Below, piece after piece: positions 1-64,000 of a stretch of DNA of 64,000 nt (the first letter of the stretch is position 1; every line of letters begins with the position of its first letter). The translations under genes and the position numbers were made by a program. The stretch is from Anaerorhabdus furcosa (GTDB lineage Bacteria > Bacillota_I > Bacilli_A > Erysipelotrichales > Erysipelotrichaceae): contig NZ_FUWY01000001.1 of NCBI RefSeq assembly GCF_900167375.1, positions 310,001-374,000 of the forward strand, in the 5' to 3' direction. The notes beneath the pieces were generated by a model, which saw only the letters and a program-made list of their open reading frames with translations, had not been told where the DNA came from and did no database searches.

Positions 1-741
1 ATGTAATCCAAAGAACCAGAATAATTGTACAACGAATGTAAGAATTAATACTGCTGGTAAACCTTGAACTAAATTAATGAATGGTCCTTGAATCACTTTG
101 AATACCCAGTCATTAAATGCCATTCCAACAAATGTTGAGAATAGATAAGCAACAATACCGAATATATAAATTGCGATTGTTCCTGGAATGATTGCTGCAA
201 ATGCTTTTGATACAGCTGGTGGAACAACATCTGGCATTTTGATGATAATATTCTTTTTCATTAAGAATACATAAATCATTGTAGCTACTAAACCGATAAA
301 TAATGCTGAGAATAGAGCACTAGCTCCAAATTCTCCCCAGTGGAAATAACCCCAACCTGCATCTACTTGAGATTGACGAGTTGTTACGAGAAATGCAGAT
401 AATGCTACAAGTCCTCCACCTAATGGGTTCACATCATAACTCTTTGATAAGTTATATCCAAGTGCAATTACAAATGCAATTGCTAAGATAACAGTAGTTC
501 CCCACCATACATTTCCGTTAACACCAATCACTGGCGCCATTGCAGTAACGAAATCTGTCATCTTCCACATATTTGGTAAATCACGAACAAATACATTAAT
601 TAATGAAGCAATAGCCCCTGCCATTGTAATTGGCATAATAGAAATGAATGCATCTCTAACTGCTACTAAATGGCGTTGAGAACCAATTTTTGCTGCAATT
701 GGAACAAAATTACGTTCCATCCAATTTACTAAACCGTTCAT
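1..741 (-). CDS. PTS EIIC component, lactose/cellobiose family (partial, C-terminus outside window)
   Basis: This is the membrane permease subunit of a sugar phosphotransferase system. The 247 residues visible begin at an ATG (739-741) with an AGGAGG-type ribosome site about 5 bases upstream. The N-terminus MNGLVNWMERNFVPIAAKIG is typical of lactose/cellobiose EIIC proteins, and several hydrophobic helices follow. The reading frame is still open at base 1, so the C-terminal part is missing. It lies 37 bases downstream of the EIIB gene on the same strand, so the two are probably one operon. The sugar cannot be told from sequence; beta-glucosides, cellobiose and lactose are the usual substrates of the family. 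Confidence 0.9.
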   Translation of the reverse strand, partial: MNGLVNWMERNFVPIAAKIGSQRHLVAVRDAFISIMPITMAGAIASLINVFVRDLPNMWKMTDFVTAMAPVIGVNGNVWWGTTVILAIAFVIALGYNLSKSYDVNPLGGGLVALSAFLVTTRQSQVDAGWGYFHWGEFGASALFSALFIGLVATMIYVFLMKKNIIIKMPDVVPPAVSKAFAAIIPGTIAIYIFGIVAYLFSTFVGMAFNDWVFKVIQGPFINLVQGLPAVLILTFVVQLFWFFGLH

Positions 742-778
742 TTTATCCTCCTTGAAATTTAGTTATGTTGAACAATAG

Positions 779-1075
779 CTATTTTATAAGTGCTATTGCA
801 TCAGCCAATATTTTTTTACCATCCATACGACCATAGCTAGCCATATCAATTGTTGCTACTGGTTTGTTTGGATCAAGTGCTTGAATGCGAGATAAAGCAA
901 ATCTGATTTGTGGCCCTATTAGAATGACATCAGCAATCGCAACATTTTCTTTCGCTTGTGCTTCACCTACTGCCCAAATCTCTGCGTCAATGTTTTGCTC
1001 TGTTGCAGCATCTTGCATTTTCTTTACAATTGCGCTTGTACTCATCCCTGCACAACAAATTAAACAAATTTTCAT
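779..1075 (-). CDS. PTS EIIB component, lactose/cellobiose family
   Basis: This 98-residue cytoplasmic phosphocarrier passes phosphate from EIIA to the incoming sugar. The signature C-x-A-G-M-S-T-S is at residues 7-14 (CCAGMSTS). Cys7 is the expected phosphorylated residue, and Cys8 takes the place of the usual Ser. The length is normal for the family. A GGGG-rich ribosome site precedes the ATG. It is the first gene of the operon that continues into EIIC. Its upstream region holds a sigma-A promoter, a cre site and two identical palindromes (see those entries), so catabolite control plus a specific repressor is likely. No EIIA gene is visible; it may lie beyond the left edge. Confidence 0.93.
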   Translation of the reverse strand: MKICLICCAGMSTSAIVKKMQDAATEQNIDAEIWAVGEAQAKENVAIADVILIGPQIRFALSRIQALDPNKPVATIDMASYGRMDGKKILADAIALIK

Positions 1076-1102
1076 GATTTCCCCTTTCTAGCCTTTTTGC
1101 TC

Positions 1103-1144
1103 GGTATATACCAAAAATACCCTTTATTTATGCCGGTATATACC
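1103..1144. promoter_or_regulatory. Twin GGTATATACC operator palindromes upstream of PTS EIIB
   Basis: The perfect 10-bp palindrome GGTATATACC occurs at 1103-1112 and again at 1135-1144. The centres are 32 bp apart, about three helical turns. Both lie just downstream of the predicted transcription start of the PTS operon. The sequence resembles operators of GntR/HutC-type regulators, which bind GTnTAnAC-like cores. No GntR gene is visible in the window. The repeat is seen directly; the regulator family is inferred. Confidence 0.65.
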
Positions 1145-1156
1145 ACTTACACTCTC

Positions 1157-1195
1157 AATATAATCTATGAGAGAATAAAATGCAAGCGTTTTCTT
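1157..1195 (-). promoter_or_regulatory. Sigma-A promoter with overlapping cre (CcpA) site for the PTS operon
   Basis: On the minus strand, TTGCAT (1180-1185) and TATATT (1157-1162) are separated by exactly 17 bases. The plus-strand sequence at 1180-1195, ATGCAAGCGTTTTCTT, matches the cre consensus WTGNAANCGNWNNCWW at every position and covers the -35 box. CcpA bound there would be expected to block transcription when a preferred sugar is present. Confidence 0.7.
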
Positions 1196-1462
1196 TAACT
1201 TTTTTACTAAATGTTTACAAGGAGTAAAAAGTTTACTATTATCTTTTATAGCCAAAAATATTATACTGTATTTTGTCATAAATATAACTTTTCATCTAAC
1301 CAAAAGCGAAAGAAACAATACCAAATTACTACTTATATTTCAGTATCTACCCCTTCCTTTAGACGCTAAATCTCAATTTATTTAACTAAAAGTACTCATT
1401 TTCTCTTAAAATTCTCTATTGCTACGAGGTTATTCTTAGTTTCATATCCCAGGGAACCTCTA

Positions 1463-1510
1463 TTTAGTACTAAATTTTAGTACTGTTACATGATTTGCTT
1501 ATGCTAAAAT
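1463..1510 (+). promoter_or_regulatory. AraC-gene promoter with TTTAGTACT repeats
   Basis: TTTAGTACT occurs at 1463-1471 and 1476-1484. The overlapping AGTACTAAA/TTTAGTACT arms (1466-1484) form a near-continuous inverted repeat. An extended -10 (TGC followed by TAAAAT, 1502-1510) lies just downstream, 21 bases before the AraC start codon. The repeats are a candidate binding site, perhaps for the AraC protein itself; this is inference. Confidence 0.4.
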
Positions 1511-1530
1511 AATTTATAGAGGAAACAGTC

Positions 1531-2445
1531 ATGAAAAAGATAAGTAACATATTAATTAGCAATAACAATAAACAGGAAATTCTTTCAAATATGAATCCCG
1601 ATTTCCCCTATATTTCATCATATTCTGAATTAGATAAATATCCTGAAAAAACTGCTCCTTGGCATTGGCATGAATCCATTGAACTATTTTATGTCAAAAG
1701 TGGAAGCCTCGAATACAATACACCTCAAGGAAAGAAAATATTCACAAAAGGTCAAGCAGGAATCTTAAACTCAAATGTATTGCATAAAACACGCTCCTTG
1801 GATGAAAATGGAAATACAGTTCTTTTAATCCACATGTTTCGTCCTGTCTTCTTAAGCGGTAAAAAAGAGAGCCTTATCGATAAATCATTAATTGCACCTT
1901 TTACAAGTTCACATGAAATTGAGCTCATGCAATTCACCAATAAAAAACACAAGGAACTCATTCGACTAATTAAAGAGTCTTTCACCTTAAACGAAAATGA
2001 TTTAGCATTTCCAATTATGATTCGCTCTACTCTTTGTGACTTGTGGATTAGAATACTTGAATTAAATGAAACCAAAGTATTGTTATCCAATAAGAATTCT
2101 AGACATGTTGCAGAAGATAAACTTAAATCGATGATGGTTTATATTCATGAGCATTATTGCGAAAAAATTGCGATCATTGATATCGCAAATTCAGCCTTTA
2201 TTAGCGAAAGAGAATGCTATCGTACATTTAAGAATTCACTTCAATTAACACCTTTAGAATATTTATATAATTATCGTATTCAAAAGGCATCCTATCGACT
2301 TAGATATACGATTGAACCCATTACTACTATTGCTCTATCTTGTGGTTTTTCTTCTTCTAGTTATTTTGGGAAGATCTTTAAAGAATACACAAATCACAAT
2401 CCAAATGAGTATCGTGCATTATGGCAGGATATTGATAGTGAATAG
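1531..2445 (+). CDS. AraC family transcriptional regulator with cupin sensor domain
   Basis: This 304-residue DNA-binding regulator has an N-terminal cupin-like ligand domain, roughly residues 35-120, containing the HWHESIELFYV stretch typical of sugar-responsive AraC proteins. Two helix-turn-helix motifs occupy about residues 205-298; the segment SCGFSSSSYFGKIFKEY is the conserved second motif. An AGAGGA ribosome site precedes the ATG. The gene is divergent from the lactose/cellobiose-type PTS operon, so that operon is the most natural target, although the GGTATATACC operators there look more GntR-like. A hairpin follows the gene. Confidence 0.88.
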   Translation: MKKISNILISNNNKQEILSNMNPDFPYISSYSELDKYPEKTAPWHWHESIELFYVKSGSLEYNTPQGKKIFTKGQAGILNSNVLHKTRSLDENGNTVLLIHMFRPVFLSGKKESLIDKSLIAPFTSSHEIELMQFTNKKHKELIRLIKESFTLNENDLAFPIMIRSTLCDLWIRILELNETKVLLSNKNSRHVAEDKLKSMMVYIHEHYCEKIAIIDIANSAFISERECYRTFKNSLQLTPLEYLYNYRIQKASYRLRYTIEPITTIALSCGFSSSSYFGKIFKEYTNHNPNEYRALWQDIDSE

Positions 2446-2550
2446 TCAGTACTTCAATATTAAAATTATTTAGTTCATTCTATAATTTGTACAAGTTCAG
2501 CCTTTACGGCTAGCCCTCTATTAAGTCTCCTTAATAGATTCTATTCCTAG

Positions 2551-2582
2551 AAAAACACAATGATTTTATTCATTGTGTTTTT
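2551..2582. terminator. Bidirectional terminator between AraC gene and lipoprotein gene
   Basis: A perfect 13-bp stem (2551-2563 with 2570-2582) encloses a 6-base loop, with an A-run on one side and a T-run on the other. It lies between two convergent genes. A second stem without a T-run, CTATTAAG/CTTAATAG at 2518-2537, lies just upstream. Confidence 0.8.
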
Positions 2583-2585
2583 CAT

Positions 2586-3368
2586 TTATTTTACTGTCTC
2601 ATTATATTTTGTGATTTCATCAAACTCTTTTTTCTGCTGATCAGTCAAATAATAGTAGCGTCCTTCTTCAATTATACTAGACTGTGCTTTTACTACTTGT
2701 AGAATTCCATCAGTAGGTTCTGCTATACCTAAAGTATATTCTTCAATATTATCAAAGAACTGAATATACTCTTTATCAAATAGTGTTTTTGAATATTGAA
2801 TGCATACACGATGAGGTTGTATATCTACAGATTCCATCGCTATTTCACGATACTTAGGAATAAATTTTTCTCCTTTTGATACCAATTCAAATAATTTATT
2901 ACCATCAAAGCCAACTTCTGTTCTAATCAGTTCATTCTCATCTTTTGGAACTAGCACATAAGTTTTATAAATACCTTCAAAATCTACAGTTCCTTTTGGA
3001 TAAGCAACATTATCTTTCTCAGCATCTAGTTTGTAGATCAATACTTCCGAAGAGCCTCGATTAATCGATTCAATTGGCTCAACTAATTCTCCATTCTCAT
3101 AAATATCATATTTTGACATATCATCAAAGTAATAGAAATATTTTTCATCTTTAGATAGAAAACCTCCTTTTTCATATCTAGAGCCTACAAAATCATTATT
3201 CACTTTAATACCTAAGAAATTCTCACCTTCTCTATTTCTCATTAGATATATACTAATTTTTCTTCCATCTAATTCATTATTATAAACACTATTATTTTTA
3301 CTAATTTTATAATTGCATCCACTTACCAATAGCACTACAGCGATGATAGCAATAACTTTTCTTTTCAT
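2586..3368 (-). CDS. Uncharacterised lipoprotein
   Basis: This 260-residue protein has a lipoprotein signal peptide: a basic start, a hydrophobic core and lipobox LVSGC with Cys18 as the lipidated residue. The remainder is hydrophilic, rich in Asp, Glu, Lys and Tyr, and has no motif I recognise. It would sit on the outer face of the membrane. It is 24 bases downstream of the permease-ectodomain-like gene and probably cotranscribed with it. The strong bidirectional hairpin directly after the stop ends the unit. Function unknown. Confidence 0.75.
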   Translation of the reverse strand: MKRKVIAIIAVVLLVSGCNYKISKNNSVYNNELDGRKISIYLMRNREGENFLGIKVNNDFVGSRYEKGGFLSKDEKYFYYFDDMSKYDIYENGELVEPIESINRGSSEVLIYKLDAEKDNVAYPKGTVDFEGIYKTYVLVPKDENELIRTEVGFDGNKLFELVSKGEKFIPKYREIAMESVDIQPHRVCIQYSKTLFDKEYIQFFDNIEEYTLGIAEPTDGILQVVKAQSSIIEEGRYYYLTDQQKKEFDEITKYNETVK

Positions 3369-3392
3369 ATTTCCTCCTTTTTGTAATCACTA

Positions 3393-3899
3393 TTAGTTAA
3401 AATCATTTTGAAATGATGTTACGATTGCATTTGCAAAATAACAGTTATCCAGTTTTCTAAATACATCATAAACAGGGATGATTCCTACGACCTTATAGTT
3501 TCTACCAACAGCTCCAAATTCAACCAACCTACACTCATTAACTACAATTGGATATCTTTTTATGTTTATCTCTTGTCCAAGTTCACTAGAGTAACCAAGT
3601 TTATCAAGTAATGCTAATGTAATTATGATTTCATTGTTATTTTGTGGTTCTCTACCTTTCAATAAAGTTATGTTTGACTGTCCTTGTTTGTATATGCTAA
3701 TTATTCCTAATTGCTCTGCTTGAGTATAATCAGATAAAATGATTGCGTTATTGGCATCTACCATAGATTTCAGCGCACAATTTTTAGGATCCCTTTTATT
3801 ACTGGAATCTTCTGCAAAGATTAGTACTGCAAACTGAATAAAAACTATACATGTTAATAGAACTACACTTATTTTAACTAATTGCTTATTCCTAATCAT
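3393..3899 (-). CDS. Single-pass membrane protein resembling the first ectodomain of the nearby FtsX-like permease
   Basis: This 168-residue protein has one N-terminal hydrophobic segment (about residues 9-28) followed by an extracytoplasmic domain. That domain resembles residues of the 830-residue permease at 7801-10293. The best-matching pair is LLKGREPQNNNEIIITLALL here and LLNGKLPTHENEIALTTSLL there, followed by D.LGY and later by VVGIIPVYDVF against LVGILPAYDVF. In the permease this is the domain after the first transmembrane helix (MacB-type periplasmic core domain). Here the remaining transmembrane helices are absent and the frame is clean. It is either a gene fragment with a tidy stop or a free-standing accessory or decoy domain. 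It lies directly upstream of the lipoprotein gene. Confidence 0.65.
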   Translation of the reverse strand: MIRNKQLVKISVVLLTCIVFIQFAVLIFAEDSSNKRDPKNCALKSMVDANNAIILSDYTQAEQLGIISIYKQGQSNITLLKGREPQNNNEIIITLALLDKLGYSSELGQEINIKRYPIVVNECRLVEFGAVGRNYKVVGIIPVYDVFRKLDNCYFANAIVTSFQNDFN

Positions 3900-3943
3900 A
3901 TTGCTTCCTCTTTACAACATTATACCATTATTATGCATTTGAT

Positions 3944-3969
3944 TAAAAAAAGAGAAGATACTTCTCTTT
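3944..3969 (-). terminator. Terminator overlapping the stop of the DUF4153-like gene
   Basis: A 9-bp perfect stem (AAAGAGAAG at 3949-3957, CTTCTCTTT at 3961-3969) with a 3-base loop is followed on the minus strand by a T-run (A-run on plus, 3945-3951). It ends the DUF2975/XRE/DUF4153-like operon. Confidence 0.75.
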
Positions 3970-5278
3970 AATTTTTTTCAGAACTATCGTGTGATGTGTT
4001 GTACCAACCAACAACACCATCTACATTCATAAATGTTAATAATGTAAATAGAATTAAAAATGCAAACAAACAATTTTTTAAAGTTTTAAATCTTATATTC
4101 AACACATGCGTGATGATAAACACAAAGAAGACTAGCAACAAAATCATAAACCACATCGTAACAATTCTTAATGTTGTTAAACCATAAGCACTTATATACA
4201 ACAACATTTTTGACATGGATAGAACGCCCATGATGATTGATACAATTGAAAATCCCAATGTTAAATACTTTACTGTTTTGTTATCATTATTTTTACTCAA
4301 TGAATTCATAATCATGATTATAATTAAATTGATTACGGCAATACGAATTAGCTCGAAGAAACCACTTCTTGCATATTCTGCATAAGTATAACCTAGTGGT
4401 AATTGTCCTATTATGCCATTTGTATAGTACGTAATTTGAGCAACGAAGAAAATCAGATAAACTATTAATAAAGGCACAAATGAAATTATCATTGTTAATG
4501 ATTCCATAGTAATTCTTTTTTCATTCTTTGAGAATACTTTCTTAATTTCTTCTTTTTCATTTCCTTTAACTACACCATACATGAATGAAGCAGTTAATGA
4601 ACCAAACACTATATCCACAAAAATTCGATCCAATTGCACATCATTGAACATCTCTAAAATCTCTGTCATAAAATTACTTACAGATTTCATAAATAAATAA
4701 TCTGCTTGAACAAGTAAAGATAAGATTACAACCATTAGGGGTCCTGCTATGCATAAACCAATAATTATACTTTGTGTTGTTTTATTTTTTTTCTTATTTT
4801 TTGTAAAGGTTGTTAATACTTTAAATAAACCGCCAAAGCATGTAAATGGTGTAACGAAAATACTATCTACAAATTCCATACAATTAATGTCTTTTGTTTT
4901 ATCCCAAGGACGTTCAACATAAGCATAGCCAATGATGAGCGCCGCAATCATAAAACATAGACCCATAAAATGAACAAATTCATTGTTAAATATCGTAAAA
5001 CTTAAAGAGAAGCACGCTAGATAGGCAATGCCAATTTTACATTCCAGCACTATATTTTTTTTAGTTTTGATTAAGTAAAAAACAAGTGTACCCAACAAAA
5101 GAATAAAGAAAATGGATAGGCTACTAAACTTGCCATTGAAGAAATTATCCACTAGGAAAATTCCCAGAGCCCAAAAAATAAATCCCAATATTTTTTCGAT
5201 ACTTTTTGCTTCATTTAAAATTGGTGGTTGTGTGCTGGATTGAGTCAATTCATTAGAAATCATTTTAGGTTCAATCAT
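3968..5278 (-). CDS. Multispanning membrane protein, DUF4153/DUF4173-like
   Basis: This 436-residue integral membrane protein has about ten to twelve hydrophobic helices and a basic cytoplasmic loop near residues 160-170 (KNKKKNKTT). The pattern VDSIFVTPF followed by that loop and a long helical C-terminal half fits the DUF4153/DUF4173 group, whose function is unknown. Its start lies 2 bases from the stop of the XRE gene, so the two are translationally close. The neighbouring small XRE regulator and DUF2975 protein probably control or accompany it. Confidence 0.7.
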   Translation of the reverse strand: MIEPKMISNELTQSSTQPPILNEAKSIEKILGFIFWALGIFLVDNFFNGKFSSLSIFFILLLGTLVFYLIKTKKNIVLECKIGIAYLACFSLSFTIFNNEFVHFMGLCFMIAALIIGYAYVERPWDKTKDINCMEFVDSIFVTPFTCFGGLFKVLTTFTKNKKKNKTTQSIIIGLCIAGPLMVVILSLLVQADYLFMKSVSNFMTEILEMFNDVQLDRIFVDIVFGSLTASFMYGVVKGNEKEEIKKVFSKNEKRITMESLTMIISFVPLLIVYLIFFVAQITYYTNGIIGQLPLGYTYAEYARSGFFELIRIAVINLIIIMIMNSLSKNNDNKTVKYLTLGFSIVSIIMGVLSMSKMLLYISAYGLTTLRIVTMWFMILLLVFFVFIITHVLNIRFKTLKNCLFAFLILFTLLTFMNVDGVVGWYNTSHDSSEKN

Positions 5279-5280
5279 AT

Positions 5281-5493
5281 TTATTCCTCATCGTCTTTAT
5301 ACTCTAAAATATCCCCTGGTTGACACTCTAATAACTTGCAAATAGCCTCTAAAGTTGAAAATCGAATTGCTTTTGCTTTCCCCGTTTTTAATATTGAAAG
5401 ATTTGCTTGAGTAATATCTAATTTTTCGGATAGCTCACCCAACGAAATTTTCCTTTTTGCCATAACAACATCTAGATTTACAATAATTGCCAT
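5281..5493 (-). CDS. Small XRE-family regulator, YozG-like
   Basis: This 70-residue protein consists almost entirely of a Cro/CI-type helix-turn-helix (about residues 10-62; SLGELSEKLDITQANLSILK covers the helices). The acidic tail ends YKDDEE. Proteins of this size and sequence, the YozG group, are commonly encoded next to DUF2975 membrane proteins, exactly as here. It probably binds the promoter of this operon and may respond to the membrane partner; the response mechanism is not known from sequence. Confidence 0.88.
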   Translation of the reverse strand: MAIIVNLDVVMAKRKISLGELSEKLDITQANLSILKTGKAKAIRFSTLEAICKLLECQPGDILEYKDDEE

Positions 5494-5511
5494 ATCTATT
5501 TCCTACTTTCT

Positions 5512-5961
5512 TTAAATGGTGAAATCATTTTCTTTTTTCAATTCTACCGCTGCAGCAAATACATTTTTCAATACGCGTAACATAACTCCAAAAAATGCAG
5601 CTAACATCGAAAGAAAAATCGATGGTATATACACAAAAGAAAATATTAGAAATAGAAGAGAACCTAGGAAGCATTGCCATGATAGACTGCGAATAATTTT
5701 TGTATTTTCTGCAACAAAAACTTTATTACTTTGTATATTCATAATTAATTTATATAGCATAAATAAAGATATAAATACTGGTATTGATACGATATAAAAT
5801 ACAATCGTCAAGTATGTCAGTTGAATGCTTGTAAAAACTGCATAGTTTTTAATTTCACTTGTAAGCCATGGAAACCCAAATACAAGAAGAATCATAAAGC
5901 CTATTCCTCCTGTTAAAACAAATTTTGTTAATTTCAATGATTTTTCATTATTCCAAGACAT
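5512..5961 (-). CDS. DUF2975 family membrane protein
   Basis: This 149-residue protein has four predicted membrane helices (approximately residues 12-32, 45-68, 90-112 and 115-136). Size, topology and the adjoining YozG-type regulator fit the DUF2975 family, of unknown function. It is the first gene of the three-gene operon, with a good AGGAGG-type ribosome site upstream of the ATG. The DNA upstream (5962-6060) is AT-rich and should hold the promoter. Confidence 0.8.
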   Translation of the reverse strand: MSWNNEKSLKLTKFVLTGGIGFMILLVFGFPWLTSEIKNYAVFTSIQLTYLTIVFYIVSIPVFISLFMLYKLIMNIQSNKVFVAENTKIIRSLSWQCFLGSLLFLIFSFVYIPSIFLSMLAAFFGVMLRVLKNVFAAAVELKKENDFTI

Positions 5962-6068
5962 AGTAGTAACCTCCTAGATAGCTTGTAACAAAAGAATACG
6001 CATTATTTTATTGATTGTCAACATTTATTTATTGTTTATCGATAAATAAATGGTTGTGAAGAATAAAA

Positions 6069-6115
6069 TAAAAACCCTATAATTGTCTTCAAAGACTTAG
6101 AATTACAGGGTTTTT
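6069..6115 (-). terminator. Terminator of the aldo-keto reductase gene
   Basis: The arms AAAAACCCT...AATT (6070-6084) and AATTACAGGGTTTTT (6101-6115) pair with one mismatch region. The minus strand runs into Ts after the stem. The reductase stop is 7 bases away. Confidence 0.7.
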
Positions 6116-6121
6116 GATTAT

Positions 6122-7039
6122 TTAAGGAAGCAAATTTCCTGCAGAGCGATAGAGTTCATACCATTCAACTTTAGTTAGTACAATATCAGTCGCTTTTGCC
6201 ATATTTTTGATTCTTTGTGGATTTGTGGAACCAACGATTGCTTGAACTGACATAGGAAGTCTTAATATCCAGGCTATTGCTATTGCCTCAGGAGTTACTT
6301 CGTATTTAGCAGCTAATCGATTAATTGTTTCATTTAATTCTGGATAAAGATCATTTCCTAAAAATGTACCTTCAAAGAATCCATATTGAAGTGGTGACCA
6401 GGCTTGAAGAATAATATTGTTTAAACGACAATATTCATAGGTACCACCATCTCTTGCTTCTCCTGCACTTGATGGATGATTTGCATTAATACCCGAATCA
6501 ATGAGTCCTGTATGTGCTAAACTAAATTGCAACTGATTAATTAAAATGGGTTGATCTAATTCACTTTGAATTAACTCGATTTGCATTGCGTTGACATTAG
6601 ATAATCCAAATGCACGAACTTTTCCTTCATTTTTTAGTTGATTGAAAGCTTCCGCAATTTCTTCTACTTCCATTAGAGCATCTGGTCTATGTAACAAAAG
6701 AATATCTAAATAATCTGTTTTTAATCTCTTTAAAATCTGTTCAACTGATTCAAGAATATACTCCTTTGAAAAATCATAATATCCTTTACGAATGCCACAC
6801 TTCGATTGAATTACAATATCTTTTCGTTTTTCAGGATTCTTTTGTAACCATTCGCCAAATAATTCTTCGGACTTCCCTCCACCATAAATATCTGCATGAT
6901 CAAAGAAATTAATTCCTACTTCCAATGATGTGTTGATCAGGTTTTCCACTTCACTACTTGATAAAGCATTGATTCTCATACATCCAATTCCAATCTCAGA
7001 GCATTGTGGTACATCTTGATTTATTGTTATATATCTCAT
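6122..7039 (-). CDS. Aldo/keto reductase, YdhF-like
   Basis: This 305-residue NAD(P)H-dependent oxidoreductase should form a TIM barrel. The catalytic tetrad is visible: Asp47 and Tyr52 in FDHADIYG, Lys80 in QSKCG and His117 in LLLHRPD. Length and the DHADIYGGG motif fit the YdhF-type group of soluble aldo/keto reductases, which reduce aldehydes and ketones; the true substrate is unknown. It appears to be a single-gene unit with its own terminator and an AT-rich upstream region. Confidence 0.9.
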   Translation of the reverse strand: MRYITINQDVPQCSEIGIGCMRINALSSSEVENLINTSLEVGINFFDHADIYGGGKSEELFGEWLQKNPEKRKDIVIQSKCGIRKGYYDFSKEYILESVEQILKRLKTDYLDILLLHRPDALMEVEEIAEAFNQLKNEGKVRAFGLSNVNAMQIELIQSELDQPILINQLQFSLAHTGLIDSGINANHPSSAGEARDGGTYEYCRLNNIILQAWSPLQYGFFEGTFLGNDLYPELNETINRLAAKYEVTPEAIAIAWILRLPMSVQAIVGSTNPQRIKNMAKATDIVLTKVEWYELYRSAGNLLP

Positions 7040-7142
7040 ATAAACTCCTTCTCTGTATTTACTATTTTGATTATATCATAAGACACAGTTAATCTGATTG
7101 ATTAGACGTTTTGAGATACTTCATGATTATCCATGTTTTCTA

Positions 7143-7799
7143 CTAAATAAGTTGACCATCACTCATCTCCATCACCACATCTGCACACTTAGCTAATACA
7201 ATATCGTGTGTTACATAGATTACCGTTGTATTGAATACTTTAGCAGTATTTAGTATAAGTTCGATCACCTTATCACCATTGATCTTATCTAAGTTTCCTG
7301 TAGGTTCATCTGCTAAAATTAGCATTGGTTTAATAATAAATGCACGCGCAATTGCAACACGTTGTTGCTCACCACCGGAAAGTTGATAAGGTTGCTTTGC
7401 AAGTAATTCATTCAAACCTAATAAATTTACTAGTTCATTAAAATAATTCATATCAACTTTCTTTTTATCTAGTAATAAGGGTAAGCAAATATTATCTTTG
7501 ATTGAATATTCTGGCAGCAGATTGAAATTTTGATATATAATTCCTATCTTTGTTCTTCTATATAAGGCACGTTTTACATCATTAAAATGACTTACATCTT
7601 GATGATCTAAATGAATTACACCTTCAGTAGGATAATCAAGTAACCCCAACATTTGTAAAAGTGTAGATTTACCACTACCACTTCTACCTATAATTGCCAC
7701 AACTGATCCTTCATCTACACTGAAACTAATATCTTTTACAGCTATTGTCTTTTCATCATACTTCTTTGTAAGATTTTCTACTTGAATTAATTTATTCAT
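7143..7799 (-). CDS. ABC transporter ATP-binding protein, MacB/LolD-like
   Basis: This 218-residue ATPase has Walker [10 protein letters not shown] at residues 38-46, the signature LSGGEQQ at 141-147 and Walker B ending LADEP with Asp165 and Glu166. This is the short MacB/LolD/BceA type that pairs with FtsX-fold permeases. It begins 1 base after the permease stop, so the two form a unit. Systems of this type act in mechanotransmission, lipoprotein handling or peptide-antibiotic resistance; which applies here is not evident, and no BceRS-like two-component system is nearby. Confidence 0.92.
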
Positions 7800-7800
7800 T

Positions 7801-10293
7801 CTAAACTCCTCCTGATTCTTTCATATTTTCAATAGGTTCATTCTTTATCATTTTATAAAGTGGATACAATTGAACTAATAACAAAATGAAGATTAATAAT
7901 AAATTTAAGATGATAAGTTGACTTATAGGATACTCAAAATAAATATCATAGCCATAAACGAAAATCCTTATGAATTCAATCAGATACTTAGGTTGATTTA
8001 TATAACTCACTAGAGCAAGCACAAGTCCATTTACAATGATAATCGTAGGTATGAATATTTTTATTATCTTCATTAGATAAGCCTTGATTAATTGTTTCTT
8101 TGAACAACCCAACCCTTGTAATATTCCTATTCTTTTTCTCTCCACAAGTAATGAAGAACTGACAATATTGCATAACAAGATAAGTCCAAATAATGAAGCT
8201 ATTGATCCAGATAACGCAACAATTAATGCCTTCTGTGTACACTCACGATACAATTTATCAACCAGTTCATACGTGTCAGATTGAAGTATGCCTCCACGAG
8301 ATGTAACTATAGAAGCTATTGATTTCCTTGTTGCAAATGAAGCATTTTCATCAATTGTTAGGTTGATGTTTGTATACTCATCCTCTGTAACTCGTCTTTC
8401 TTCCATCCTTAACATCAGTTTCTTATAAAATTCTTGTGATATGAATATGCTACCATTTGTGATTGCCAATTCATTGCCAAACAACAATTGATCATTTAAT
8501 TTTGGAAGAACACCTAATACTTCAATATCTTTTTCAAATACATTTGATTTGGTATAATCATATCCCTCTTCATCAACAAACTGATTTGATGTTAACGCAA
8601 GCATTGAACCTTTTTCTACAGGCAATTCTAACAATTCAAAATCATCATTTTGCCTTACACTTATAAAATTATATACCATCCCTGTTTTCTTATCTTTTTC
8701 CAAAATAGCTTGGTAATAAATAACTCCTTCACCATTTTTAAATCGTACTGCTTCTTCTTTATTCATATCTGATGATTCAACAAGCAAGTCACATTCCTTG
8801 TTAGACAAAACATAGAAATTAGTCAATAATATTCCTCTTTTATAAAAGTGAATAGGTGGTGTTTCAAAACTTGCATCATAAATATCATCATATGCTTTAT
8901 TTTCTCTAATATCCTTCGATGTGACAAAGTATTGTAATGGAACGAAGTTAATAGCTGATACTTCTTTAACCTCTGGTATTTTCTCTAAATCATCCAATAT
9001 TCTTCCATCAAAAAACTTCTCTGATTTACTTTGAATATTTAATGCAGCATAAGAAACATTTTTTTCATATGGCATCATCTGCCACTTGGTGAAATAAAGT
9101 GTTCCTATTGAAGTAATAAATATAAATATTATTAATAGGATAACTGTTAATTTTGGCTTTGATGCAATTTCTACCTTCTTCAGTATTTTTGTTTTCTCAT
9201 TTCTTAATGTACCTGGATTATCAATACGAATCATCATCGCAGAAATAAGAAACGAAGTAAAGCAAACAAAATACATTGAAACTAATATTATTATGATTTG
9301 AATGTATGGAATACTTATTATCGCGTTCTTTGCGAAACTTGTTATAAGGACACCAATTAGTAATCCTATTGGTATCCCTACAACAAAACTAAACGTTAAA
9401 ATAAGCAATGATTCAATAATAACTACTCCTATTATCATTGACCTTGTTGAACCTAAATTAGACATTGTCACAAAACTTTTTTTCCGCTTATTTAATAACA
9501 AGGAATAAATAATTAAATTAGAAACAAACGTCAACAGAATAATTCCAATTTGAATCATCATTAAAGAATAATCAAAACTATTATCGATAGGATACGCAAA
9601 CTCATTTACTACTATATCTTTGTTTGCACTCTCCATTAATTTATAAGACTCAAATGCCTTGGATCCTTTCCAAAATATTTGATATTGCTTAGAATAATTA
9701 TTTATAGAATCACTAACGATTGCATTTACTAATGGTGTTTCATTTTTTTGCCAGAAAACATCATACGCAGGTAATATGCCAACTAATTTGTACTCAATAA
9801 ATTTTGTTTCAACTAGCTCTCTTTGTAATTTATCTGTGTCATAATCCATTGGTAAAACTGGAATTTTTACAAATTTATCTAAGTCATAAGAATAGCCTAA
9901 ACTATCTAAAAGAGATGTTGTTAATGCGATTTCATTCTCATGTGTAGGTAGTTTACCATTCAATAATTGAATCCTTCCTAATTCTTCAAAGTTATCATCA
10001 ACTTTGCCAACAGAACCAAGAATTATATTGTTATCACAAATTAATGCATACTGTTCAACTATACTACTTACACCTTCTTGACTTACAACAGGATCGATTA
10101 CATTATAAGTTGTTGTATACCATTCTCCATAAAGATTTCTTCTTGTTTCTTCCAAGCTCTTTAAACTACTTTGGTTATAAATTAAATATGATACCGAGAA
10201 AACAATTGATAAAATAATCATCATCACCAATAAAAAATTTTGTCTTTTTCTTCCAATTATCCCTTTTGCTGATAAATAAAAGTTTGCCTTCAT
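7801..10293 (-). CDS. FtsX-like ABC transporter permease with two large ectodomains
   Basis: This 830-residue permease has an N-terminal helix (residues 17-40), a first ectodomain of about 190 residues, three helices around residues 235-360, a further helix near 380-400, a second ectodomain of about 250 residues and three C-terminal helices. This is the duplicated FtsX/MacB permease layout. The ATPase gene follows directly. The first ectodomain has a stand-alone relative at 3393-3899. The upstream region (10294-10390) is AT-rich, with TTATT-type ribosome spacing and no regulator adjacent. Confidence 0.9.
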   Translation of the reverse strand: MKANFYLSAKGIIGRKRQNFLLVMMIILSIVFSVSYLIYNQSSLKSLEETRRNLYGEWYTTTYNVIDPVVSQEGVSSIVEQYALICDNNIILGSVGKVDDNFEELGRIQLLNGKLPTHENEIALTTSLLDSLGYSYDLDKFVKIPVLPMDYDTDKLQRELVETKFIEYKLVGILPAYDVFWQKNETPLVNAIVSDSINNYSKQYQIFWKGSKAFESYKLMESANKDIVVNEFAYPIDNSFDYSLMMIQIGIILLTFVSNLIIYSLLLNKRKKSFVTMSNLGSTRSMIIGVVIIESLLILTFSFVVGIPIGLLIGVLITSFAKNAIISIPYIQIIIILVSMYFVCFTSFLISAMMIRIDNPGTLRNEKTKILKKVEIASKPKLTVILLIIFIFITSIGTLYFTKWQMMPYEKNVSYAALNIQSKSEKFFDGRILDDLEKIPEVKEVSAINFVPLQYFVTSKDIRENKAYDDIYDASFETPPIHFYKRGILLTNFYVLSNKECDLLVESSDMNKEEAVRFKNGEGVIYYQAILEKDKKTGMVYNFISVRQNDDFELLELPVEKGSMLALTSNQFVDEEGYDYTKSNVFEKDIEVLGVLPKLNDQLLFGNELAITNGSIFISQEFYKKLMLRMEERRVTEDEYTNINLTIDENASFATRKSIASIVTSRGGILQSDTYELVDKLYRECTQKALIVALSGSIASLFGLILLCNIVSSSLLVERKRIGILQGLGCSKKQLIKAYLMKIIKIFIPTIIIVNGLVLALVSYINQPKYLIEFIRIFVYGYDIYFEYPISQLIILNLLLIFILLLVQLYPLYKMIKNEPIENMKESGGV

Positions 10294-10396
10294 TTTATTA
10301 CCTCGATTCTCCCACTTTGTTTTATTTACTTAAATCTTAATCAAGTGATGTGTAATCTTTGTGTAACATTATCATTCTTAACATTTAATTCAAAAT

Positions 10397-10442
10397 AAAA
10401 CCCGTAATTATTTGTATGAATATACAAATGACTACGAGTTTT
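10397..10442 (-). terminator. Terminator of the XRE-TPR regulator gene
   Basis: A long imperfect hairpin is formed by AAAACCCGTA (10397-10406) with TACGAGTTTT (10433-10442) around an inner TTTGTAT/ATACAAA stem. It lies about 50 bases after the regulator stop codon on its strand. Confidence 0.65.
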
Positions 10443-10493
10443 CTATAAATGTTCTAAATACAATCTGACTTTCTTACTTATCAGAAACTTATT

Positions 10494-11705
10494 TCATGAT
10501 TTTATTTTAGTTAATTCTTGTAGGTATTTAAAAGCATCTTTATATTGATGTTTATTCTTGTAATACTTAATAATATTGTTATAAATCATTTCAATTGTTT
10601 CAAGATCACCTTTGTTCCCTACTTCAATGCTAGCTTCTTTTAACAATTCGACATACTTTTCACTTTTATCCTCACCATCCAATTGCATTTTGATGATAGA
10701 TAATCTTTTGATTTCCAATGAATTATTTTTATTGAATTTTATTCCTTCTTTTATAATCCTATTCACTTCATCTCGCTTGCACAGATTAAAATAAATAAGT
10801 GCCAAATGATAATAATATTCATCATCTTCTTCTGCATTGCATAGTAGTCCAAACCTCAATGCCTCTTCATAATTTTTACTCTTTATATAGGTCCAACAAA
10901 TATTACTATAAATAACGCAAATATCTCGTTGAGTTATATTTGGTACTTTAAGCAATAACATGAACTCATTAATTGCTTCTTCATAATCACCATTCTTTGA
11001 TAATAAAATAGCGATATGCAATTTAGTATAGTATATTCTTTTAAAATTCATTTCATTTCCAAATAACTCTAATGCCTGTAAACAATAGATTAATGCTCGG
11101 CAATAGTTATTCGTTCTATAATAGTACATGCCTAAATGATATGCCAGTAAACTTGTTGCGTGATCATATGTCCCTAAATCAATTGCTTTTTTATAGAAAG
11201 ATAATGCCTTGTTATTATCAATACTTAAATAGTAGCACCCTATATAATCGTAGATAATTTGCTGATTTCTCGAATCATATTGCCCTACTAGTTTTTCCAT
11301 TTCTTCTACAATGATCTTAACATTTTTACTATTTGCCTTATACAAAACATAGTACGCTAATCGAACAATTAAGTACTTATGATACACAACTGAATATTTG
11401 TAGTTTTTTCCTTCTTCGATTATTGTTTTTGTTTCTTCTAAATCAATATTCAAATACAAAAATTCATGCAAAATATTATCTAACTTTATATTGTATTCTG
11501 AAGTATCTTCTTGCTTTTTGTAATTCACACCTAAGGTTTTAAATATTACACTGTATATATTTTCATCAACATCAACAATGCCATTTTCAATTTGAGAAAT
11601 ATACCCTCTTGAATAACACGCTAATTGCGCTAATTTTTCAACAGTTAAACCTTTAGATAAACGCAGTTTCTTAATTAAAATACCCAATCGATTGAACTCA
11701 CTCAT
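10494..11705 (-). CDS. XRE-TPR regulator, RRNPP (Rgg/PlcR/ComR)-like
   Basis: This 403-residue protein has an N-terminal Cro/CI-type DNA-binding domain (about residues 6-60; YSRGYISQIENG is the recognition region). A long helical domain of repeated Tyr/Ala/Leu-rich pairs, such as NNKALSFYKKAIDLG and NNYCRALIYCLQALELFG, is typical of TPR repeats. This is the architecture of the RRNPP regulators that bind short secreted peptides. I chose the internal ATG at 11703-11705 (MSEFNRLG): GGGG and AGGAG lie upstream of it, while the alternative start 30 bases earlier has no ribosome site. It is divergent from a 69-residue secreted-peptide gene, a typical layout for a peptide-sensing pair. Confidence 0.85.
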   Translation of the reverse strand: MSEFNRLGILIKKLRLSKGLTVEKLAQLACYSRGYISQIENGIVDVDENIYSVIFKTLGVNYKKQEDTSEYNIKLDNILHEFLYLNIDLEETKTIIEEGKNYKYSVVYHKYLIVRLAYYVLYKANSKNVKIIVEEMEKLVGQYDSRNQQIIYDYIGCYYLSIDNNKALSFYKKAIDLGTYDHATSLLAYHLGMYYYRTNNYCRALIYCLQALELFGNEMNFKRIYYTKLHIAILLSKNGDYEEAINEFMLLLKVPNITQRDICVIYSNICWTYIKSKNYEEALRFGLLCNAEEDDEYYYHLALIYFNLCKRDEVNRIIKEGIKFNKNNSLEIKRLSIIKMQLDGEDKSEKYVELLKEASIEVGNKGDLETIEMIYNNIIKYYKNKHQYKDAFKYLQELTKIKS

Positions 11706-11833
11706 ATTTGTTACCCCACTCCTAGATTCTATCATAAAATTTCAGTAATTATGTTAAAAACTTTTTTTAAAAACACGCGAATATAAGCATATTTTCATCA
11801 ATTTTTTTAACCCAATCTTTCAAAAGTTTGTCG

Positions 11834-11852
11834 TATAATTAGCACATAGGAG
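11834..11852 (+). promoter_or_regulatory. -10 box and strong RBS of the secreted-peptide gene
   Basis: TATAAT at 11834-11839 is a perfect -10 box. The -35 region 17-18 bases upstream (around CCCAAT) is poor, as at promoters that need an activator. AGGAGG at 11847-11852 lies 8-9 bases before the ATG. Confidence 0.6.
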
Positions 11853-11861
11853 GCATTATTT

Positions 11862-12071
11862 ATGCAAAATTTTCAATCCAAATTAGTTAAGCTTTTTCTA
11901 GTTTCAAGTGTTTCGTTCCTCTTCTTAGGATCATTAACTATTCGTCCTAATGCAGAAGTTGAACCAGTTAAACCATGTGTATATGAAGAAGATGGTACTC
12001 TTTCAAAAGATAGCCCAATTCCATGTGCACCAACAATTGTTCCATTTAATCATACTGGTGGACCTCTATAA
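11862..12071 (+). CDS. Small secreted peptide precursor (candidate signalling peptide)
   Basis: This 69-residue product begins with a Lys-containing N-terminus and a strong hydrophobic core (KLFLVSSVSFLFLGSL, residues 10-25), a Sec signal peptide. The exported part is short, proline-rich and has two cysteines (CVYEEDG and IPCAP). The C-terminus is VPFNHTGGPL. A perfect -10, an AGGAGG ribosome site and a strong terminator 6 bases after the stop show that it is expressed as its own unit. The divergent neighbour is an XRE-TPR regulator, so this may be the pro-pheromone from which a C-terminal peptide is cut. I recognise no family, and the mature peptide is unknown. Confidence 0.7.
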   Translation: MQNFQSKLVKLFLVSSVSFLFLGSLTIRPNAEVEPVKPCVYEEDGTLSKDSPIPCAPTIVPFNHTGGPL

Positions 12072-12076
12072 AAAAG

Positions 12077-12117
12077 AACAGTTGATTTGTCTAAGTTAGA
12101 CATCAACTGTTTTTTTA
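12077..12117 (+). terminator. Strong terminator of the secreted-peptide gene
   Basis: AACAGTTGAT (12077-12086) pairs with ATCAACTGTT (12102-12111). An inner GTCTAA/TTAGAC stem continues the helix, and seven Ts follow. Confidence 0.88.
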
Positions 12118-12296
12118 TTCAATTTCAAACAGAAATATATAAATATGTGTTGTGAAAAAATAATTTTAGCTACAATCTCTCCATTGATAAATCATATTTC
12201 TATAAAGTTGATGTTAAAGTTATATACTATTTTCTGTAACCTCAAGCATCGGTTTTTGTTTCCTACCAAAATAACATTCTTTATTTGATATTAACT

Positions 12297-13598
12297 TTAA
12301 TAGTCTATAATTGCATCATTTAATAGAAAATTTTCTACTCCAATGAAAAGTATTCCATTTTCATCATGCCAAGGAATTATATCATCTTTTACAATTACAA
12401 TTTTCTTAAACGAGTCATCTACTCGTAAAAGCGATTGAACTTCTTGATTTTTCTTTTCTTCATCTACAATAGAGAGTGCAGATTGGATATAGTATCTTTT
12501 ACTTGCTTGATTCGCAACAAAATCGATTTCAAACTGTTTTCTTTTGCTTAATCCATTTTCATCTTTATAATTATATTCAACTACTCCTACATCTACATTA
12601 AATCCTCTTCCTATAAGTTCGTTGTAAATAATATTTTCCATAATATGATTTTCTTCTTGTTGCCTAAAATTTAGCATTGCATTTCTTAACCCAATATCAG
12701 AATAATAGTATTTTAATGGAGTATCCAAATATCTTTTTCCTTTGACATCATATCGATAAGACTTACTTATTAAGAATGAATCTATAAAATAATCTAGATA
12801 TTTACTAATCGTAGCACTCGTAATTGTAATCTGTTTAACACTTTTAAATGTTTTAGAAAGTTTAAGTGGATTAGTCAACAATCCAACTGCTGTTGCAATT
12901 AAGTTTAATAAATCACTTAATGTTTCTTTGCTCGCTGATATCTTATTTCTTTCAACAATATCTTCAAGATAAATCTTATTAAATAAATCGATAAGATATT
13001 TGCTTTTGGATTGATGATTTGTTAAAGATACCAAATATGGCATTCCTCCATATGTCACATACTCTTTCCATGCATTGTTTTTATTATCAAAGCAATCATA
13101 AAGCTCCCTATATGATAACGGTGCCATCTTTATTTCATCTCCACGACCTCTAAACTCTGTAAGAATATCTGAAGATAACATCTTTGAATTACTACCTGTT
13201 ATGTATAAATCAACGTTTTTCATTTTTATTAATCCTAGGAGTACATCAACAAAAGTAATCTTTTTTCTACCATCTGTTACGTATGGATTATCCACACTTT
13301 CAACCATTTGAATTTCATCAATAAAAACGTAATATAGATTGTCTTCTTTCTCTATTTTTTCACGAATGAATTTATCCAATTCGAAAGGGTTTCTATATTT
13401 GATATTTGCCAAATCATCTAAGGATATCTCAATGATACAATCTTCATCAACACCTTCATTTTCAACTAGATACTTGTGATATAGTTCAAATAACAAATAT
13501 GATTTACCTGATCTTCTAATTCCAGTAACTATCTTTATTAGCCCATTTTCTTTTTTACTAATAAGTTGATTTAAATATTTATTCCTGTTAATTTGCAT
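12297..13598 (-). CDS. ATPase of the AAA_14/DUF4143 family
   Basis: This 433-residue cytoplasmic ATPase has Walker A GIRRSGKS (residues 26-33) and Walker B VFIDEIQ near residue 90. After a winged-helix-like middle comes a DUF4143-type C-terminal domain with a nuclease-fold-like stretch (FEIDFVANQASKRYYIQ). Proteins of this kind are widespread, often in many copies per genome, and their role is unsettled. It stands alone, with 176 bases to the small-peptide terminator on one side and the lysS terminator on the other. The intergenic DNA at 12121-12296 shows nothing I can name. Confidence 0.85.
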   Translation of the reverse strand: MQINRNKYLNQLISKKENGLIKIVTGIRRSGKSYLLFELYHKYLVENEGVDEDCIIEISLDDLANIKYRNPFELDKFIREKIEKEDNLYYVFIDEIQMVESVDNPYVTDGRKKITFVDVLLGLIKMKNVDLYITGSNSKMLSSDILTEFRGRGDEIKMAPLSYRELYDCFDNKNNAWKEYVTYGGMPYLVSLTNHQSKSKYLIDLFNKIYLEDIVERNKISASKETLSDLLNLIATAVGLLTNPLKLSKTFKSVKQITITSATISKYLDYFIDSFLISKSYRYDVKGKRYLDTPLKYYYSDIGLRNAMLNFRQQEENHIMENIIYNELIGRGFNVDVGVVEYNYKDENGLSKRKQFEIDFVANQASKRYYIQSALSIVDEEKKNQEVQSLLRVDDSFKKIVIVKDDIIPWHDENGILFIGVENFLLNDAIIDY

Positions 13599-13742
13599 AT
13601 TTATACCTCAATAAATTTTTGCGTATTTACGCATTTTTTGTAAATGATTTGTTACTTTTGTTTATTGTACATAATGGATATTTATAAGCAATTTTTTCAT
13701 TATATTACTACTTTTGCTATTTGCATATTGTGATAGGTAAAC

Positions 13743-13790
13743 AAAAAAAACACGTTATTCCCCAATATTTAAAGGATTATAACGTGTTTT
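13743..13790 (-). terminator. Terminator of lysS
   Basis: AAAACACGTTAT (13747-13758) pairs perfectly with ATAACGTGTTTT (13779-13790). A run of As on plus (Ts on minus) follows the stem. It lies 18 bases after the lysS stop. Confidence 0.85.
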
Positions 13791-13807
13791 ATTTACTTGA
13801 TATTAAA

Positions 13808-15313
<1,506 letters not shown>

Positions 15314-15324
15314 CTAATAAAATA

Positions 15325-15549
15325 AAAAAACTCTTCACCCAATAGGGACGAGAGTTATCATCGTGGTACCACCCTAATTCATGATGCAATCACTTACATC
15401 ATCTTAGCGACTATTTAAAGTCATTCTTAACGCGAATTAACGTTCAACTCCAAGTCTTTATTCATTTATCATCCACTTGCCTAATCACACCAACCTAGGC
15501 TCTCTTGAAGTTACCTGATAAATTACTCTTCTTTTCATCATTGATTTAC
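15325..15549 (-). ncRNA. T-box riboswitch leader of lysS (probable lysine specifier)
   Basis: The minus strand holds the T-box core AGGGTGGTACCACG (15362-15375). A terminator stem follows: AACTCT at 15351-15356, AGAGTT at 15329-15334, then a run of Ts. Upstream is a stem I region with an AGAGAGCC element and a distal GGTGTGA loop. In the expected specifier position TGAATAAAGAC, the triplet AAA (15457-15459) is a lysine codon. Uncharged tRNA-Lys would pair and prevent termination. The T-box is clear; the exact specifier register is inferred. Confidence 0.9.
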
Positions 15550-15555
15550 GACTTG

Positions 15556-15584
15556 ATTATATCTATTTTTTAAGATAATGTCAA
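15556..15584 (-). promoter_or_regulatory. Consensus sigma-A promoter of the lysS leader
   Basis: TTGACA (15579-15584) and TATAAT (15556-15561) are separated by exactly 17 bases. Both hexamers match consensus perfectly. The promoter starts 7 bases before the end of the pentapeptide gene's stop-proximal DNA, so lysS does not depend on read-through. Confidence 0.88.
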
Positions 15585-15590
15585 AGAAAC

Positions 15591-16214
15591 TTAATCAACT
15601 ACTTCAATACCCAGTAATGAGGCTAAACGAATTGCTTGTGTTGAATTTACTTTAATTCCTTTTAAGCTATTCAAGTCAACAGTAATCCCCTCAATAATTG
15701 ATGAAGAAAAGTCAACTCCATTAAGCGATGTTTCAAAGAATTCACCTTTAGTTACATCATTTTCTTTGAATTCGATTTTCTTTAATTCAACTTGAAAGAA
15801 ACGAGATTCTTCTAAGTTAGAATTTTGAATTCGAGATAGTTCAATTTTGCCATTGGAGAAATTACTAAGACGAATTAAACAAGCATCAAATTCAACATTT
15901 TTCATAATACAATGATAGAAATTTGCACCTGACATTTTGCAATTTGTGAACTTACAGCGATGAAAGTTAACTTCATTAAACTCCATAGTTGTAAAATCAC
16001 AATTCTCAAAAATAACATCCAGAAATTCTTTTACATCAATTTTAGTTTTGGTAAAATCAATTTTCTTAAAATGACAACTGTCTACACGACATTCTTCATC
16101 CATATCCATTGTTGGATTTTCATCAATTAATTTATTATAGAAATCTTGGTCAATAATGCAATCATTGAATGTCGCTTGGTTTAGTGTTTGAATCTTGGGT
16201 TGTTCTATCTTCAT
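15591..16214 (-). CDS. Pentapeptide repeat protein, Qnr-like
   Basis: This protein of about 207 residues is built of pentapeptide repeats (for example [20 protein letters not shown]; every fifth residue Phe or Leu). It should fold as a right-handed quadrilateral beta-helix. The size and the C-terminal pattern [11 protein letters not shown]...[14 protein letters not shown] resemble Qnr/MfpA-type gyrase-protecting proteins, whose C-termini read VDLQGVKL...QASLLMERLGI. I chose the ATG at 16212-16214 (MKIEQ), with AGAGGA 8 bases upstream, over one 18 bases earlier. The start lies within the end of dusB, so the genes are translationally coupled. A Qnr-like role is inference; many pentapeptide proteins have other or unknown roles. 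Confidence 0.8.
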
Positions 16215-17196
16215 ATTCGATTCCTCTTTCATTCAAAAACTTCACATAATCACCAAATAAGTTTTCTAAATCTTTTAGAGTTTTTAGTTTAGCACATTCG
16301 TTTTTAACGCGTGCACTAAATGGCATTCCTTGGATATACCATGGTGCTAATCCTCTCATTTGTTTTATCGCAACTACCTCTCCTCGCAAAGCTATTAATC
16401 GCTTTGCGTGATCAATACCCATCTTCATTCTTTCTTCAAAACTCGGTTTAAAATCTTCTTCGTTGTTGAAATATTGAACCATTTGCTTAATCAAAAATGG
16501 ATTTCCAATTGCACCTCGTCCAATCATAATTGCATCGCATCCTGTTTCTTGAAGACGCTTAACTGCATCTTCCACTGAGCGAATATCACCATTACCGATA
16601 ACAGGTATCTTTACAGCTTCCTTTACCTTTTTTACCCATGACCAATCTGCTTCACCTTCATACATTTGACCACGTGTTCTTCCATGAACTGCAATCGCAC
16701 TAACACCAATTCGTTCTAACTCCTTTGCAAGTTCAACGCAGTTAATTGTTTCTTTTGTCCAACCTGATCTTATCTTAACTGTAACAGGTTTCTTAACTGC
16801 ATGAACAATAGCTTCAATAAGTTCAACTGCATATTCAGGTTCTCTCATTAATGCAGATCCTGCATTGGATTTCACAATCTTATTTACAGGACAACCCATA
16901 TTGATATCAATAATGTCACAATCTGTATTTTGATCCAAATAAATTGCAGCTTGTACCATTGATTCTTTATCATGTCCAAATAATTGCATTGATAATGGAT
17001 GTTCTGTTTCTAGTATTTTGCACATTTCTAATGTTTTCTTACTATTAAACCCAAGTGCTTTATCACTAATCATTTCTGTATAAACTAAACCTGCTCCATA
17101 CTCAAAACAAATCTCACGAAAAGCACTGTTACTTACTCCTGCCATTGGAGCGATGACAATTGGATTTTTGATTTCTAATTCTCTTATTTTCCACAT
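16162..17196 (-). CDS. dusB: tRNA-dihydrouridine synthase
   Basis: This 344-residue FMN enzyme reduces uridines to dihydrouridine in tRNA D-loops. The FMN-binding TIM barrel opens with [17 protein letters not shown]. The catalytic cysteine lies in INMGCPVNK, and [11 protein letters not shown] and GNGDI are conserved flavin and phosphate sites. The start overlaps the end of hslO by 13 bases, and the end overlaps the pentapeptide gene. The hslO-dusB-lysS order is common in Bacillota. Confidence 0.95.
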
Positions 17197-18071
17197 GATT
17201 TTCTAAACTCCAAGATGGATTTTAACTCATCTTCGCTAAAATCATATGTTTTATTACAATATTCACATTTTACTTGGCACCCATGATCTTCTTCAATCAT
17301 CTCTTCTAAATCACTTGATTTAAGCGTTGTAAGAGCACCTTTAAAACGATCTTTATTACAATCGCAATGCCATTGAATTGGGCTTTCTTCTAGTATTTCT
17401 ACATCATCAAATAAACGCATGACAATATCTTGTGGTGTATGACCATTTTTAATCATTGTACTTATTGGTTCTAGTGTTGCTACTGCTTCTTCAACTTTCG
17501 CAACATCTTCCTCTGTTGCATCTGGCATAATTTGAATTAATAGTCCACCTGCAGCTAAACAGCTATAATCTGTATCCACTAATACGCCTACTGAAACAGC
17601 TGATGGTGTTTGTTCAGATACTGTAAAATAATACGCGAAGTCTTCTCCAATTTCACCTGTTTGAAGGGCTACTTGTCCAGTGAAATCAACTTTCATTCCT
17701 AAGCTTCGTGTTACCTTTAAATAACCATCGGTTCCTACAGCTAAGCCAACTGCAAGTTTGTTGTTGTCATTGTACTTAAGATAAATTTCATTATCTCCTA
17801 CAAATCCTTTTACATCGCCATTTTGTTTACACTCAACCATGCATGTACCAATTGGTCCATTCCCATTAATTTGAATCGTAATTTTATCATCATCGTTTTT
17901 TAACATACCTGCCATCATCGAACCAATTGACATAATTCTTCCAAGTGCCGCTTGTGATGTTGGCCATAAATCATGTTGTAAACGTGCTTGTTCACATAAT
18001 GCTGTTGTACGATTTGCGTACATTCTTACTTTGCCATTTAAGGCAATTGCTTTAACTAATATATCTTTCAT
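17184..18071 (-). CDS. hslO: Hsp33 redox-regulated chaperone
   Basis: This 295-residue cytoplasmic chaperone is switched on by oxidation. The C-terminal zinc centre is present as CDC (about residues 237-239) and CEYC about 30 residues later, the C-x-C / C-x-x-C pattern that forms disulfides under oxidative stress. The N-terminal domain begins [17 protein letters not shown], typical of the family. It is the first gene of the run leading to dusB and the pentapeptide gene, with overlapping ends. The stretch upstream (18072-18140) is short and holds the promoter. Confidence 0.96.
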
Positions 18072-18138
18072 ACTTTATACCTCGTTTGTTTAAAGATTAT
18101 ATCATAAAGACCTCACTTCGACTATTGGAATGCCATGG

Positions 18139-18179
18139 AAAAGAAGTAATTTCTCTTATCAAGAAATTACTTCTTCTTT
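18139..18179 (-). terminator. Hairpin ending the mannose-type PTS operon
   Basis: AAGAAGTAATTTCT (18141-18154) pairs perfectly with AGAAATTACTTCTT (18162-18175) around a 7-base loop. It sits directly after the hydrolase stop. The T-run on the minus strand is weak (CTTTTCC), so termination efficiency is uncertain. Confidence 0.6.
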
Positions 18180-19418
18180 TTAAAAATTTAGTTTTGTAAT
18201 GATATAATCACAATATTTTTCGGGTGTCCCTTTTTTTATGCATGTGGCTATACTTTCATAGCTTTTACCATACTGTGGCTCATCAACTAGATAGCCAACG
18301 GATGTTCCACCATTAAATGCATACCCCCAGATTACTATTTTTTCCTTATCCTTAGCTTTTTTGATTTTTACACCGAGTTGATTAAATAACTCGCAAGGAA
18401 GGCATACAAGACAAAGCTCTCCAATTTTCCAAATTGTTCCATCTATTTCTGCATGATAATGTGATCCATGTGACATTTGTGATTTTAATGCAGCTAAACC
18501 AGAATTCAACAATTTGATTTGATCATGATTTGTTTCCTTATCCAGCTTAGTCTTGTTTTCATTATATCGCACTTGTAACTCTTCTAAATCAATATCTTCA
18601 TCAATTTCAAAATGAGTTTCACTTACCTTTATTTCATCATTCTTTACATTCTTCCAATTCCACTCACGATTGAATTGCACATCTAATAAATCTGTAAGAC
18701 GATTTAATTCTGCACCATCTTCACCTTGACGATATTGTCTTGTTCCCATATCACCTGCAGCACCTTGCATCATGAAGACTGGTGTACCCCATTTCTTTTC
18801 AAGTCGATTTCGTATACTACCGAAAATATCTGAAGAGAAGTATAGATTTTGCGGACCTAGAACAGTTGGGTGGCAAGCGAAGTTAACGCATGTGAGTAGA
18901 ACTTGTTCATTATTATAGAACTGAATGCAAATGCATTCCTTATCTGCTGGAAATTCTTTCCCATTTCGATTACCAAAGCAACCCTCAATATCAAATGAAT
19001 CATATCGGATACTTGTTTCTTCTAAAGATCCTAATGCGCCATAAAGTGCATCCATGCATTTTGCGAATAAAAATTCTGCATATCCTGGTCTAGCACCTAA
19101 TTCTGATGTTTCACTAAATATACCCTTCTCTGAAACCTCTGGTCCTGAATGGGTATGAATAACACTACATACAACTTCAAACTCTTTACAATCCAAAATG
19201 TGACTCACAACCTTTTGAAGATTAACAGTAAATTTTTGATCAAGCATAACTAGGTCAAAGCTAAACCAACATCTTGTTTTATCTCCATCTTTTAATACAA
19301 TACAGCTTACATAAAGAGGATCTAAAGTTCCTTTTGATATTTCTGTTCGTATCGCATGCCCACAAAGATAACTAGGTTCTTTTGGTGTAATTTCATGACT
19401 AGCGTAACCCACTTTCAT
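18180..19418 (-). CDS. Neutral/alkaline ceramidase-like hydrolase
   Basis: This protein of about 412 residues matches the N-terminal catalytic domain of neutral ceramidase-like amidohydrolases. It begins KVGYASHEITP, contains the metal-site motif IHTHSGPE and a second FACHPTVLGP, and has GAAGDMG. There is no signal peptide, so it is cytoplasmic. It is shorter than true ceramidases and lacks their C-terminal domain. I chose the ATG at 19416-19418, with AGGTG upstream, over a GTG 9 bases earlier. As the last gene of a mannose-family PTS operon it probably hydrolyses the imported sugar derivative, perhaps an N-acyl or other amide bond; that is inference, and ceramide is an unlikely substrate. 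Confidence 0.75.
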   Translation of the reverse strand: MKVGYASHEITPKEPSYLCGHAIRTEISKGTLDPLYVSCIVLKDGDKTRCWFSFDLVMLDQKFTVNLQKVVSHILDCKEFEVVCSVIHTHSGPEVSEKGIFSETSELGARPGYAEFLFAKCMDALYGALGSLEETSIRYDSFDIEGCFGNRNGKEFPADKECICIQFYNNEQVLLTCVNFACHPTVLGPQNLYFSSDIFGSIRNRLEKKWGTPVFMMQGAAGDMGTRQYRQGEDGAELNRLTDLLDVQFNREWNWKNVKNDEIKVSETHFEIDEDIDLEELQVRYNENKTKLDKETNHDQIKLLNSGLAALKSQMSHGSHYHAEIDGTIWKIGELCLVCLPCELFNQLGVKIKKAKDKEKIVIWGYAFNGGTSVGYLVDEPQYGKSYESIATCIKKGTPEKYCDYIITKLNF

Positions 19419-19427
19419 TTTTATCAC

Positions 19428-20240
19428 CTAACCTAACATTCCAGTAATGTAACCTACAAATGATAAGAGCAGTACCGCAACAATAACTTTTGTCGACGTC
19501 ATTCCTTTTTTACCAAGCAACCAATATACAAATCCTACAACTAGTGCTGGCATAAGATTAGGCATAATCATATCAATCGTACTTTGAAGTGAAACCGCAA
19601 CCTCTCCTTGTTGGAATGTAAATGGTATTGTAACACTAATTACAGATCCAATTAATGCACCAATAACCATCATTCCTAAAATATTGGCCGAGTTTGTTAA
19701 ACTCTTTAATTGATTTGACAACGTAGTTACAAATTTACTTCCTTCTTTGTATCCCATCGTAAACATATATTTTCGTAAGAAGAGTAAACAAAATCCAAAT
19801 AGAACTCCTATTCCAATTCCCAGTGGACTTCCTTCTTTGCCCATATAAGCTGCAATTGCGTTGAAAATAGTAAATGGAATAACAAAGAAAATTGCATCTC
19901 CTACCCCTGCCAATGGACCCATCAAACCCGTTTTGATGGAAGTAACAGCCGAACGTGTACTTTCAAAATCACTATTACCACTTTGTTCTTCCATTGCAAG
20001 TGCAGCACCTAATACGATATTCCCCATGAATGGTTGTGTATTAAAGAACGTATAATGTGAATCTATTACTTTTTTATATTCTTCATCATTTGTATAAATT
20101 TTTCGAAGGGCAGGACCAAGTGCTAACACAACCCCACCTGATTGCATTGTTTCGTAGTTCCAACAAATTTGACAGGATGTTGCCCATCTTATGAAAACAC
20201 CATTTAAATCTTTTTTAGTTAATAAATTAGAGTTCGTCAT
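19428..20240 (-). CDS. PTS EIID component, mannose/fructose/sorbose family
   Basis: This membrane component, about 270 residues, is found only in mannose-type PTS. The N-terminus is amphipathic (LTKKDLNGVFIRWATSCQICWNYE), and GPALRKIYTND and the helical C-terminus fit the family. I chose the ATG at 20238-20240, since AGGAGG lies exactly 8 bases upstream; a GTG 9 bases earlier lies against the ribosome site. The start overlaps the EIIC end by 14 bases. EIIC and EIID together form the transport channel. Confidence 0.9.
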   Translation of the reverse strand: MTNSNLLTKKDLNGVFIRWATSCQICWNYETMQSGGVVLALGPALRKIYTNDEEYKKVIDSHYTFFNTQPFMGNIVLGAALAMEEQSGNSDFESTRSAVTSIKTGLMGPLAGVGDAIFFVIPFTIFNAIAAYMGKEGSPLGIGIGVLFGFCLLFLRKYMFTMGYKEGSKFVTTLSNQLKSLTNSANILGMMVIGALIGSVISVTIPFTFQQGEVAVSLQSTIDMIMPNLMPALVVGFVYWLLGKKGMTSTKVIVAVLLLSFVGYITGMLG

Positions 20241-21018
20241 CCATTGCACCTCCTGTTGTTACTACAACTGAATTATTGTCATTTTTTGTTTGATTCTTAA
20301 ATGTAATAATCGCTATTGCTAATCCAAATAATGCGATTCCTAACATTGGAATTTGTAAATAACTAATCATTGCAAATCCAATCAATAAATATTCGAAGTA
20401 ACTCTTTGCGTTCATGTATTTTAACAGTATTCCAATACCAACTGCCGGTAAGATACCACCAGCTACTTTAAATGTTCCCATTAACCATGCAGGGAAAAGA
20501 TTCAATAATGAATCAATATTATTTACACCAACGATGAAAACTAAAAGTATTGGTAAAATTCCTTTTAAAGCCCATGGAATTTGTCCGCAAACAATCCAAG
20601 TATATGCTTTCTTCATTTGTAAGTTTTCACTAGCTTTTTGTGATTGGTGCAAGAAGAATGTTGTAATCATTCTTACAAGTACATCCAATTGAATCATAAT
20701 TAAACTAACTGGTAATGCGATGGCTAATGCAGATTCTAAATCTCTTCCCGTTGAAACTGCTACGATTGTTCCAATTACTGCTCCAGTATGATAGTCTGGA
20801 ACACTTGCTCCACCATAAGCTCCAATGCCAAGTGACATCAATTGTAATGTCGCTCCAATCGTTAATCCAAGTGTTGGATTACCCATAATTAGACCTGTTA
20901 CAAATCCTCCAATTACTGTAGTTCCACCATAGAGCATTACCTGTAAATTCATTCCTTCGTATGTATAGAATGCCATATACACACAAATCAATATTATTTG
21001 TATAGCATTTATTTCCAT
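20227..21018 (-). CDS. PTS EIIC component, mannose/fructose/sorbose family
   Basis: This 263-residue membrane permease has about eight hydrophobic segments and the family pattern GLIMGNPTLGLTIGATLQLM, conserved in mannose-type EIIC proteins. It overlaps the EIID start by 14 bases and follows EIIB by 9 bases, so the genes are coupled. The substrate is not deducible from sequence. The presence of a ceramidase-like hydrolase in the operon hints at an acylated or amide-linked sugar. Confidence 0.93.
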   Translation of the reverse strand: MEINAIQIILICVYMAFYTYEGMNLQVMLYGGTTVIGGFVTGLIMGNPTLGLTIGATLQLMSLGIGAYGGASVPDYHTGAVIGTIVAVSTGRDLESALAIALPVSLIMIQLDVLVRMITTFFLHQSQKASENLQMKKAYTWIVCGQIPWALKGILPILLVFIVGVNNIDSLLNLFPAWLMGTFKVAGGILPAVGIGILLKYMNAKSYFEYLLIGFAMISYLQIPMLGIALFGLAIAIITFKNQTKNDNNSVVVTTGGAMDDEL

Positions 21019-21027
21019 ATTTTCCCC

Positions 21028-21510
21028 CTATGCTTTCTTGAGCACATCCATTAAATCCTCACTTGGATTTGATGGGATTAGTTGGAGTGTTAGTTTAACT
21101 CCAAGTTTGTGTAAATCATTAAAACATTCAATTTCTTCTTTTGTCACTGCAACAGTATTGGCTATTTTTATCTTTCCCTCTGTATAAGTAAGATTACCCA
21201 CATTTACTGTTTCAATTTTGACATTAGCTTGTATTAATCGAACTAATGTTTTAGGGCTTTTTAAAATTAAAAATACTCTTTGCCCATCATATGCATTTGC
21301 ATTAATTCTTTCTGCCGCCTTTTCCACAGGCAATACAGAAAGTGCTACATTGTTTGGACATGCTAACTTCAATGACATTTTCAAAACATCATCCCCTGCT
21401 GCTGCATCGTCTACTACCATGATTCGAGTTACACCTAAATTATTAGTCCACATTGTTGCAACTTGCCCATGAATTAAACGATCATCAATTCTTACGTGTA
21501 CAATTGCCAT
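21028..21510 (-). CDS. PTS EIIB component, mannose/fructose/sorbose family
   Basis: This 160-residue cytoplasmic phosphocarrier has the phosphorylated histidine His14 in VRIDDRLIHGQVATMW, the diagnostic motif of mannose-type EIIB. The length is normal. An AGGAGT-type ribosome site precedes the ATG. It follows EIIA by 82 bases, a gap that shows no terminator. Confidence 0.95.
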   Translation of the reverse strand: MAIVHVRIDDRLIHGQVATMWTNNLGVTRIMVVDDAAAGDDVLKMSLKLACPNNVALSVLPVEKAAERINANAYDGQRVFLILKSPKTLVRLIQANVKIETVNVGNLTYTEGKIKIANTVAVTKEEIECFNDLHKLGVKLTLQLIPSNPSEDLMDVLKKA

Positions 21511-21592
21511 TTTTCCTTGTACTCCTTTCCTACTTGCATTCTAATTAACAATTTCAATTATCACCATTCAATGATTTTCCACATCATTACGG

Positions 21593-22000
21593 TTATTCAT
21601 CATCTTCTGAAGTCATAACTTCGTAACAATTTAAGTAAACCAATTGTTTTTGTGCTTCATTCACAATTGCATTCACCTCTTCATTCATTAGATAATCATC
21701 TTGTTTTGCTACTATTTCTAAGATAACTGCAAGATTGACCCCAGTAATGATGTGAGTATGTTGTCTTTGTAAATAGGGTAAGAAAGCTCTATTTACACTT
21801 CCTCCTAGCAAATCAGTAAAGATAACTAATTCATCTTCCTCTTTTATATCTTGAAGTGCCACCTCAATCTTCTCTTGTAGGCTTTGGTTATCAATATATG
21901 CGCAAATAAATGAAATGTTTTGTTCACCCGCAAAAAACGTTACTGTATCAACCACTCCTTCCGCAAATTTTCCATGACTAGCAATTAGTATTTTTCTCAT
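21593..22000 (-). CDS. PTS EIIA component, mannose/fructose/sorbose family
   Basis: This 135-residue cytoplasmic phosphocarrier takes phosphate from HPr. The active His9 is in the N-terminal MRKILIASHGKFAEGV. FTDLLGGSVNRAF is the conserved dimer and phosphate-site region. It is the first structural gene of the operon, with AAGGAG upstream. The 97-base gap to the regulator contains TTTCC(10)GGAAA (22058-22077), a possible binding site for the PRD regulator. Confidence 0.94.
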   Translation of the reverse strand: MRKILIASHGKFAEGVVDTVTFFAGEQNISFICAYIDNQSLQEKIEVALQDIKEEDELVIFTDLLGGSVNRAFLPYLQRQHTHIITGVNLAVILEIVAKQDDYLMNEEVNAIVNEAQKQLVYLNCYEVMTSEDDE

Positions 22001-22097
22001 TCTATTTCTCCTTATTTCAATTTTATTTTCTATTTCAAATTAACAGTATCGGTTTTTTTTCCTTTACGTTGTGGAAACTAACTTTACCTAGTTTAGT

Positions 22098-24026
22098 TTA
22101 TTGAACATCAATCAGTAAAAATGCTCGCTCAATTGCAAGTCTTATTTCTTCAAAGTTTTTAGCATTTAAACATTCATGAACAAACTCAAAGTCTTGAACT
22201 AACAATTGCAACCATTGTAGTACAGTAAACATTTGCTCTTCATTGTTTCCATTGGACACCATGAATACAAGTTGAGCATTTTCTTGTCCCCAAGTTATTG
22301 GATGTTTTAAAATCGCAACTCCGATAATTGTTTTCTCACTAGCTGGAAATAAACTATGTGCTATAACAACATTATTTCCTCTTTCAGTAGAACTAATTTC
22401 TTCTCTTTGCAATACCATTTGTTCAAACCCATTAGTAATCTTTGCATTCTCAATCATTTGCTTAGAAAGCTTAGTTATCACTTTTTCACTTGTTTGTGCA
22501 TCAACATCAAATAAGCAACAGTTTTTATCCAGACAATTTAATAACGTATGCAACATAACACCTTTCTTTGAAAAGAAATCTTTTAATTCTTTTTTCTCTT
22601 GAGTATTAAATTGATTCATAATTTGAATTAATGATATCTTTGATCTAAATCTTGCTCTTGGCATATCTGTAATTATTAAATCTAATTCATTTTCTATTTG
22701 CTCATTTAACTCATAATGTTCAAGCACATGAATGGATTCAATGTATTTTGAGTAAGACTTCATTAATTTTTGTTTAACAATTAACGATTCATTTCTGCCC
22801 CTACTCCAAATTAATCCGATTTTCAAATGTGATCTGACTTTCATGTTTTGTTCCATGGATAGGTGAAGATGATTTGCAAGTACCGCGATTTCACTTTCAT
22901 TCATTGTATAGCCATATTTTTTCACTAGATAATCAGCCATGATGACAGCATATTCAAAAGCTAAATTCGTTTGCTTTACTTGAACCATTGAATTACCATG
23001 ATATTCATACCCATACGTAATACGTATAAGCATACTCTTTAACTCTCGTGATAATAATTTTCTTAACTGACTATCAAAAGAGAAATCTTGATTTGTGTAA
23101 GTAAATAAAAATTTCAACATTTCATCTTGTAGAAAATAACTTGTTTTGTTTTCAGTTAAATCAAACTCATCATCAATTCCTAAGATTTGTCTTGATAGTA
23201 TATGTAATGTATAGTCGGCTATTTCATTTTCATCAGCGAGTGGTAGTATTTTGTTCCACCAATTCTTCATTAATTTATATTCACGATATGTTTTAATTTC
23301 CTCTAATTGATTGTCATCAAATTTTACTCTATGCTTTTTCTTAATTCTTAAATCAGCTATTTGCATTAATGCAATTGCTTGCTCTAAGGAAGACACTGAA
23401 ATATGTATTTTATTTTCAATTAGAAATCTTATTATTTCTTGTTTACAAAAATTCGCATCTAATTCTACTCTTATTGTTTTAATCAGTGTAGTTCCTTCTT
23501 CATCCATATTCATATAATCACTTAATGCAAATCGAATATGTCGCTCATCACCAACAATTCTTAAACCATAATTTGGTTTATGTTCAAGTTTCAAATGATA
23601 TGAATTCAAAATTTCTCTTACCTTCTTTAAATCAGCTGAAAGTGTTGTCCGTGATATAAATAATTGATTCTCAAATATTTCACTTTTTACATACCCGTCA
23701 CTAATTAATAGTTGATGAAGAATCACCCTAATTCTTTCAGTCGCATAAGAAGGAATTGACGCACTATCACTGTATTTCTCATTGAAACTTTGTAGAAAAA
23801 CATTGAATTCACCTCTATTAATTACTTCCAATGTATATCCTATACCGGATTTCGAAATAACTTGAGCCCCCATCCTTTGTAGAATTTGATCAATTAGTTT
23901 AATATCTCCACGTATTGTTCTTGATGTGGCACCTAAAATAGAACCTAAAAGTTCACTACTTAGAGGCTTTGAAGCATTGATTAAAACTTTCATGATTAAG
24001 ATATGGCGTTTTTCTAATGCTAACAT
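22098..24026 (-). CDS. PRD-containing transcriptional regulator (MtlR/ManR-type activator)
   Basis: This 642-residue regulator has N-terminal helix-turn-helix motifs (about residues 5-60 and 90-150), two PTS regulation domains (about 175-400), an EIIB-like domain (about 405-490) and an EIIA-like domain (about 500-640). The expected EIIB cysteine is replaced by IWSRGRNES. The EIIA histidine is His557 in VIAHSLFPA. Such proteins activate PTS operons according to phosphorylation by HPr and EII components. It stands immediately upstream of the mannose-type PTS genes on the same strand, which it very likely controls. Confidence 0.88.
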   Translation of the reverse strand: MLALEKRHILIMKVLINASKPLSSELLGSILGATSRTIRGDIKLIDQILQRMGAQVISKSGIGYTLEVINRGEFNVFLQSFNEKYSDSASIPSYATERIRVILHQLLISDGYVKSEIFENQLFISRTTLSADLKKVREILNSYHLKLEHKPNYGLRIVGDERHIRFALSDYMNMDEEGTTLIKTIRVELDANFCKQEIIRFLIENKIHISVSSLEQAIALMQIADLRIKKKHRVKFDDNQLEEIKTYREYKLMKNWWNKILPLADENEIADYTLHILSRQILGIDDEFDLTENKTSYFLQDEMLKFLFTYTNQDFSFDSQLRKLLSRELKSMLIRITYGYEYHGNSMVQVKQTNLAFEYAVIMADYLVKKYGYTMNESEIAVLANHLHLSMEQNMKVRSHLKIGLIWSRGRNESLIVKQKLMKSYSKYIESIHVLEHYELNEQIENELDLIITDMPRARFRSKISLIQIMNQFNTQEKKELKDFFSKKGVMLHTLLNCLDKNCCLFDVDAQTSEKVITKLSKQMIENAKITNGFEQMVLQREEISSTERGNNVVIAHSLFPASEKTIIGVAILKHPITWGQENAQLVFMVSNGNNEEQMFTVLQWLQLLVQDFEFVHECLNAKNFEEIRLAIERAFLLIDVQ

Positions 24027-24093
24027 AATTAAATTCTCCTTTTATAAAGTCTAATCTATTCACCTCAATGTTTCCATATAACAATTTGCCAGT

Positions 24094-24129
24094 ATCTCAT
24101 GAAAAATAGTTGCATGAGATTTATGAGAT
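24094..24129. promoter_or_regulatory. Inverted and direct ATGAGAT repeats upstream of the PRD regulator
   Basis: ATCTCATG (24094-24101) and CATGAGAT (24113-24120) form a perfect 8-bp inverted repeat with an 11-base spacer. A further ATGAGAT lies at 24123-24129. The array sits between the divergent regulator and hydrolase genes. The repeat is seen; an operator role is inferred. Confidence 0.4.
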
Positions 24130-24300
24130 TTTCCCCAACTAAAAATTAGCATTTTTTATCAAACATAGTGTATAATCAACAAATAATTAGCCAAAGTGTT
24201 ACACTATAATTAGATCATCCGTATGAATGATCAATTAACTAAACAAGAATTAATCTTGTTGAATAATATGAATCAAGTGTATTTAGAAAGGTCAAACACA

Positions 24301-24981
24301 ATGAAACTATTTAATATAAAACAAAAAGAAAAACCCGTTATTGTTTGCTTCCATGGTTTTGGAAGAAGACAAAAAGATGAGTTTTTACAACTTCAAAAGA
24401 TTATTAAGGATTATGAATTTGTTATTCCTGATCTGTATAATATTGAAGATGAAACAGACACAGATTGGACCAATTGGATTAACCGTGCTGAAAGTACTAT
24501 AAATAATTTAGCAAGCGAAGGCAAAAAAATAATCTTAGTTGGATTTTCAATGGGAGGAGTAATTGCAAGCTATTGTGCTACAAAACCAAATGTAGAAAAA
24601 CTAATTCTATTAGCTCCTGCCTTTGAGTATGTAAACTTCAATAATGCAACTGATTTTGTGACTTCATTTTTTGAGAAAAAAGAAAAAGATGAATCCCCAT
24701 ACCCTGAGTTACCATCTTCTTTTACAATGACATTTACAAACTTAGTGAATAATTGTCGACCTGCTGTTGAGGATATTCAAGTACCTACACTTATTTTCCA
24801 TGGATTAGAGGATGAAGTCATTCACTATTCATCGAGTAGGAAATTCTACAAAAAAATTCCTGCACCAATTAAACACTTATACTTAATTGAAGATGTTCAT
24901 CATCGCATCCTGGATGATCTTCAACATGGAGAATTCACAATTAATTGCATTCAAACTTTTATCCAATCAAGAGGATGCTAA
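24301..24981 (+). CDS. Alpha/beta hydrolase
   Basis: This serine hydrolase has about 226 residues. The oxyanion region is VCFHGFGRR, the nucleophile elbow is GFSMGG, the acid is in HGLEDEVIH, and the catalytic histidine is in DVHHRI near the C-terminus. It is probably a small esterase or lipase; the substrate is unknown. I chose the ATG at 24301, which has GAAAGG 9 bases upstream; an in-frame ATG at 24223 lies right at the predicted transcription start (TATAAT at 24205-24210) and has no ribosome site. There is no signal peptide. It is divergent from the PRD regulator. Confidence 0.85.
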   Translation: MKLFNIKQKEKPVIVCFHGFGRRQKDEFLQLQKIIKDYEFVIPDLYNIEDETDTDWTNWINRAESTINNLASEGKKIILVGFSMGGVIASYCATKPNVEKLILLAPAFEYVNFNNATDFVTSFFEKKEKDESPYPELPSSFTMTFTNLVNNCRPAVEDIQVPTLIFHGLEDEVIHYSSSRKFYKKIPAPIKHLYLIEDVHHRILDDLQHGEFTINCIQTFIQSRGC

Positions 24982-25346
24982 ATAATTTATTTATTACTCA
25001 ATAACATTATCATATATATGGATTTCTCTATGATTCTATATGTTGGTTTAAAATTATTTTTCTTACTTTTTAGTAAAATATAACCTAATTATTAACATTT
25101 ATATGCAATTACTTAGAGAATTTTGTCGCTACTCATATTTTCATTCTTTTCAGTTGCATTCTTATTAAATTTCAATTTATATATACTCAGCTCAAAACTT
25201 TATCTAATCAATCAAAATTGCAAATGTTTCTATCTATTTAATTTTATCATAGCCAAATATAAATAAAAAGACTACAAAAAATTCAAACTTAGAACTAGGA
25301 TATAGTCATAAAGAGGTACCTACTTTATCAAAGAAAAGGAGACATT
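24982..25346. other. AT-rich intergenic region without a detectable gene
   Basis: Very AT-rich, with stops in all frames. The only signals are an AAGGAG ribosome site next to the downstream ATG and a possible -10 TATAGT at 25301-25306. No clear -35, repeat or RNA gene was seen. Confidence 0.6.
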
Positions 25347-25787
25347 ATGAAAAAAATAATTTCTATCATTTGTTCTTTTGCATTGATATTGTGTTTCTCA
25401 AATCCTAGTGTCTTTGCTGAAGAGCACGAGAAAATTGTGGATACTAATTACAAAAGATTTGTTGTAATGAATACAATTCCTATGAATATTGACAACTCCA
25501 CAAGTTTTCAAATTGAACCTAGAGGTGTAGGTGCAATACTTGTATTTTTAGGAGGTTGGCTAGCTGGCGAAATCATTAATGGAGTTTTTAAAGCTGCAAC
25601 TGGAACTACTCCATCTGACATTGTTGCATCCGCTATTACAAAAGCGGTTAATTATGCTCTTGGAAAAGGAAAAAATATGTACGGATGTTCAATGAATTTT
25701 GATAAGAATGGTAACTACATCAGTGGCTCATCTGGCTGTGGTTTTGGCGGAACTGGTGGTGGTGGCTGGAGATTATTTACTTTATAA
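25347..25787 (+). CDS. Secreted bacteriocin-like protein
   Basis: This 146-residue product has a clear Sec signal peptide (KKIISIICSFALILCFSNPS, cleavage probably after VFA near residue 25). The mature part has a Gly-rich hydrophobic helix (RGVGAILVFLGGWLAGEIIN), a second amphipathic region, and a Gly-rich tail with two cysteines (YGCS and GCGFGG) ending GGGGWRLFTL. This make-up suits a pore-forming bacteriocin or a small toxin, but I match it to no named family. AAGGAGA precedes the ATG. A tiny membrane-peptide gene converges on it and overlaps its last 11 bases. No exporter or modification gene is adjacent, so Sec export is likely. Confidence 0.65.
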   Translation: MKKIISIICSFALILCFSNPSVFAEEHEKIVDTNYKRFVVMNTIPMNIDNSTSFQIEPRGVGAILVFLGGWLAGEIINGVFKAATGTTPSDIVASAITKAVNYALGKGKNMYGCSMNFDKNGNYISGSSGCGFGGTGGGGWRLFTL

Positions 25788-25893
25788 AATAGTTAAATAG
25801 TTTCCCAATTGGAGAAAAAAACAATCCAAATAGAAGCCCTAGTATTGCGACAACAGTGATGAATATCACTTTTGTCTTTTTATTTTTCTTCAT
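25777..25893 (-). CDS. Tiny basic membrane peptide, possible immunity or antitoxin-like protein
   Basis: This 38-residue ORF starts at 25891-25893. It has a very basic N-terminus (MKKNKKTK), one hydrophobic helix (VIFITVVAILGLLFGLFF) and a basic tail. AAAGGAAAA lies 10 bases upstream of the ATG, and a promoter of good quality is further upstream. Its end overlaps the end of the secreted protein gene by 11 bases on the other strand. Small cationic single-helix proteins often confer immunity to membrane-active bacteriocins; that role is inferred from context alone. Confidence 0.5.
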   Translation of the reverse strand: MKKNKKTKVIFITVVAILGLLFGLFFSPIGKLFNYFIK

Positions 25894-25920
25894 TTTGTAT
25901 TTTCCTTTCTTATTTTGTTT

Positions 25921-25949
25921 TATATAACTTATAATTTTATTTTTGTAAA
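25921..25949 (-). promoter_or_regulatory. Promoter of the 38-residue membrane peptide
   Basis: TTTACA (25944-25949) and TATATA (25921-25926) are 17 bases apart on the minus strand. They lie about 28 bases before the start codon. Confidence 0.45.
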
Positions 25950-26108
25950 TATATAGAGATATTTATAATAAATTTTTCTTTTCTTGTAAGTATAAAAAGT
26001 AAGTAATTTGAAATATCATTCTTTTTAAATTATTGCGTTTATGTATCACTAACCATGAGTTTTAATATCCATTTACAAAGCACCAATTTACTTCATATAC
26101 ATGCTAAA

Positions 26109-26795
26109 TTAATCTACTTGATTTTTTATTTCTTCTATTTTTTTAATAATTTCTGTGAAACTATAAATTCGGTGTACATCTGTATTGCATGGTCTTTCCT
26201 TGTCTGGCCATAACCAAACAGGTGTACAGTCCGCAAGTGTTGCACCATATACATCTGCATAGAAAGTATCCCCTACATAAATCATCTCTTCAGGTAATAC
26301 ATTTAATTGCTTGCATGATTCCATAAATATTCTAGGGTCTGGCTTATGAATCCCAAAATCACCTGAAACGATCACAGAATCAAAGTATTGTTTTAAATCT
26401 GTATAATCTAATTTACTATGTTGTCCTTTTGAATCACCGTTGGTGATACAACCTATTTTATAGTGTTTCTTCAATTCTTTTAAAGTCTCCACGACACCTT
26501 CTCGTAACACTTGATATTCATGGAAATTATCTAACCACTTACTAGCCAAGTCATTTGTGACTTCAATGTCTAGTTTGTATGTTTTCGCCAATTGATCAAA
26601 CACGAATCTTTTTGATACTGTACCATATTGGTCCCACGTCATACAATTTTGTACAATTGCTTCAAATTCAATTGATGTATCATCCACTTCTGGAAATAAG
26701 ATTTTTATATCATGTCTATATTTATCATAGGCAGCATGTGATCTTAATGAAAGTGTTCCATCAAAATCAAATACGATTGCTTTTATATTTTTCAT
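26109..26795 (-). CDS. HAD-family phosphatase
   Basis: This 228-residue cytoplasmic hydrolase has the HAD motifs in order: motif I FDFDGT with nucleophile Asp10 and acid Asp12, motif II CITNGD, motif III lysine in HKPDPRIF, and motif IV VGDTFYADVYGA. An alpha-helical cap lies between motifs I and II, as in the phosphoglycolate-phosphatase/YjjG-type class. The substrate is unknown. It stands 40 bases downstream of the MATE gene stop and may be cotranscribed with it. Confidence 0.9.
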   Translation of the reverse strand: MKNIKAIVFDFDGTLSLRSHAAYDKYRHDIKILFPEVDDTSIEFEAIVQNCMTWDQYGTVSKRFVFDQLAKTYKLDIEVTNDLASKWLDNFHEYQVLREGVVETLKELKKHYKIGCITNGDSKGQHSKLDYTDLKQYFDSVIVSGDFGIHKPDPRIFMESCKQLNVLPEEMIYVGDTFYADVYGATLADCTPVWLWPDKERPCNTDVHRIYSFTEIIKKIEEIKNQVD

Positions 26796-26834
26796 ATTTA
26801 TACCTCTTGGATATTATACGTGAAATTTCATAAA

Positions 26835-28166
26835 TTACAAATAACCATACTCATCTTTAGAACGATAAAGACAAATAATAGAAAGAATTATACCCAAAAA
26901 TTCTGCAACAGGTACCGCTAACCAAATCCCTTCAATACCAATAATATTTGGTAGCAATAAAAGTGATGCAATTAAGAATAGGAATGTTCTTACAAATGAT
27001 ATAAGTGCTGATATCTTTCCATTAGATAATGATGTAAACAATGCTGAAGCAAAGATATTGAAACCTACGAAGATAAAACTAATTGAGAATATTGGAAAAC
27101 CATGCTTCGCAATCTTAAATACTTCAGATCCTTGTTTTGCAAAAATAGAAATGATAATATCTTCAAATCCATTGGATAGTAGAACCATAAGTACAGAGAA
27201 TATAGAAACAAGAAGTATACTCATTTTGAAATACTTTTTTATTTTCGCTCGATTTCTTTCTCCATAGTTGTAACTGAATATTGGTGCTACTCCTTGAGAA
27301 TATCCTAAGAAAATTGATGTTAATAGGAATTGCGCATACAAAACGATCGTGATTGCTGCAACACCTGTTTCACCCATGTATCTAAGCATCATCATATTAA
27401 ATAAAAATGTTGTTACAGAGATGGATAGATTGCTCACCATTTCAGATGAACCATTTGAACAAGTTGTTAATAAGACATCTTTTCTAAATACTGGTTTTTC
27501 AAAATGAAGGATTGTTTCTTTTTTTATCATGAAATAATATACACCATAAATTGCTGGTATTGAATAACCAATGACTGTTGCAAATGCTGCACCACCAATA
27601 CCCCAATTAAAAATAGCGATAAAAACATAGTCTAAAACAATGTTTGCAACACCACCAAGTAGTGTTGTTATTAAACCTAAATTTGGTTTACCTGCTGTTA
27701 CAAAGAAACTTTGGAAAATCATTTGAAATATCGCCAATGGAGTACCAATGGCTAGAATCATCAAGTAATCTTTGCAATATCCAAATAACGCTTCTGTAGC
27801 CCCTAATAGAAGAATTATCTCATCGATGAATAAGAGTCCAAAAATGACTAAAAGAACTCCCAAAACTAGTCCAAACAAGCAAATAAGGCTAAAATTCTGT
27901 TTTGCATCCATTATTTTGTTCTCGCCCATGTTTTTCGCAATGATTGCACTGCCACCTGTACCAATCATAATCGCAATACCCACAACAATACTAGGTATTG
28001 GATAAACAATGTTAATTGCAGATAAGGCATACTCATTAATTAAATTCGATACAAATACCCCATCAATCATCGTATACAAAGCCAAGAAAACCATCATAAC
28101 TATTGGTGGTCCAGTAAACTTTAAAAGTGACATCAATGTGAAATCTTTTCCTAAACTATTTTTCAT
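26835..28166 (-). CDS. MATE family efflux transporter, MepA-like
   Basis: This protein of about 443 residues has twelve membrane helices and the family pattern TGPPIVMMVFLALYTMIDGV near the N-terminus. The MepA-type subgroup exports drugs with sodium or proton exchange. I chose the ATG at 28164-28166 (MKNSLGKDF), which overlaps the MarR gene end by 11 bases, over a start 36 bases further upstream with no ribosome site. Translational coupling to the MarR gene suggests a regulator-pump pair like mepR-mepA. Confidence 0.9.
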   Translation of the reverse strand: MKNSLGKDFTLMSLLKFTGPPIVMMVFLALYTMIDGVFVSNLINEYALSAINIVYPIPSIVVGIAIMIGTGGSAIIAKNMGENKIMDAKQNFSLICLFGLVLGVLLVIFGLLFIDEIILLLGATEALFGYCKDYLMILAIGTPLAIFQMIFQSFFVTAGKPNLGLITTLLGGVANIVLDYVFIAIFNWGIGGAAFATVIGYSIPAIYGVYYFMIKKETILHFEKPVFRKDVLLTTCSNGSSEMVSNLSISVTTFLFNMMMLRYMGETGVAAITIVLYAQFLLTSIFLGYSQGVAPIFSYNYGERNRAKIKKYFKMSILLVSIFSVLMVLLSNGFEDIIISIFAKQGSEVFKIAKHGFPIFSISFIFVGFNIFASALFTSLSNGKISALISFVRTFLFLIASLLLLPNIIGIEGIWLAVPVAEFLGIILSIICLYRSKDEYGYL

Positions 28167-28590
28167 TTTCCATTTCTTGAATATAATCATTGCGCATATC
28201 ATCTAAGATATTGCAAAATATTCCAATCTCCTTTTCACTATACTTTCTTTTTACATTTGAAATTGCATGCGACATCGCTTTCTCAACAAGTTTATAGTAA
28301 ACTCTACACCGAGAACTCACCTCTACATAATAAACTCTACGATCTTCACTACTTTGTCTTTTAATCACTAAATCTTGTTTTAATAATTCATTTAGTTTTA
28401 ATGTAACAGCTGCCTTAGACACACATAACTTCTCCGCAAGATAACTCCCTGTACAATTTGGTGTTAAGTTAATTAAATCTAAATAAAGTAAAGAGTTATA
28501 ACTAATATTCCACTCTTCCATATGATTCAATAAATGCAATTCATTTAATGTTACTTCATATATATAATTCTTCAAAGAATCTTTAATCAT
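28156..28590 (-). CDS. MarR family transcriptional regulator
   Basis: This 144-residue regulator has a winged helix-turn-helix (GSYLAEKLCVSKAAVTLKLN, about residues 48-67) followed by the wing (IKRQSSEDRRVYYVEVS), typical of MarR proteins. It precedes and overlaps the MATE pump gene, so it probably represses the pair and is relieved by the pump's substrates. No clear operator was identified upstream (28591-28650). Confidence 0.9.
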   Translation of the reverse strand: MIKDSLKNYIYEVTLNELHLLNHMEEWNISYNSLLYLDLINLTPNCTGSYLAEKLCVSKAAVTLKLNELLKQDLVIKRQSSEDRRVYYVEVSSRCRVYYKLVEKAMSHAISNVKRKYSEKEIGIFCNILDDMRNDYIQEMENEK

Positions 28591-28654
28591 TCTATTTATA
28601 CTCCTTTAGTTTAGTTTGCTTAACCATTTTATAAAATTATACTCAAAAACACAA

Positions 28655-28683
28655 GAAAAAAAGCACATTTTGCAATGTGCTTT
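28655..28683 (-). terminator. Terminator of tuf
   Basis: AAAGCACAT (28660-28668) pairs perfectly with ATGTGCTTT (28675-28683) around a 6-base loop, with an A-run on plus (T-run on minus) after it. It ends the str operon. Confidence 0.85.
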
Positions 28684-28703
28684 AATTATTTAATAAGCTA
28701 AAC

Positions 28704-29888
28704 TTATTTAATGATTTCTGTAACGTTACCAGAACCTACAGTTCTTCCACCTTCACGGATAGAGAACTTAGTTCCTTGTTCAACAGCGATTGGAGCGATT
28801 AATTCAACGATCATTTCGATGTTGTCTCCAGGCATAACCATTTCAGTACCTTCAGGAAGTTTAACAACTCCTGTTACGTCAGTTGTACGGAAATAGAATT
28901 GAGGACGGTAGTTAGTTACGAATGGTGTATGACGTCCACCTTCTTCTTTAGTTAATACGTATACTTGAGCTTTGAAAGCTGTATGTGGAGTAACTGATCC
29001 AGGTTTAGCTAGACATTGTCCACGTTCGATTTCATCACGAGAAACACCACGTAATAATGCACCAATGTTGTCTCCTGCTTCAGCATAGTCTAATAATTTA
29101 CGGAACATTTCGATACCAGTAACAACTGATTTCTTAGTATCATGAATACCAACGATTTCAACTTCTTCGTTAAGGTTTAAGTGTCCACGTTCAACACGTC
29201 CAGTAGCAACTGTACCACGACCTGTAATTGTGAATACATCTTCAACAGCCATTAAGAATGGTTTGTCTGTTTCATGAGTTGGAGTTGGAATCCAAGAGTC
29301 AACTGCATCCATTAATTCAGCAACTTTTGCTTCCCAATCAGCATTTCCTTCAAGAGATTTTAATGCAGAACCACGGATAACTGGTGTATCATCACCTTCG
29401 AAACCGTAAGCACTTAGAAGTTCACGAACTTCCATTTCAACAAGGTCGATTAATTCTTCATCTTCAACCATGTCGCATTTGTTCAAGAATACAACCATTC
29501 TTGGAACACCTACTTGACGAGCAAGTAAGATATGTTCACGAGTTTGAGGCATTGGTCCATCAGTTGCAGCAACTACTAGGATTGATCCATCCATTTGAGC
29601 AGCTCCAGTGATCATGTTTTTGATATAGTCAGCATGGCCTGGGCAGTCAACGTGTGCATAGTGACGTGCATCTGTTTCGTACTCAACGTGAGAAGTATTA
29701 ATTGTAATACCACGTTCTTTTTCTTCTGGTGCTCCATCGATTTGGTCGTAAGCGCGAGCTTCAGCCTTACCTGATTTTGCAAGGTAGTTAGTAATAGCAG
29801 CAGTTAATGTTGTTTTACCATGGTCAACGTGTCCAATAGTACCAATATTAACGTGTTCTTTACTTCTGTCAAATTTTTGTTTTGCCAT
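28704..29888 (-). CDS. tuf: Elongation factor Tu
   Basis: This 394-residue GTPase delivers aminoacyl-tRNA to the ribosome. The P-loop GHVDHGKTT is at residues 19-27, the switch region contains RGITINTSH, and DCPGHADY and NKCDMV are further GTP motifs. Two beta-barrel domains follow. It is the last gene of the str operon, 80 bases after fusA, and is followed by a clear terminator. Confidence 0.99.
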
Positions 29889-29968
29889 TGTGCAAATTCC
29901 TCCTAATTTTTTATGTGTATAACCAAATACATTTTAAGATAAACACTCAAATAATGCAATATTTTAAA

Positions 29969-32044
29969 CTAATCTTTAGCGTTTTTCTTAGCGATACCTT
30001 CTGCAATGCTCTTAGGCACTTCTGAGTAGTGATCAGTTTGCATTACATAGTTTCCACGACCTTGTGTAAATGAACGAAGATCTGTAGAATATCCGAACAT
30101 TTCAGAAAGTGGTACAAATGCTTTTACTTTAATCGCATTTCCAATTTCTTCTTGGTCACGGATTTGTCCACGACGTTTTGTAATATCACCCATTACTGAA
30201 CCTAAATATTCAGCAGGAGCAGTTACATCAACTGTCATGATTGGTTCAAGAATAACTGGTTTACATTTTTTAGCTGCTTCTTTAAGTGCCATACTTGCTG
30301 CAATCTTATATGCCATTTCAGATGAATCGACATCATGATAAGATCCGTCAAATAATGTAGCCTTAATATCTACAACTGGGTAACCAGCAACTAAACCATT
30401 GTTTAGTGCAGCTTCCAATCCATCATGAGCTGGTTTGATATATTCTCTTGGAACTGTTCCTCCAACGATAGCATCAATCCACTCAAAACCTTTACCTTCT
30501 TCATTCGGTTCAAAACGAATCCAAACATGTCCGTATTGTCCACGCCCACCTGATTGACGAACGAATTTACCTTCACACTCTGCTGTACCACGAATTGTTT
30601 CACGGTAAGCAACTTGTGGAGCACCAACATTTGCGTCAACTTTGAATTCACGGCGCATACGATCAACAATGATATCTAAGTGAAGTTCACCCATACCAGC
30701 AATGATTGTTTGTCCTGTTTCTTCATCAGTGTATGTTTTGAATGTTGGATCTTCTTCAGCAAGTTTTGCAAGAGCAAGACCCATTTTATCAGAGTCAGCT
30801 TTTGTTTTAGGCTCAACTGACATTTGGATAACTGGTTCAGGGAACACCATTGATTCAAGAATAATTGGAGCCTTTTCATCACATAGTGTATCTCCTGTAG
30901 TAGTAGCTTTTAATCCTACAGCAGCAGCAATATCACCAGCATAAACTTCTTCAATTTCAGCACGGTGGTTTGCATGCATTTGAACTAAACGCCCAAAACG
31001 TTCACGAGTATCTTTTGTAGCATTTAATACATAACTTCCAGATGATGCAGTACCTGAGTACACACGGAAGTAAGTTAAACGACCTACAAATGGGTCAGTC
31101 ATAACTTTAAATGCTAATGCAGAGAATGGTTCAGAATCATCAGCATGTCTTGCTTCTTCTTTCCCATCTTCAGTAATCCCTTGAATTGAAGGAATATCTA
31201 AAGGTGAAGGAAGATATTCAAGAACAGCATCCAACATTAATTGAACCCCTTTGTTCTTATATGAAGATCCACACAATACTGGGAAGAATTCAGATGCAAG
31301 AACTCCTGTACGGATTGCACGTTTGATTTCTTCAATTGTAGGTTCTTCACCTTCAAGTACTTTCATCATTACATCATCATCGAAGTCAGCAACCATTTCG
31401 CATAGTGTAGCACGAAGCTCTTCTGCTTGGTCTTTGAATTCATCAGCGATTTCAGTAACTTCAATGTCTGTACCCAAATCATTTTTATACATATATTGTT
31501 TACGTTCGATTAAATCAATAATTCCTCTAAATGTATTTTCAGCACCGATTGGCATTTGAATAGCAGCACCTTTAGCTCCTAAACGATTTCCAATTGAGTT
31601 AACTGACATTAAGAAGTCAGCACCAGTCGCATCCATTTTATTACAATAAACGATACGTGGTACTTTATAAGTTGTAGCTTGTCTCCAAACTGTTTCAGTT
31701 TGAGGTTCTACCCCAGCTTTTGAGTCAAGAACTGTAACAGCACCATCTAATACACGAAGTGAACGTTCAACTTCAACTGTGAAGTCTACGTGACCTGGAG
31801 TATCGATAATGTTTACACGGTAACCCTTCCATGATGCAGTTGTAGCTGCGGAAGTGATTGTAATACCACGTTCTTGTTCTTGAGCCATCCAGTCCATTTG
31901 AGAAGCTCCATCATGAGTTTCCCCAATTTTGTGAGTTTTCCCTGTATAGTAAAGGATACGCTCTGTAGTAGTAGTCTTACCAGCATCGATGTGAGCCATG
32001 ATACCGATATTTCTTGTATGTAGTAAATCAAATTCACGTGCCAT
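29969..32044 (-). CDS. fusA: Elongation factor G
   Basis: This 691-residue translocase GTPase has the P-loop AHIDAGKTT at residues 17-25, [11 protein letters not shown] in switch I, DTPGHVDF in switch II and NKMD. Domains II to V follow in normal order. The ATG lies 18 bases after the rpsG stop with a good ribosome site. Confidence 0.99.
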
Positions 32045-32062
32045 AACTGTATTTCCTCTCTA

Positions 32063-32533
32063 CTACCAGCGATAGTGAGCGAATGCTTTATTCGCGTCAG
32101 CCATTCTGTGAGTATCATCTTTCTTCTTAACTGAAGCTCCTGTACCGTTTGCAGCATCAATAATTTCATTTGCTAAACGTTGTTCCATTGTTTTCTCATT
32201 TCTTAAACGAGAATAGTTAACGACCCAACGAAGACCTAGTGTTAATTTTCTTTCAGCAGAAACTTCTACTGGAACTTGGTAGTTAGCACCACCTACACGA
32301 CGAACTTTAAGTTCAAGAAGTGGCATTACGTTAGCTAATGCTTTTTCAAAAACTTCCATTGGTTGTTGTCCAGTTTTTTCTTCTACAATATCAAATGCGT
32401 TATAAAGAATTGTTTGAGCAACTCCTCTTTTTCCGTCTAACATAATCTTATTGATTAAACGAGTAACTAATTTTGAATTGTAGATAGGATCTGCAAGAAC
32501 ATCTCTTTTTGCTATATAACCTTTTCTTGGCAT
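32063..32533 (-). CDS. rpsG: 30S ribosomal protein S7
   Basis: This 156-residue primary 16S rRNA-binding protein of the small-subunit head begins [20 protein letters not shown] and ends AFAHYRW, both typical of S7. It lies 17 bases after rpsL in the str operon. In many bacteria S7 represses translation of this operon. Confidence 0.99.
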
Positions 32534-32550
32534 TCTAATTACCTCCTATC

Positions 32551-32970
32551 CTATTTAGCAGCCTTTGGCTTTTTAGTACCGTATAATGAACGAGATTGAT
32601 TACGTCCAGTTACACCAGCACAGTCCAAAGTTCCGCGGATAATGTGATAACGAACCCCTGGTAAGTCTTTAATACGACCTCCACGGATCATAACCACACT
32701 ATGTTCTTGTAAATTGTGTCCGATTCCTGGGATGTAAGCTGTAACTTCCATTCCATTGCTCAAACGCACACGAGCGTATTTACGAAGAGCTGAGTTAGGC
32801 TTTTTAGGAGTCATTGTCCCTACACGAGTACAAACCCCTCTCTTTTGAGGACTAGATAAATCTGTTGAAGTGCTCTTTAAAGAGTTGTAACCTTTGTTTA
32901 AAGCTGGAGATTTAGATTTCCAAACTTTATTTGTACGACCTTTACGTACTAACTGATTAATTGTTGGCAT
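32551..32970 (-). CDS. rpsL: 30S ribosomal protein S12
   Basis: This 139-residue decoding-centre protein carries the conserved region [17 protein letters not shown] around the streptomycin-sensitive lysine (unmodified Lys in PKKPNS, as in sensitive wild types), and a second [10 protein letters not shown] segment. It is the first gene of the str operon. Confidence 0.99.
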
Positions 32971-33035
32971 TAATAGTTCTCCTTTCGAATTCTAAGCACA
33001 CACTTCCAAGCGTGCCGTACATTAGCATAAATAAT

Positions 33036-33106
33036 AGTTTCCATGCAGGAAACTTTAGTAGTCGCTAAGCCTTATTATTTTAGTTCATTTCACTATTGCT
33101 TGTCAA
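33036..33106 (-). promoter_or_regulatory. str operon promoter and leader hairpin
   Basis: TTGACA (33101-33106) and TAAAAT (33077-33082) lie 18 bases apart on the minus strand. About 20 bases downstream, AGTTTCC/GGAAACT (33036-33054) forms a 7-bp hairpin in the roughly 100-base leader. The hairpin's role is unknown. Confidence 0.65.
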
Positions 33107-33199
33107 CAGTAAAAGTTCAAATATTTCATATCTTTATAAAAACTACTCATTTTCTTGAATTATCCCTGTATAATCGCATAATTATGTCCAATACACAAA

Positions 33200-33230
33200 G
33201 AAAAAAGTGAATAACACTCGTTATCCACTT
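33200..33230 (-). terminator. Terminator of the first large lipoprotein gene
   Basis: AAGTGAATAAC (33205-33215) pairs with GTTATCCACTT (33220-33230) with one mismatch. It lies 13 bases after the stop codon and is followed by a T-run on the minus strand. Confidence 0.75.
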
Positions 33231-33242
33231 ACATTAATATCT

Positions 33243-36200
33243 TTATTCTTTTATCTCTATTTCTGATTCAATAGATGTTTCAGAAGAAACTGGAGTTTCT
33301 GTAGTAACTGGTTCTTCAGATGGAACTGGTTCTGGAATTATGCTTTCACCCAGTTCTTTTTCTTCTTCATCAGCTACTGGTAATGTAACTTCGTTATTCA
33401 TATCAAGATTCGTTGTTTGGGATATGTCAGAACTAACTCTAGTATACTTATCCGTTCCTTCAATCTTATGTCCATTTCCAATTTCAGAAAGCGAGTTCAC
33501 AGTCCACGTGCAATTAATCAATTGAACTATTGTTGCATCATCTCTCAAAAAGCCTACTAATGCACCTACTTTATCAGCACTTGGTCCTGTAACGGTGCCT
33601 GTTGCTGAACAGTTTTCAAGAATAGTGAAGATTTCATTTGTTCCTAGAACTTCACCAATTAAGCCTCCGATAGAAATATTATTAGCAGTTATGTAGTCTT
33701 CCAATGCATTAGAGCTTACATTTCCTGTTGATGAACTATCTTTAACACCTACTCCTCTGCTTAGAAACCCAACTAAGCCACCTACTTTACGTGTTCCTTC
33801 AACATTTACATTTGAAGAACAATTAATAATCATATAAGTAGAGCTATTTAATTCCCCTGTAAATCCAACTAATCCGCCTACATTATCACCTTCAAAGTTT
33901 GCAGCTAGATATATACCTCTTACAAAACTTGAAGAATCAACATCAACTCTACTATTGCTAACTGAACCATAACCTTGACCACCCAATCCACCTACTTTGT
34001 AGTTACCAACAATTTCAATATGCCCTTGCACAGCACAATTATCGATATCACCTGTAGAATAACTACCAATTATTGCACCTACATTTGCTTTACCAGTTAA
34101 GATTGCATTATTTATTGTAACGTTTTTAATTACTCCTGGTGTAATCATATTTCCAAACAAACCAGTTCCCAAATCAGAATTTTCGTTTGAACATGTTAAA
34201 TTAGATATTACTTTATTGTTTCCATCAAATGTACCCATAAAATGTTTCTCAGTTGTTCCTATTGGTGTCCAATTGAGATTACTCAAGTCAATATCATTTG
34301 ATAATTTGACTGTCTTTCCTTGGAATGTATTTCCATTATTTACGAGTTGAGCTAAACCAGCTAACTCCTTGGCATTTCTAAGTATGTATACTTCTTCATT
34401 TACATCATACCAATTTACATCAATATCTGTACCATTCCATGGTAAATTTATATTTTTATCATTTACCTTACCATATGTAACATTACCCGTTAGTTTAGCA
34501 TCAACTTCGATAATAAGTTCTGTGTCATCTTCAATTCTAACACTTGCTTCACTTGGAATGATCAACTCGCTATTTGCTTTTACAACAAATATGTTCTCAC
34601 CATCTTCATGTGTGTTTGATTCATTAAAACTATAATTCTTGGTTGCCATTTCAATAATTGCCTCATCTGGGAAAGCATATTGTAAGCCACCTAATAAACC
34701 TGTTTCATTTGATCCATAATAGTATCGATAAGTATTCCAACCTGTATTATGTCCATAATCAGAGTAAATAAAATCATTGGCACAATTTTGGTAACTATTT
34801 GATTTTGCTAAAGTTGCATAATCCAAAGTCAAATTAACTGTTTTAGTAGCTCCTTTTTTGTTATTCATGCCATCTAAAAATCCTAGACCTGCAGTAACAA
34901 TAATTCCTGAACTAGACCAATCTTCATTCTCATGCTGATAGCCAATAATTGTATTATTATTAATTACAACGTTAGTTGCTTTATCAGTTCCTGCATACAC
35001 TACAACTCCATTTGAAACTAATCCTGAAAGTTGTTTATTCGAATTAGAAACAAGTGTGTTATTTTCTAATGTGAATTGATTGGAAATAGCCCAAATAGCC
35101 GCCTTCCCTAGCAACGGTGTTGTTTCATTTAAATAGCCTTGATTGTGAATTTCCAAATCGCTAATTTTTATTCCATCTGCATTTAAGATAAATGAACCAT
35201 AAACTTCGCTTCCTGTTTCACCTTGAATTGTTGTTGCTGCATTAATCGAATATACTTTATAGTCTTGATCTGAACCAATAATACCTCTTACTTTTATGCT
35301 GTTTTTTTTGTTTGCTAACGCTTGTTCCAACTGTTGCTTAGTTTGTACTATGACTTCTGCCGATTTATCTGACATATAGAATGGCACAGTTTCTACAACA
35401 GTACTTCCACTAATAATTTTTGGATTTTCAATTTCTTTATCTTTTATAATTACTGTTCCAGTATTTTCAAAAGATTCAATTTTGACTTCAGCAACACTTG
35501 CCCATCCTGCTAAACTACCAGCATTAACTAAAGTAGCATTTACTGTTCCTTGATTTGAACAATCTTTAACAAATACGGTTGAATCATATCCACTTGTATT
35601 AATCACGTTATCTTTTTCCCAATATGGAAATTGATTTTTATCAATCGTTGAAGACCCTGAGAATTTTGATGTAGCTTCAACAATACTTCCCCAAATACCA
35701 CCTACATTTGATTGCCCTTGAATACTTACATTAGAACCAACTTTACAATCAATAAAACTATATACTGCATTATTATTGGCAATATTGTAATGGCGATAAT
35801 TCCACATTTGCCCAACAATTCCGCCAGCCGCCCATGACTCATCACTATACACAATACCTGCTTTTACCGTTCCATCAATAAGTTCAATATTTTCAAATGT
35901 TGAACCACCAAAACTATATGCCGCAACAACCGCTACACGACTTTCACCCGTAATTTCAAAATTTGAAAACTTCACATTTTTAATAGTAGCCTTACCCAAT
36001 GCACCAAAAAGCGCAGAACCATCATTGACTGTATCTCCATTGTTATAACATTTCAAACCACTAATTGTATGATTATTACCATTTAATGTTCCTAGGAATG
36101 TACGGTAATAAAACCAATAGTCTTTATAGTTTGAACCTGCATCTTGACCATCCAACGTAGCTCCACCTTTTGCATAGCGATACCCAATCGGTGTCCACTC

Positions 36201-37349
36201 TTTCTTATTTAAATTTATATCTGATCCTAAGTTGACAGTTTTACCTTCAAATGTAATTCCATCATTAACAAGTTTTCCAAAACCGGCAAATTGTGCACCT
36301 GTTGTAATCGTATAAGTAGTTGAACTTTCACTATACCAACTAGTATCTATTGTTTGTCCATCCCACGCAGTATCAACTGGTGGTGTCGTTGGATTCGGTG
36401 TTGACGCTGGTACTTCCGGAGTTGGGGTAGCTGTTGGCACCACAGTAGGAGTTATTGTAGGTTTTGGTGCTACCGTTGGTGTTGCAGAAGCAGTAGGTGT
36501 TGGTGTACTTATAGGATTATTTGTAACATCTTGAATTGGATTAGCACTCACAACTATGCTATCTGGTTTGATGTCCCCAGTAATATGTGTTGAATCAGTT
36601 GTTAAAACTGATGTGACTTTTCCCTCGCCTGATAAACCTACTTTTGTTTCTGTTGCTAAACTATTAACAACAACATCTTTCGATATTGTTAAATCAGTAT
36701 TTTTCGCATTTGCTGAAACCTTAACAATATCAATAGATGCTTCTATTTTCACTGTACTTTGTGCTTTCAAACTCAATTCGCCAATAGGTGATTGAACATG
36801 TAAACTTGTGGGAGCATTTACCTCAATAGTGGATACCTTTGCATTAGGTTGCACCATTACATTGCTACCACTACTTGTATCTTTAACATTAATGGAATTT
36901 ACCTCACCATTAACTTCGATATTAGAATTTTGCATTACCGTTACTTGATTAACTTTGGTGTTTTCTGAAACGACTATACGTACTGGATTGTTTACTTTAT
37001 TCGCTTCAATTTCATTAATAACACAATTATTAACATGGATTGAATTAAGTCCACCACCCTTTACAATTAATTTCCCTTGTATTGAAACATTATCTAAAGT
37101 GACGTTTCCTTCTCCAACCTTTTCATCGATAATTAAATCACCTTTGAAATTAACATTTTTAAGTGTAACTTCTGAAGCAGTAATTGTTCCTGTATCAAAC
37201 GAACCTGTTTCTTCATAGGATTTGGACTCATCATAAATCATTTCTGACGTTTTCTCATTGTTTGCTTTTTCATCTTTTTTCGTTGTACAGCCACTTAGCA
37301 AACTCAACCCCATCCCCAAACACAATACCAATGTAAATAATTTTTTCAT
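33243..37349 (-). CDS. Giant surface lipoprotein with beta-helix-like and GLUG-type repeats (paralog 1)
   Basis: This protein of about 1,368 residues has a lipoprotein signal ending LLSGC (Cys21). I chose the ATG at 37347-37349 (MKKLFTL), which has AAGGGGAAAG upstream. Residues of about 45-280 resemble a right-handed beta-helix domain (GDLIIDEKVGEGNVTLDNV...GKLIVKGGG). A Thr/Pro-rich linker of about 60 residues follows. Then a unit beginning WDGQTIDTSWY...WTPIG appears, and again near residue 1050, together with repeated VGGLVGF/GLFG segments typical of GLUG motifs. The C-terminus is acidic. It has no sortase or S-layer anchor, so only the lipid holds it. It follows paralog 2 on the same strand with a 120-base gap that has no riboswitch. 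Confidence 0.82.
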   Translation of the reverse strand: MKKLFTLVLCLGMGLSLLSGCTTKKDEKANNEKTSEMIYDESKSYEETGSFDTGTITASEVTLKNVNFKGDLIIDEKVGEGNVTLDNVSIQGKLIVKGGGLNSIHVNNCVINEIEANKVNNPVRIVVSENTKVNQVTVMQNSNIEVNGEVNSINVKDTSSGSNVMVQPNAKVSTIEVNAPTSLHVQSPIGELSLKAQSTVKIEASIDIVKVSANAKNTDLTISKDVVVNSLATETKVGLSGEGKVTSVLTTDSTHITGDIKPDSIVVSANPIQDVTNNPISTPTPTASATPTVAPKPTITPTVVPTATPTPEVPASTPNPTTPPVDTAWDGQTIDTSWYSESSTTYTITTGAQFAGFGKLVNDGITFEGKTVNLGSDINLNKKEWTPIGYRYAKGGATLDGQDAGSNYKDYWFYYRTFLGTLNGNNHTISGLKCYNNGDTVNDGSALFGALGKATIKNVKFSNFEITGESRVAVVAAYSFGGSTFENIELIDGTVKAGIVYSDESWAAGGIVGQMWNYRHYNIANNNAVYSFIDCKVGSNVSIQGQSNVGGIWGSIVEATSKFSGSSTIDKNQFPYWEKDNVINTSGYDSTVFVKDCSNQGTVNATLVNAGSLAGWASVAEVKIESFENTGTVIIKDKEIENPKIISGSTVVETVPFYMSDKSAEVIVQTKQQLEQALANKKNSIKVRGIIGSDQDYKVYSINAATTIQGETGSEVYGSFILNADGIKISDLEIHNQGYLNETTPLLGKAAIWAISNQFTLENNTLVSNSNKQLSGLVSNGVVVYAGTDKATNVVINNNTIIGYQHENEDWSSSGIIVTAGLGFLDGMNNKKGATKTVNLTLDYATLAKSNSYQNCANDFIYSDYGHNTGWNTYRYYYGSNETGLLGGLQYAFPDEAIIEMATKNYSFNESNTHEDGENIFVVKANSELIIPSEASVRIEDDTELIIEVDAKLTGNVTYGKVNDKNINLPWNGTDIDVNWYDVNEEVYILRNAKELAGLAQLVNNGNTFQGKTVKLSNDIDLSNLNWTPIGTTEKHFMGTFDGNNKVISNLTCSNENSDLGTGLFGNMITPGVIKNVTINNAILTGKANVGAIIGSYSTGDIDNCAVQGHIEIVGNYKVGGLGGQGYGSVSNSRVDVDSSSFVRGIYLAANFEGDNVGGLVGFTGELNSSTYMIINCSSNVNVEGTRKVGGLVGFLSRGVGVKDSSSTGNVSSNALEDYITANNISIGGLIGEVLGTNEIFTILENCSATGTVTGPSADKVGALVGFLRDDATIVQLINCTWTVNSLSEIGNGHKIEGTDKYTRVSSDISQTTNLDMNNEVTLPVADEEEKELGESIIPEPVPSEEPVTTETPVSSETSIESEIEIKE

Positions 37350-37431
37350 TTTCTTTCCCCTTTTCACTTTACTTAACACTCAAATAGCACATCATCAACT
37401 GCACAACTTTTTTGTGTTGCGTATACTTTTA

Positions 37432-37459
37432 AGAGAGCTTGCTTGGCAAACTCTCTTTT
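37432..37459 (-). terminator. Hairpin between lipoprotein paralogs 1 and 2
   Basis: AAGAGAG and CTCTCTT (37432-37459) pair around a 14-base loop. A weak terminator or processing hairpin; the T-run on the minus strand is short, so read-through from paralog 2 to paralog 1 is possible. Confidence 0.45.
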
Positions 37460-37470
37460 ACAATTACACT

Positions 37471-40400
37471 TTAAAAATTCAAATCTGTTTCATTAATTTG
37501 AGTTTCCGATTCCTGTGTTGTTTCAATTAAATCTGTTTCTTTATTTTCATCAGTTTGTTCACTATTTTCTTCAGGTACTAAATCAAGATCAGTTGGTACT
37601 GTGCTAGGTTGTAAAGATTTCACTTCCAGTACAACTTCTTCTTCCTCACCCCAAGAATCTACAGTTGCATTAAATCCAGGTGCGGATTCTGTAACTTCAA
37701 TAATTGCAGTTTTTGTCACACCTCGATGCGTTGCAGAAATTGTTGCTTTTCCTTTTGCTTTTGCGCTCACCAAACCATTTTGGTCAACTGTTGCAATATT
37801 TTCATTTGAAGATGACCACACAATTAAATTATTATTTGATTGCGGCTTTGTAAGCGTTAGTTGAACAGTTTCATTTACATTTAATTTATGTTCTGTAATA
37901 TCTAAACTTATACGATCATTTTCCAATGGAATATCGATACTTTGTGTTTCTTTTGTGATTTGCCCATTATAAATAACGATAATATCAACATATAGTTTAT
38001 CTACAGTATCCAACCAACCCACTGGCTGAACAGTACTTGGATTTGTCCAAGTTTGCCATGATGAACTTCCATTAGGTAAAGAATATCCAATGTTGGTTCC
38101 ATTTGTATCACCTAAATAGTTTCCATCCATATCTGCAAGATAACCACCCCAAAGTTTATTTTTAACTAGTGGGTTATTATTGCCAGTTGTTAACGGGTAG
38201 CTAACATCTCCTTGTTTATAGTAATATGTCAAAATAATATCATTACCTATTAGTTTTGCAGCATTTTGTACTACATTTGAATCACTGCTTGAAAGCAAAT
38301 TAGTATATTGTTCACTAACCATGTCAATACTTGTTAGCTGACTATTATAATTATCAAAAGTAAATCCTTTATCAAGTGTAAATCGAACAATTACGTTTTC
38401 TCCACGACGATATTCAACTTCAAAATTCGAAATAGTCACTGGATTTGTATCCAATAAGGAGTATACATCTCCAACTTGAACATTTGGATATTGATCATTA
38501 CTCTTTTTAGTAATTTCAAGAGTATTATCTTCTCGCAAAGTAAAATATACATTATTTGAATAACCCCCAATATACCGATTAAGAGTTTCTTGTTTTATAC
38601 TTCCATCAGCATTATATTCAATTTCATCAATTCTCAAATCACCAAAATTATTGTCACTTACTGCCACTTTATAATTTTCATCTTCATACTTAATTTGAAT
38701 TACTTCATTTGTATTTCTTTGATTTACGAAAGTACCTACTACGCCTAAATCAGGTTTTGGTAAACTTCCATTTTTCTTTAATATAATTTTATAACTTGTT
38801 GTCTTTCCATTTGGATTTTTTAATTCTACAATCAATTTATTTTGTCCATTTAATGATTGTTTTGGAACAATCGTAGTATCATTAGAAAAATTATAAATAG
38901 ATTGAGGTTCATTCATTGTATACAGTTTATATGTTGTATCACTACCAATTTGCGGGTTAACCTTAACAACAATAGATTCCATAGCATTCCAATCAATTTC
39001 ACCAATTCCTTCAAAGTAATAATCTCCATAGCCAGGATAGGTTGTATCAAAGTTTAAAATTTGATCATTTATCATAATCTTCGAATTGATGCTATCAACT
39101 GAATATTTACCTGTAATTTCATCAATAAAGAACGAATTCTCTAATAATATTAGTTTAAGGCTTTCCGCTGTTGTATTGTTATATTTCAAAATTTTTGTAT
39201 TACTTCCAGAAAAATTAACTAACATTTTGCTAGCTGATGTATATTCTCGACCAGCATTACCATAATCATTATTTAATTCTGTGATAATACAATTATTAAT
39301 AGTAATTTCTTTACTTGCAATATATAGTGGATTCTTTATTTCTTGATTATTTCTACCATTTATCGTTAGAGAATAGCTTCCTCCGTTTGTAGTTAATCCA
39401 ATTAATCTTAATCCAGTTTGTTCAACAAAATTATTAATAACTACTTCTGATGAAGAAGTACCAATATAACTACCTTCTGCAACTATACCTGCAAACCCAG
39501 TAATATTATCCCAAGTTCCTTTAACACTTCCATTATTTATACAGTCAGTTAGAACAATTCCATAATATTCTCCATCCACAAAATCTTCATTGCTTCTACC
39601 TCGACCAATAATTCCACCAGCAGCTCCTTTACCTACACCATTATAAATGGATTCGCTAGTTACTTCACCATTATTGACAGTTTGAATTATTTGCCCTGTA
39701 TATTCTCCCGCTATTCCTCCAACACTTGTTGGACTATTGCTGCTAAAGTTTGAATACACACGTCCGTTATTTGTACTATTTACAATTGCGTTGAATTGAA
39801 TTATATTTGGTGTTCTACTTGAAAAATGTCCAGTTCCAGCTATTCCTCCAACTGTTAAACCACCATTTACACTACCATTGTTTATACAATTTTCTATTGC
39901 ATAAACATTTGGGGTACCATCTTCTTGACTCATTTTTCCAACAATTCCGCCAGTTGATGTAACTCCATTAACTGTTCCATTATTCACACAATTTTTAATT
40001 GCAGACTGATTAGCTGCTACAAATTGACCAACAATTCCTCCAGTATTTCCTGCAGTACCATTTACGATTGCAACATTACTACAATTCAAAATAATTGATC
40101 CTTTTGTACTTAACCCCGCAATTCCTCCAACTTCTTTAGCAGTTACACTACCACTAGTTGTTGAATTACTAATTGTACTTGTATTCGTTATTTTTCCCGC
40201 AATTAATCCCGCACAATCGTTTGAATCTACACTAACATTACCTACTACATTCAAATTTTTTATAGTTCCATTTGAAACAACACTAAATAAACCTGTTGGA
40301 ATTGTTACATCGTCACTAGGTGACTTCGTAATATTTATATTTTTAATTACTAAATTATTTCCATCAAAAATACCTTTAAAAGAATTAGTATCTCCTTTAC

Positions 40401-41574
40401 CAATTGGAGTCCATTCAAAATTTGCTAAGTCAATATTAGCATTCAGCGTAATTATTTTATTTTCGAAACTATTTCCATCACTCACAAGTTGTGCTAAACC
40501 AGCAAGTTGATCTGCCTTATTAATAACAAATGAGTTAGTCGAATCGTTATACCACGAGCTATCAACAGTTGTACCATCCCATGCTGATGTAGGAATTGGT
40601 GTTGCTGTTGGTGCCGGTGTTGGATTAGAAGTTTCTGGTGTTGCTGTTGGTGCTTGTGTAGGTACCACTGTTGGTTTTGGTGTTGCAGGTTTTGGTGTTT
40701 GCGTTGCTACAGGCGTTGGTGTTGCCACTGCAACTTCTTTATTTGTATCCTGAATAGGATTCGTACTTACTGTGGTTGTATCTGCTTTTATATTACCTGT
40801 AACATTTGTTTTATCTGTTGTTAATACTGTTTGTAATTTTCCATCACCTGAAACATCTACTTTAGTCTCAGTTGCCAAGCTACCTACCACTGCATCTTTT
40901 CCCAAAGTGATAGCTGTATTTTGTGCATTTGAAGAAACAGTCACTGTAGTTACAGGTGCTTCAAGATTTACTTTACTTGCAGCTTTAATATCGAGTTGCC
41001 CAATTGGTGCCTTTGATGATAATTCAACAGTTGCATTTAGATCAACTTTTTTTATTTGTGCATTTTCTTTTATTTCAACAACACTTCCTGTTGAAGAAGA
41101 TGTTAATGAAAGATTTTTAATTTCACCTTGTACTTCGAGTTTAGTTTCACTTGCGATTTCTAGGTTATCCACTGATGTGTTTTCAGAAACGATAATACGC
41201 ACTTTCCCATCAGGTCGATTACTCGAAATAGAGTTAACTTTACTATTATCAATATGAACAGAGTTCTCTCCTCCACCATTAACAATTAATTGTCCTTTTA
41301 TTTCTACACCATCAAGAAATACATTTCCTTCTCCAACTTGCTTATCAATGATTAAGTCTTGTTCGAATGTTGTATTTTTAATTGTTACATCTTGCGCAAC
41401 TATTTTTCCTGACTCTAACTTTTCGTTTTCATAAGTTTTAGACTCATCAAAAAGCATTACAGTTTCTTTTTGATCTACAACTGCCGTTTCATCTTTTGGT
41501 TTATTGCTTGAACAACCTGTTAAAGTCGCAACAATAAGCAAAATACTCAAAAATTGTATTCCCAGTTTTTTCAT
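37471..41574 (-). CDS. Giant surface lipoprotein with GLUG-type repeats and Big2-like domain (paralog 2)
   Basis: This 1,367-residue protein has lipobox TLTGC (Cys21). The same beta-helix-like N-domain and Thr/Pro linker as in its two neighbours lead to WDGTTVDSSWY...WTPIG and then many GGIVG/GGIAG units (about residues 430-700), typical of GLUG repeats. A C-terminal domain shared with paralog 3 contains LYVDIIVIYNGQ. Near residues 1240-1320 a bacterial Ig-like group 2 domain is visible (NNLIVWSSSNENIATVDQNG). The tail is acidic. AAAGGAGA precedes the ATG. It is the gene directly downstream of an intact c-di-GMP-I riboswitch, so its expression should follow c-di-GMP levels. It is probably an adhesin or matrix protein, by inference. 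Confidence 0.85.
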   Translation of the reverse strand: MKKLGIQFLSILLIVATLTGCSSNKPKDETAVVDQKETVMLFDESKTYENEKLESGKIVAQDVTIKNTTFEQDLIIDKQVGEGNVFLDGVEIKGQLIVNGGGENSVHIDNSKVNSISSNRPDGKVRIIVSENTSVDNLEIASETKLEVQGEIKNLSLTSSSTGSVVEIKENAQIKKVDLNATVELSSKAPIGQLDIKAASKVNLEAPVTTVTVSSNAQNTAITLGKDAVVGSLATETKVDVSGDGKLQTVLTTDKTNVTGNIKADTTTVSTNPIQDTNKEVAVATPTPVATQTPKPATPKPTVVPTQAPTATPETSNPTPAPTATPIPTSAWDGTTVDSSWYNDSTNSFVINKADQLAGLAQLVSDGNSFENKIITLNANIDLANFEWTPIGKGDTNSFKGIFDGNNLVIKNINITKSPSDDVTIPTGLFSVVSNGTIKNLNVVGNVSVDSNDCAGLIAGKITNTSTISNSTTSGSVTAKEVGGIAGLSTKGSIILNCSNVAIVNGTAGNTGGIVGQFVAANQSAIKNCVNNGTVNGVTSTGGIVGKMSQEDGTPNVYAIENCINNGSVNGGLTVGGIAGTGHFSSRTPNIIQFNAIVNSTNNGRVYSNFSSNSPTSVGGIAGEYTGQIIQTVNNGEVTSESIYNGVGKGAAGGIIGRGRSNEDFVDGEYYGIVLTDCINNGSVKGTWDNITGFAGIVAEGSYIGTSSSEVVINNFVEQTGLRLIGLTTNGGSYSLTINGRNNQEIKNPLYIASKEITINNCIITELNNDYGNAGREYTSASKMLVNFSGSNTKILKYNNTTAESLKLILLENSFFIDEITGKYSVDSINSKIMINDQILNFDTTYPGYGDYYFEGIGEIDWNAMESIVVKVNPQIGSDTTYKLYTMNEPQSIYNFSNDTTIVPKQSLNGQNKLIVELKNPNGKTTSYKIILKKNGSLPKPDLGVVGTFVNQRNTNEVIQIKYEDENYKVAVSDNNFGDLRIDEIEYNADGSIKQETLNRYIGGYSNNVYFTLREDNTLEITKKSNDQYPNVQVGDVYSLLDTNPVTISNFEVEYRRGENVIVRFTLDKGFTFDNYNSQLTSIDMVSEQYTNLLSSSDSNVVQNAAKLIGNDIILTYYYKQGDVSYPLTTGNNNPLVKNKLWGGYLADMDGNYLGDTNGTNIGYSLPNGSSSWQTWTNPSTVQPVGWLDTVDKLYVDIIVIYNGQITKETQSIDIPLENDRISLDITEHKLNVNETVQLTLTKPQSNNNLIVWSSSNENIATVDQNGLVSAKAKGKATISATHRGVTKTAIIEVTESAPGFNATVDSWGEEEEVVLEVKSLQPSTVPTDLDLVPEENSEQTDENKETDLIETTQESETQINETDLNF

Positions 41575-41593
41575 GTTGTCTCTCCTTTATAAT

Positions 41594-41706
41594 ACAAAAA
41601 GTGTACCCGGCTATACCCAGTACACTTATGGTTCTTGTGCAACTGGCTACCATTTAACAGGCCCTATAGCTTTGTGCCCCTACCTTTCGATAGGTTTACC
41701 GATGAT
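41594..41706 (-). ncRNA. c-di-GMP-I (GEMM) riboswitch with intrinsic terminator
   Basis: The minus-strand aptamer reads GGTAAACCTATCGAAAGGTA, then GGGGCACAAAGCTATAGGGC, then CTG with a variable loop, then ATGGTAGCCAGTTGC. This matches the class I c-di-GMP aptamer, including the CGAAAG tetraloop, the CAAAGC element and the GCCAGTTGC 3-prime strand. A terminator follows at 41594-41627 (AAGTGTAC/GTACACTT with T-run). The lipoprotein gene starts 20 bases beyond. On or off sense cannot be decided by eye. Confidence 0.9.
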
Positions 41707-41718
41707 ATCTTTACTTTA

Positions 41719-41746
41719 ATTATACCAACTCAATTTATTATTACAA
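41719..41746 (-). promoter_or_regulatory. Promoter of the riboswitch-controlled lipoprotein gene
   Basis: TTGTAA (41741-41746) and TATAAT (41719-41724) are 16 bases apart; the -10 is extended by TGG. Transcription would begin a few bases before the aptamer. Confidence 0.7.
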
Positions 41747-41821
41747 GTAACAAATACAACTTTAAATGTAAGATACGACAAAGAAACATAACTCTCAGGG
41801 TTCGTTTTGATGCGTAAAATA

Positions 41822-41852
41822 GGAAAGGACAATCAAGTAGATTGTCCTTTCC
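41822..41852 (-). terminator. Terminator of lipoprotein paralog 3
   Basis: A perfect 13-bp stem (GGAAAGGACAATC at 41822-41834 with 41840-41852) and 5-base loop lies 32 bases after the stop codon. The minus strand continues with TATTTTA. Confidence 0.75.
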
Positions 41853-41883
41853 TTACAAAGTTTTCCCGATTTTAATCACATTT

Positions 41884-44800
41884 CTATTGATTTGAACTTT
41901 CTTCTTGATCGATAGAATCAAAAAGTATAGGTAAATCTTTCTCAATTTCATCTGTTTTTTCATTTGATTCATCTAAACTAGGTACACTCTCATCTAAATT
42001 TTGTGATCCCTCATTAATTTGATTAACTATTGTATCATTTGGAATTTCTACTGATACAGTTTTCTTTATTACTTTACCTTCCACAACTATTACAATATCA
42101 ACATATAATGATTTCCCCTTAACTGGATCTAACCATTTAGTTGCCACTGTTCCTATTTTTGGGTTTGTTGCGGTTAACCATGTTTTATTCGATAAAACCG
42201 TACTACCCAGCATTGTTCCGTTGATTATATTTCCATTAGGAATCGTAACAGTATTTGCTCCATCTTTATAAATTAAATACTCACTCCAAAACTTATTCTT
42301 CATTAAAGGAATTTGACTTCCTTGTAAATCAACTGTCATTAAAGGAATCTGATTGTTATCTTCAATATAATAGTAATAATAAATAATATCATTACCTAAT
42401 TTTCTTGCAGCTTGTTCCTGTTCAGTTTGTGTACCCGCTAGAATTTGAGCATAAAGAGTCGCAATATCCACTTCTGTTGGAGGTGTTAAAATGAACCCAC
42501 GGGTCAAATCAAATTGTACAACGATATCTTCACTCACCGGATTATATCGAATACTTTCATTTGAAATTGACGGTATGTTTAAATCAATTACATTTCCTTG
42601 TACCACTCCTGTTAATTTCCCACCTTCATTTATAACTAGTTCTGTATCATTTGTAATAATTGCATTTGCCGTTGTTGGAACTATTAACTCGCAGTTACTT
42701 TTGACAACGAAATTATTATTTAGTGATTCTCCTGTAACTTCTTTAGTAAATGTATAATTCCCCGGTGCTAATTCTACTTTACTATTCACTTTACTTGAAT
42801 ACATTAATCCATCTATTACTCCTTTTGGATTTGATGCAAATGTATATTTATAATATCCATCTTCTGCTTTTAATGAATAATCCGTATATACGAAATCATT
42901 ATAACAACTATAATAAGTATTTTGTTTTGCAATTGACGCATAATCGAGGGTTAGATTAACCGTTTTGCTTGAACCTTTTTTATTTGTAGTATCATAGGGG
43001 AAATATTGCCCTGCAGAGAATATCGTTCCCGTACTTGACCAATTGTCATTCTCATAGCTATAGCCTGTTATTTCATTATTCTCAATTCTTATATTTGTAT
43101 TGTTATCTGTTCCAGCTAACAAAACTATACCATTCGAAATCGCTTCTTCACCGTTAACTGTGTTCGATGAAATCAATTTGTTATTTGTTATTTCAACACG
43201 ATTCGATACTACAGTTATAGCATTTCTGCGTGCATCAACTGGATTGCCTGTTATCCATCCTTGATTGTGGATCTCTAATCCATTGATTTTGACATTATCC
43301 ACATCAATGATGAATGATCCATAGATTTTGCTATTAGTAGCTCCTAAAATTTCTTTAGTTTTAGTCACACGATAAATTGTATAATCACTGTCAGTTCCAA
43401 TTGTCCCTCTAATTTCAATCTTTGCTACATTGGATTTCAAAGCGTTCTCTAGTTGTTCTTTTGTTTGAACTATTGTTTTCGTTTCTTTATCCGATGCATA
43501 GAATGGAACTGAATTCACCACTGTATTTCCACTAATAATTTTTGGATTCATATCTTCACTATTTTTAACAAACACTTGCCCTTTATTTTCAAAAGATTTG
43601 ATATCAACCACTGAAGTATATGCCCATCCTGCTAAACTACCTGCATTTATATAAGATGCATAGATTTTACCTTCATTCTTACAATTATCAACAAATACAG
43701 TCGAATCATACCCCGTATAATTAACTGTGTCGGCTCCCTTCCAGTTTGGATATTCCGTTCTTGATGAAGCATCGAAACTTCCAATCTTCTTCGAACTAGC
43801 CTCTGTGATACTTCCCCACATACTTCCAACATTCGCTTCTCCACTAATTGTAACATTCGAATTTACAACAATGTTTTGAAATGAGTAGGTTGCATTATTT
43901 TTACCAACCGCATAGTGTGAGTAGTTCCACATTTGTCCAACAATTCCACCCACAGCCCACGATTTACATGTAGGATCTGTTGATTGAGGATCATTTACAT
44001 ACACTTGTCCATTGCTTAGAGTTATACCGTCAAATGTTGAACCACCTAATGCATATGCCGCAACAACAGCAACTCTACTTTCTCCACCGACATTAAATCC
44101 GTCAAAATTTAAGTTTTTAATTGTTGCATCACTGACAAATCCAAATAATGCGGCTCCATCATTTGCTGTCTTCGAATCATTATAAACTTTCAATCCTTTG
44201 ATTGTATAATTGTTTCCATTAAGTGTTCCTGAGAACGTGTTGTGATAAAACCAATATTGTGAGTAATTGCTACCCGCATCTTCATTTTTATATGTGGTTC
44301 CTGCACGTGCATATCTTAGTCCTATCGGGGTCCACAGTTTATTATTTAAGTCAATATCTCCACCCAAGTTAATCGTTTTCCCAGCAAAATTATTTCCTTC
44401 ATTAACCAACTGTCCAAATCCCGCAAGCTGTGCCCCATTATATAACGTAAATGTTGTTGATGCCGAATTATACCAACTGGTATCAATTGTTACTCCATCC
44501 CAAGGCAACTTAGAAACCGGCGGTTCCGTTGGTTGGGGTGTTGGATTAGAAATACCAGGTGTTTCTGTAGGTTTGGGTGTTTCTATAGATTTCGGAGTCT
44601 CTGTAGGCTTTGGTGTTGCAGGTTTTGGTGTATTTGTAATAGTTGGTGTAGGAGTTGTTGCTGCTGCACCTTTATTGATTGCATCTTGTATTGGCGTTGT
44701 ACTTACTGTTGTATTCTCAGGTTTAACATTGCCTGTCACAAAAGTTTTATCTGTTGTTACTACAGTTCCAAGTTTTCCTGTGCCCGATACATCCAGTTTT

Positions 44801-45510
44801 ACTTCTGTTCCTAGATTATTAACTACTGCATCTTTTTTTAAATCAATCGTTGTATTCTGAGCACTTGAAGAAACAGTAACTAAATTTACTGCCGATTCTA
44901 ACGTCACTTTGCTTTCTGCTTTTATCGCTAAGTGTTCAATTGGCGATTTAGCCGAAAGAACAACCGGAGCATTAATTTCTACTGTTTTAATTTTTGCTGT
45001 TTCACCAATATTAACCGAACTACTTGTTGCGTTTTGCGAAATCGAAAGAGTCTTCATCTCTCCATGAACTTCTAATTTAGTTACGCTATCAATATCTAGT
45101 AAATCTACTGATGAAGTTTCAGCGACTACAATACGAACAGTTCCCTCTACTCGATTGCTTGACACTGAATTGATTTTACTATTCTCAATGTGAATAGAAT
45201 TTTCTCCACCACCATTAACAATCAGTTTTCCTTTTACTTCAACTCCATCAAGATAAACATTTCCATCTCCAACTTTTTTATCAATAATTAAGTCTTTTTC
45301 AAAAGTCATGTTTTTCAATTTAACATCTTCGGCAGTGATTTCACCTGATTCCAATATCTTATTTTCATAAATTTTGGATTCATCAAATAACATAAATGTT
45401 GTTTTCTTATTTGCTTCATTCATTTCTTCTTTTGGGTTTGCATTTGTACACCCTGTTAAAACGGTTACTAACATAACTACGACAATCAAATAAATCCCTA
45501 ATCTTTTCAT
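41884..45510 (-). CDS. Giant surface lipoprotein with beta-helix-like and GLUG-type repeats (paralog 3)
   Basis: This 1,208-residue protein has lipobox VLTGC (Cys21). The N-terminal beta-helix-like domain is nearly parallel to those of paralogs 1 and 2, and a Thr/Pro/Lys linker leads into WDGVTIDTSWY...WTPIG. The middle block, which contains ESRVAVVAAYALGGSTF and PKIISGNTVV...SVPFYASDK, is shared with paralog 1. The C-terminal block (VRY-type beta region ending YVDIVIVVEGK) is shared with paralog 2. The three proteins therefore look like mosaics. GGAGGTAG precedes the ATG. The tail is acidic and ends ESSNQ. A diverged aptamer-like element lies in its leader. Confidence 0.82.
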   Translation of the reverse strand: MKRLGIYLIVVVMLVTVLTGCTNANPKEEMNEANKKTTFMLFDESKIYENKILESGEITAEDVKLKNMTFEKDLIIDKKVGDGNVYLDGVEVKGKLIVNGGGENSIHIENSKINSVSSNRVEGTVRIVVAETSSVDLLDIDSVTKLEVHGEMKTLSISQNATSSSVNIGETAKIKTVEINAPVVLSAKSPIEHLAIKAESKVTLESAVNLVTVSSSAQNTTIDLKKDAVVNNLGTEVKLDVSGTGKLGTVVTTDKTFVTGNVKPENTTVSTTPIQDAINKGAAATTPTPTITNTPKPATPKPTETPKSIETPKPTETPGISNPTPQPTEPPVSKLPWDGVTIDTSWYNSASTTFTLYNGAQLAGFGQLVNEGNNFAGKTINLGGDIDLNNKLWTPIGLRYARAGTTYKNEDAGSNYSQYWFYHNTFSGTLNGNNYTIKGLKVYNDSKTANDGAALFGFVSDATIKNLNFDGFNVGGESRVAVVAAYALGGSTFDGITLSNGQVYVNDPQSTDPTCKSWAVGGIVGQMWNYSHYAVGKNNATYSFQNIVVNSNVTISGEANVGSMWGSITEASSKKIGSFDASSRTEYPNWKGADTVNYTGYDSTVFVDNCKNEGKIYASYINAGSLAGWAYTSVVDIKSFENKGQVFVKNSEDMNPKIISGNTVVNSVPFYASDKETKTIVQTKEQLENALKSNVAKIEIRGTIGTDSDYTIYRVTKTKEILGATNSKIYGSFIIDVDNVKINGLEIHNQGWITGNPVDARRNAITVVSNRVEITNNKLISSNTVNGEEAISNGIVLLAGTDNNTNIRIENNEITGYSYENDNWSSTGTIFSAGQYFPYDTTNKKGSSKTVNLTLDYASIAKQNTYYSCYNDFVYTDYSLKAEDGYYKYTFASNPKGVIDGLMYSSKVNSKVELAPGNYTFTKEVTGESLNNNFVVKSNCELIVPTTANAIITNDTELVINEGGKLTGVVQGNVIDLNIPSISNESIRYNPVSEDIVVQFDLTRGFILTPPTEVDIATLYAQILAGTQTEQEQAARKLGNDIIYYYYYIEDNNQIPLMTVDLQGSQIPLMKNKFWSEYLIYKDGANTVTIPNGNIINGTMLGSTVLSNKTWLTATNPKIGTVATKWLDPVKGKSLYVDIVIVVEGKVIKKTVSVEIPNDTIVNQINEGSQNLDESVPSLDESNEKTDEIEKDLPILFDSIDQEESSNQ

Positions 45511-45565
45511 TCTTTGCTACCTCCACAATCGAAAAGTTGAATAATTCAGTAGTTATACAAGATTA

Positions 45566-45630
45566 TCCTGAGTAACTAGTTACCTTTTTAGGCCTTCAGC
45601 ATTTGTTTCACTGTTTTAATGTGTTTTGAT
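45566..45630 (-). ncRNA. Diverged c-di-GMP-I-like element (candidate)
   Basis: On the minus strand, GTGAAACAAATGCTGAAGG continues with CCTAAAAAGGTAACTAGTTA and CTC. This follows the layout of the 3-prime half of a class I c-di-GMP aptamer (CAAAGC, GG.CTAA, then a GGTA...GTTAC strand). The expected GAAA tetraloop in the first hairpin is absent (ATTAAAACA instead), and no terminator follows. It may be a decayed or variant riboswitch, or another structured leader. Confidence 0.4.
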
Positions 45631-46553
45631 TTTAATGTATTGGTTCTCTCTCAAAAAATCAATTATTTCTAAATTACCTTTAATTTATTATTTCTTTGAG
45701 ATACATTTATTCACGGGGATTATCGCATTAAAATTACAATACTACAATAGGATACCTTTTTGAATAAAACTTATTGTTATCTATTTACTTGTATTCTCTA
45801 TTTCCTTAAGTACCTTTCTTGCAGATTTCAAATTATTTCACATTTCAATTTCTTAGTTAAAAAATCTTACAAAAATTCGAACTCTTTTAAAATGATTTCT
45901 TTTAATTAATTATTGATATTTGTGGGTTCTATATATTGATAGCAAATACAAAATTTCTCTCTATTGAACACTATAACACTCGCATTTATATATTCATGCC
46001 CTTATCTAAATAACATTGATTCTTAGTACTATAAAAGTTACATTTAAATCAAATTGGAATTATTTAAGTAAGCAATCATCTTACTAAATTATCTCTCTAT
46101 TTTTCAAAACCATCTCGATGCTTTAACCCCATCCTAGTTCTTACTACCTCATATAAATCAAAATCCACTTGACTATCTATCCATAAGATATCATGATAAT
46201 TTTTATGCGAAAATGCATCTAAAAAAGACAGCACTTTTTGCGCTATCTTGATTTGTTTTTGTTGCCACACCTGTTATTTGTTTGTAATGAGGATTGATAA
46301 TATAAAGAGATGACGGTTCTTCATACTTCGAGATTTTCACTAAGCATTTCTCGCTAAAATGATTAGTATACAAACAGGCTGTGGCACGGGAGTTGGACAT
46401 TACGGGTATTGGTTTAAATTTGGGCTGTTTTAGAGAAAATCTAGGTATTGGTCATTCGGGTATTGGAATCTTATATTACTTTGGTAAGATTCACACATAT
46501 TTACAAGTTTCACTATGTTCATAGTTACTTCAAATTGCTAGATAGATATACAA
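45631..46553. other. Long region between riboswitch and paralog 3
   Basis: This 0.9-kb stretch holds the frameshifted remnant (46097-46400) and three copies of GGTATTGG (around 46405, 46444 and 46458; two are preceded by CGG). The rest is AT-rich with stops in all frames. A possible -35 TTGATT lies near 45656. Confidence 0.5.
46097..46400 (-). pseudogene. Frameshifted ORF remnant of unknown family
   Basis: A minus-strand frame from 46400 encodes a protein-like stretch (SEKCLVKISKYEEPSSLYII, then NPHYKQITGVATKTNQ) and then drifts to an early stop. A neighbouring frame continues sensibly from about 46240: IAQKVLSFLDAFSHKNYHDI, then LWIDSQVDFDLYEVV, ending HRDGFEK at a stop at 46097. Two coherent halves in different frames suggest one gene broken by a frameshift near 46235-46245. 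No ribosome site or clear start is seen. The family is not recognised. It stands downstream of an intact c-di-GMP riboswitch. Confidence 0.4.
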
Positions 46554-46675
46554 ACAAAAAAGTGCACTCATATCCAGTGCACTTTAAAAAGTAATTTATG
46601 TGCAACTGGCTGTCATTTTAAAGACCCTATAGTTTTGTGTCATCATCTTTCGATGATTTTACCTATTTAGTTTAT
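46554..46675 (-). ncRNA. Second c-di-GMP-I (GEMM) riboswitch with terminator, no intact gene behind it
   Basis: The minus-strand aptamer reads GGTAAAATCATCGAAAGATG, then ATGACACAAAACTATAGGGT, then CTTTAAAATGACAGCCAGTTGC. It has the CGAAAG tetraloop with an extended ATCAT/ATGAT stem, GGGTCT and the GCCAGTTGC strand, as in the 41.6-kb copy. The terminator is AAAGTGCACT (46559-46568) with AGTGCACTTT (46576-46585) plus T-run. The next intact gene on that strand begins about 1 kb away. Confidence 0.88.
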
Positions 46676-46681
46676 ATTTAT

Positions 46682-46711
46682 AGTATAACCTATATTCTAA
46701 CTCTTTTGCAA
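46682..46711 (-). promoter_or_regulatory. Promoter of the orphan riboswitch
   Basis: TTGCAA (46706-46711) and TATACT (46682-46687) lie 18 bases apart on the minus strand, immediately upstream of the aptamer. Confidence 0.6.
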
Positions 46712-46807
46712 CCTAATTGACTATAAGATAAATTATTCACATTTAAAGACTTTTAAGTATACTACCCTTTATTAATACTCCCATAAATCATATTCGCTTG
46801 GTAATGT

Positions 46808-46839
46808 AAAAAAGAAAGAGAACAATACATTCTCTTTCT
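46808..46839 (-). terminator. Terminator of feoB
   Basis: AGAAAGAGAA (46813-46822) pairs perfectly with TTCTCTTTCT (46830-46839), overlapping the feoB stop. A T-run follows on the minus strand. Confidence 0.8.
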
Positions 46840-48835
46840 AAATAAATATTCTTAATAGATTAAACGCAATAAATGCAACAATATATGCAACCCCTGTTTG
46901 GAAAAGAATACTTTGAAGTGTAAACTTCCAACTTCCACTTTCACTTTTTACTGTAGCAACCGCAGCCATACATGGACTATATAATAAAGTAAATACCATG
47001 AATGAAATTGCGCTCGCATGCGTAAACACTTGAGAGAGCACTGTCTCTAATCCAGCATTCGTTCCAACTCCATAAACAACAGCCATACTTGATACAACAC
47101 TTTCTTTAGCAATGAAACCACTTAGAAGTGAAATAACTGATTGCCAATTTCCAAAACCTAGTGGTGTAAATATCCACGCAATTGCTTGTCCTATATTACC
47201 TAAAATACTCATTGAAGGATCTTCAACCATTTGTAGTGTGAAACTAAAATTAGTTAAGAACCACAAGAGTACTGTCATTGAAAAAATAATTGTTCCTGCT
47301 TTTGTTAAGAAGCCTTTTGCTTTTTCCCACATATGCATCATTGTATTTTTAAATGATGGAAAACGATAAGGAGGCAGTTCCAAAATAAATGTTGAGCCAT
47401 CACCCTTGAATACAGTTTTTCTTAGAATAAGTCCGCAAATAATTGCAACGACTATCCCTAACACATACATCGAAAAAATTGCGATACCCGCACTTGTAGG
47501 AAAGAAGACACCTGCAAACAAAGCGTAGACAGGTAAACGAGCACCACAAGACATAAATGGTGTTAGAAGCATTGTCATCTTTCGATCTTTTTCATTTTCT
47601 AACACACGTGTTGCCATAACTGCTGGAACAGTACAACCAAAGCCCATCAGCATGGGTATAAACGCTTTCCCATTTAATCCAATTTTACGTAACAAGCGAT
47701 CCATCAAGAATGCAGCTCGTGACATATATCCACTATCTTCTAACAATGACAGGAACAAAAACAATAACATAATTTGAGGCATGAAAGAAATAACACTACC
47801 CACACCACCGATAACAGTAGTCACTAAATTAATAGCCCAATCACTTGCACCTAAACCCAATAAACTAACAGTTGACCATTCACCAAACATTTCGATTCCT
47901 GTTTCCAGAAATCCTTGAAGTGTTGATCCCAGTGGTCCAAATGTAATCATGAAAATTACAAACAAGATAACAAAGAACATAGGAATACCCAAATATTTAT
48001 GCGTTAGTAAACTATCGATACGATCAGAACCACTTTTCATTTGAGCAATACATGGACGACACAAACTATGTGAAACAATTCTTTCTATTTCCATATATCG
48101 TGTATCCGCAACAGCCATATCAATATCTTTTTGATTCTTTAAAACACAGAAGTCTCTTTGAATACTATGTAACTCATTCAATTGAGTTTCGTTAAAATTT
48201 AAATTCTTTTTTATAAGTTCATCATTTTCCAACAACTTAAATGCATAGAATTTGTCATGTGTATGATCATGACGTGTTTCTTCCACTAACGTTTGAATTC
48301 TACTTAAAATATTTTCTGTTTGAACATCGTAAATATAAGTTGAACTATTTGTGTTATGAAGTAAGCTATGAACCAATTCATTCATACCTTCACCATTTCT
48401 TGCACTAATAGGAACAACCGGTGTATTTAATTCTTTAGAAAGCTGTGCAATATTTAATTCAATTTCTTTTTGTTGAAGCTCATCCATCATGTTGACTGCA
48501 ATTACCATCGGAAGTCCTAATTCCTTCAATTGCATACTCAAATATAAATTCCGTTCTAAATTTGTTCCATCAACAATATTTATTAGTAAATCTGGATGCT
48601 CATCCATTATGTAATCTCGTGAAACAACTTCTTCAATACTATATGGAGACATACTATAGATACCAGGTAAATCAACTAAAGTAATTTCGTGTTCTTCGTA
48701 TGTAAATTGACCCACTTTTTTTTCTATCGTAACTCCTGGCCAATTTCCTACATGTTGTTTAGACCCAGTAAGTTGATTAAACAACGTCGTTTTACCACTA
48801 TTAGGATTTCCTACTAAAGCGACTGTATGTTTCAT
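46838..48835 (-). CDS. feoB: Ferrous iron transporter B
   Basis: This 665-residue membrane protein imports Fe(II). The N-terminal GTPase domain has G1 GNPNSGKTT (residues 8-16), the G3 motif DLPGIYS and the G4 region VNMMDEL. The membrane domain carries the two Gate motifs and conserved cysteines near MGFGCTVPAVMATR and PFMSCGARLPVYALF. The start codon overlaps the feoA stop by 4 bases (ATGA), so the pair is translationally coupled. No feoC is present. Confidence 0.98.
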   Translation of the reverse strand: MKHTVALVGNPNSGKTTLFNQLTGSKQHVGNWPGVTIEKKVGQFTYEEHEITLVDLPGIYSMSPYSIEEVVSRDYIMDEHPDLLINIVDGTNLERNLYLSMQLKELGLPMVIAVNMMDELQQKEIELNIAQLSKELNTPVVPISARNGEGMNELVHSLLHNTNSSTYIYDVQTENILSRIQTLVEETRHDHTHDKFYAFKLLENDELIKKNLNFNETQLNELHSIQRDFCVLKNQKDIDMAVADTRYMEIERIVSHSLCRPCIAQMKSGSDRIDSLLTHKYLGIPMFFVILFVIFMITFGPLGSTLQGFLETGIEMFGEWSTVSLLGLGASDWAINLVTTVIGGVGSVISFMPQIMLLFLFLSLLEDSGYMSRAAFLMDRLLRKIGLNGKAFIPMLMGFGCTVPAVMATRVLENEKDRKMTMLLTPFMSCGARLPVYALFAGVFFPTSAGIAIFSMYVLGIVVAIICGLILRKTVFKGDGSTFILELPPYRFPSFKNTMMHMWEKAKGFLTKAGTIIFSMTVLLWFLTNFSFTLQMVEDPSMSILGNIGQAIAWIFTPLGFGNWQSVISLLSGFIAKESVVSSMAVVYGVGTNAGLETVLSQVFTHASAISFMVFTLLYSPCMAAVATVKSESGSWKFTLQSILFQTGVAYIVAFIAFNLLRIFI

Positions 48836-49059
48836 GCTACCACTTCTACCTTAATCTTTTTAGCTTCATCTTTACGAAGTGATAACTCATAGCCTCTAAG
48901 ATGTATTTCTATTGGATCTCCTAAAGGTGCAATCTTTTTAATATGAATCACAGTATTGGTTGTGATTCCCATATCAATTAATCTTTTTCGCACTGGAGTA
49001 TCCCCTTCAATTCCAAGCACTTTAACTTGTTGATTTATTGCACAATCAAATAATGTCAT
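48832..49059 (-). CDS. feoA: Ferrous iron transport protein A
   Basis: This 75-residue cytoplasmic SH3-like protein supports FeoB. The family pattern is visible (DTPVRKRLIDMGITTNTVIH and PIEIHLRGYELSLRK). A GGAGGAAG ribosome site precedes the ATG. The promoter overlaps a DtxR-like box. Confidence 0.96.
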   Translation of the reverse strand: MTLFDCAINQQVKVLGIEGDTPVRKRLIDMGITTNTVIHIKKIAPLGDPIEIHLRGYELSLRKDEAKKIKVEVVA

Positions 49060-49090
49060 ATTCTTCCTCCAGCTAATGATTTGTTAATCT

Positions 49091-49126
49091 ATTAGTTAGT
49101 CTACCCTAACCAAATGGAAAAAACAA
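49091..49126 (-). promoter_or_regulatory. feoAB promoter with DtxR-like iron box
   Basis: TTGTTT (49121-49126) and TAGACT (49098-49103) are 17 bases apart. The 19 bases at 49091-49109 (minus strand TTAGGGTAGACTAACTAAT) match the DtxR consensus TTAGGTTAGNCTAACCTAA at 15 of 19 positions and cover the -10. Iron-dependent repression by a DtxR/IdeR/SirR-type protein is likely; the protein itself is not in the window. Confidence 0.6.
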
Positions 49127-49155
49127 GCGTTTTTACGAAAATAAATGAATTTTAG

Positions 49156-49683
49156 TTATTTTTCTTTGTTCATGATTCTTAAAAATTCTTCAGTCATTTG
49201 CTGTGGAGTTTCTTTTACACCATTCTCTAGCCAGTTGAGCATCATATTATAAAATGCTCCTGAAAAATAATAAAGCTCATAGCGCTGAATTGATTTAAAC
49301 GACATATCTCCAGCTTCTTCTATCTCACAATCTGTAATTACATCCAATAAAGAATGTGCTATTTTAGCATGATGAAAAGTTAAGATTAACTGGGCATGTT
49401 CCCCATAAAAAGTAAACTTATACAACAACAATTCTTTACTGTGTGCTCCCTCATAATTTTCGGGTTTATTTTGATGATATGCTTCTACCATCTTTTGAAC
49501 ACCATAGTCAACAATCTCTTCAACTGATTTAAAATTGCGATAAAAAGAGGCACGCGCTACTCCTGCTTTTTCAATTAATTCAGTTACACTTACTTTTGAC
49601 CAGTCTTTTTTATTCGCAAATTCAATGAGTGCTTGAAACAATTTATCTTTCACTTGTTTATTCGCAATTTTTCTTTTATCCAT
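49156..49683 (-). CDS. TetR family transcriptional regulator
   Basis: This regulator of about 175 residues has an N-terminal helix-turn-helix (KVSVTELIEKAGVARASFYR is the DNA-binding region) and a helical ligand domain of the TetR_C_7/YbiH-like type. I chose the ATG at 49681-49683, where AGGAG lies 9 bases upstream; a GTG 27 bases earlier has none. It is divergent from two redox genes and should bind the palindrome in their shared promoter region. Confidence 0.9.
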   Translation of the reverse strand: MDKRKIANKQVKDKLFQALIEFANKKDWSKVSVTELIEKAGVARASFYRNFKSVEEIVDYGVQKMVEAYHQNKPENYEGAHSKELLLYKFTFYGEHAQLILTFHHAKIAHSLLDVITDCEIEEAGDMSFKSIQRYELYYFSGAFYNMMLNWLENGVKETPQQMTEEFLRIMNKEK

Positions 49684-49718
49684 GACACATTTCTCCTTTT
49701 TTTGTCTCACTTATTCAA

Positions 49719-49754
49719 TTGACGTTTATATTGCATATGATACAATTTGTATCA
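49719..49754 (+). promoter_or_regulatory. Redox-operon promoter with TetR operator
   Basis: TTGACG (49719-49724) and TACAAT (49741-49746) are 16 bases apart. A perfect palindrome TGATACAA-T-TTGTATCA (49738-49754) covers the -10, as expected for a repressor site. An AGGAGG ribosome site follows before the flavodoxin-ferredoxin gene. Confidence 0.7.
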
Positions 49755-49789
49755 GTTAAAAACAAGTAACTAATTAATAGGAGGTCATC

Positions 49790-50560
49790 ATGATTTATTA
49801 TTTTAGCGGAACTGGAAACAGTCAACTTATTGCACAGAATATTGCGAAGCAATGTCATGATCAATGTCAATCAATAACACCTTACCTAAAACAAGGTAAA
49901 CACTTTCAGCTTCAAACTCAAGACCCACTAATATTTGTAGCCCCTACTTATGCTTGGCGTTTGCCTAGTGTAGTCAATGAGTGGATAGAAAAAACAGAAT
50001 TCATCGGAGCTAAGAAAGTCTATTTTGTCCTCACTTGCGGGGGAAGTGTTGGAAATGCTTCGCATTATCTTGAACTACTATGTACAAAAAAGAATTGGGA
50101 TTATCAAGGATTAGCATCAATCGTCATGCCTGACAACTATCTAGTAATGTATCCAACACCTGATAAAAAAACATGTGATGAATTAATTCAAAAAGCTTTA
50201 TTACAGGTAAGTCCAATTGTCAAATACATTAATGAAAAGAAACCTTTTCCGTCTCTTCCTATTACCCTTAAAGAAAAAATGTATAGTGGCATTATAAACA
50301 ATGCCTTTTATAAATTTTTTGTTTCTGATAAAGGATTTAATGTTTCATCTCGTTGTATAAGTTGTGGTAAATGTGCCCAACGTTGTCCTATGAACAATAT
50401 TCAATTAACTCAAGGAAAACCCATATGGCACAACAATTGTACACATTGTATGGCCTGCATTGCAGGATGTCCAACAAGTGCAATTGGTTATAAAAAAATT
50501 GAAAACCGCAATCATTATTTCATCATGAATGATGAAGATAATTTGAAAATTGGAGATTAA
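49790..50560 (+). CDS. EFR1-type flavodoxin-ferredoxin fusion protein
   Basis: This 256-residue cytoplasmic redox protein has an N-terminal flavodoxin-like domain (MIYYFSGTGNSQLIAQ carries the FMN phosphate loop). Two [4Fe-4S] motifs lie in the C-terminal part: CISCGKCAQRCP near residue 190 and CTHCMACIAGCP near residue 217. It fits the EFR1 family, an electron-transfer group of unclear role in anaerobes. The next gene starts 5 bases after it; it is the first gene of a two-gene unit. Confidence 0.9.
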   Translation: MIYYFSGTGNSQLIAQNIAKQCHDQCQSITPYLKQGKHFQLQTQDPLIFVAPTYAWRLPSVVNEWIEKTEFIGAKKVYFVLTCGGSVGNASHYLELLCTKKNWDYQGLASIVMPDNYLVMYPTPDKKTCDELIQKALLQVSPIVKYINEKKPFPSLPITLKEKMYSGIINNAFYKFFVSDKGFNVSSRCISCGKCAQRCPMNNIQLTQGKPIWHNNCTHCMACIAGCPTSAIGYKKIENRNHYFIMNDEDNLKIGD

Positions 50561-50565
50561 TCTTT

Positions 50566-51336
50566 ATGGAACATATTATAAAAATCGATAAGTATCGTTG
50601 TATTGGTTGTAAGCAATGTATCAATGATTGTCCTACTGCCAATATTGAACTGCAAGCGCAAAAAGCGCACATCCTTGATCAGCACTGTATTCATTGTGGA
50701 CATTGTGTTGCGATATGTCCAAAATTGGCAGTAACGATGACGGGTTATGATAATGAGCCTATTGAATTAGAAAACCCCGCTACTCTATCACCTAATGATT
50801 TACTCATGATGATAAGAGCTAGTCGCAGTATCCGCTTTTTCAAAAATCAATCTGTTGACAAGTCTGTTCTTCAACAAATCATTGAAGCTGGTAAATTCTC
50901 TGCAACAGGCAGTAATGCTCAAGATGTATCCTACTTAGTTCTTCAAGACAAAATTAATATGGTAGAAGAAAAAGCAATTCGATTTTTTCGACGTATTCTA
51001 CCCATCGCTAAACTATTCAGCACAAGCGCAAAAAGAGTTGATATCGATGATCATTTTCTCTTTAAGAAAGCTCCACTTGTTCTTATCGTCATGGCAAAAA
51101 GTACTACAAACGGCATGATAGCTACTACGCACATGGCACTAATGGCAGAAGCTTTGGGGCTTGGTGTTTTATATAGTGGTTTCTTTACTACAGTTGCAAA
51201 ATACTCATTCGCAGTTAGAAAAGCTCTTGGCATTAAGCACAACGATCGTGTTGTTGCTACACTTGTACTTGGCTATCCAAACGTTAAGTATCATCGCACT
51301 ACACAAAAAGAGGCTGTAGAAATTACAGTCCTCTAA
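50566..51336 (+). CDS. Ferredoxin-nitroreductase fusion protein
   Basis: This 256-residue protein has two N-terminal [4Fe-4S] motifs (CIGCKQCINDCP and CIHCGHCVAICP) and then an FMN-dependent nitroreductase domain from about residue 80 (RASRSIRFFKNQSVDKSVL). Electrons probably pass from the clusters to FMN and on to an unknown acceptor such as a quinone, nitro compound or other oxidant. The EFR1 gene upstream may supply the electrons. Its coding end overlaps a bidirectional terminator. Confidence 0.92.
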   Translation: MEHIIKIDKYRCIGCKQCINDCPTANIELQAQKAHILDQHCIHCGHCVAICPKLAVTMTGYDNEPIELENPATLSPNDLLMMIRASRSIRFFKNQSVDKSVLQQIIEAGKFSATGSNAQDVSYLVLQDKINMVEEKAIRFFRRILPIAKLFSTSAKRVDIDDHFLFKKAPLVLIVMAKSTTNGMIATTHMALMAEALGLGVLYSGFFTTVAKYSFAVRKALGIKHNDRVVATLVLGYPNVKYHRTTQKEAVEITVL

Positions 51337-51338
51337 TT
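51305..51338. terminator. Bidirectional terminator within the end of the nitroreductase gene
   Basis: AGAGGCTGTA (51309-51318) pairs with TACAG-T-CCTCT (51324-51334) with one bulged base. An A-run precedes and a T-run follows. Only 2 bases separate the two convergent stop codons (51336 and 51339). Confidence 0.7.
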
Positions 51339-52877
51339 TTATAGATGAATCGTTCGTACCTTTAGATTTTCCAAAAACAATCGATCATGACTTATTACAA
51401 CAATTGTTCCTTCAAATTTAGTTAAAACATCTTCAATGATTTCACAACTTAGTAAATCTAGATGATTGGTCGGCTCATCAAGTAAAATGCAATTACAACC
51501 TTTGAGCATAATTTCAAGTAGTTTCATTCGCACTTGTTCACCACCACTAAAACTAGAAATATAGCGATACATATCCACCTGATAAAATCCAAACCAAGCA
51601 AGATAACGTCTTGCTTTTTCTTCCTCCAAATTGCAGACTCTTATAAAATAATCAAGTATTCTTTCCGAATCATTTTCAAATTTAATAATTTGTGGTAAAT
51701 ATCCCACATCTACCGTTTGTCCAAATTGAATTGTTCCCCCAAGTGGTTTTACTTCACCCAGTAATGTTTTAAATAATGTAGTTTTACCTGTGCCATTTGG
51801 TGCTACAATCGCAACCCTTTCTTTTCTTTGAATTATAAAGTTCAAAGGATTACATAAAGGCGCATCATATCCAATGAATAAATCATTTGCGATAATTACA
51901 TCTTTACTACCTACTTGCGTACTTTTTAAATCAAAAGTAAGTTTGTTTCTAATTTCAGTTGGCTTGGGTAGTTTTTCAATTCTCTCTAATCTTTTTTCTA
52001 ATGCTTTTGCTCGTTTAAAGAAATCTTCATTATCACCTTCGTGGCCCCATTGACGATATCTTCTAATAGCGAGTTTAATTTTTGATATTTCTTTTTGTTG
52101 CTGTTCATAGTCAAGTACTAATCGCAAATAACGTTCATGTCTTTGATTACGATAACTATCATATGATCCATAATAAGTTACAACTTGACCATCTTCGATT
52201 TCATAGAACACAGAAACTACATTCATTAAAAACTGACGATCATGTGAAACTAAAATAAGAGTTTTATTTGTTGTCTTACAATAGTTCTCTAACCATTCAA
52301 TTCCATTCATATCTAGATGATTAGTTGGTTCATCCAAACAGAGAACTTCAACATCTTGTAGTAAGAGTTGAACTAAAACAATTCTAGTTTTTTGCCCACC
52401 ACTGAGTGTATCAAAGGGTTGCTCAAGAACATCATCAATGCCTAATCCCTTAGCGTAGGCTTCCAATGAATTTTCCAAATTATACCCCCCGGCATTCTCA
52501 AACTTGTCCATGACCTTTGCATACTCATTTAAAACTTCCTCAGTCATGTTCTCACTACTCATTCTTTTTTCTATACTTTTTAATTGTTGTTGATAGGTTA
52601 AGTATTCTTCAAAGCATGACAAAATATAGTTTCTACTGGTATCAGTATAATTAGGAAATACTTGAACCATATATCCAATATTCATTTCTCTTGGTATGAA
52701 AATTGATCCTCCCTGGATGTTTTCAATTCCTGCAATAATTTTAAGTAAAGTAGATTTACCTGATCCATTTTCACCAACAATCGCACATTTACTACCTTTA
52801 ATGATTTCAAGCGATAAGTCATCTAAGACAATTTCACCTGTATATGATTTTACTATATTATTAATTTGTATTTTCAT
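51339..52877 (-). CDS. ABC-F family ATPase, probable ribosome-protection protein
   Basis: This protein of about 512 residues has two ABC domains and no membrane segment. The first has Walker A GENGSGKST and signature TLSGGQKT; the second has APNGTGKTT and SFSGGEQV. Walker B motifs end LDEPTNHLD in both. The linker between domains is charged and helical (about residues 230-300), as in antibiotic-resistance ABC-F proteins that displace drugs from the ribosome (Lsa/Vga/Vml type). I chose the ATG at 52875-52877, with GGAGGAG 7 bases upstream, over one 15 bases earlier. A leader peptide and a terminator upstream indicate drug-induced attenuation. Which drugs is unknown. Confidence 0.9.
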   Translation of the reverse strand: MKIQINNIVKSYTGEIVLDDLSLEIIKGSKCAIVGENGSGKSTLLKIIAGIENIQGGSIFIPREMNIGYMVQVFPNYTDTSRNYILSCFEEYLTYQQQLKSIEKRMSSENMTEEVLNEYAKVMDKFENAGGYNLENSLEAYAKGLGIDDVLEQPFDTLSGGQKTRIVLVQLLLQDVEVLCLDEPTNHLDMNGIEWLENYCKTTNKTLILVSHDRQFLMNVVSVFYEIEDGQVVTYYGSYDSYRNQRHERYLRLVLDYEQQQKEISKIKLAIRRYRQWGHEGDNEDFFKRAKALEKRLERIEKLPKPTEIRNKLTFDLKSTQVGSKDVIIANDLFIGYDAPLCNPLNFIIQRKERVAIVAPNGTGKTTLFKTLLGEVKPLGGTIQFGQTVDVGYLPQIIKFENDSERILDYFIRVCNLEEEKARRYLAWFGFYQVDMYRYISSFSGGEQVRMKLLEIMLKGCNCILLDEPTNHLDLLSCEIIEDVLTKFEGTIVVISHDRLFLENLKVRTIHL

Positions 52878-52913
52878 TTTTTTCTCCTCCATAATTGTGA
52901 AGGAATTGCATAA

Positions 52914-52943
52914 GAAAAAGCTAAGTTAATAAAACCTAGCTTT
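52914..52943 (-). terminator. Attenuator terminator in the ABC-F leader
   Basis: The minus strand has AAAGCTAGGTT ... AACTTAGCTTT (52917-52943) with one mismatch and a run of Ts at 52915-52919. It lies between the leader peptide and the ABC-F gene. Flanking it, CAATTCCTTC (52967-52976) and GAAGGAATTG (52899-52908) are perfectly complementary, offering alternative pairing. Confidence 0.7.
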
Positions 52944-52975
52944 ATATTAAACGACTATGGTTTCATCAATTCCTT

Positions 52976-53095
52976 CTATTTTAGACGCACTTGTCCCTTG
53001 TTTAATAGAAGATTTGTAAATGAAATTGTACGACAAAAAGCATCAAAATGACTTACATTATTTTCATTTAAATGTTGTTGCGTACATTTACACAT
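52976..53095 (-). CDS. 39-residue leader peptide of the ABC-F gene
   Basis: The ORF begins with ATG at 53093-53095, with GGTGGTG 7 bases upstream, and ends at TAG at 52976-52978. The peptide begins MCKCTQQHLN and ends LLLNKGQVRLK. It lies between a strong promoter and the attenuator hairpin, the layout of leader peptides whose translation stalls when an antibiotic binds the ribosome. Its stop codon directly abuts the segment complementary to 52899-52908. I recognise no named leader peptide. Confidence 0.65.
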   Translation of the reverse strand: MCKCTQQHLNENNVSHFDAFCRTISFTNLLLNKGQVRLK

Positions 53096-53126
53096 CGTCT
53101 TTCACCACCTTGTTTACGATAACTTG

Positions 53127-53157
53127 ATTATATCATGATACTAGAATATCTTGTCAA
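53127..53157 (-). promoter_or_regulatory. Promoter of the ABC-F leader
   Basis: TTGACA (53152-53157) and TATAAT (53127-53132) both match consensus; the spacing is 19 bases, and a TGA upstream of the -10 gives an extended -10. Confidence 0.7.
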
Positions 53158-53159
53158 TG

Positions 53160-53759
53160 CTAAAGTTCAATATGAACAACTTCTTCTCTTGATTTTAACA
53201 TGCGATAAAAGTTAGCAACAGTAACTGAAGTATATGGTGTTGTATATAACCCCACAATTCCAAATGTTACTATACTTAAAATAATCCAACCAAAGAAAGA
53301 CAAATGGATAAAGAATAAATCCGCTTTATGTCCAGCCATCATAGCTCTACTCTCACTAATTGCATCAAGTCCGCTCATCTCTGGATTATCTTTCATAATA
53401 TAAGGAGCCATTATGTAAGAATACATCTTAATGATTCCTGGGATAATGAATAATAATGTCCACCCCACCAAAAGCAAAGTATTCACGATTTCAAATACAA
53501 TGACTCTTCCATAATCATTGAACCCATCAACTAGTTGAGCAAATTTAACTTCTTTTCCATCCGCCAAATCTAATGTCATCCAATTGAACCCCATTAGAAG
53601 TGGACAATAAACGAATAGAAATATAAAATACACTAATGGATTTTTTGCATTATCAATCAAATAATAAATGATACTCAATACCAATGCACAGCCAATCATA
53701 ATCCAAAATACAGGTTTCAACTGTTCTCTTGCTTTTGCTTTTAATTCTCTTCCATCCAT
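53160..53759 (-). CDS. DUF975 family membrane protein
   Basis: This 199-residue integral membrane protein has about four to five helices and a conserved stretch near residue 105 (WTLLFIIPGIIKMYSY) followed by LDAISESRAMMAGHK, as seen in DUF975 proteins. Function unknown. It ends 3 bases before the -35 of the ABC-F promoter, and no terminator was seen. Confidence 0.8.
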   Translation of the reverse strand: MDGRELKAKAREQLKPVFWIMIGCALVLSIIYYLIDNAKNPLVYFIFLFVYCPLLMGFNWMTLDLADGKEVKFAQLVDGFNDYGRVIVFEIVNTLLLVGWTLLFIIPGIIKMYSYIMAPYIMKDNPEMSGLDAISESRAMMAGHKADLFFIHLSFFGWIILSIVTFGIVGLYTTPYTSVTVANFYRMLKSREEVVHIEL

Positions 53760-53844
53760 ATTTATCCCTCACCACTTTCTAAACAAATTATATCATGGTA
53801 AGTTTATACACTTTGAATTTAGTATGTGCAAAATTGATGTTTTA

Positions 53845-54297
53845 CTAAATTGATTTAATTTTACGATTCATCTCTTTGATATTATTTCTTATCATCATAT
53901 AACTAAATATCCAAATCATTGTGTAGATGAAAAAGAAAATTGAAAAATAAATAAGGATTGATTTAAAGTTGTGATCCATCCAAAAACAAAGATAAGCTAC
54001 TGGGAATGTTGATAAAGATGTTAGTGCTAGGTGTGTAATTGTTTGTCTAAGAAGACTCCATCTTTCAATTTGAAATACTAAAGGTGCTATACCCCATGCA
54101 ACTCCATAAAGAAGTGACAAAACAACTTGTATTTGAACAGCACCTAGTTGAGTTTTATATACTTCTTGCATCTCTAATGCCACTGGATAATAATTACCAT
54201 CACCAATCACCATTGAAATAAATAATGGAATAATAAAACTAATACTAACTCCAATGATTGCACCTAAACATCCTTGAACTATTATTTTCTTTTTCAT
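53845..54297 (-). CDS. DUF3021 family membrane protein
   Basis: This protein of about 150 residues has four predicted helices (residues 10-30, 55-75, 90-110 and 115-137). DUF3021 proteins are usually encoded next to LytTR regulators, as here, and are thought to modulate them. I chose the ATG at 54295-54297, 1 base after the LytTR stop (AGGTG upstream), over a GTG in overlap. Confidence 0.85.
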   Translation of the reverse strand: MKKKIIVQGCLGAIIGVSISFIIPLFISMVIGDGNYYPVALEMQEVYKTQLGAVQIQVVLSLLYGVAWGIAPLVFQIERWSLLRQTITHLALTSLSTFPVAYLCFWMDHNFKSILIYFSIFFFIYTMIWIFSYMMIRNNIKEMNRKIKSI

Positions 54298-54298
54298 G

Positions 54299-54739
54299 TT
54301 ATACACCTAGCACTTTCTTTATCTTAGAAACATATCTTCTTGAGACATACGTTGAATCACCATTCTTTAGTTTCACAAAAATTGTACCTGAATAACTCAA
54401 ATCAAAGTTTTGTACTTCTTTCAAATTTATAATTTCTGAATTTGATATTCTAACAAAAGATTTAGTGTCTAATTTATTTTCACATTCATACAAACGAATT
54501 TTTAATGTGAATTCTCCTTTTTTAGTTTTCGCTATCACTTTATTGTCTTCTGTATAAATGCGAACGATTTCATTTTGTTCTATTAATTGAATTCCCTCTG
54601 AGCATATCCCCGATATGAAATCTGTACCACTATCATTTAGTTTTAATAAAAGATTTGATACTTCTTCATTCATAGTTTGCGCCACAACAATCAATCGCAA
54701 TGACTTGCATGTTGGATCTATTTTTACTTCAATCTCCAT
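54299..54739 (-). CDS. LytTR family DNA-binding regulator
   Basis: This 146-residue protein has a C-terminal LytTR domain from about residue 45 (IVRIYTEDNKVIAKTKKGEF and later RISNSEIINL followed by YVSRRYVSKIKKVL). It has no receiver domain, so it is not a response regulator. With the DUF3021 protein it forms a common two-gene membrane-regulated unit. A GTGAGG ribosome site precedes the ATG. Confidence 0.9.
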   Translation of the reverse strand: MEIEVKIDPTCKSLRLIVVAQTMNEEVSNLLLKLNDSGTDFISGICSEGIQLIEQNEIVRIYTEDNKVIAKTKKGEFTLKIRLYECENKLDTKSFVRISNSEIINLKEVQNFDLSYSGTIFVKLKNGDSTYVSRRYVSKIKKVLGV

Positions 54740-54781
54740 CTCATTTTCCTCACTTACCTAAAGTATACCGAGCACAAAAAT

Positions 54782-54808
54782 AAAAACCACTTTTTTTAAG
54801 TAAGTGGT
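54782..54808 (-). terminator. Terminator of the small pyrophosphatase-like gene
   Basis: CCACTT and AAGTGG pair around a short T/A-rich loop (54787-54808), followed by a T-run on the minus strand. It lies 25 bases after the stop codon. Confidence 0.75.
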
Positions 54809-54833
54809 CATATTTTAGTATTACTTGGTTTAA

Positions 54834-55160
54834 TTAGTCTTCAAGAATTATTTCACTTAGAAACCATTGTTCTTGAAACCATGTTTCTTTTTCTATTTCT
54901 TCTTTTGTATAATGTGAACCCTTAGGTGCTACCACCCACTTATCTTCAACATCATCCTTACGATGTATAATCGCAATAATTTCTCCTTCAAAAGAATCTA
55001 CTGCTTCATTTACACCCAAAACATAAGCATCTTGATATTCACCATCATTCGCAAGAATTCCTTCAACATATCCATAATTAACTGGATAAACAAAACCATA
55101 GACTGGATGTTCACTTCCTAGAGGACGATCCATAGTTACTTTTACAATTTCACCTATCAT
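54834..55160 (-). CDS. Small inorganic pyrophosphatase-like protein
   Basis: This 108-residue protein resembles the core of family I inorganic pyrophosphatase: PVNYGYVEGILANDGEYQDA has the NYG...DG.x.DA pattern around metal-binding aspartates, and VEDKWVVAP follows. It is shorter than typical family I enzymes (about 170 residues). Small members are known in Bacillota, with uncertain activity. GAGG 7 bases upstream starts it directly after a 31-residue ORF in the TetR operon. Confidence 0.75.
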   Translation of the reverse strand: MIGEIVKVTMDRPLGSEHPVYGFVYPVNYGYVEGILANDGEYQDAYVLGVNEAVDSFEGEIIAIIHRKDDVEDKWVVAPKGSHYTKEEIEKETWFQEQWFLSEIILED

Positions 55161-55164
55161 TTTA

Positions 55165-55260
55165 TTACCTCATGAATACACTCATAAAACCCGCAAACAT
55201 TGAGAGAACCATACAAAGCACAATAATTAATAATGTATATTTCATAACTTTTTTACTCAT
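55165..55260 (-). CDS. 31-residue membrane peptide
   Basis: The ORF starts with an ATG that overlaps the TetR stop (ATGAGTAA), with AGGTGG 6 bases upstream inside the TetR coding end. It encodes a short basic start (MSKKVMKYT) and one hydrophobic helix (LLIIVLCMVLSMFAGFM). The stop lies 4 bases before the pyrophosphatase-like ATG, and its own codons supply that gene's ribosome site. It is probably translated by coupling; the role is unknown. Confidence 0.55.
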   Translation of the reverse strand: MSKKVMKYTLLIIVLCMVLSMFAGFMSVFMR

Positions 55261-55852
55261 TCTTATCCACCTTTTTCATCATGACTGTATCTAATATTTT
55301 AAAGTATTCTTTTTCTAAGTCAAATTTTGTTCCTGGATGCGTTGCCCAAACTTGAGATATTCCGATTAAAACACAGAAAGCTGCATGCATTAAATTTTTT
55401 GGTTCACCCATATTTCCTATTTCACCGCGTTCTTGAGCTTTCTTAATAAATCCAATTTGCATTTCTAAAAAAGGTCTCTCTTCAGTAAAATCCTCTTTTT
55501 CCTTTTGTTCATCAAAGGAAACTGTTAAACGTGCCACCAATATTTTCTTTACGATATCTTTACCACATGATTCAAAGTGACGAATACGTTTCTTAAGTAT
55601 TTCACAATATTGTTGATAAGGACTATCCAACATCATAAGTTTTGCCACCTCATCCGATGATAAATCATCGGGCAAGGTCATAACTGTTTTCAGTAAGCCC
55701 TCTTTTGATGCAAAATAATAGTAGAAAGTATGTTTCGAGATTCCGCTTTCTTCGCATATATCATTAATTGTTACATTATCAAAACCACGCTCTTTAAAAA
55801 GCGTTAAAGCGATCTTGCGTATCTTAACTTTAGTGCTATTATCAGGCCTCAT
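55253..55852 (-). CDS. TetR family transcriptional regulator of the ABC exporter
   Basis: This regulator of about 199 residues has an N-terminal helix-turn-helix (FDNVTINDICEESGISKHTF, about residues 25-44 from the chosen start). I chose the ATG at 55850-55852, with GGAGG 8 bases upstream; a GTG 21 bases earlier overlaps the ribosome site. It is divergent from a two-subunit ABC exporter, and a palindrome overlaps their promoter. Exported drugs are the usual inducers of such regulators. Confidence 0.9.
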   Translation of the reverse strand: MRPDNSTKVKIRKIALTLFKERGFDNVTINDICEESGISKHTFYYYFASKEGLLKTVMTLPDDLSSDEVAKLMMLDSPYQQYCEILKKRIRHFESCGKDIVKKILVARLTVSFDEQKEKEDFTEERPFLEMQIGFIKKAQERGEIGNMGEPKNLMHAAFCVLIGISQVWATHPGTKFDLEKEYFKILDTVMMKKVDKNE

Positions 55853-55918
55853 AGTGCTTACCTCCAAACGCACTATAACATAGTTGTATTACTTTCGCAA
55901 CATTTTAATATATATTCA

Positions 55919-55948
55919 TTTACATTTTTATATTACCGTGGTAATATA
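55919..55948 (+). promoter_or_regulatory. ABC exporter promoter with TetR operator
   Basis: TTTACA (55919-55924) and TAATAT (55942-55947) are 17 bases apart. A perfect 9-2-9 palindrome TATATTACC-GT-GGTAATATA (55929-55948) covers spacer and -10. AAAGGAG follows before the ATG. Confidence 0.75.
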
Positions 55949-55975
55949 TTCTCACTCTAAAGAAAGGAGCGAATC

Positions 55976-58171
55976 ATGTTTAAATTATTACTAAAATACT
56001 GTAAACCTTACATTTTATCTATACTTTGTATACTTGCATTAGTATTTGGACAAGTTCAAGCTGAATTAGCTTTACCTGATTATATGTCTAAAATAGTTAC
56101 TGATGGTATCCAATTTGGTGGAATTGTAAGTAGTGCACCAGATATGATGAGTGAAGAAACAATGTCGAAAGTTCTTTTGCTATCAAATGAAGCAGATAAA
56201 GCGATACTTCAATCTTCATATACACTTGTAACTAAATCAGATGAGTCAGTACTTAAAGATTATCCTAATGTGAATGTGGATAGCTTTTATGTACTAAATA
56301 AAGCAGATCGTACAAAAGTAGAAGAGGTTATCGCAAAACCTTTATTGCTTATTCGTACCTTATCTAGCCCAGACGCAGCAAAACAAATGAATTTACCTGA
56401 GGGTGTAGATATTTGGCAAGCTTTGAAAGCTAACCCTGAAATGCTTAAAGCAATGGAATCAAAGATTGAACAAGGCATGGCTAGTTATTCAGAAGAAAAC
56501 TTGCAAAGTGCTGCCAAAGTTATGATAAAAGAAGAATATCAAGCTCTTGGCATCAACACAGATAACATTCAATCGAACTATATCTTTAAAGAAGGAATCA
56601 TCATGCTTGTGATTGCCCTCATTGGTGCAGTATTTGCAATTGCAGGAGCTTTCCTATCAAGTAGAACAGCTGCAAAAGTAGCACGTGATACTCGTAAAGA
56701 TGTATTTACTAAAGTTGAGTCATTCTCAAGCAATGAGTTTGGTAAATTTTCTACTTCATCATTAATTACTCGTACAACAAATGATATTCAACAAATTCAA
56801 CAAGTATTTACAATGATGCTTCGAATTGTATTGTATGCACCCATCATGGGAATTGGAGCATTATTAAAAGTCATTCAATATCCAAGTATGCTTTGGATTT
56901 TAGGATTAGTAATTGGAATTATTATGATTGTACTTATTACAACATTCGCAATTACACTTCCTAAATTCAAGATTGTTCAAAAATTAGTAGACCGTTTAAA
57001 TCTTGTTATGCGTGAATTCTTAGATGGTATGTTAGTTATTCGTGCATTTAATACACAAAAGCACGAAGAAAAACGATTTGATAAAGCAAATTCAGATATT
57101 ACAAAAGTGAACTTGTTTGTTAACCGTACAATGGCAAGTGTTATGCCAGTTATGAACTTCATTATGAGTTCTGTCATGATCTTAATTGTATGGGTAGCAG
57201 CAAAACAAATCGATATTGGAACCATGGATATCGGTTCAATGATGGCGTTCCTTCAATACACAATGCAAGTACTTATGAGCTTCATCATGGTTTCTATGAT
57301 CGCAATCATGTTACCTCGATCATCTGTATCGGCAGTTCGTATTCTTGAAGTATTGAATACAAAACCTTCAATTCATGATCCTAAGAATCCAAAACCTGTG
57401 CCAACAACAAACGAAGAAATTTGTTTCAACCATGTTTATTTCAAATATCCTCGTGCAGAAGAATATGTATTAAAGGATATTAATTTTACAGCTAGCCCTG
57501 GTGAAACAGTTGCCTTTATCGGTAGTACTGGATCTGGTAAATCAACACTAATCAACTTACTTCCAAGATTCTTTGATGTAAGTGAAGGTGAGATTACTTA
57601 TGGTGGTGTCAACATTAAGGATTTCAAACAACATGATCTTCGTGATCGTATTGGTTATGTTCCTCAAAAAGGTGTACTATTCTCAGGTGATATCGAATCA
57701 AATCTACGCTACGCTGATGAGAATGCGAGTGATGAAATGATTCAAACAGCAATTGACATATCACAATCAAAAGAATTTATCGAAAGTAAACCAGAAGGTA
57801 TTCAAACACCAATTTCACAAGGTGGTACAAATGTTTCTGGTGGACAAAAACAACGTTTATCTATCGCACGTGCTATTACAAAGAATCCAAGTATTTATGT
57901 ATTTGATGATTCATTCTCAGCACTTGACTATAAAACAGATTCAAATTTACGTGCAGCACTTGGTCACTTTACTCAAAAAACAAAGAGTACTGTATTCATT
58001 GTTGCTCAACGTATTAGTACCATTCTAAACGCAAACAAGATTGTTGTATTAGACCAAGGACAAGTTGTTGGTATTGGTACACATACAGAATTATTAGAAT
58101 CTTGCGAAGTTTATAAAGAAATTGCATATTCTCAATTAAGTAAGGAGGAACTAGAACATGGCAGAAAATAA
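55976..58171 (+). CDS. ABC exporter half-transporter, degenerate-site subunit
   Basis: This 731-residue transporter has an N-terminal six-helix membrane domain and a C-terminal ATPase. An unusually long extracytoplasmic insertion lies between the first two helices (about residues 30-205). The ATPase has Walker A GSTGSGKST, signature NVSGGQKQ and a Walker B ending VFDDSF. The catalytic glutamate is replaced by aspartate, as in the BmrC/LmrC-type subunit of heterodimeric exporters. It overlaps its partner gene by 14 bases. Confidence 0.92.
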   Translation: MFKLLLKYCKPYILSILCILALVFGQVQAELALPDYMSKIVTDGIQFGGIVSSAPDMMSEETMSKVLLLSNEADKAILQSSYTLVTKSDESVLKDYPNVNVDSFYVLNKADRTKVEEVIAKPLLLIRTLSSPDAAKQMNLPEGVDIWQALKANPEMLKAMESKIEQGMASYSEENLQSAAKVMIKEEYQALGINTDNIQSNYIFKEGIIMLVIALIGAVFAIAGAFLSSRTAAKVARDTRKDVFTKVESFSSNEFGKFSTSSLITRTTNDIQQIQQVFTMMLRIVLYAPIMGIGALLKVIQYPSMLWILGLVIGIIMIVLITTFAITLPKFKIVQKLVDRLNLVMREFLDGMLVIRAFNTQKHEEKRFDKANSDITKVNLFVNRTMASVMPVMNFIMSSVMILIVWVAAKQIDIGTMDIGSMMAFLQYTMQVLMSFIMVSMIAIMLPRSSVSAVRILEVLNTKPSIHDPKNPKPVPTTNEEICFNHVYFKYPRAEEYVLKDINFTASPGETVAFIGSTGSGKSTLINLLPRFFDVSEGEITYGGVNIKDFKQHDLRDRIGYVPQKGVLFSGDIESNLRYADENASDEMIQTAIDISQSKEFIESKPEGIQTPISQGGTNVSGGQKQRLSIARAITKNPSIYVFDDSFSALDYKTDSNLRAALGHFTQKTKSTVFIVAQRISTILNANKIVVLDQGQVVGIGTHTELLESCEVYKEIAYSQLSKEELEHGRK

Positions 58172-60041
58172 AACAGCTGTTCCTCAAAAAAAAGGACCTA
58201 TGGGCGGTCCAGGAGGAGGCCCAGGTGCAATGATGGGTACTGGCGAAAAAGCAAAAGACTTCAACAAAACAATGTCTAACTTTATCGCTTACTTGAAACC
58301 TTTCTATCTACCTATCATCGCAGTTCTATTGTTCGCAATTGGTAGTACCGTATTCACCATCCTAGGACCTAAAATTCTAGGTAATGCAACAAATGAACTT
58401 GCAAGTGGATTAATGAGTAAATTCTCTGGTGGCCCAGGAATTGATTATGCTGCTATTGGAAAAATCTTATTATTCTTACTAGGCATCTATGTATTAAGTG
58501 CATTACTATCTTATGCACAACATTGGATCATGTCAGGTGTAACTCAAAAGGTATCTTTCAATCTTCGTAAAGAATTAGCCGAGAAGATTAATCACATGCC
58601 TCTAAAATATTTTGATACAAAAACTCATGGTGAAATTCTATCAAGAGTTACAAATGATATTGATACAATCTCACAAAGTTTAAACCAATCCCTACAACAA
58701 GTTTTAACATCTATTGTAACGATTGTAGGTATTCTAGTTATGATGCTTACAATCAGTTGGGAAATGACACTTATGGCGCTAGTTGTTATTCCATTATCTG
58801 GAATTGCCGTAAGCATGGTCGTTAAACGTTCACAAAAATTCTTCAAAGCTCAACAAACTATTCTTGGAAATGTAAATGGTCACGTTGAAGAAATGTATTC
58901 TGGACATTTAGTCATGAAAGCATTCAATGGTGAGGAACGCTCCATTAATGAATTTGTAGTGTTGAATGATCGCTTATTCAATGCTGGATGGAAAGCTCAA
59001 TTCTTCTCAGGACTTATGATGCCAATTACAAGTTTCATCGGTAACTTAGGTTATGTTGGTGTTTGTATACTTGGTGGATTCCTTGCTGTAAATGGTCGTG
59101 TGGATATTGGTAATATCCAAGCATTCATTCAATATGTAAGAAGCTTTAACCAACCTATCACACAAACTGCTCAAATCATGAACGTACTACAATCAACTGC
59201 AGCTGCAGCTGAGCGTGTATTCGAATTCTTAGATGAAAACGAAGAAATTGAAGAAACTAAAAATCCAATTTCAATCTATGATGAAAATGGAAACCTTAAA
59301 ATTAAAGGTGAAGTATCCTTTGAAAATGTTCACTTTGGTTACAATCCAGATAAGATTATTATCAATGACTTCAGTGCCTTTGTAGGTGCTGGTAAACAAG
59401 TTGCGATTGTAGGTCCAACTGGTGCTGGTAAAACAACAATTGTAAAACTATTAATGCGATTCTACGAGTTAAATAGTGGAACTATCTACGTTGATGGACA
59501 CGATATCAAAGAATACTCACGTAACGACTTAAGAAGTTTATTTGGTATGGTACTTCAAGATGCATGGTTATACAATGGTTCCATTATGGAAAATATTCGT
59601 TATGGTAACCTTGAAGCTAGTGATGAGGATGTCGTCAAAGCTGCAGATGCTGCTTATGTTGATCACTTCATTCGTACACTAGAAGATGGATATAACACAG
59701 AAATCAATGAAGAATCTACAAATATATCACAAGGTCAAAAACAATTATTAACCATTGCTCGTGCCTTCCTAAAGGATCCTAAGATATTGATTCTTGATGA
59801 AGCTACTTCATCTGTTGATACTCGTACTGAATTATTAATTCAAAAGGGTATGGAAAACCTAATGAAGGGTCGTACATCATTCGTTATCGCTCACCGTTTA
59901 TCTACTATTCGTAACGCAGATTTAATCTTAGTTATGAAAGATGGAGATATCGTTGAAGTTGGTAAGCATGAAGAACTACTTGAAAAGAATGGTTTCTATG
60001 CTCAACTATACAACAGCCAATTTGACGAAGGCGAAGAATAA
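58158..60041 (+). CDS. ABC exporter half-transporter, catalytic subunit
   Basis: This 627-residue partner of the preceding gene has a Gly/Pro-rich N-terminal tail (GPMGGPGGGPGAMMGTGEK), six membrane helices and an ATPase with Walker A GPTGAGKTT and intact Walker B LILDEATSS. Its signature is the unusual NISQGQKQ instead of LSGGQ, as seen in BmrD/LmrD-type subunits. The two subunits together should give one active and one degenerate site. The substrate is probably a drug or lipid-like compound. Confidence 0.93.
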   Translation: MAENKTAVPQKKGPMGGPGGGPGAMMGTGEKAKDFNKTMSNFIAYLKPFYLPIIAVLLFAIGSTVFTILGPKILGNATNELASGLMSKFSGGPGIDYAAIGKILLFLLGIYVLSALLSYAQHWIMSGVTQKVSFNLRKELAEKINHMPLKYFDTKTHGEILSRVTNDIDTISQSLNQSLQQVLTSIVTIVGILVMMLTISWEMTLMALVVIPLSGIAVSMVVKRSQKFFKAQQTILGNVNGHVEEMYSGHLVMKAFNGEERSINEFVVLNDRLFNAGWKAQFFSGLMMPITSFIGNLGYVGVCILGGFLAVNGRVDIGNIQAFIQYVRSFNQPITQTAQIMNVLQSTAAAAERVFEFLDENEEIEETKNPISIYDENGNLKIKGEVSFENVHFGYNPDKIIINDFSAFVGAGKQVAIVGPTGAGKTTIVKLLMRFYELNSGTIYVDGHDIKEYSRNDLRSLFGMVLQDAWLYNGSIMENIRYGNLEASDEDVVKAADAAYVDHFIRTLEDGYNTEINEESTNISQGQKQLLTIARAFLKDPKILILDEATSSVDTRTELLIQKGMENLMKGRTSFVIAHRLSTIRNADLILVMKDGDIVEVGKHEELLEKNGFYAQLYNSQFDEGEE

Positions 60042-60048
60042 ACAAACA

Positions 60049-60089
60049 AAAACAAACTTTTATCTCTCGATAGAAGTTTGTTTTATTTT
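60049..60089 (+). terminator. Terminator of the ABC exporter operon
   Basis: AAAACAAACTT (60049-60059) pairs with AAGTTTGTTTT (60074-60084) around a 14-base loop, then continues in Ts. Confidence 0.8.
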
Positions 60090-60174
60090 AGTAATGTTTA
60101 TACTTTCAATTTTCTTAGTTCTTCCATAATTTATCCTCTACTAAATAATACGAAAGTACAATCCAAATATTTTT

Positions 60175-61143
60175 CTATTCATTAACAAATATCGGTAGTA
60201 TATTTTTCTCAATTAAATCAAGCCGATCTTTGCATCTAGGCTTAAAATACCCAGTAATTGTGATCGTCATATTCTCTTTAACATTGATATAAATAACATT
60301 ACCGCCATCTCCCAGTGCTGCAAATCCATCTTTCACAACCCACCACAAATAACCATAAGATAACTTTCTTTCTTCCCATTTACTTTGTTCTTTTGTGCAG
60401 TCATTAATCCAAGAAGATGAAACAATTTGTTGATTATTGTAAATTCCACCATTCATAAGCAGTTGTCCAATCTTTAGTAAATCTCTTGCTGTTAATGATA
60501 AACCCCATCCTGCTGAATTGACACCAACACCATCTACAACCCATCCACGTACATCTTTCTCTTTATAATAAGCCATTTGTTCTTCTTTACTTTTTAACTC
60601 AATCAATTTATCTACTTGTATACCTAAAGGACTAAACAATACTTCCCTTGCAAATTCCAAAACTGTCTTTCCTGTTGCCTTTGTTAAAATTCCGGTAAGA
60701 ATATCTGGCCCCACAATTGGTGTGTATCTAAACTTTTCTGTCAATTTCTTTCCACCTAAGTAATTAAGTGAACTACTCACAGAGTCCGGGTTAGTAAAAT
60801 GTTTTGTATACGGTGCAAAAATATATTTGTAGGGTGCAGTCATTGTAAGCAAATGTCTAATCGTAATTTGTTGTATTGTTTTCTCTCCACGTTTAATCTT
60901 GTATTCTGGAAAATAATCTAAAACTCTATCATTAATACTCTTAATATATCCTTTATCAATTGCAATTCCAATTAGGATGGATACAATACTCTTCGTTACT
61001 GAAAAAATATGTACAGCGTTATTTGGATTTGATCCATTAAAGTAATTCTCATAAAGAATTTCATCACTCTTCATCACTATGATCCCTGCAGTGTTATCAT
61101 AGTCTTTAAGTATAATTTGATTCAATTCTTCAATTTTTTTCAT
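60175..61143 (-). CDS. Serine hydrolase, beta-lactamase (class C/PBP-like) family
   Basis: This 322-residue protein has the catalytic S-x-x-K motif as Ser48-Val-Thr-Lys51 (FSVTKSI) and a beta-lactamase-fold body (VHIFSVTK; AGWGLSLTARDL). It has no signal peptide, so a cytoplasmic esterase or peptidase-like role is more likely than beta-lactam hydrolysis. I chose the ATG at 61141-61143, with AGGAGG 10 bases upstream. It lies downstream of a BlaI/BlaR1-type pair on the same strand but beyond a terminator, so it may be a target or just a neighbour. Confidence 0.85.
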   Translation of the reverse strand: MKKIEELNQIILKDYDNTAGIIVMKSDEILYENYFNGSNPNNAVHIFSVTKSIVSILIGIAIDKGYIKSINDRVLDYFPEYKIKRGEKTIQQITIRHLLTMTAPYKYIFAPYTKHFTNPDSVSSSLNYLGGKKLTEKFRYTPIVGPDILTGILTKATGKTVLEFAREVLFSPLGIQVDKLIELKSKEEQMAYYKEKDVRGWVVDGVGVNSAGWGLSLTARDLLKIGQLLMNGGIYNNQQIVSSSWINDCTKEQSKWEERKLSYGYLWWVVKDGFAALGDGGNVIYINVKENMTITITGYFKPRCKDRLDLIEKNILPIFVNE

Positions 61144-61247
61144 TCATTTTATTCCTCCTATTTTTGTTTGGAAGGATATCCTTAATTGAATGATAAGTTG
61201 ATAAGAAATCTTTTACAAGAACTTTTTTAAAATATTTTAAAGTATAT

Positions 61248-61280
61248 AAAAATGAAGAACATTTTACTGTTCTTCATCTT
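61248..61280 (-). terminator. Terminator of the blaI-like gene
   Basis: ATGAAGAAC (61252-61260) pairs perfectly with GTTCTTCAT (61269-61277) around an 8-base loop. A T-run follows on the minus strand. Confidence 0.75.
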
Positions 61281-61283
61281 TAA

Positions 61284-61643
61284 TTATTTTAATTTACTCA
61301 ACATATCTTCTATTTCACTAATATCTTGATCATCTAATTCTTCTGTATCAATTAGTGATGCTATTAAACTCTTCATTGAACTATTGTGTATTTTCTTATA
61401 TAACCATTCTGTTTCAAGTTTTTTATAGTCATCTTCATTAATAATTGAATAATAATATTTTAATCTTTTTTCTTTTTTGCTTCCTGCAAAACCTTTGTCT
61501 TCTAAACGTGTTAATAACACTTGCACCGTGGACATAACCCAATTTTTATTTAATCTCTCAACGATTTCGCTTGTTTTTAGTGGCTCTTGTGTTTTCCACA
61601 AAACATCCATTACTTCTAATTCTGCTTCTGGTAGTTTTTTCAT
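61284..61643 (-). CDS. BlaI/MecI family repressor
   Basis: This 119-residue winged helix-turn-helix repressor begins KLPEAELEVMDVLWKTQEP, as in the family, and has NWVMSTVQVLLTRLEDKGF as the recognition region. BlaI proteins are cleaved after a BlaR1-type protease is activated, which releases target promoters. The gene follows the BlaR1-like gene by 12 bases, so they form one unit. Confidence 0.9.
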   Translation of the reverse strand: MKKLPEAELEVMDVLWKTQEPLKTSEIVERLNKNWVMSTVQVLLTRLEDKGFAGSKKEKRLKYYYSIINEDDYKKLETEWLYKKIHNSSMKSLIASLIDTEELDDQDISEIEDMLSKLK

Positions 61644-61655
61644 TTTATTAAACCT

Positions 61656-63860
61656 CTACTCTCTATAACCTTGACTTGATTTATTTGTTAATATTTGTTG
61701 TGATGTAATATAGTCAGTAATCTCAGCATCACTCATAGTACTTGGAATAATTTCTATATCATTTTTTAAGACATCTGGAAAATCCAATAATAATGTTGTG
61801 GTACTTATTAAATAATTCACTATACCGTTTTCACTTCTTTGATTGTAATCCAAGGGGATTTTTTCTCCAGTTGAGAGTTCATAGTATTCCCATATTTCTC
61901 CTGTGCTCTTGTTATATGATAATTTTACGTTTTCACTTATATTTTCTGGATATTTTATTACCAAGTCGTCTTCAAGTACATAAACTTTCTCATTTCCTCT
62001 TAATTCATAATCTATTTTGAATTTATCCAATTGTTTTGAATAATTGTCAGTAAAGACAATATTTACTTTTTCTAATCCTTCATCATTTTGAAGTTCAATG
62101 ATTTCATCACCTTTAACAAAATAACTTTTTTCTATGTGGCGAACTAGGTATGTTGAATTTCTCAATTCTTCTAGGTATTGATTATATCCACCTTCTACTT
62201 TTACCCAATCAGCTGCAAAATATTTATTCTCTTGATTCGTTTTAAATTTGCATTTTCCGACAATTTCATTATTCAGTTTATATGCATAAGGCAATTCACC
62301 TTTTTTGATATTATCACCATAGTTTCTAGAGAATGAATTTCTATTCAGATTATCCGTTTTTTCTCCTACTGTGATTTCTGTGACATATTCTTGATTAGGT
62401 ATAACAATACTACATACATTTATGTTCTCATCTATGTTTTCTTCTGTTATTTCTTCCCCCAAATAAGCCATTCTAAATTTATTTTTCATATCAACAAATA
62501 CATTTACTCTCATGTCTTCATGATAATAGATTCCATAAGCATTATTTAAGAAAAATATGGATTCAAAATCATCTAATGGGATTATATCATTCGCTGCATC
62601 ATCAAATGGTTTGTCTAGTTTAACTACAGCCATTTTTACTTCTACATCACGATTATATCCATTTTTTGCTCTTGCAATAAATGTTGTATACTCTAGGTTA
62701 GAATCACTTTTATTCTCAATAGTATCAATTACTATTTGATCACTTTTTGCAAAGATAAGTTGAATATCATCATAAAATGTATAGTCAATCATATCCTCGG
62801 TTTCTTTTATTTTAACATTTTCCCCTACCGTTTTTTGTTGACTGCATGATACTAAAGAAGCAACCATACTCACTAGTAGAAGTGACAAAACGATAATTTT
62901 TATTCCTTTTGATTTCTTTCGCATATCAACTAACATACTAAATCTCTCCTTCACTACTTTTTTATCTCCATTAAAACTTGTGGTTAATTCTGATGATTGC
63001 TTTATTGAACTTGATTTTAGTAATGCAAGGATTGTATCACCATATTCTCTTCTAAAACTTACGGATGAATTTGTAAGAACTTGTTCATCACATGAGAATT
63101 CAATATCCTTATTTGCTTCATTTACCATCAGGTAAACAACTGGGTTAAACCAATGAATACTTCTTACAATCAACAACATGAGTTTAAAATACAAATCATG
63201 TCTTATGTGATGCACTAACTCATGTTCTAGTATTATTTTTTGTTGATTCAAAGGTAACTGCGAGTCATTAATAATAATCATTGGATGTATAAATCCAATT
63301 AACATTGGACTTGATATGTTTGGATTTTCATATACTTGAATATTTGAACGGCGATGGTATTTGTCTTCTATTTCATTTAAAACTGCATCATAGTTAATCA
63401 AACTTATATGTGTCGTACTTTTTACAGTTTTCAAAAATATAAAATATTTGCAGAGCTGATAACCAAGTGTCAGTAGACAACCAACTAACCATATGCCAAG
63501 TCCTAAATCCCATAGTGAAATTGTATTGACTGATGATATTGGTGGAGCAGTATTTTTTACTGTTACTGCTTGTGCATTAGAAGTATCAATCTTTATTGGA
63601 TCGTTTGTTACTAAAGGTTGTTCTTCATAGTTTATTGGCATTATAAATGTTGTTTTATTTGAAGGAACCTGAATTTCTACTGCTTTAGGAAATGATATAT
63701 TAATCGGAATTAACAGGCGTATTGTAATAAATAACCAAATAAAATATCTCATCTTAACACCATATTTTTTGTTAAATAAAGGTTTAAGTAAAATCATTCC
63801 AACAATTACAATTGATGTCATTAATGAAATTTCTAGTAGCATCATGATTATTTTTTCCAT
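61656..63860 (-). CDS. BlaR1/MecR1-like M56 metalloprotease with an unusual C-terminal domain
   Basis: This 734-residue membrane protein has an M56 peptidase domain in its first 330 residues: three to four helices, zinc motif HELVH at residues 213-217 and FSCDEQVL further on. Classic BlaR1 then has a penicillin-binding sensor. Here a transmembrane segment ending VASLVSCSQQ (about residue 340) is followed by about 390 residues of extracytoplasmic sequence with no S-x-x-K motif. It probably senses something other than a beta-lactam. The BlaI-like repressor follows directly. Confidence 0.85.
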   Translation of the reverse strand: MEKIIMMLLEISLMTSIVIVGMILLKPLFNKKYGVKMRYFIWLFITIRLLIPINISFPKAVEIQVPSNKTTFIMPINYEEQPLVTNDPIKIDTSNAQAVTVKNTAPPISSVNTISLWDLGLGIWLVGCLLTLGYQLCKYFIFLKTVKSTTHISLINYDAVLNEIEDKYHRRSNIQVYENPNISSPMLIGFIHPMIIINDSQLPLNQQKIILEHELVHHIRHDLYFKLMLLIVRSIHWFNPVVYLMVNEANKDIEFSCDEQVLTNSSVSFRREYGDTILALLKSSSIKQSSELTTSFNGDKKVVKERFSMLVDMRKKSKGIKIIVLSLLLVSMVASLVSCSQQKTVGENVKIKETEDMIDYTFYDDIQLIFAKSDQIVIDTIENKSDSNLEYTTFIARAKNGYNRDVEVKMAVVKLDKPFDDAANDIIPLDDFESIFFLNNAYGIYYHEDMRVNVFVDMKNKFRMAYLGEEITEENIDENINVCSIVIPNQEYVTEITVGEKTDNLNRNSFSRNYGDNIKKGELPYAYKLNNEIVGKCKFKTNQENKYFAADWVKVEGGYNQYLEELRNSTYLVRHIEKSYFVKGDEIIELQNDEGLEKVNIVFTDNYSKQLDKFKIDYELRGNEKVYVLEDDLVIKYPENISENVKLSYNKSTGEIWEYYELSTGEKIPLDYNQRSENGIVNYLISTTTLLLDFPDVLKNDIEIIPSTMSDAEITDYITSQQILTNKSSQGYRE

Positions 63861-63892
63861 AAGATTCCTCCTTACTTACGTTTGTCAGTGTA

Positions 63893-63921
63893 AGCATATA
63901 TCTAATACCGACATTTGTCAA
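63893..63921 (-). promoter_or_regulatory. Promoter of the blaR1-blaI-like operon with BlaI-like operator
   Basis: TTGACA (63916-63921) and TATGCT (63893-63898) are 17 bases apart. GACAAATGTC (63910-63919, minus strand) overlaps the -35 and resembles BlaI/MecI half-site pairs (TACA..TGTA type). CTTAC(10)GTAAG (63875-63894) is a second inverted repeat downstream. Confidence 0.5.
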
Positions 63922-63949
63922 TATGAATTATTGTTTTTGTTTTAACCAA

Positions 63950-63974
63950 AAGAAAAACTGCCATTTCTGGCAGT
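63950..63974 (-). terminator. Terminator of a gene beyond the right edge
   Basis: ACTGCCA (63957-63963) pairs perfectly with TGGCAGT (63968-63974) around a 4-base loop. A T-run follows on the minus strand, so it should end a minus-strand gene lying past base 64000. Confidence 0.65.
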
Positions 63975-64000
63975 ATCTTATAATACTCTATAAGCAAGGC

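Follow-up and report, generated by a model that had tools for sequence, protein, structure and literature searches.

A gene pair of Anaerorhabdus furcosa, in which a 403-residue XRE-TPR regulator lies divergent from a small gene for a secreted peptide, is probably a peptide signalling pair of the RRNPP type with the C-terminal octapeptide of the precursor as its signal, and it apparently belongs to an undescribed NprR-like subfamily of these systems. The pair is located in a stretch of 64,000 nucleotides, referred to here as the window, and its features are collected in the table. The assignment rests on the gene layout, on the presence of three paralogous pairs in a single genome, on pairing statistics across the order, on the common C-termini of the precursors and on a receptor that resembles NprR and Rap in both profile and fold. 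The divergent arrangement with a 69-residue Sec-type ORF had been read from the window before, with a gap of about 155 bases; we measured 156 bp.

Features of the regulator-peptide pair and its neighbourhood (positions in the window)
Feature	Position	Strand	Basis
ATPase partner of FtsX-type permease	7143-7799		ORF, Pfam
FtsX-type permease 3′ of the regulator (possible target, or neighbour only)	7801..10293	-	ORF, Pfam
Hairpin, probable terminator of the regulator gene	10400..10439	-	Folding
XRE-TPR regulator, 403 aa (putative cytoplasmic peptide receptor and transcription factor)	10494..11705	-	ORF call, Pfam, profile and fold matches
Nine TPR-like helical hairpins, residues 66-403 (putative peptide-binding domain)	10497..11510	-	AF2, NprR as top PDB match
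HTH DNA-binding domain, residues 6-61	11523..11690	-	Pfam HTH_3, HTH_31
Divergent control region, 156 bp	11706..11861	.	Between regulator and peptide ORFs
-10 box TATAAT of the peptide gene	11834..11839	+	Sequence
Shine-Dalgarno AGGAGG, 8 bases before ATG	11848..11853	+	Sequence
Secreted propeptide gene, 69 aa	11862..12071	+	ORF, paralogues, codon pattern
Sec-type signal peptide, residues 1-31 (cleavage after A31 guessed by eye)	11862..11954	+	Sequence; inference
Conserved two-cysteine spacer, residues 37-55, KPCVYEEDGTLSKDSPIPC	11970..12026	+	Invariant columns in three paralogues; third-position excess
Predicted mature pheromone FNHTGGPL, residues 62-69, after Pro61	12045..12068	+	C-terminal pattern in 23 propeptides; inference
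Intrinsic terminator of the peptide gene	12072..12116	+	Folding (-20.4 kcal/mol, z -5.7)

The propeptide (MQNFQSKLVKLFLVSSVSFLFLGSLTIRPNAEVEPVKPCVYEEDGTLSKDSPIPCAPTIVPFNHTGGPL) has a basic start and a hydrophobic core and is led by a strong Shine-Dalgarno sequence, as judged by eye and by a hydropathy filter. Searches of Pfam and NCBIfam with the 69 residues gave no family match, in line with its having been described as unrecognised. The original prediction of a perfect -10, a poor -35, AGGAGG and a strong terminator was borne out by a TATAAT box, a best -35 match of 1/6 at a spacing of 16-18, AGGAGG itself and a hairpin of -20.4 kcal/mol. A simple terminator scan missed the terminator of the peptide gene because its stem has a bulge, while folding reveals the hairpin. 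On the other strand, the ATG at 11705 gives a regulator of 403 aa, and an alternative ATG further upstream would give 413 aa. Its Pfam matches were HTH_3 (4e-9, residues 11-61), TPR_2 (6e-12) and TPR_12 (5e-8). In single-sequence AF2 runs the TPR domain alone was modelled as 18 helices, that is, nine hairpins (mean pLDDT 74.5), and the full-length protein reached a mean pLDDT of 60.7. Structure prediction had been named beforehand as the check on a TPR groove, and it yielded an HTH and, after it, nine TPR-like hairpins, NprR being the top match. The hairpin after the regulator gene makes the ABC transporter at 7143-10293 probably a separate unit. Elsewhere in the window (33243-45510), three very large ORFs of 1378, 1367 and 1208 aa lie in a row; two of them were scanned by Pfam, one having a GLUG motif only and the other no match, and they are possibly surface proteins.

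To look for relatives, we used the peptide and, separately, the regulator as queries against the organism's own genome (G000; 2.4 Mb in 11 contigs). Each search returned two relatives (E 1e-5 and 1e-4 for the peptide, 38% and 31% identity for the regulator), and these map to the same two places. In the second pair (C2:186 kb) the regulator is divergent from a 65-residue Sec-type peptide across a gap of 169 bp, in the third (C9:43 kb) from a 68-residue one across 151 bp, so that the gaps of the three pairs span 151-169 bp. All three promoters have TATAAT with a best -35 of 1, 2 and 1 of 6, and a terminator-like hairpin stands 3′ of each peptide gene; the peptide genes are single-gene units with terminators. 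Common to the three peptides is K.C.Y....G.L...SP.PC, with ends in GPL, GPV and GPI. Codon differences in the conserved block fall mainly on third positions (for example 3, 2 and 10 at positions 1, 2 and 3), an excess that marks the small ORF as a real gene whose coding sequence is under selection. Two paralogous pairs with an identical layout elsewhere in the genome make the window pair more than chance. Conservation of the small ORF beside the regulator, which the original prediction had staked itself on, was therefore found at three pairs in this genome, and at many more in the order. With their different ends, FNHTGGPL in the window, RMIDDGPV in the second pair and RAHQGGPI in the third, the three would be parallel channels.

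The surroundings of the two additional pairs differ. By the second pair (L036, G000:C2:180000-192000), positions 7498-11980 encode a secreted C39-like protein, a lipoprotein, a LytTR response regulator, a GHKL kinase (Agr-like) and small secreted proteins, and an IS30-like transposase fragment lies at 4872-5144; this region is possibly a signalling or peptide island. The third pair (L037, G000:C9:37000-50000) sits straight after a V-type ATPase operon, and 3′ of its regulator, at 7627-8295, is a gene for a secreted protein of 222 aa with a hydrophobic middle, which matched no Pfam or NCBIfam family.

Beyond this genome, we used a profile of the three peptides (A1) and a profile of the three regulators (A2). 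In 316 genomes of the order A1 found no additional true member, so the exact precursor family is confined to the organism's own species within the genomes searched, while A2 found about 66 distant relatives in 37 other genomes. For pairing we required an ORF of 28-80 aa with a Shine-Dalgarno-led start, a basic start and a hydrophobic core, at most 400 bp upstream of the regulator on either strand; the test is strict, as one of the three pairs in our own genome was missed by it. A small Sec peptide ORF lay directly upstream of 23 of 66 (35%) distant regulators but of only 3 of 289 control genes, these being other genes in the same stretches (Fisher p 7e-16), and one of the three control positives was itself the far neighbour of a true pair. 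No peptide was found by this test at about two thirds of the related regulators, and in other orders of the class a peptide was found at 1 of 18 loci of such regulators. AT-rich DNA commonly contains short ORFs with hydrophobic starts, and the control positives illustrate how an ordinary XRE-TPR regulator might come to lie beside an unrelated one. For the window pair this explanation is extremely improbable in view of the codon pattern and the pairing statistics, and it is refuted by the two other pairs.

Both divergent and codirectional pairs occur within the order. In a tree built from 62 regulators, the clade of the window joins other divergent pairs, with precursor ends GFTIFGPN, GHTVYMPN and LDWVHPKI, and most codirectional pairs fall in other clades. 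Neither profile matched any viral contig of IMG/VR, and A2 gave HTH-level matches only, in unrelated phyla, in a general collection of genome contigs. In phages and plasmids the matches to the TPR regulator were weak only (Bacillaceae plasmids at 25%). At three loci of the family (L043, L045 and L050) the regulators adjoin ABC transporters, including ATPase-permease proteins of 600-700 aa and a DUF1430 protein, whose type has been connected with the export of bacteriocins.

The receptor side of the pair resembles NprR. Searched against the PDB, the A2 profile matched NprR of Bacillus thuringiensis over residues 73-395 (E 2e-12), the sole natural full-length protein among the matches listed, the other strong ones being designed TPR proteins. 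A fold search with the model of the TPR domain ranked apo NprR first (Z 21.8), followed by NprR-NprX (20.9) and Rap proteins (20.9 to 19.2); LGN, an unrelated TPR protein, reached Z 19.5, among the Rap scores, so fold alone is not decisive. Another fold search gave much the same ranking, NprR and then Rap, and a search of BFVD returned generic TPR proteins, mostly from giant viruses. The nine repeats place the regulator with NprR/QssR/Rap or AloR/AimR, and not with PlcR, Rgg or ComR; NprR, QssR and Rap form clan B of a published classification (PMC12700828). In RNPP receptors a strictly conserved Asn holds the peptide backbone, Asn227 in RapF (PMC3601957). In the A2-NprR alignment, which is of low identity, the Tyr-Asn of NprR falls on Tyr189-His190 of the regulator, in TPR4, and among 62 relatives the aligned position is His in 32, Gln in 10 and Asn in 2. 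With a mapping of such low identity the His here is a lead to follow up, and strict RNPP membership is tentative at this one position. Elsewhere, Asn268 (77%) and Arg223 are conserved in the family at about 80%.

Across the order the precursors are mostly unalignable, and what they have in common is a C-terminal pattern. At one extreme of their builds is a signal peptide with some ten residues added (MMKKLLIGLMLIAPLMTAPVAAPVMATYGFTIFGPN), at the other are cysteine-bearing forms with an HxH motif, and in one genus (g36) the precursor is barely more than a signal peptide and about 10 residues (...MATYGFTIFGPN). We compared their ends, which, besides the three of our own genome and the three of the other divergent pairs given above, include LKDEGPAI, FKHEGPKG, DNGEGPLG, LNDEHAPN, LGDEHVPY and KQDENPKF. 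Of 19 clusters, 10 have a Pro between -2 and -4 (permutation p 3e-4); of 23 precursors, 7 have one at -3 (p 9e-4) and 8 at -9 (permutation p 1e-4; 1e-3 over all positions from -5 to -16), with p-values that are somewhat optimistic, as related rows are not fully independent. Pro at -9 together with Pro near the end points to an eight-residue end product released after proline. In the paralogues, the Pro directly before the last eight residues is absent from the second peptide and stands at -11 in the third. The original prediction had placed the signal in a C-terminal fragment, which fits the pattern in 23 propeptides, and of the two candidates the octapeptide FNHTGGPL agrees with that pattern better than the proposed 10-mer VPFNHTGGPL. 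Judging from these sequences, the last eight residues are probably the on/off signal.

The best-conserved part of the three precursors of our own genome is not the C-terminus but the two-cysteine spacer C.Y....G.L...SP.PC, and this bears on two other explanations. The peptide could be an effector, a small bacteriocin or another secreted two-cysteine peptide under XRE-TPR control, with a regulator that senses something else and no re-import. The conserved spacer would suit such a role, as would the neighbours of several family regulators, which include secreted proteins and ABC transporters: the FtsX-type ABC transporter in the window, the C39-like protein with LytTR/GHKL by the second pair and DUF1430 with an ABC transporter at L045. 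Distant pairs, however, have the C-terminal pattern in common and not the spacer, the g36 precursors leave about ten residues past the signal peptide, and the top match of the receptor is a peptide-sensing regulator, all of which makes an effector unlikely. No more probable, in our estimation, is a signalling pair whose active part, perhaps detected at the surface, is the disulfide-linked spacer or some longer fragment. The spacer is indeed kept in all three paralogues under purifying selection, and some codirectional propeptides (L014, L204 and L206) contain a C.YD..TG..C block that looks related, but no membrane segment was seen in the HTH-TPR regulator, and the distant pairs retain the C-terminal pattern only. 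The C-terminal octapeptide remains our preferred signal. A further spacer type, HxH...C (for example HVHDENCGYD), belongs to no family and is found in the codirectional precursors of L008, L011, L014, L047, L052, L163, L184, L204 and L206; from its sequence, it looks able to bind a metal.

The direction of control was considered on the basis of the promoters. The poor -35 of the window promoter had been taken to suggest activation by the regulator. A weak -35 does occur in all three promoters of the genome, but it is only suggestive; we rejected it as proof of activation, considering that about 46% of random positions have a score of 2 or less, and palindromes placed after the -10 in related pairs fit repression. 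Divergent pairs of a related genus (L009, L167, L171 and L172) keep the perfect palindrome GACAAACGTTTGTC between the -10 and the Shine-Dalgarno sequence, and L200 carries the perfect palindrome ACAAGCGCTTGT at the equivalent place; from their sequence and position, both are likely operators. It is thus possible, though not what we would favor, that the regulator represses the peptide promoter and the pheromone releases it, as opposed to an activator compensating for the missing -35. We searched the three control regions of our own genome and found no shared strong palindrome, and the -35 missing from all three promoters fits activation better. Either direction is compatible with an RRNPP-type pair that signals through its octapeptide.

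Among known systems, the closest is NprR-NprX of the Bacillus cereus group, with an HTH and nine TPR-like repeats in about 400-420 aa, a small Sec precursor and a pheromone, about 7-8 residues long, that lies at the C-terminus or close to it, which is the place predicted here. The regulator was nevertheless rejected as an NprR orthologue, since its peptide gene is divergent and upstream, whereas that of NprR is downstream in the same direction; moreover, the precursor described here has a two-cysteine spacer, a His is aligned with the TPR4 Asn, and no sign of NprR's Spo0F-binding role was seen. Rap-Phr, of Bacillus and its phages, shares the TPR fold (Z 19-21), the adjacent small Sec precursor and a C-terminal pheromone like the one predicted here, but Rap has a three-helix bundle in place of the HTH and acts on response regulators, Phr is encoded downstream, and our precursor is longer than a typical Phr. 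PlcR-PapR and TprA-PhrA likewise combine an HTH-TPR regulator with a small Sec precursor and a C-terminal pheromone, here predicted, but have five TPRs, about 280 residues and another layout, and PlcR itself (about 285 aa) was rejected against 403 aa and nine hairpins. In Rgg-SHP and ComR-ComS, too, a short peptide gene adjoins that of an HTH-TPR regulator, for Rgg often in divergent orientation; their receptors are five-TPR proteins and their short precursors are exported by PptAB and have no Sec signal peptide, so that a 69-aa precursor with a Sec-type signal and nine hairpins led us to reject both. Of the original comparison with Rgg, PlcR and ComR, therefore, the pairing of peptide and receptor stands, but the closest known receptor is the nine-TPR NprR/Rap and not the five-TPR group.

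Most known RRNPP systems come from Bacillus, Paenibacillus, streptococci, enterococci and a few clostridia, and within the literature searched no paper joined RRNPP, or XRE and tetratricopeptide regulators, with Erysipelotrichales or Erysipelotrichaceae. For candidate subfamilies RRNPP_detector uses five stated criteria (PMC10075063), and the window pair agrees with each of them, the regulator of 403 aa falling inside 250-500 aa and the precursor of 69 aa inside 10-100 aa. No Erysipelotrichaceae are named in the main text of that work (PMC10075063), although its candidate subfamilies may overlap with the one described here.

Taken in order, the proposed mechanism would begin with the small gene giving a 69-residue precursor whose signal peptide suggests Sec export. 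Signal peptidase and a further protease would then free FNHTGGPL, with a cut after Pro61, and an oligopeptide permease may re-import it, Opp-type SBP_bac_5 proteins being encoded in three regions of the genome. Inside the cell the octapeptide is predicted to bind the concave face of the nine-repeat TPR domain. The peptide-bound regulator would show altered binding to the 156-bp divergent region and so switch the peptide gene and other targets.

These bacteria probably communicate through a set of peptide signals. More tentatively, and with the chances a little short of even, the order may hold an undescribed RRNPP branch of NprR-like receptors with His or Gln in TPR4, precursors of three builds (a signal peptide with about 10 residues, a C.YD...SP.PC spacer or an HxH/Cys spacer), comparable octapeptide ends that carry a Pro close to the end, and several channels in parallel in each genome. 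If true, the order, whose bacteria have small genomes, would hold a second large RRNPP set in which an eight-residue code is visible, with several pairs in each genome. Synthetic peptides could then serve as handles on how these bacteria behave, where almost no handles exist, and the pairs would form a natural series for how receptor and signal stay matched; the predicted octapeptides make the idea directly testable.

Follow-up and report, generated by a model that had tools for sequence, protein, structure and literature searches.

A pair of class I c-di-GMP riboswitches and three tandem giant lipoprotein genes share one locus of Anaerorhabdus furcosa, and the explanation that accounts best for them, to which we give about an even chance, is that the proteins are lipid-anchored, self-cleaving stalks of the CBM-54 type and that the second riboswitch (RS2) works as an OFF switch on gene B and perhaps gene C. 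This explanation is built on the aptamers, their terminators and the complementarity between the two, on the lipoboxes, and on the CBM-54 homology with its conserved motif, and from these it predicts cleavage, the binding target, the sign of the switch and the extent of the operon.

Results

The window, that is, the whole 64-kb stretch of DNA analysed here, carries three tandem open reading frames on the minus strand that encode the paralogous lipoproteins A, B and C:

41884..45510, minus strand: gene A, lipoprotein of 1208 aa (open reading frame with lipobox Cys21)
37471..41574, minus strand: gene B, lipoprotein of 1367 aa with GLUG-like repeats and a Big_2 domain (open reading frame, Cys21, PF02368)
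33243..37349, minus strand: gene C, lipoprotein of 1368 aa with GLUG motifs (open reading frame, Cys21, PF07581)

The length of C refers to an ATG preceded by a Shine-Dalgarno sequence, and the listed GTG start upstream, at 37379, would give 1378 aa. A search of the rest of the genome gave no further paralog. The cluster lies between feoB on one side and rpsL-rpsG-fusA-tuf on the other (fusA by sequence inspection), with no obvious functional link to these flanking genes. A preliminary description of this DNA had proposed three giant tandem paralogs of about 1,370, 1,370 and 1,210 residues, each with a lipobox Cys21, a Thr/Pro linker and a WDG...SWY...WTPIG block, and all of these features were recovered in A, B and C.

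The lipobox cysteine closes the signal peptide (LTGC in A and B, LSGC in C), and the Pfam model LPAM_1 stays below its cut-off in B. The sequence check gave no LPxTG-like sorting signal in A, B or C, which therefore do not qualify as sortase-anchored adhesins; the genome holds one sortase gene. The linkers consist of 55-63% Thr, Pro and Ser, and the WDG..SWY and WTPIG motifs occur once in A, once in B and twice in C. The proteins are mosaics: up to about residue 979, A resembles C (50%), and over residues 973-1177 it shares a C-terminal part with B (38%). Pfam recognised GLUG motifs in C, Big_2 in B and nothing in A, the gathering cut-off of PF07581 (20.5 bits) being passed by C only, with 29.2 bits over three stretches, and not by A or B. 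Together with weak M26_N and 3n6z matches in C and B, the GLUG matches in C make the proteins resemble GLUG-motif, M26_N-like surface proteins; they differ from these in that no peptidase domain was recognised, and the Pfam and NCBIfam searches recognised no enzyme domain of any kind in A, B or C. The model of full-length A, with a mean pLDDT of 49, is reliable in the N-domain only.

The N-domains of the three proteins align almost without gaps over about 270 residues, with 46% and 64% identity to that of A, and the homology on which the preliminary description had staked its reading is thus present. When a profile of the three N-domains was compared with the PDB, it matched 5gzt_A, from the chitinase ChiW of Paenibacillus, at E=3.7e-9, and the match ends exactly at the cleavage Asn (GGGEN). 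The same profile matched 5gzt_B from SVH onwards at E=0.039, which is weak alone and is collinear with the match to 5gzt_A; the two chains are the two cleavage products of the CBM-54 beta-helix of ChiW (PMC5132251). The features concerned are as follows:

44683..45399, minus strand: CBM-54-type beta-helix of A, residues 38-276 (5gzt match, AlphaFold model)
45190..45213, minus strand: putative self-cleavage motif of A, GGGENSIH (Asn104, Ser105; motif of PMC5132251)
41254..41277, minus strand: putative self-cleavage motif of B, GGGENSVH (motif match)
37035..37058, minus strand: putative self-cleavage motif of C, GGGLNSIH (motif match)

The AlphaFold model of the N-domain is a confident right-handed parallel beta-helix (pLDDT 88, pTM 0.82), as had been expected of a beta-helix-like N-domain. 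With this model Foldseek placed 5gzt_B at the top (probability 1.00) and gave 5gzt_A 0.93, and the superposition on the ChiW helix reached a VIA Z of 14.2 with an rmsd of 2.2 over 140 residues. Since other beta-helices gave a higher Z than ChiW, the highest being autotransporter passengers, it is on sequence and motif that the CBM-54 assignment rests, and these identify the N-domain as homologous to the CBM-54 right-handed parallel beta-helix of ChiW.

The published CBM-54 cleavage motif, G-G-G-X-[NQDH]-S-[VI]-[HKLNYV] (PMC5132251), is found in all three paralogs. In the alignment the equivalents of ChiW His285 and Arg304 are kept, and the position of Asp262 is Asn, which is among the accepted variants (PMC5132251). 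The CBM-54 of ChiW is cut at Asn|Ser and binds chitin, glucan, xylan and cellulose, and even there it is unproven whether the protein cleaves itself or is cut by a protease (PMC5132251). By the motif, the N-domains probably cut themselves at Asn|Ser of GGGxNS(I/V)H, and the passengers of A, B and C probably bind polysaccharide. The claim that the proteins are anchored only by lipid agrees with the lipoboxes and the missing LPxTG-like motif, and falls short in overlooking this likely cleavage site.

Two aptamers of the c-di-GMP-I family lie upstream of the genes, and the elements around them are these:

46682..46711, minus strand: promoter-like site before RS1 (TTGCAA, 18 nt, TATACT; consensus match only)
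46598..46673, minus strand: RS1, class I c-di-GMP aptamer (RF01051, 62.0 bits, cmscan)
46600..46609, minus strand: 3' strand of the RS1 aptamer, CCAGTTGCAC, predicted antiterminator strand (complements terminator 5' arm 46574-46582)
46559..46585, minus strand: RS1 intrinsic terminator (10-pair stem and T tract)
46225..46249, minus strand: second terminator-like hairpin between RS1 and gene A (10-pair stem and T tract)
41719..41746, minus strand: promoter-like site before RS2 (TTGTAA, 16 nt, TATAAT; consensus match only)
41635..41710, minus strand: RS2, class I c-di-GMP aptamer (RF01051, 55.3 bits, cmscan)
41637..41646, minus strand: 3' strand of the RS2 aptamer, CCAGTTGCAC, predicted antiterminator strand (complements terminator 5' arm 41617-41625)
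41599..41627, minus strand: RS2 intrinsic terminator (stem of -15.9 kcal/mol and T tract)

Both scores are well above the RF01051 gathering score of 35 bits. The intervals put forward in the preliminary description for this search, 41590-41710 and 46550-46680, each gave a match, and the lack of a match that it had named as counter-evidence did not occur; its order of a class I aptamer at 41.6 kb, a terminator and then the second paralog also proved right, with B 60 nt downstream. RS1 and RS2 are the only two such aptamers found in the 2.41 Mb genome. The alignments show G20, A47 and C92, which we take to be the positions of the c-di-GMP pocket in Vc2 numbering, conserved in both. A riboswitch of the cGAMP type (A20) was also considered and is ruled out by the G20 kept in both. 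Judged by sequence, RS1 and RS2 are real class I c-di-GMP aptamers. The search of the genome for c-di-GMP-II gave no match, but neither did the control genomes, which deprives this negative of weight. The 21 GGDEF and nine EAL domains of the genome indicate a developed c-di-GMP network, and because no flagellin was found in it, low c-di-GMP need not equal flagellar motility in A. furcosa. The two riboswitch units are homologous including the terminator (137/182 aligned bases; score 171.5 vs a shuffle maximum of 116), and their terminator stems differ in one compensated pair (GTGCAC/GTGCAC vs GTGTAC/GTACAC).

The terminators start 12 or 7 nt past the end of the aptamer in the two units and do not overlap it. 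The 5' arm of the terminator (GUGCACUGG or GUGUACUGG) pairs with the aptamer 3' strand CCAG-U-UGCAC through nine pairs and one bulge, and the resulting antiterminators have -14.4 and -15.8 kcal/mol in context, with 2/200 and 0/200 shuffles as good. As six of the ten bases of this strand are paired inside the aptamer, aptamer and antiterminator are mutually exclusive. When the RNA was folded length by length, the antiterminator was favoured until the terminator was complete, and an assumed ligand bonus of 10 kcal/mol led to aptamer plus terminator. For the full-length RNA at equilibrium, even the ligand-free fold is the terminator, which means that switching would have to be under kinetic control and that most transcripts could end there. 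Read in this way, by assignments that had no switch of known sign as a control and are unreliable if the best terminator is weaker than about -8 kcal/mol, RS1 and RS2 appear to have an OFF-type design that would give expression at low c-di-GMP, a part of the best explanation, which as a whole may hold or fail with equal probability.

Gene B is expected to be directly controlled by RS2, as the aptamer is followed by terminator, Shine-Dalgarno sequence and start codon, all within 60 nt. The gap between B and C is 121 nt, and in it the terminator scan found no terminator and the hairpin present lacks a T tract, which makes read-through possible, and C may be cotranscribed with B. RS1 lies 1.09 kb from gene A, with the second terminator-like site and ORF debris between them, so that control of A by RS1 is unproven. 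The debris (46097-46400) has no Pfam or NCBIfam family, and this 1 kb has no second copy in the genome. The idea that the same 1 kb holds an intron or some other RNA was discarded, as no family exceeded its gathering score and Atu_C9, with 19.8 bits vs 40, is taken to be a chance match. Of the cluster under second-messenger control that had been proposed earlier, B thus stands by its position, and control of A, and with it of all three genes, is only a possibility.

Discussion

The genuine aptamers, the GGDEF/EAL network, the lipoboxes and the CBM-54 homology together support c-di-GMP-linked, lipid-anchored surface proteins, and an adhesion or matrix function of the cluster is plausible. The surface adhesion or matrix system of the preliminary description therefore keeps its aptamers, its lipid anchor and, through the homology to a polysaccharide module, a plausible role; what it loses is the implied sign, as the OFF-type platforms of RS1 and RS2 do not support adhesins made when c-di-GMP is high. 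That c-di-GMP turns the adhesins ON for sessile adhesion, as in CD2831 and CD3246 of Clostridioides difficile, seems to us quite unlikely, although relatives lend it some weight. RF01051 occurs in 41 of the 272 genomes of the family, and many of the 52 other switches examined there lie upstream of large secreted proteins. A clear ON design, in which the terminator 5' arm is the aptamer 3' strand, stands before giant secreted proteins in G325 (1609 aa), G067 (1612 aa), G340 (1653 aa), G036 (1428 and 886 aa) and G071 (1110 and 1099 aa), sizes that are partial for several proteins that run off the examined stretch; an OFF-like architecture is found in G030 (929 aa) and in switches of G058. Judging by these architectures, class I switches before giant surface proteins are usual in this family and their sign varies. 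In C. difficile it is by way of class II switches that c-di-GMP raises these adhesins, and the class I switches of that species, which likewise combine an RF01051 aptamer with an intrinsic terminator, are OFF (PMC11477304). In RS1 and RS2, moreover, the terminator is separate from the aptamer and it is the antiterminator that takes the aptamer strand. Whether RS1 reaches gene A at all is evenly poised: it may instead drive a short transcript or decayed gene ending at 46225, with A having its own promoter, which would suit the long gap, the terminator-like site at 46249-46225 and the debris without a family, whereas the duplication of the whole RS1/RS2 unit and the sister relation of A and B make an ancestral link between RS1 and A likely.

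The N-domain could also be a rigid, uncleaved spacer that holds the passenger away from the membrane and binds no sugar, which is a possible reading, if a somewhat doubtful one. It fits a generic right-handed beta-helix whose highest Z is to autotransporter passengers, the fact that even the CBM-54 of ChiW has no aromatic patch (PMC5132251), and the related proteins in G006 and G024, in which the fold is kept and the motif is absent. Against it speaks the conservation of the cleavage-site residues (GGG, Asn, Ser, His and Arg) throughout the three paralogs and in G012, G020 and G171 as well. Relatives of the CBM-54 domain are rare, being found in 4/395 genomes of the class and 3/392 of the phylum with the A. 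furcosa genome included; those with the motif are lipoprotein-like proteins in G020 and G171 and a protein with an N-terminal membrane segment in G012. At the six loci tested, these three among them, no CBM-54 domain was paired with a c-di-GMP riboswitch, and when A was run against the genome collection, the only matches were two weak ones of 28-33% identity to the region that follows the linker.

Several known systems share features with the self-cleaving stalks that we prefer. ChiW of Paenibacillus sp. FPU-7 and Lic16A of C. thermocellum are surface proteins that have the homologous helix with GGGxNS(I/V)H close to the N-terminus, and after it, as in A, B and C, a linker and a large passenger (PMC5132251). 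ChiW is SLH-anchored and has two GH18 catalytic domains (PMC5132251), whereas the cluster proteins combine a lipobox with GLUG and Ig-like parts, contain no enzyme that was recognised and are linked to a c-di-GMP riboswitch. C. difficile has 12 class I switches, of the OFF type, and four class II switches, of the ON type, with many functions (PMC11477304), compared with two copies at one lipoprotein locus here. CD2831 and CD3246 with PPEP-1 are also large surface proteins under c-di-GMP control that can be released by cleavage; they have class II ON switches and a separate protease, in contrast to the class I OFF type, the putative built-in cleavage site and the lack of an LPxTG-like motif in the window proteins. 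CwpV is anchored to the cell wall, has an unrelated sequence and cleaves itself at a Thr. This C. difficile protein is likewise a large self-cleaving surface protein, and its fragments stay associated (cited in PMC5132251).

According to the preferred explanation, A, B and C would be three lipid-anchored and probably polysaccharide-binding surface proteins whose N-terminal CBM-54-type helix probably self-cleaves at Asn|Ser, so that a stub of about 84 residues would stay lipid-bound. The rest, a passenger of about 1,100-1,270 residues with its GLUG-type beta-helix, Ig-like parts and acidic tail, would be held non-covalently by beta-helix stacking and could be shed. Without ligand, the aptamer 3' strand CCAG-U-UGCAC would pair with the terminator 5' arm and transcription would continue; with c-di-GMP, the aptamer would retain this strand, the terminator would form and the gene would be silent. 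At least B, and perhaps C by read-through, would be under this transcriptional OFF switch, and RS1 with gene A probably goes back to a duplication of the RS2-B unit, after which RS1 and A came to lie about 1 kb apart. It seems rather unlikely, and would be the most far-reaching reading, that the locus is the whole class I RNA regulon of the organism and forms a c-di-GMP-repressed sheddable display, in which self-cut, lipid-anchored helices carry non-covalent polysaccharide-binding passengers made only at low c-di-GMP. The parts of the cluster are known; what is new is how they are combined and the sign predicted for their control. If the preferred explanation is true, it would join OFF control by a class I c-di-GMP switch, a lipid anchor and a self-cleaving CBM-54, a combination absent from the sources searched, and would take CBM-54 beyond SLH-anchored enzymes, into lipoproteins with no recognised catalytic domain. 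It would also provide a testable case in which c-di-GMP directs surface polysaccharide binding opposite to what is expected of adhesins.

The interval between RS1 and gene A

The class I c-di-GMP aptamer RS1 and the lipoprotein gene A are separated by a stretch that appears to lack coding capacity:

45530-46560 (-), apparently non-coding stretch of ~1 kb between RS1 and gene A

Inside it lie ORF debris at 46097-46400, which belongs to no known family, and a single internal terminator-like hairpin. A second copy of the ~1 kb stretch was sought in the genome and none was found.

Other genes and RNAs in the window

15341-15547 (-), T-box leader scoring 103.9 bits, immediately 5' of lysS
13808-15304, lysS, class II-type lysyl-tRNA synthetase gene
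51339-52892 (-), ABC-F protein that scores 413.5 bits for the ribosomal-protection-like family, whose cut-off is 380

Related beta-helices and aptamers in other genomes

In genomes G006 and G024, several proteins combine choline-binding-type repeats with a related beta-helix (loci L042 and L047, and the partly masked G024 loci L048-L055), and this beta-helix is without the GGGxNS cleavage motif. Class I c-di-GMP aptamers were also observed in tandem arrays of 2-3 copies, spaced ~130 bases apart, at L093, L096, L097 and L099 (genomes G007, G036, G061 and G078), and each array precedes a single gene whose secreted product is 278-402 aa long. At L101 in G343, the genes closely downstream of such an aptamer resemble those for type IV prepilins (GFTFVEVIIAMAIFA).
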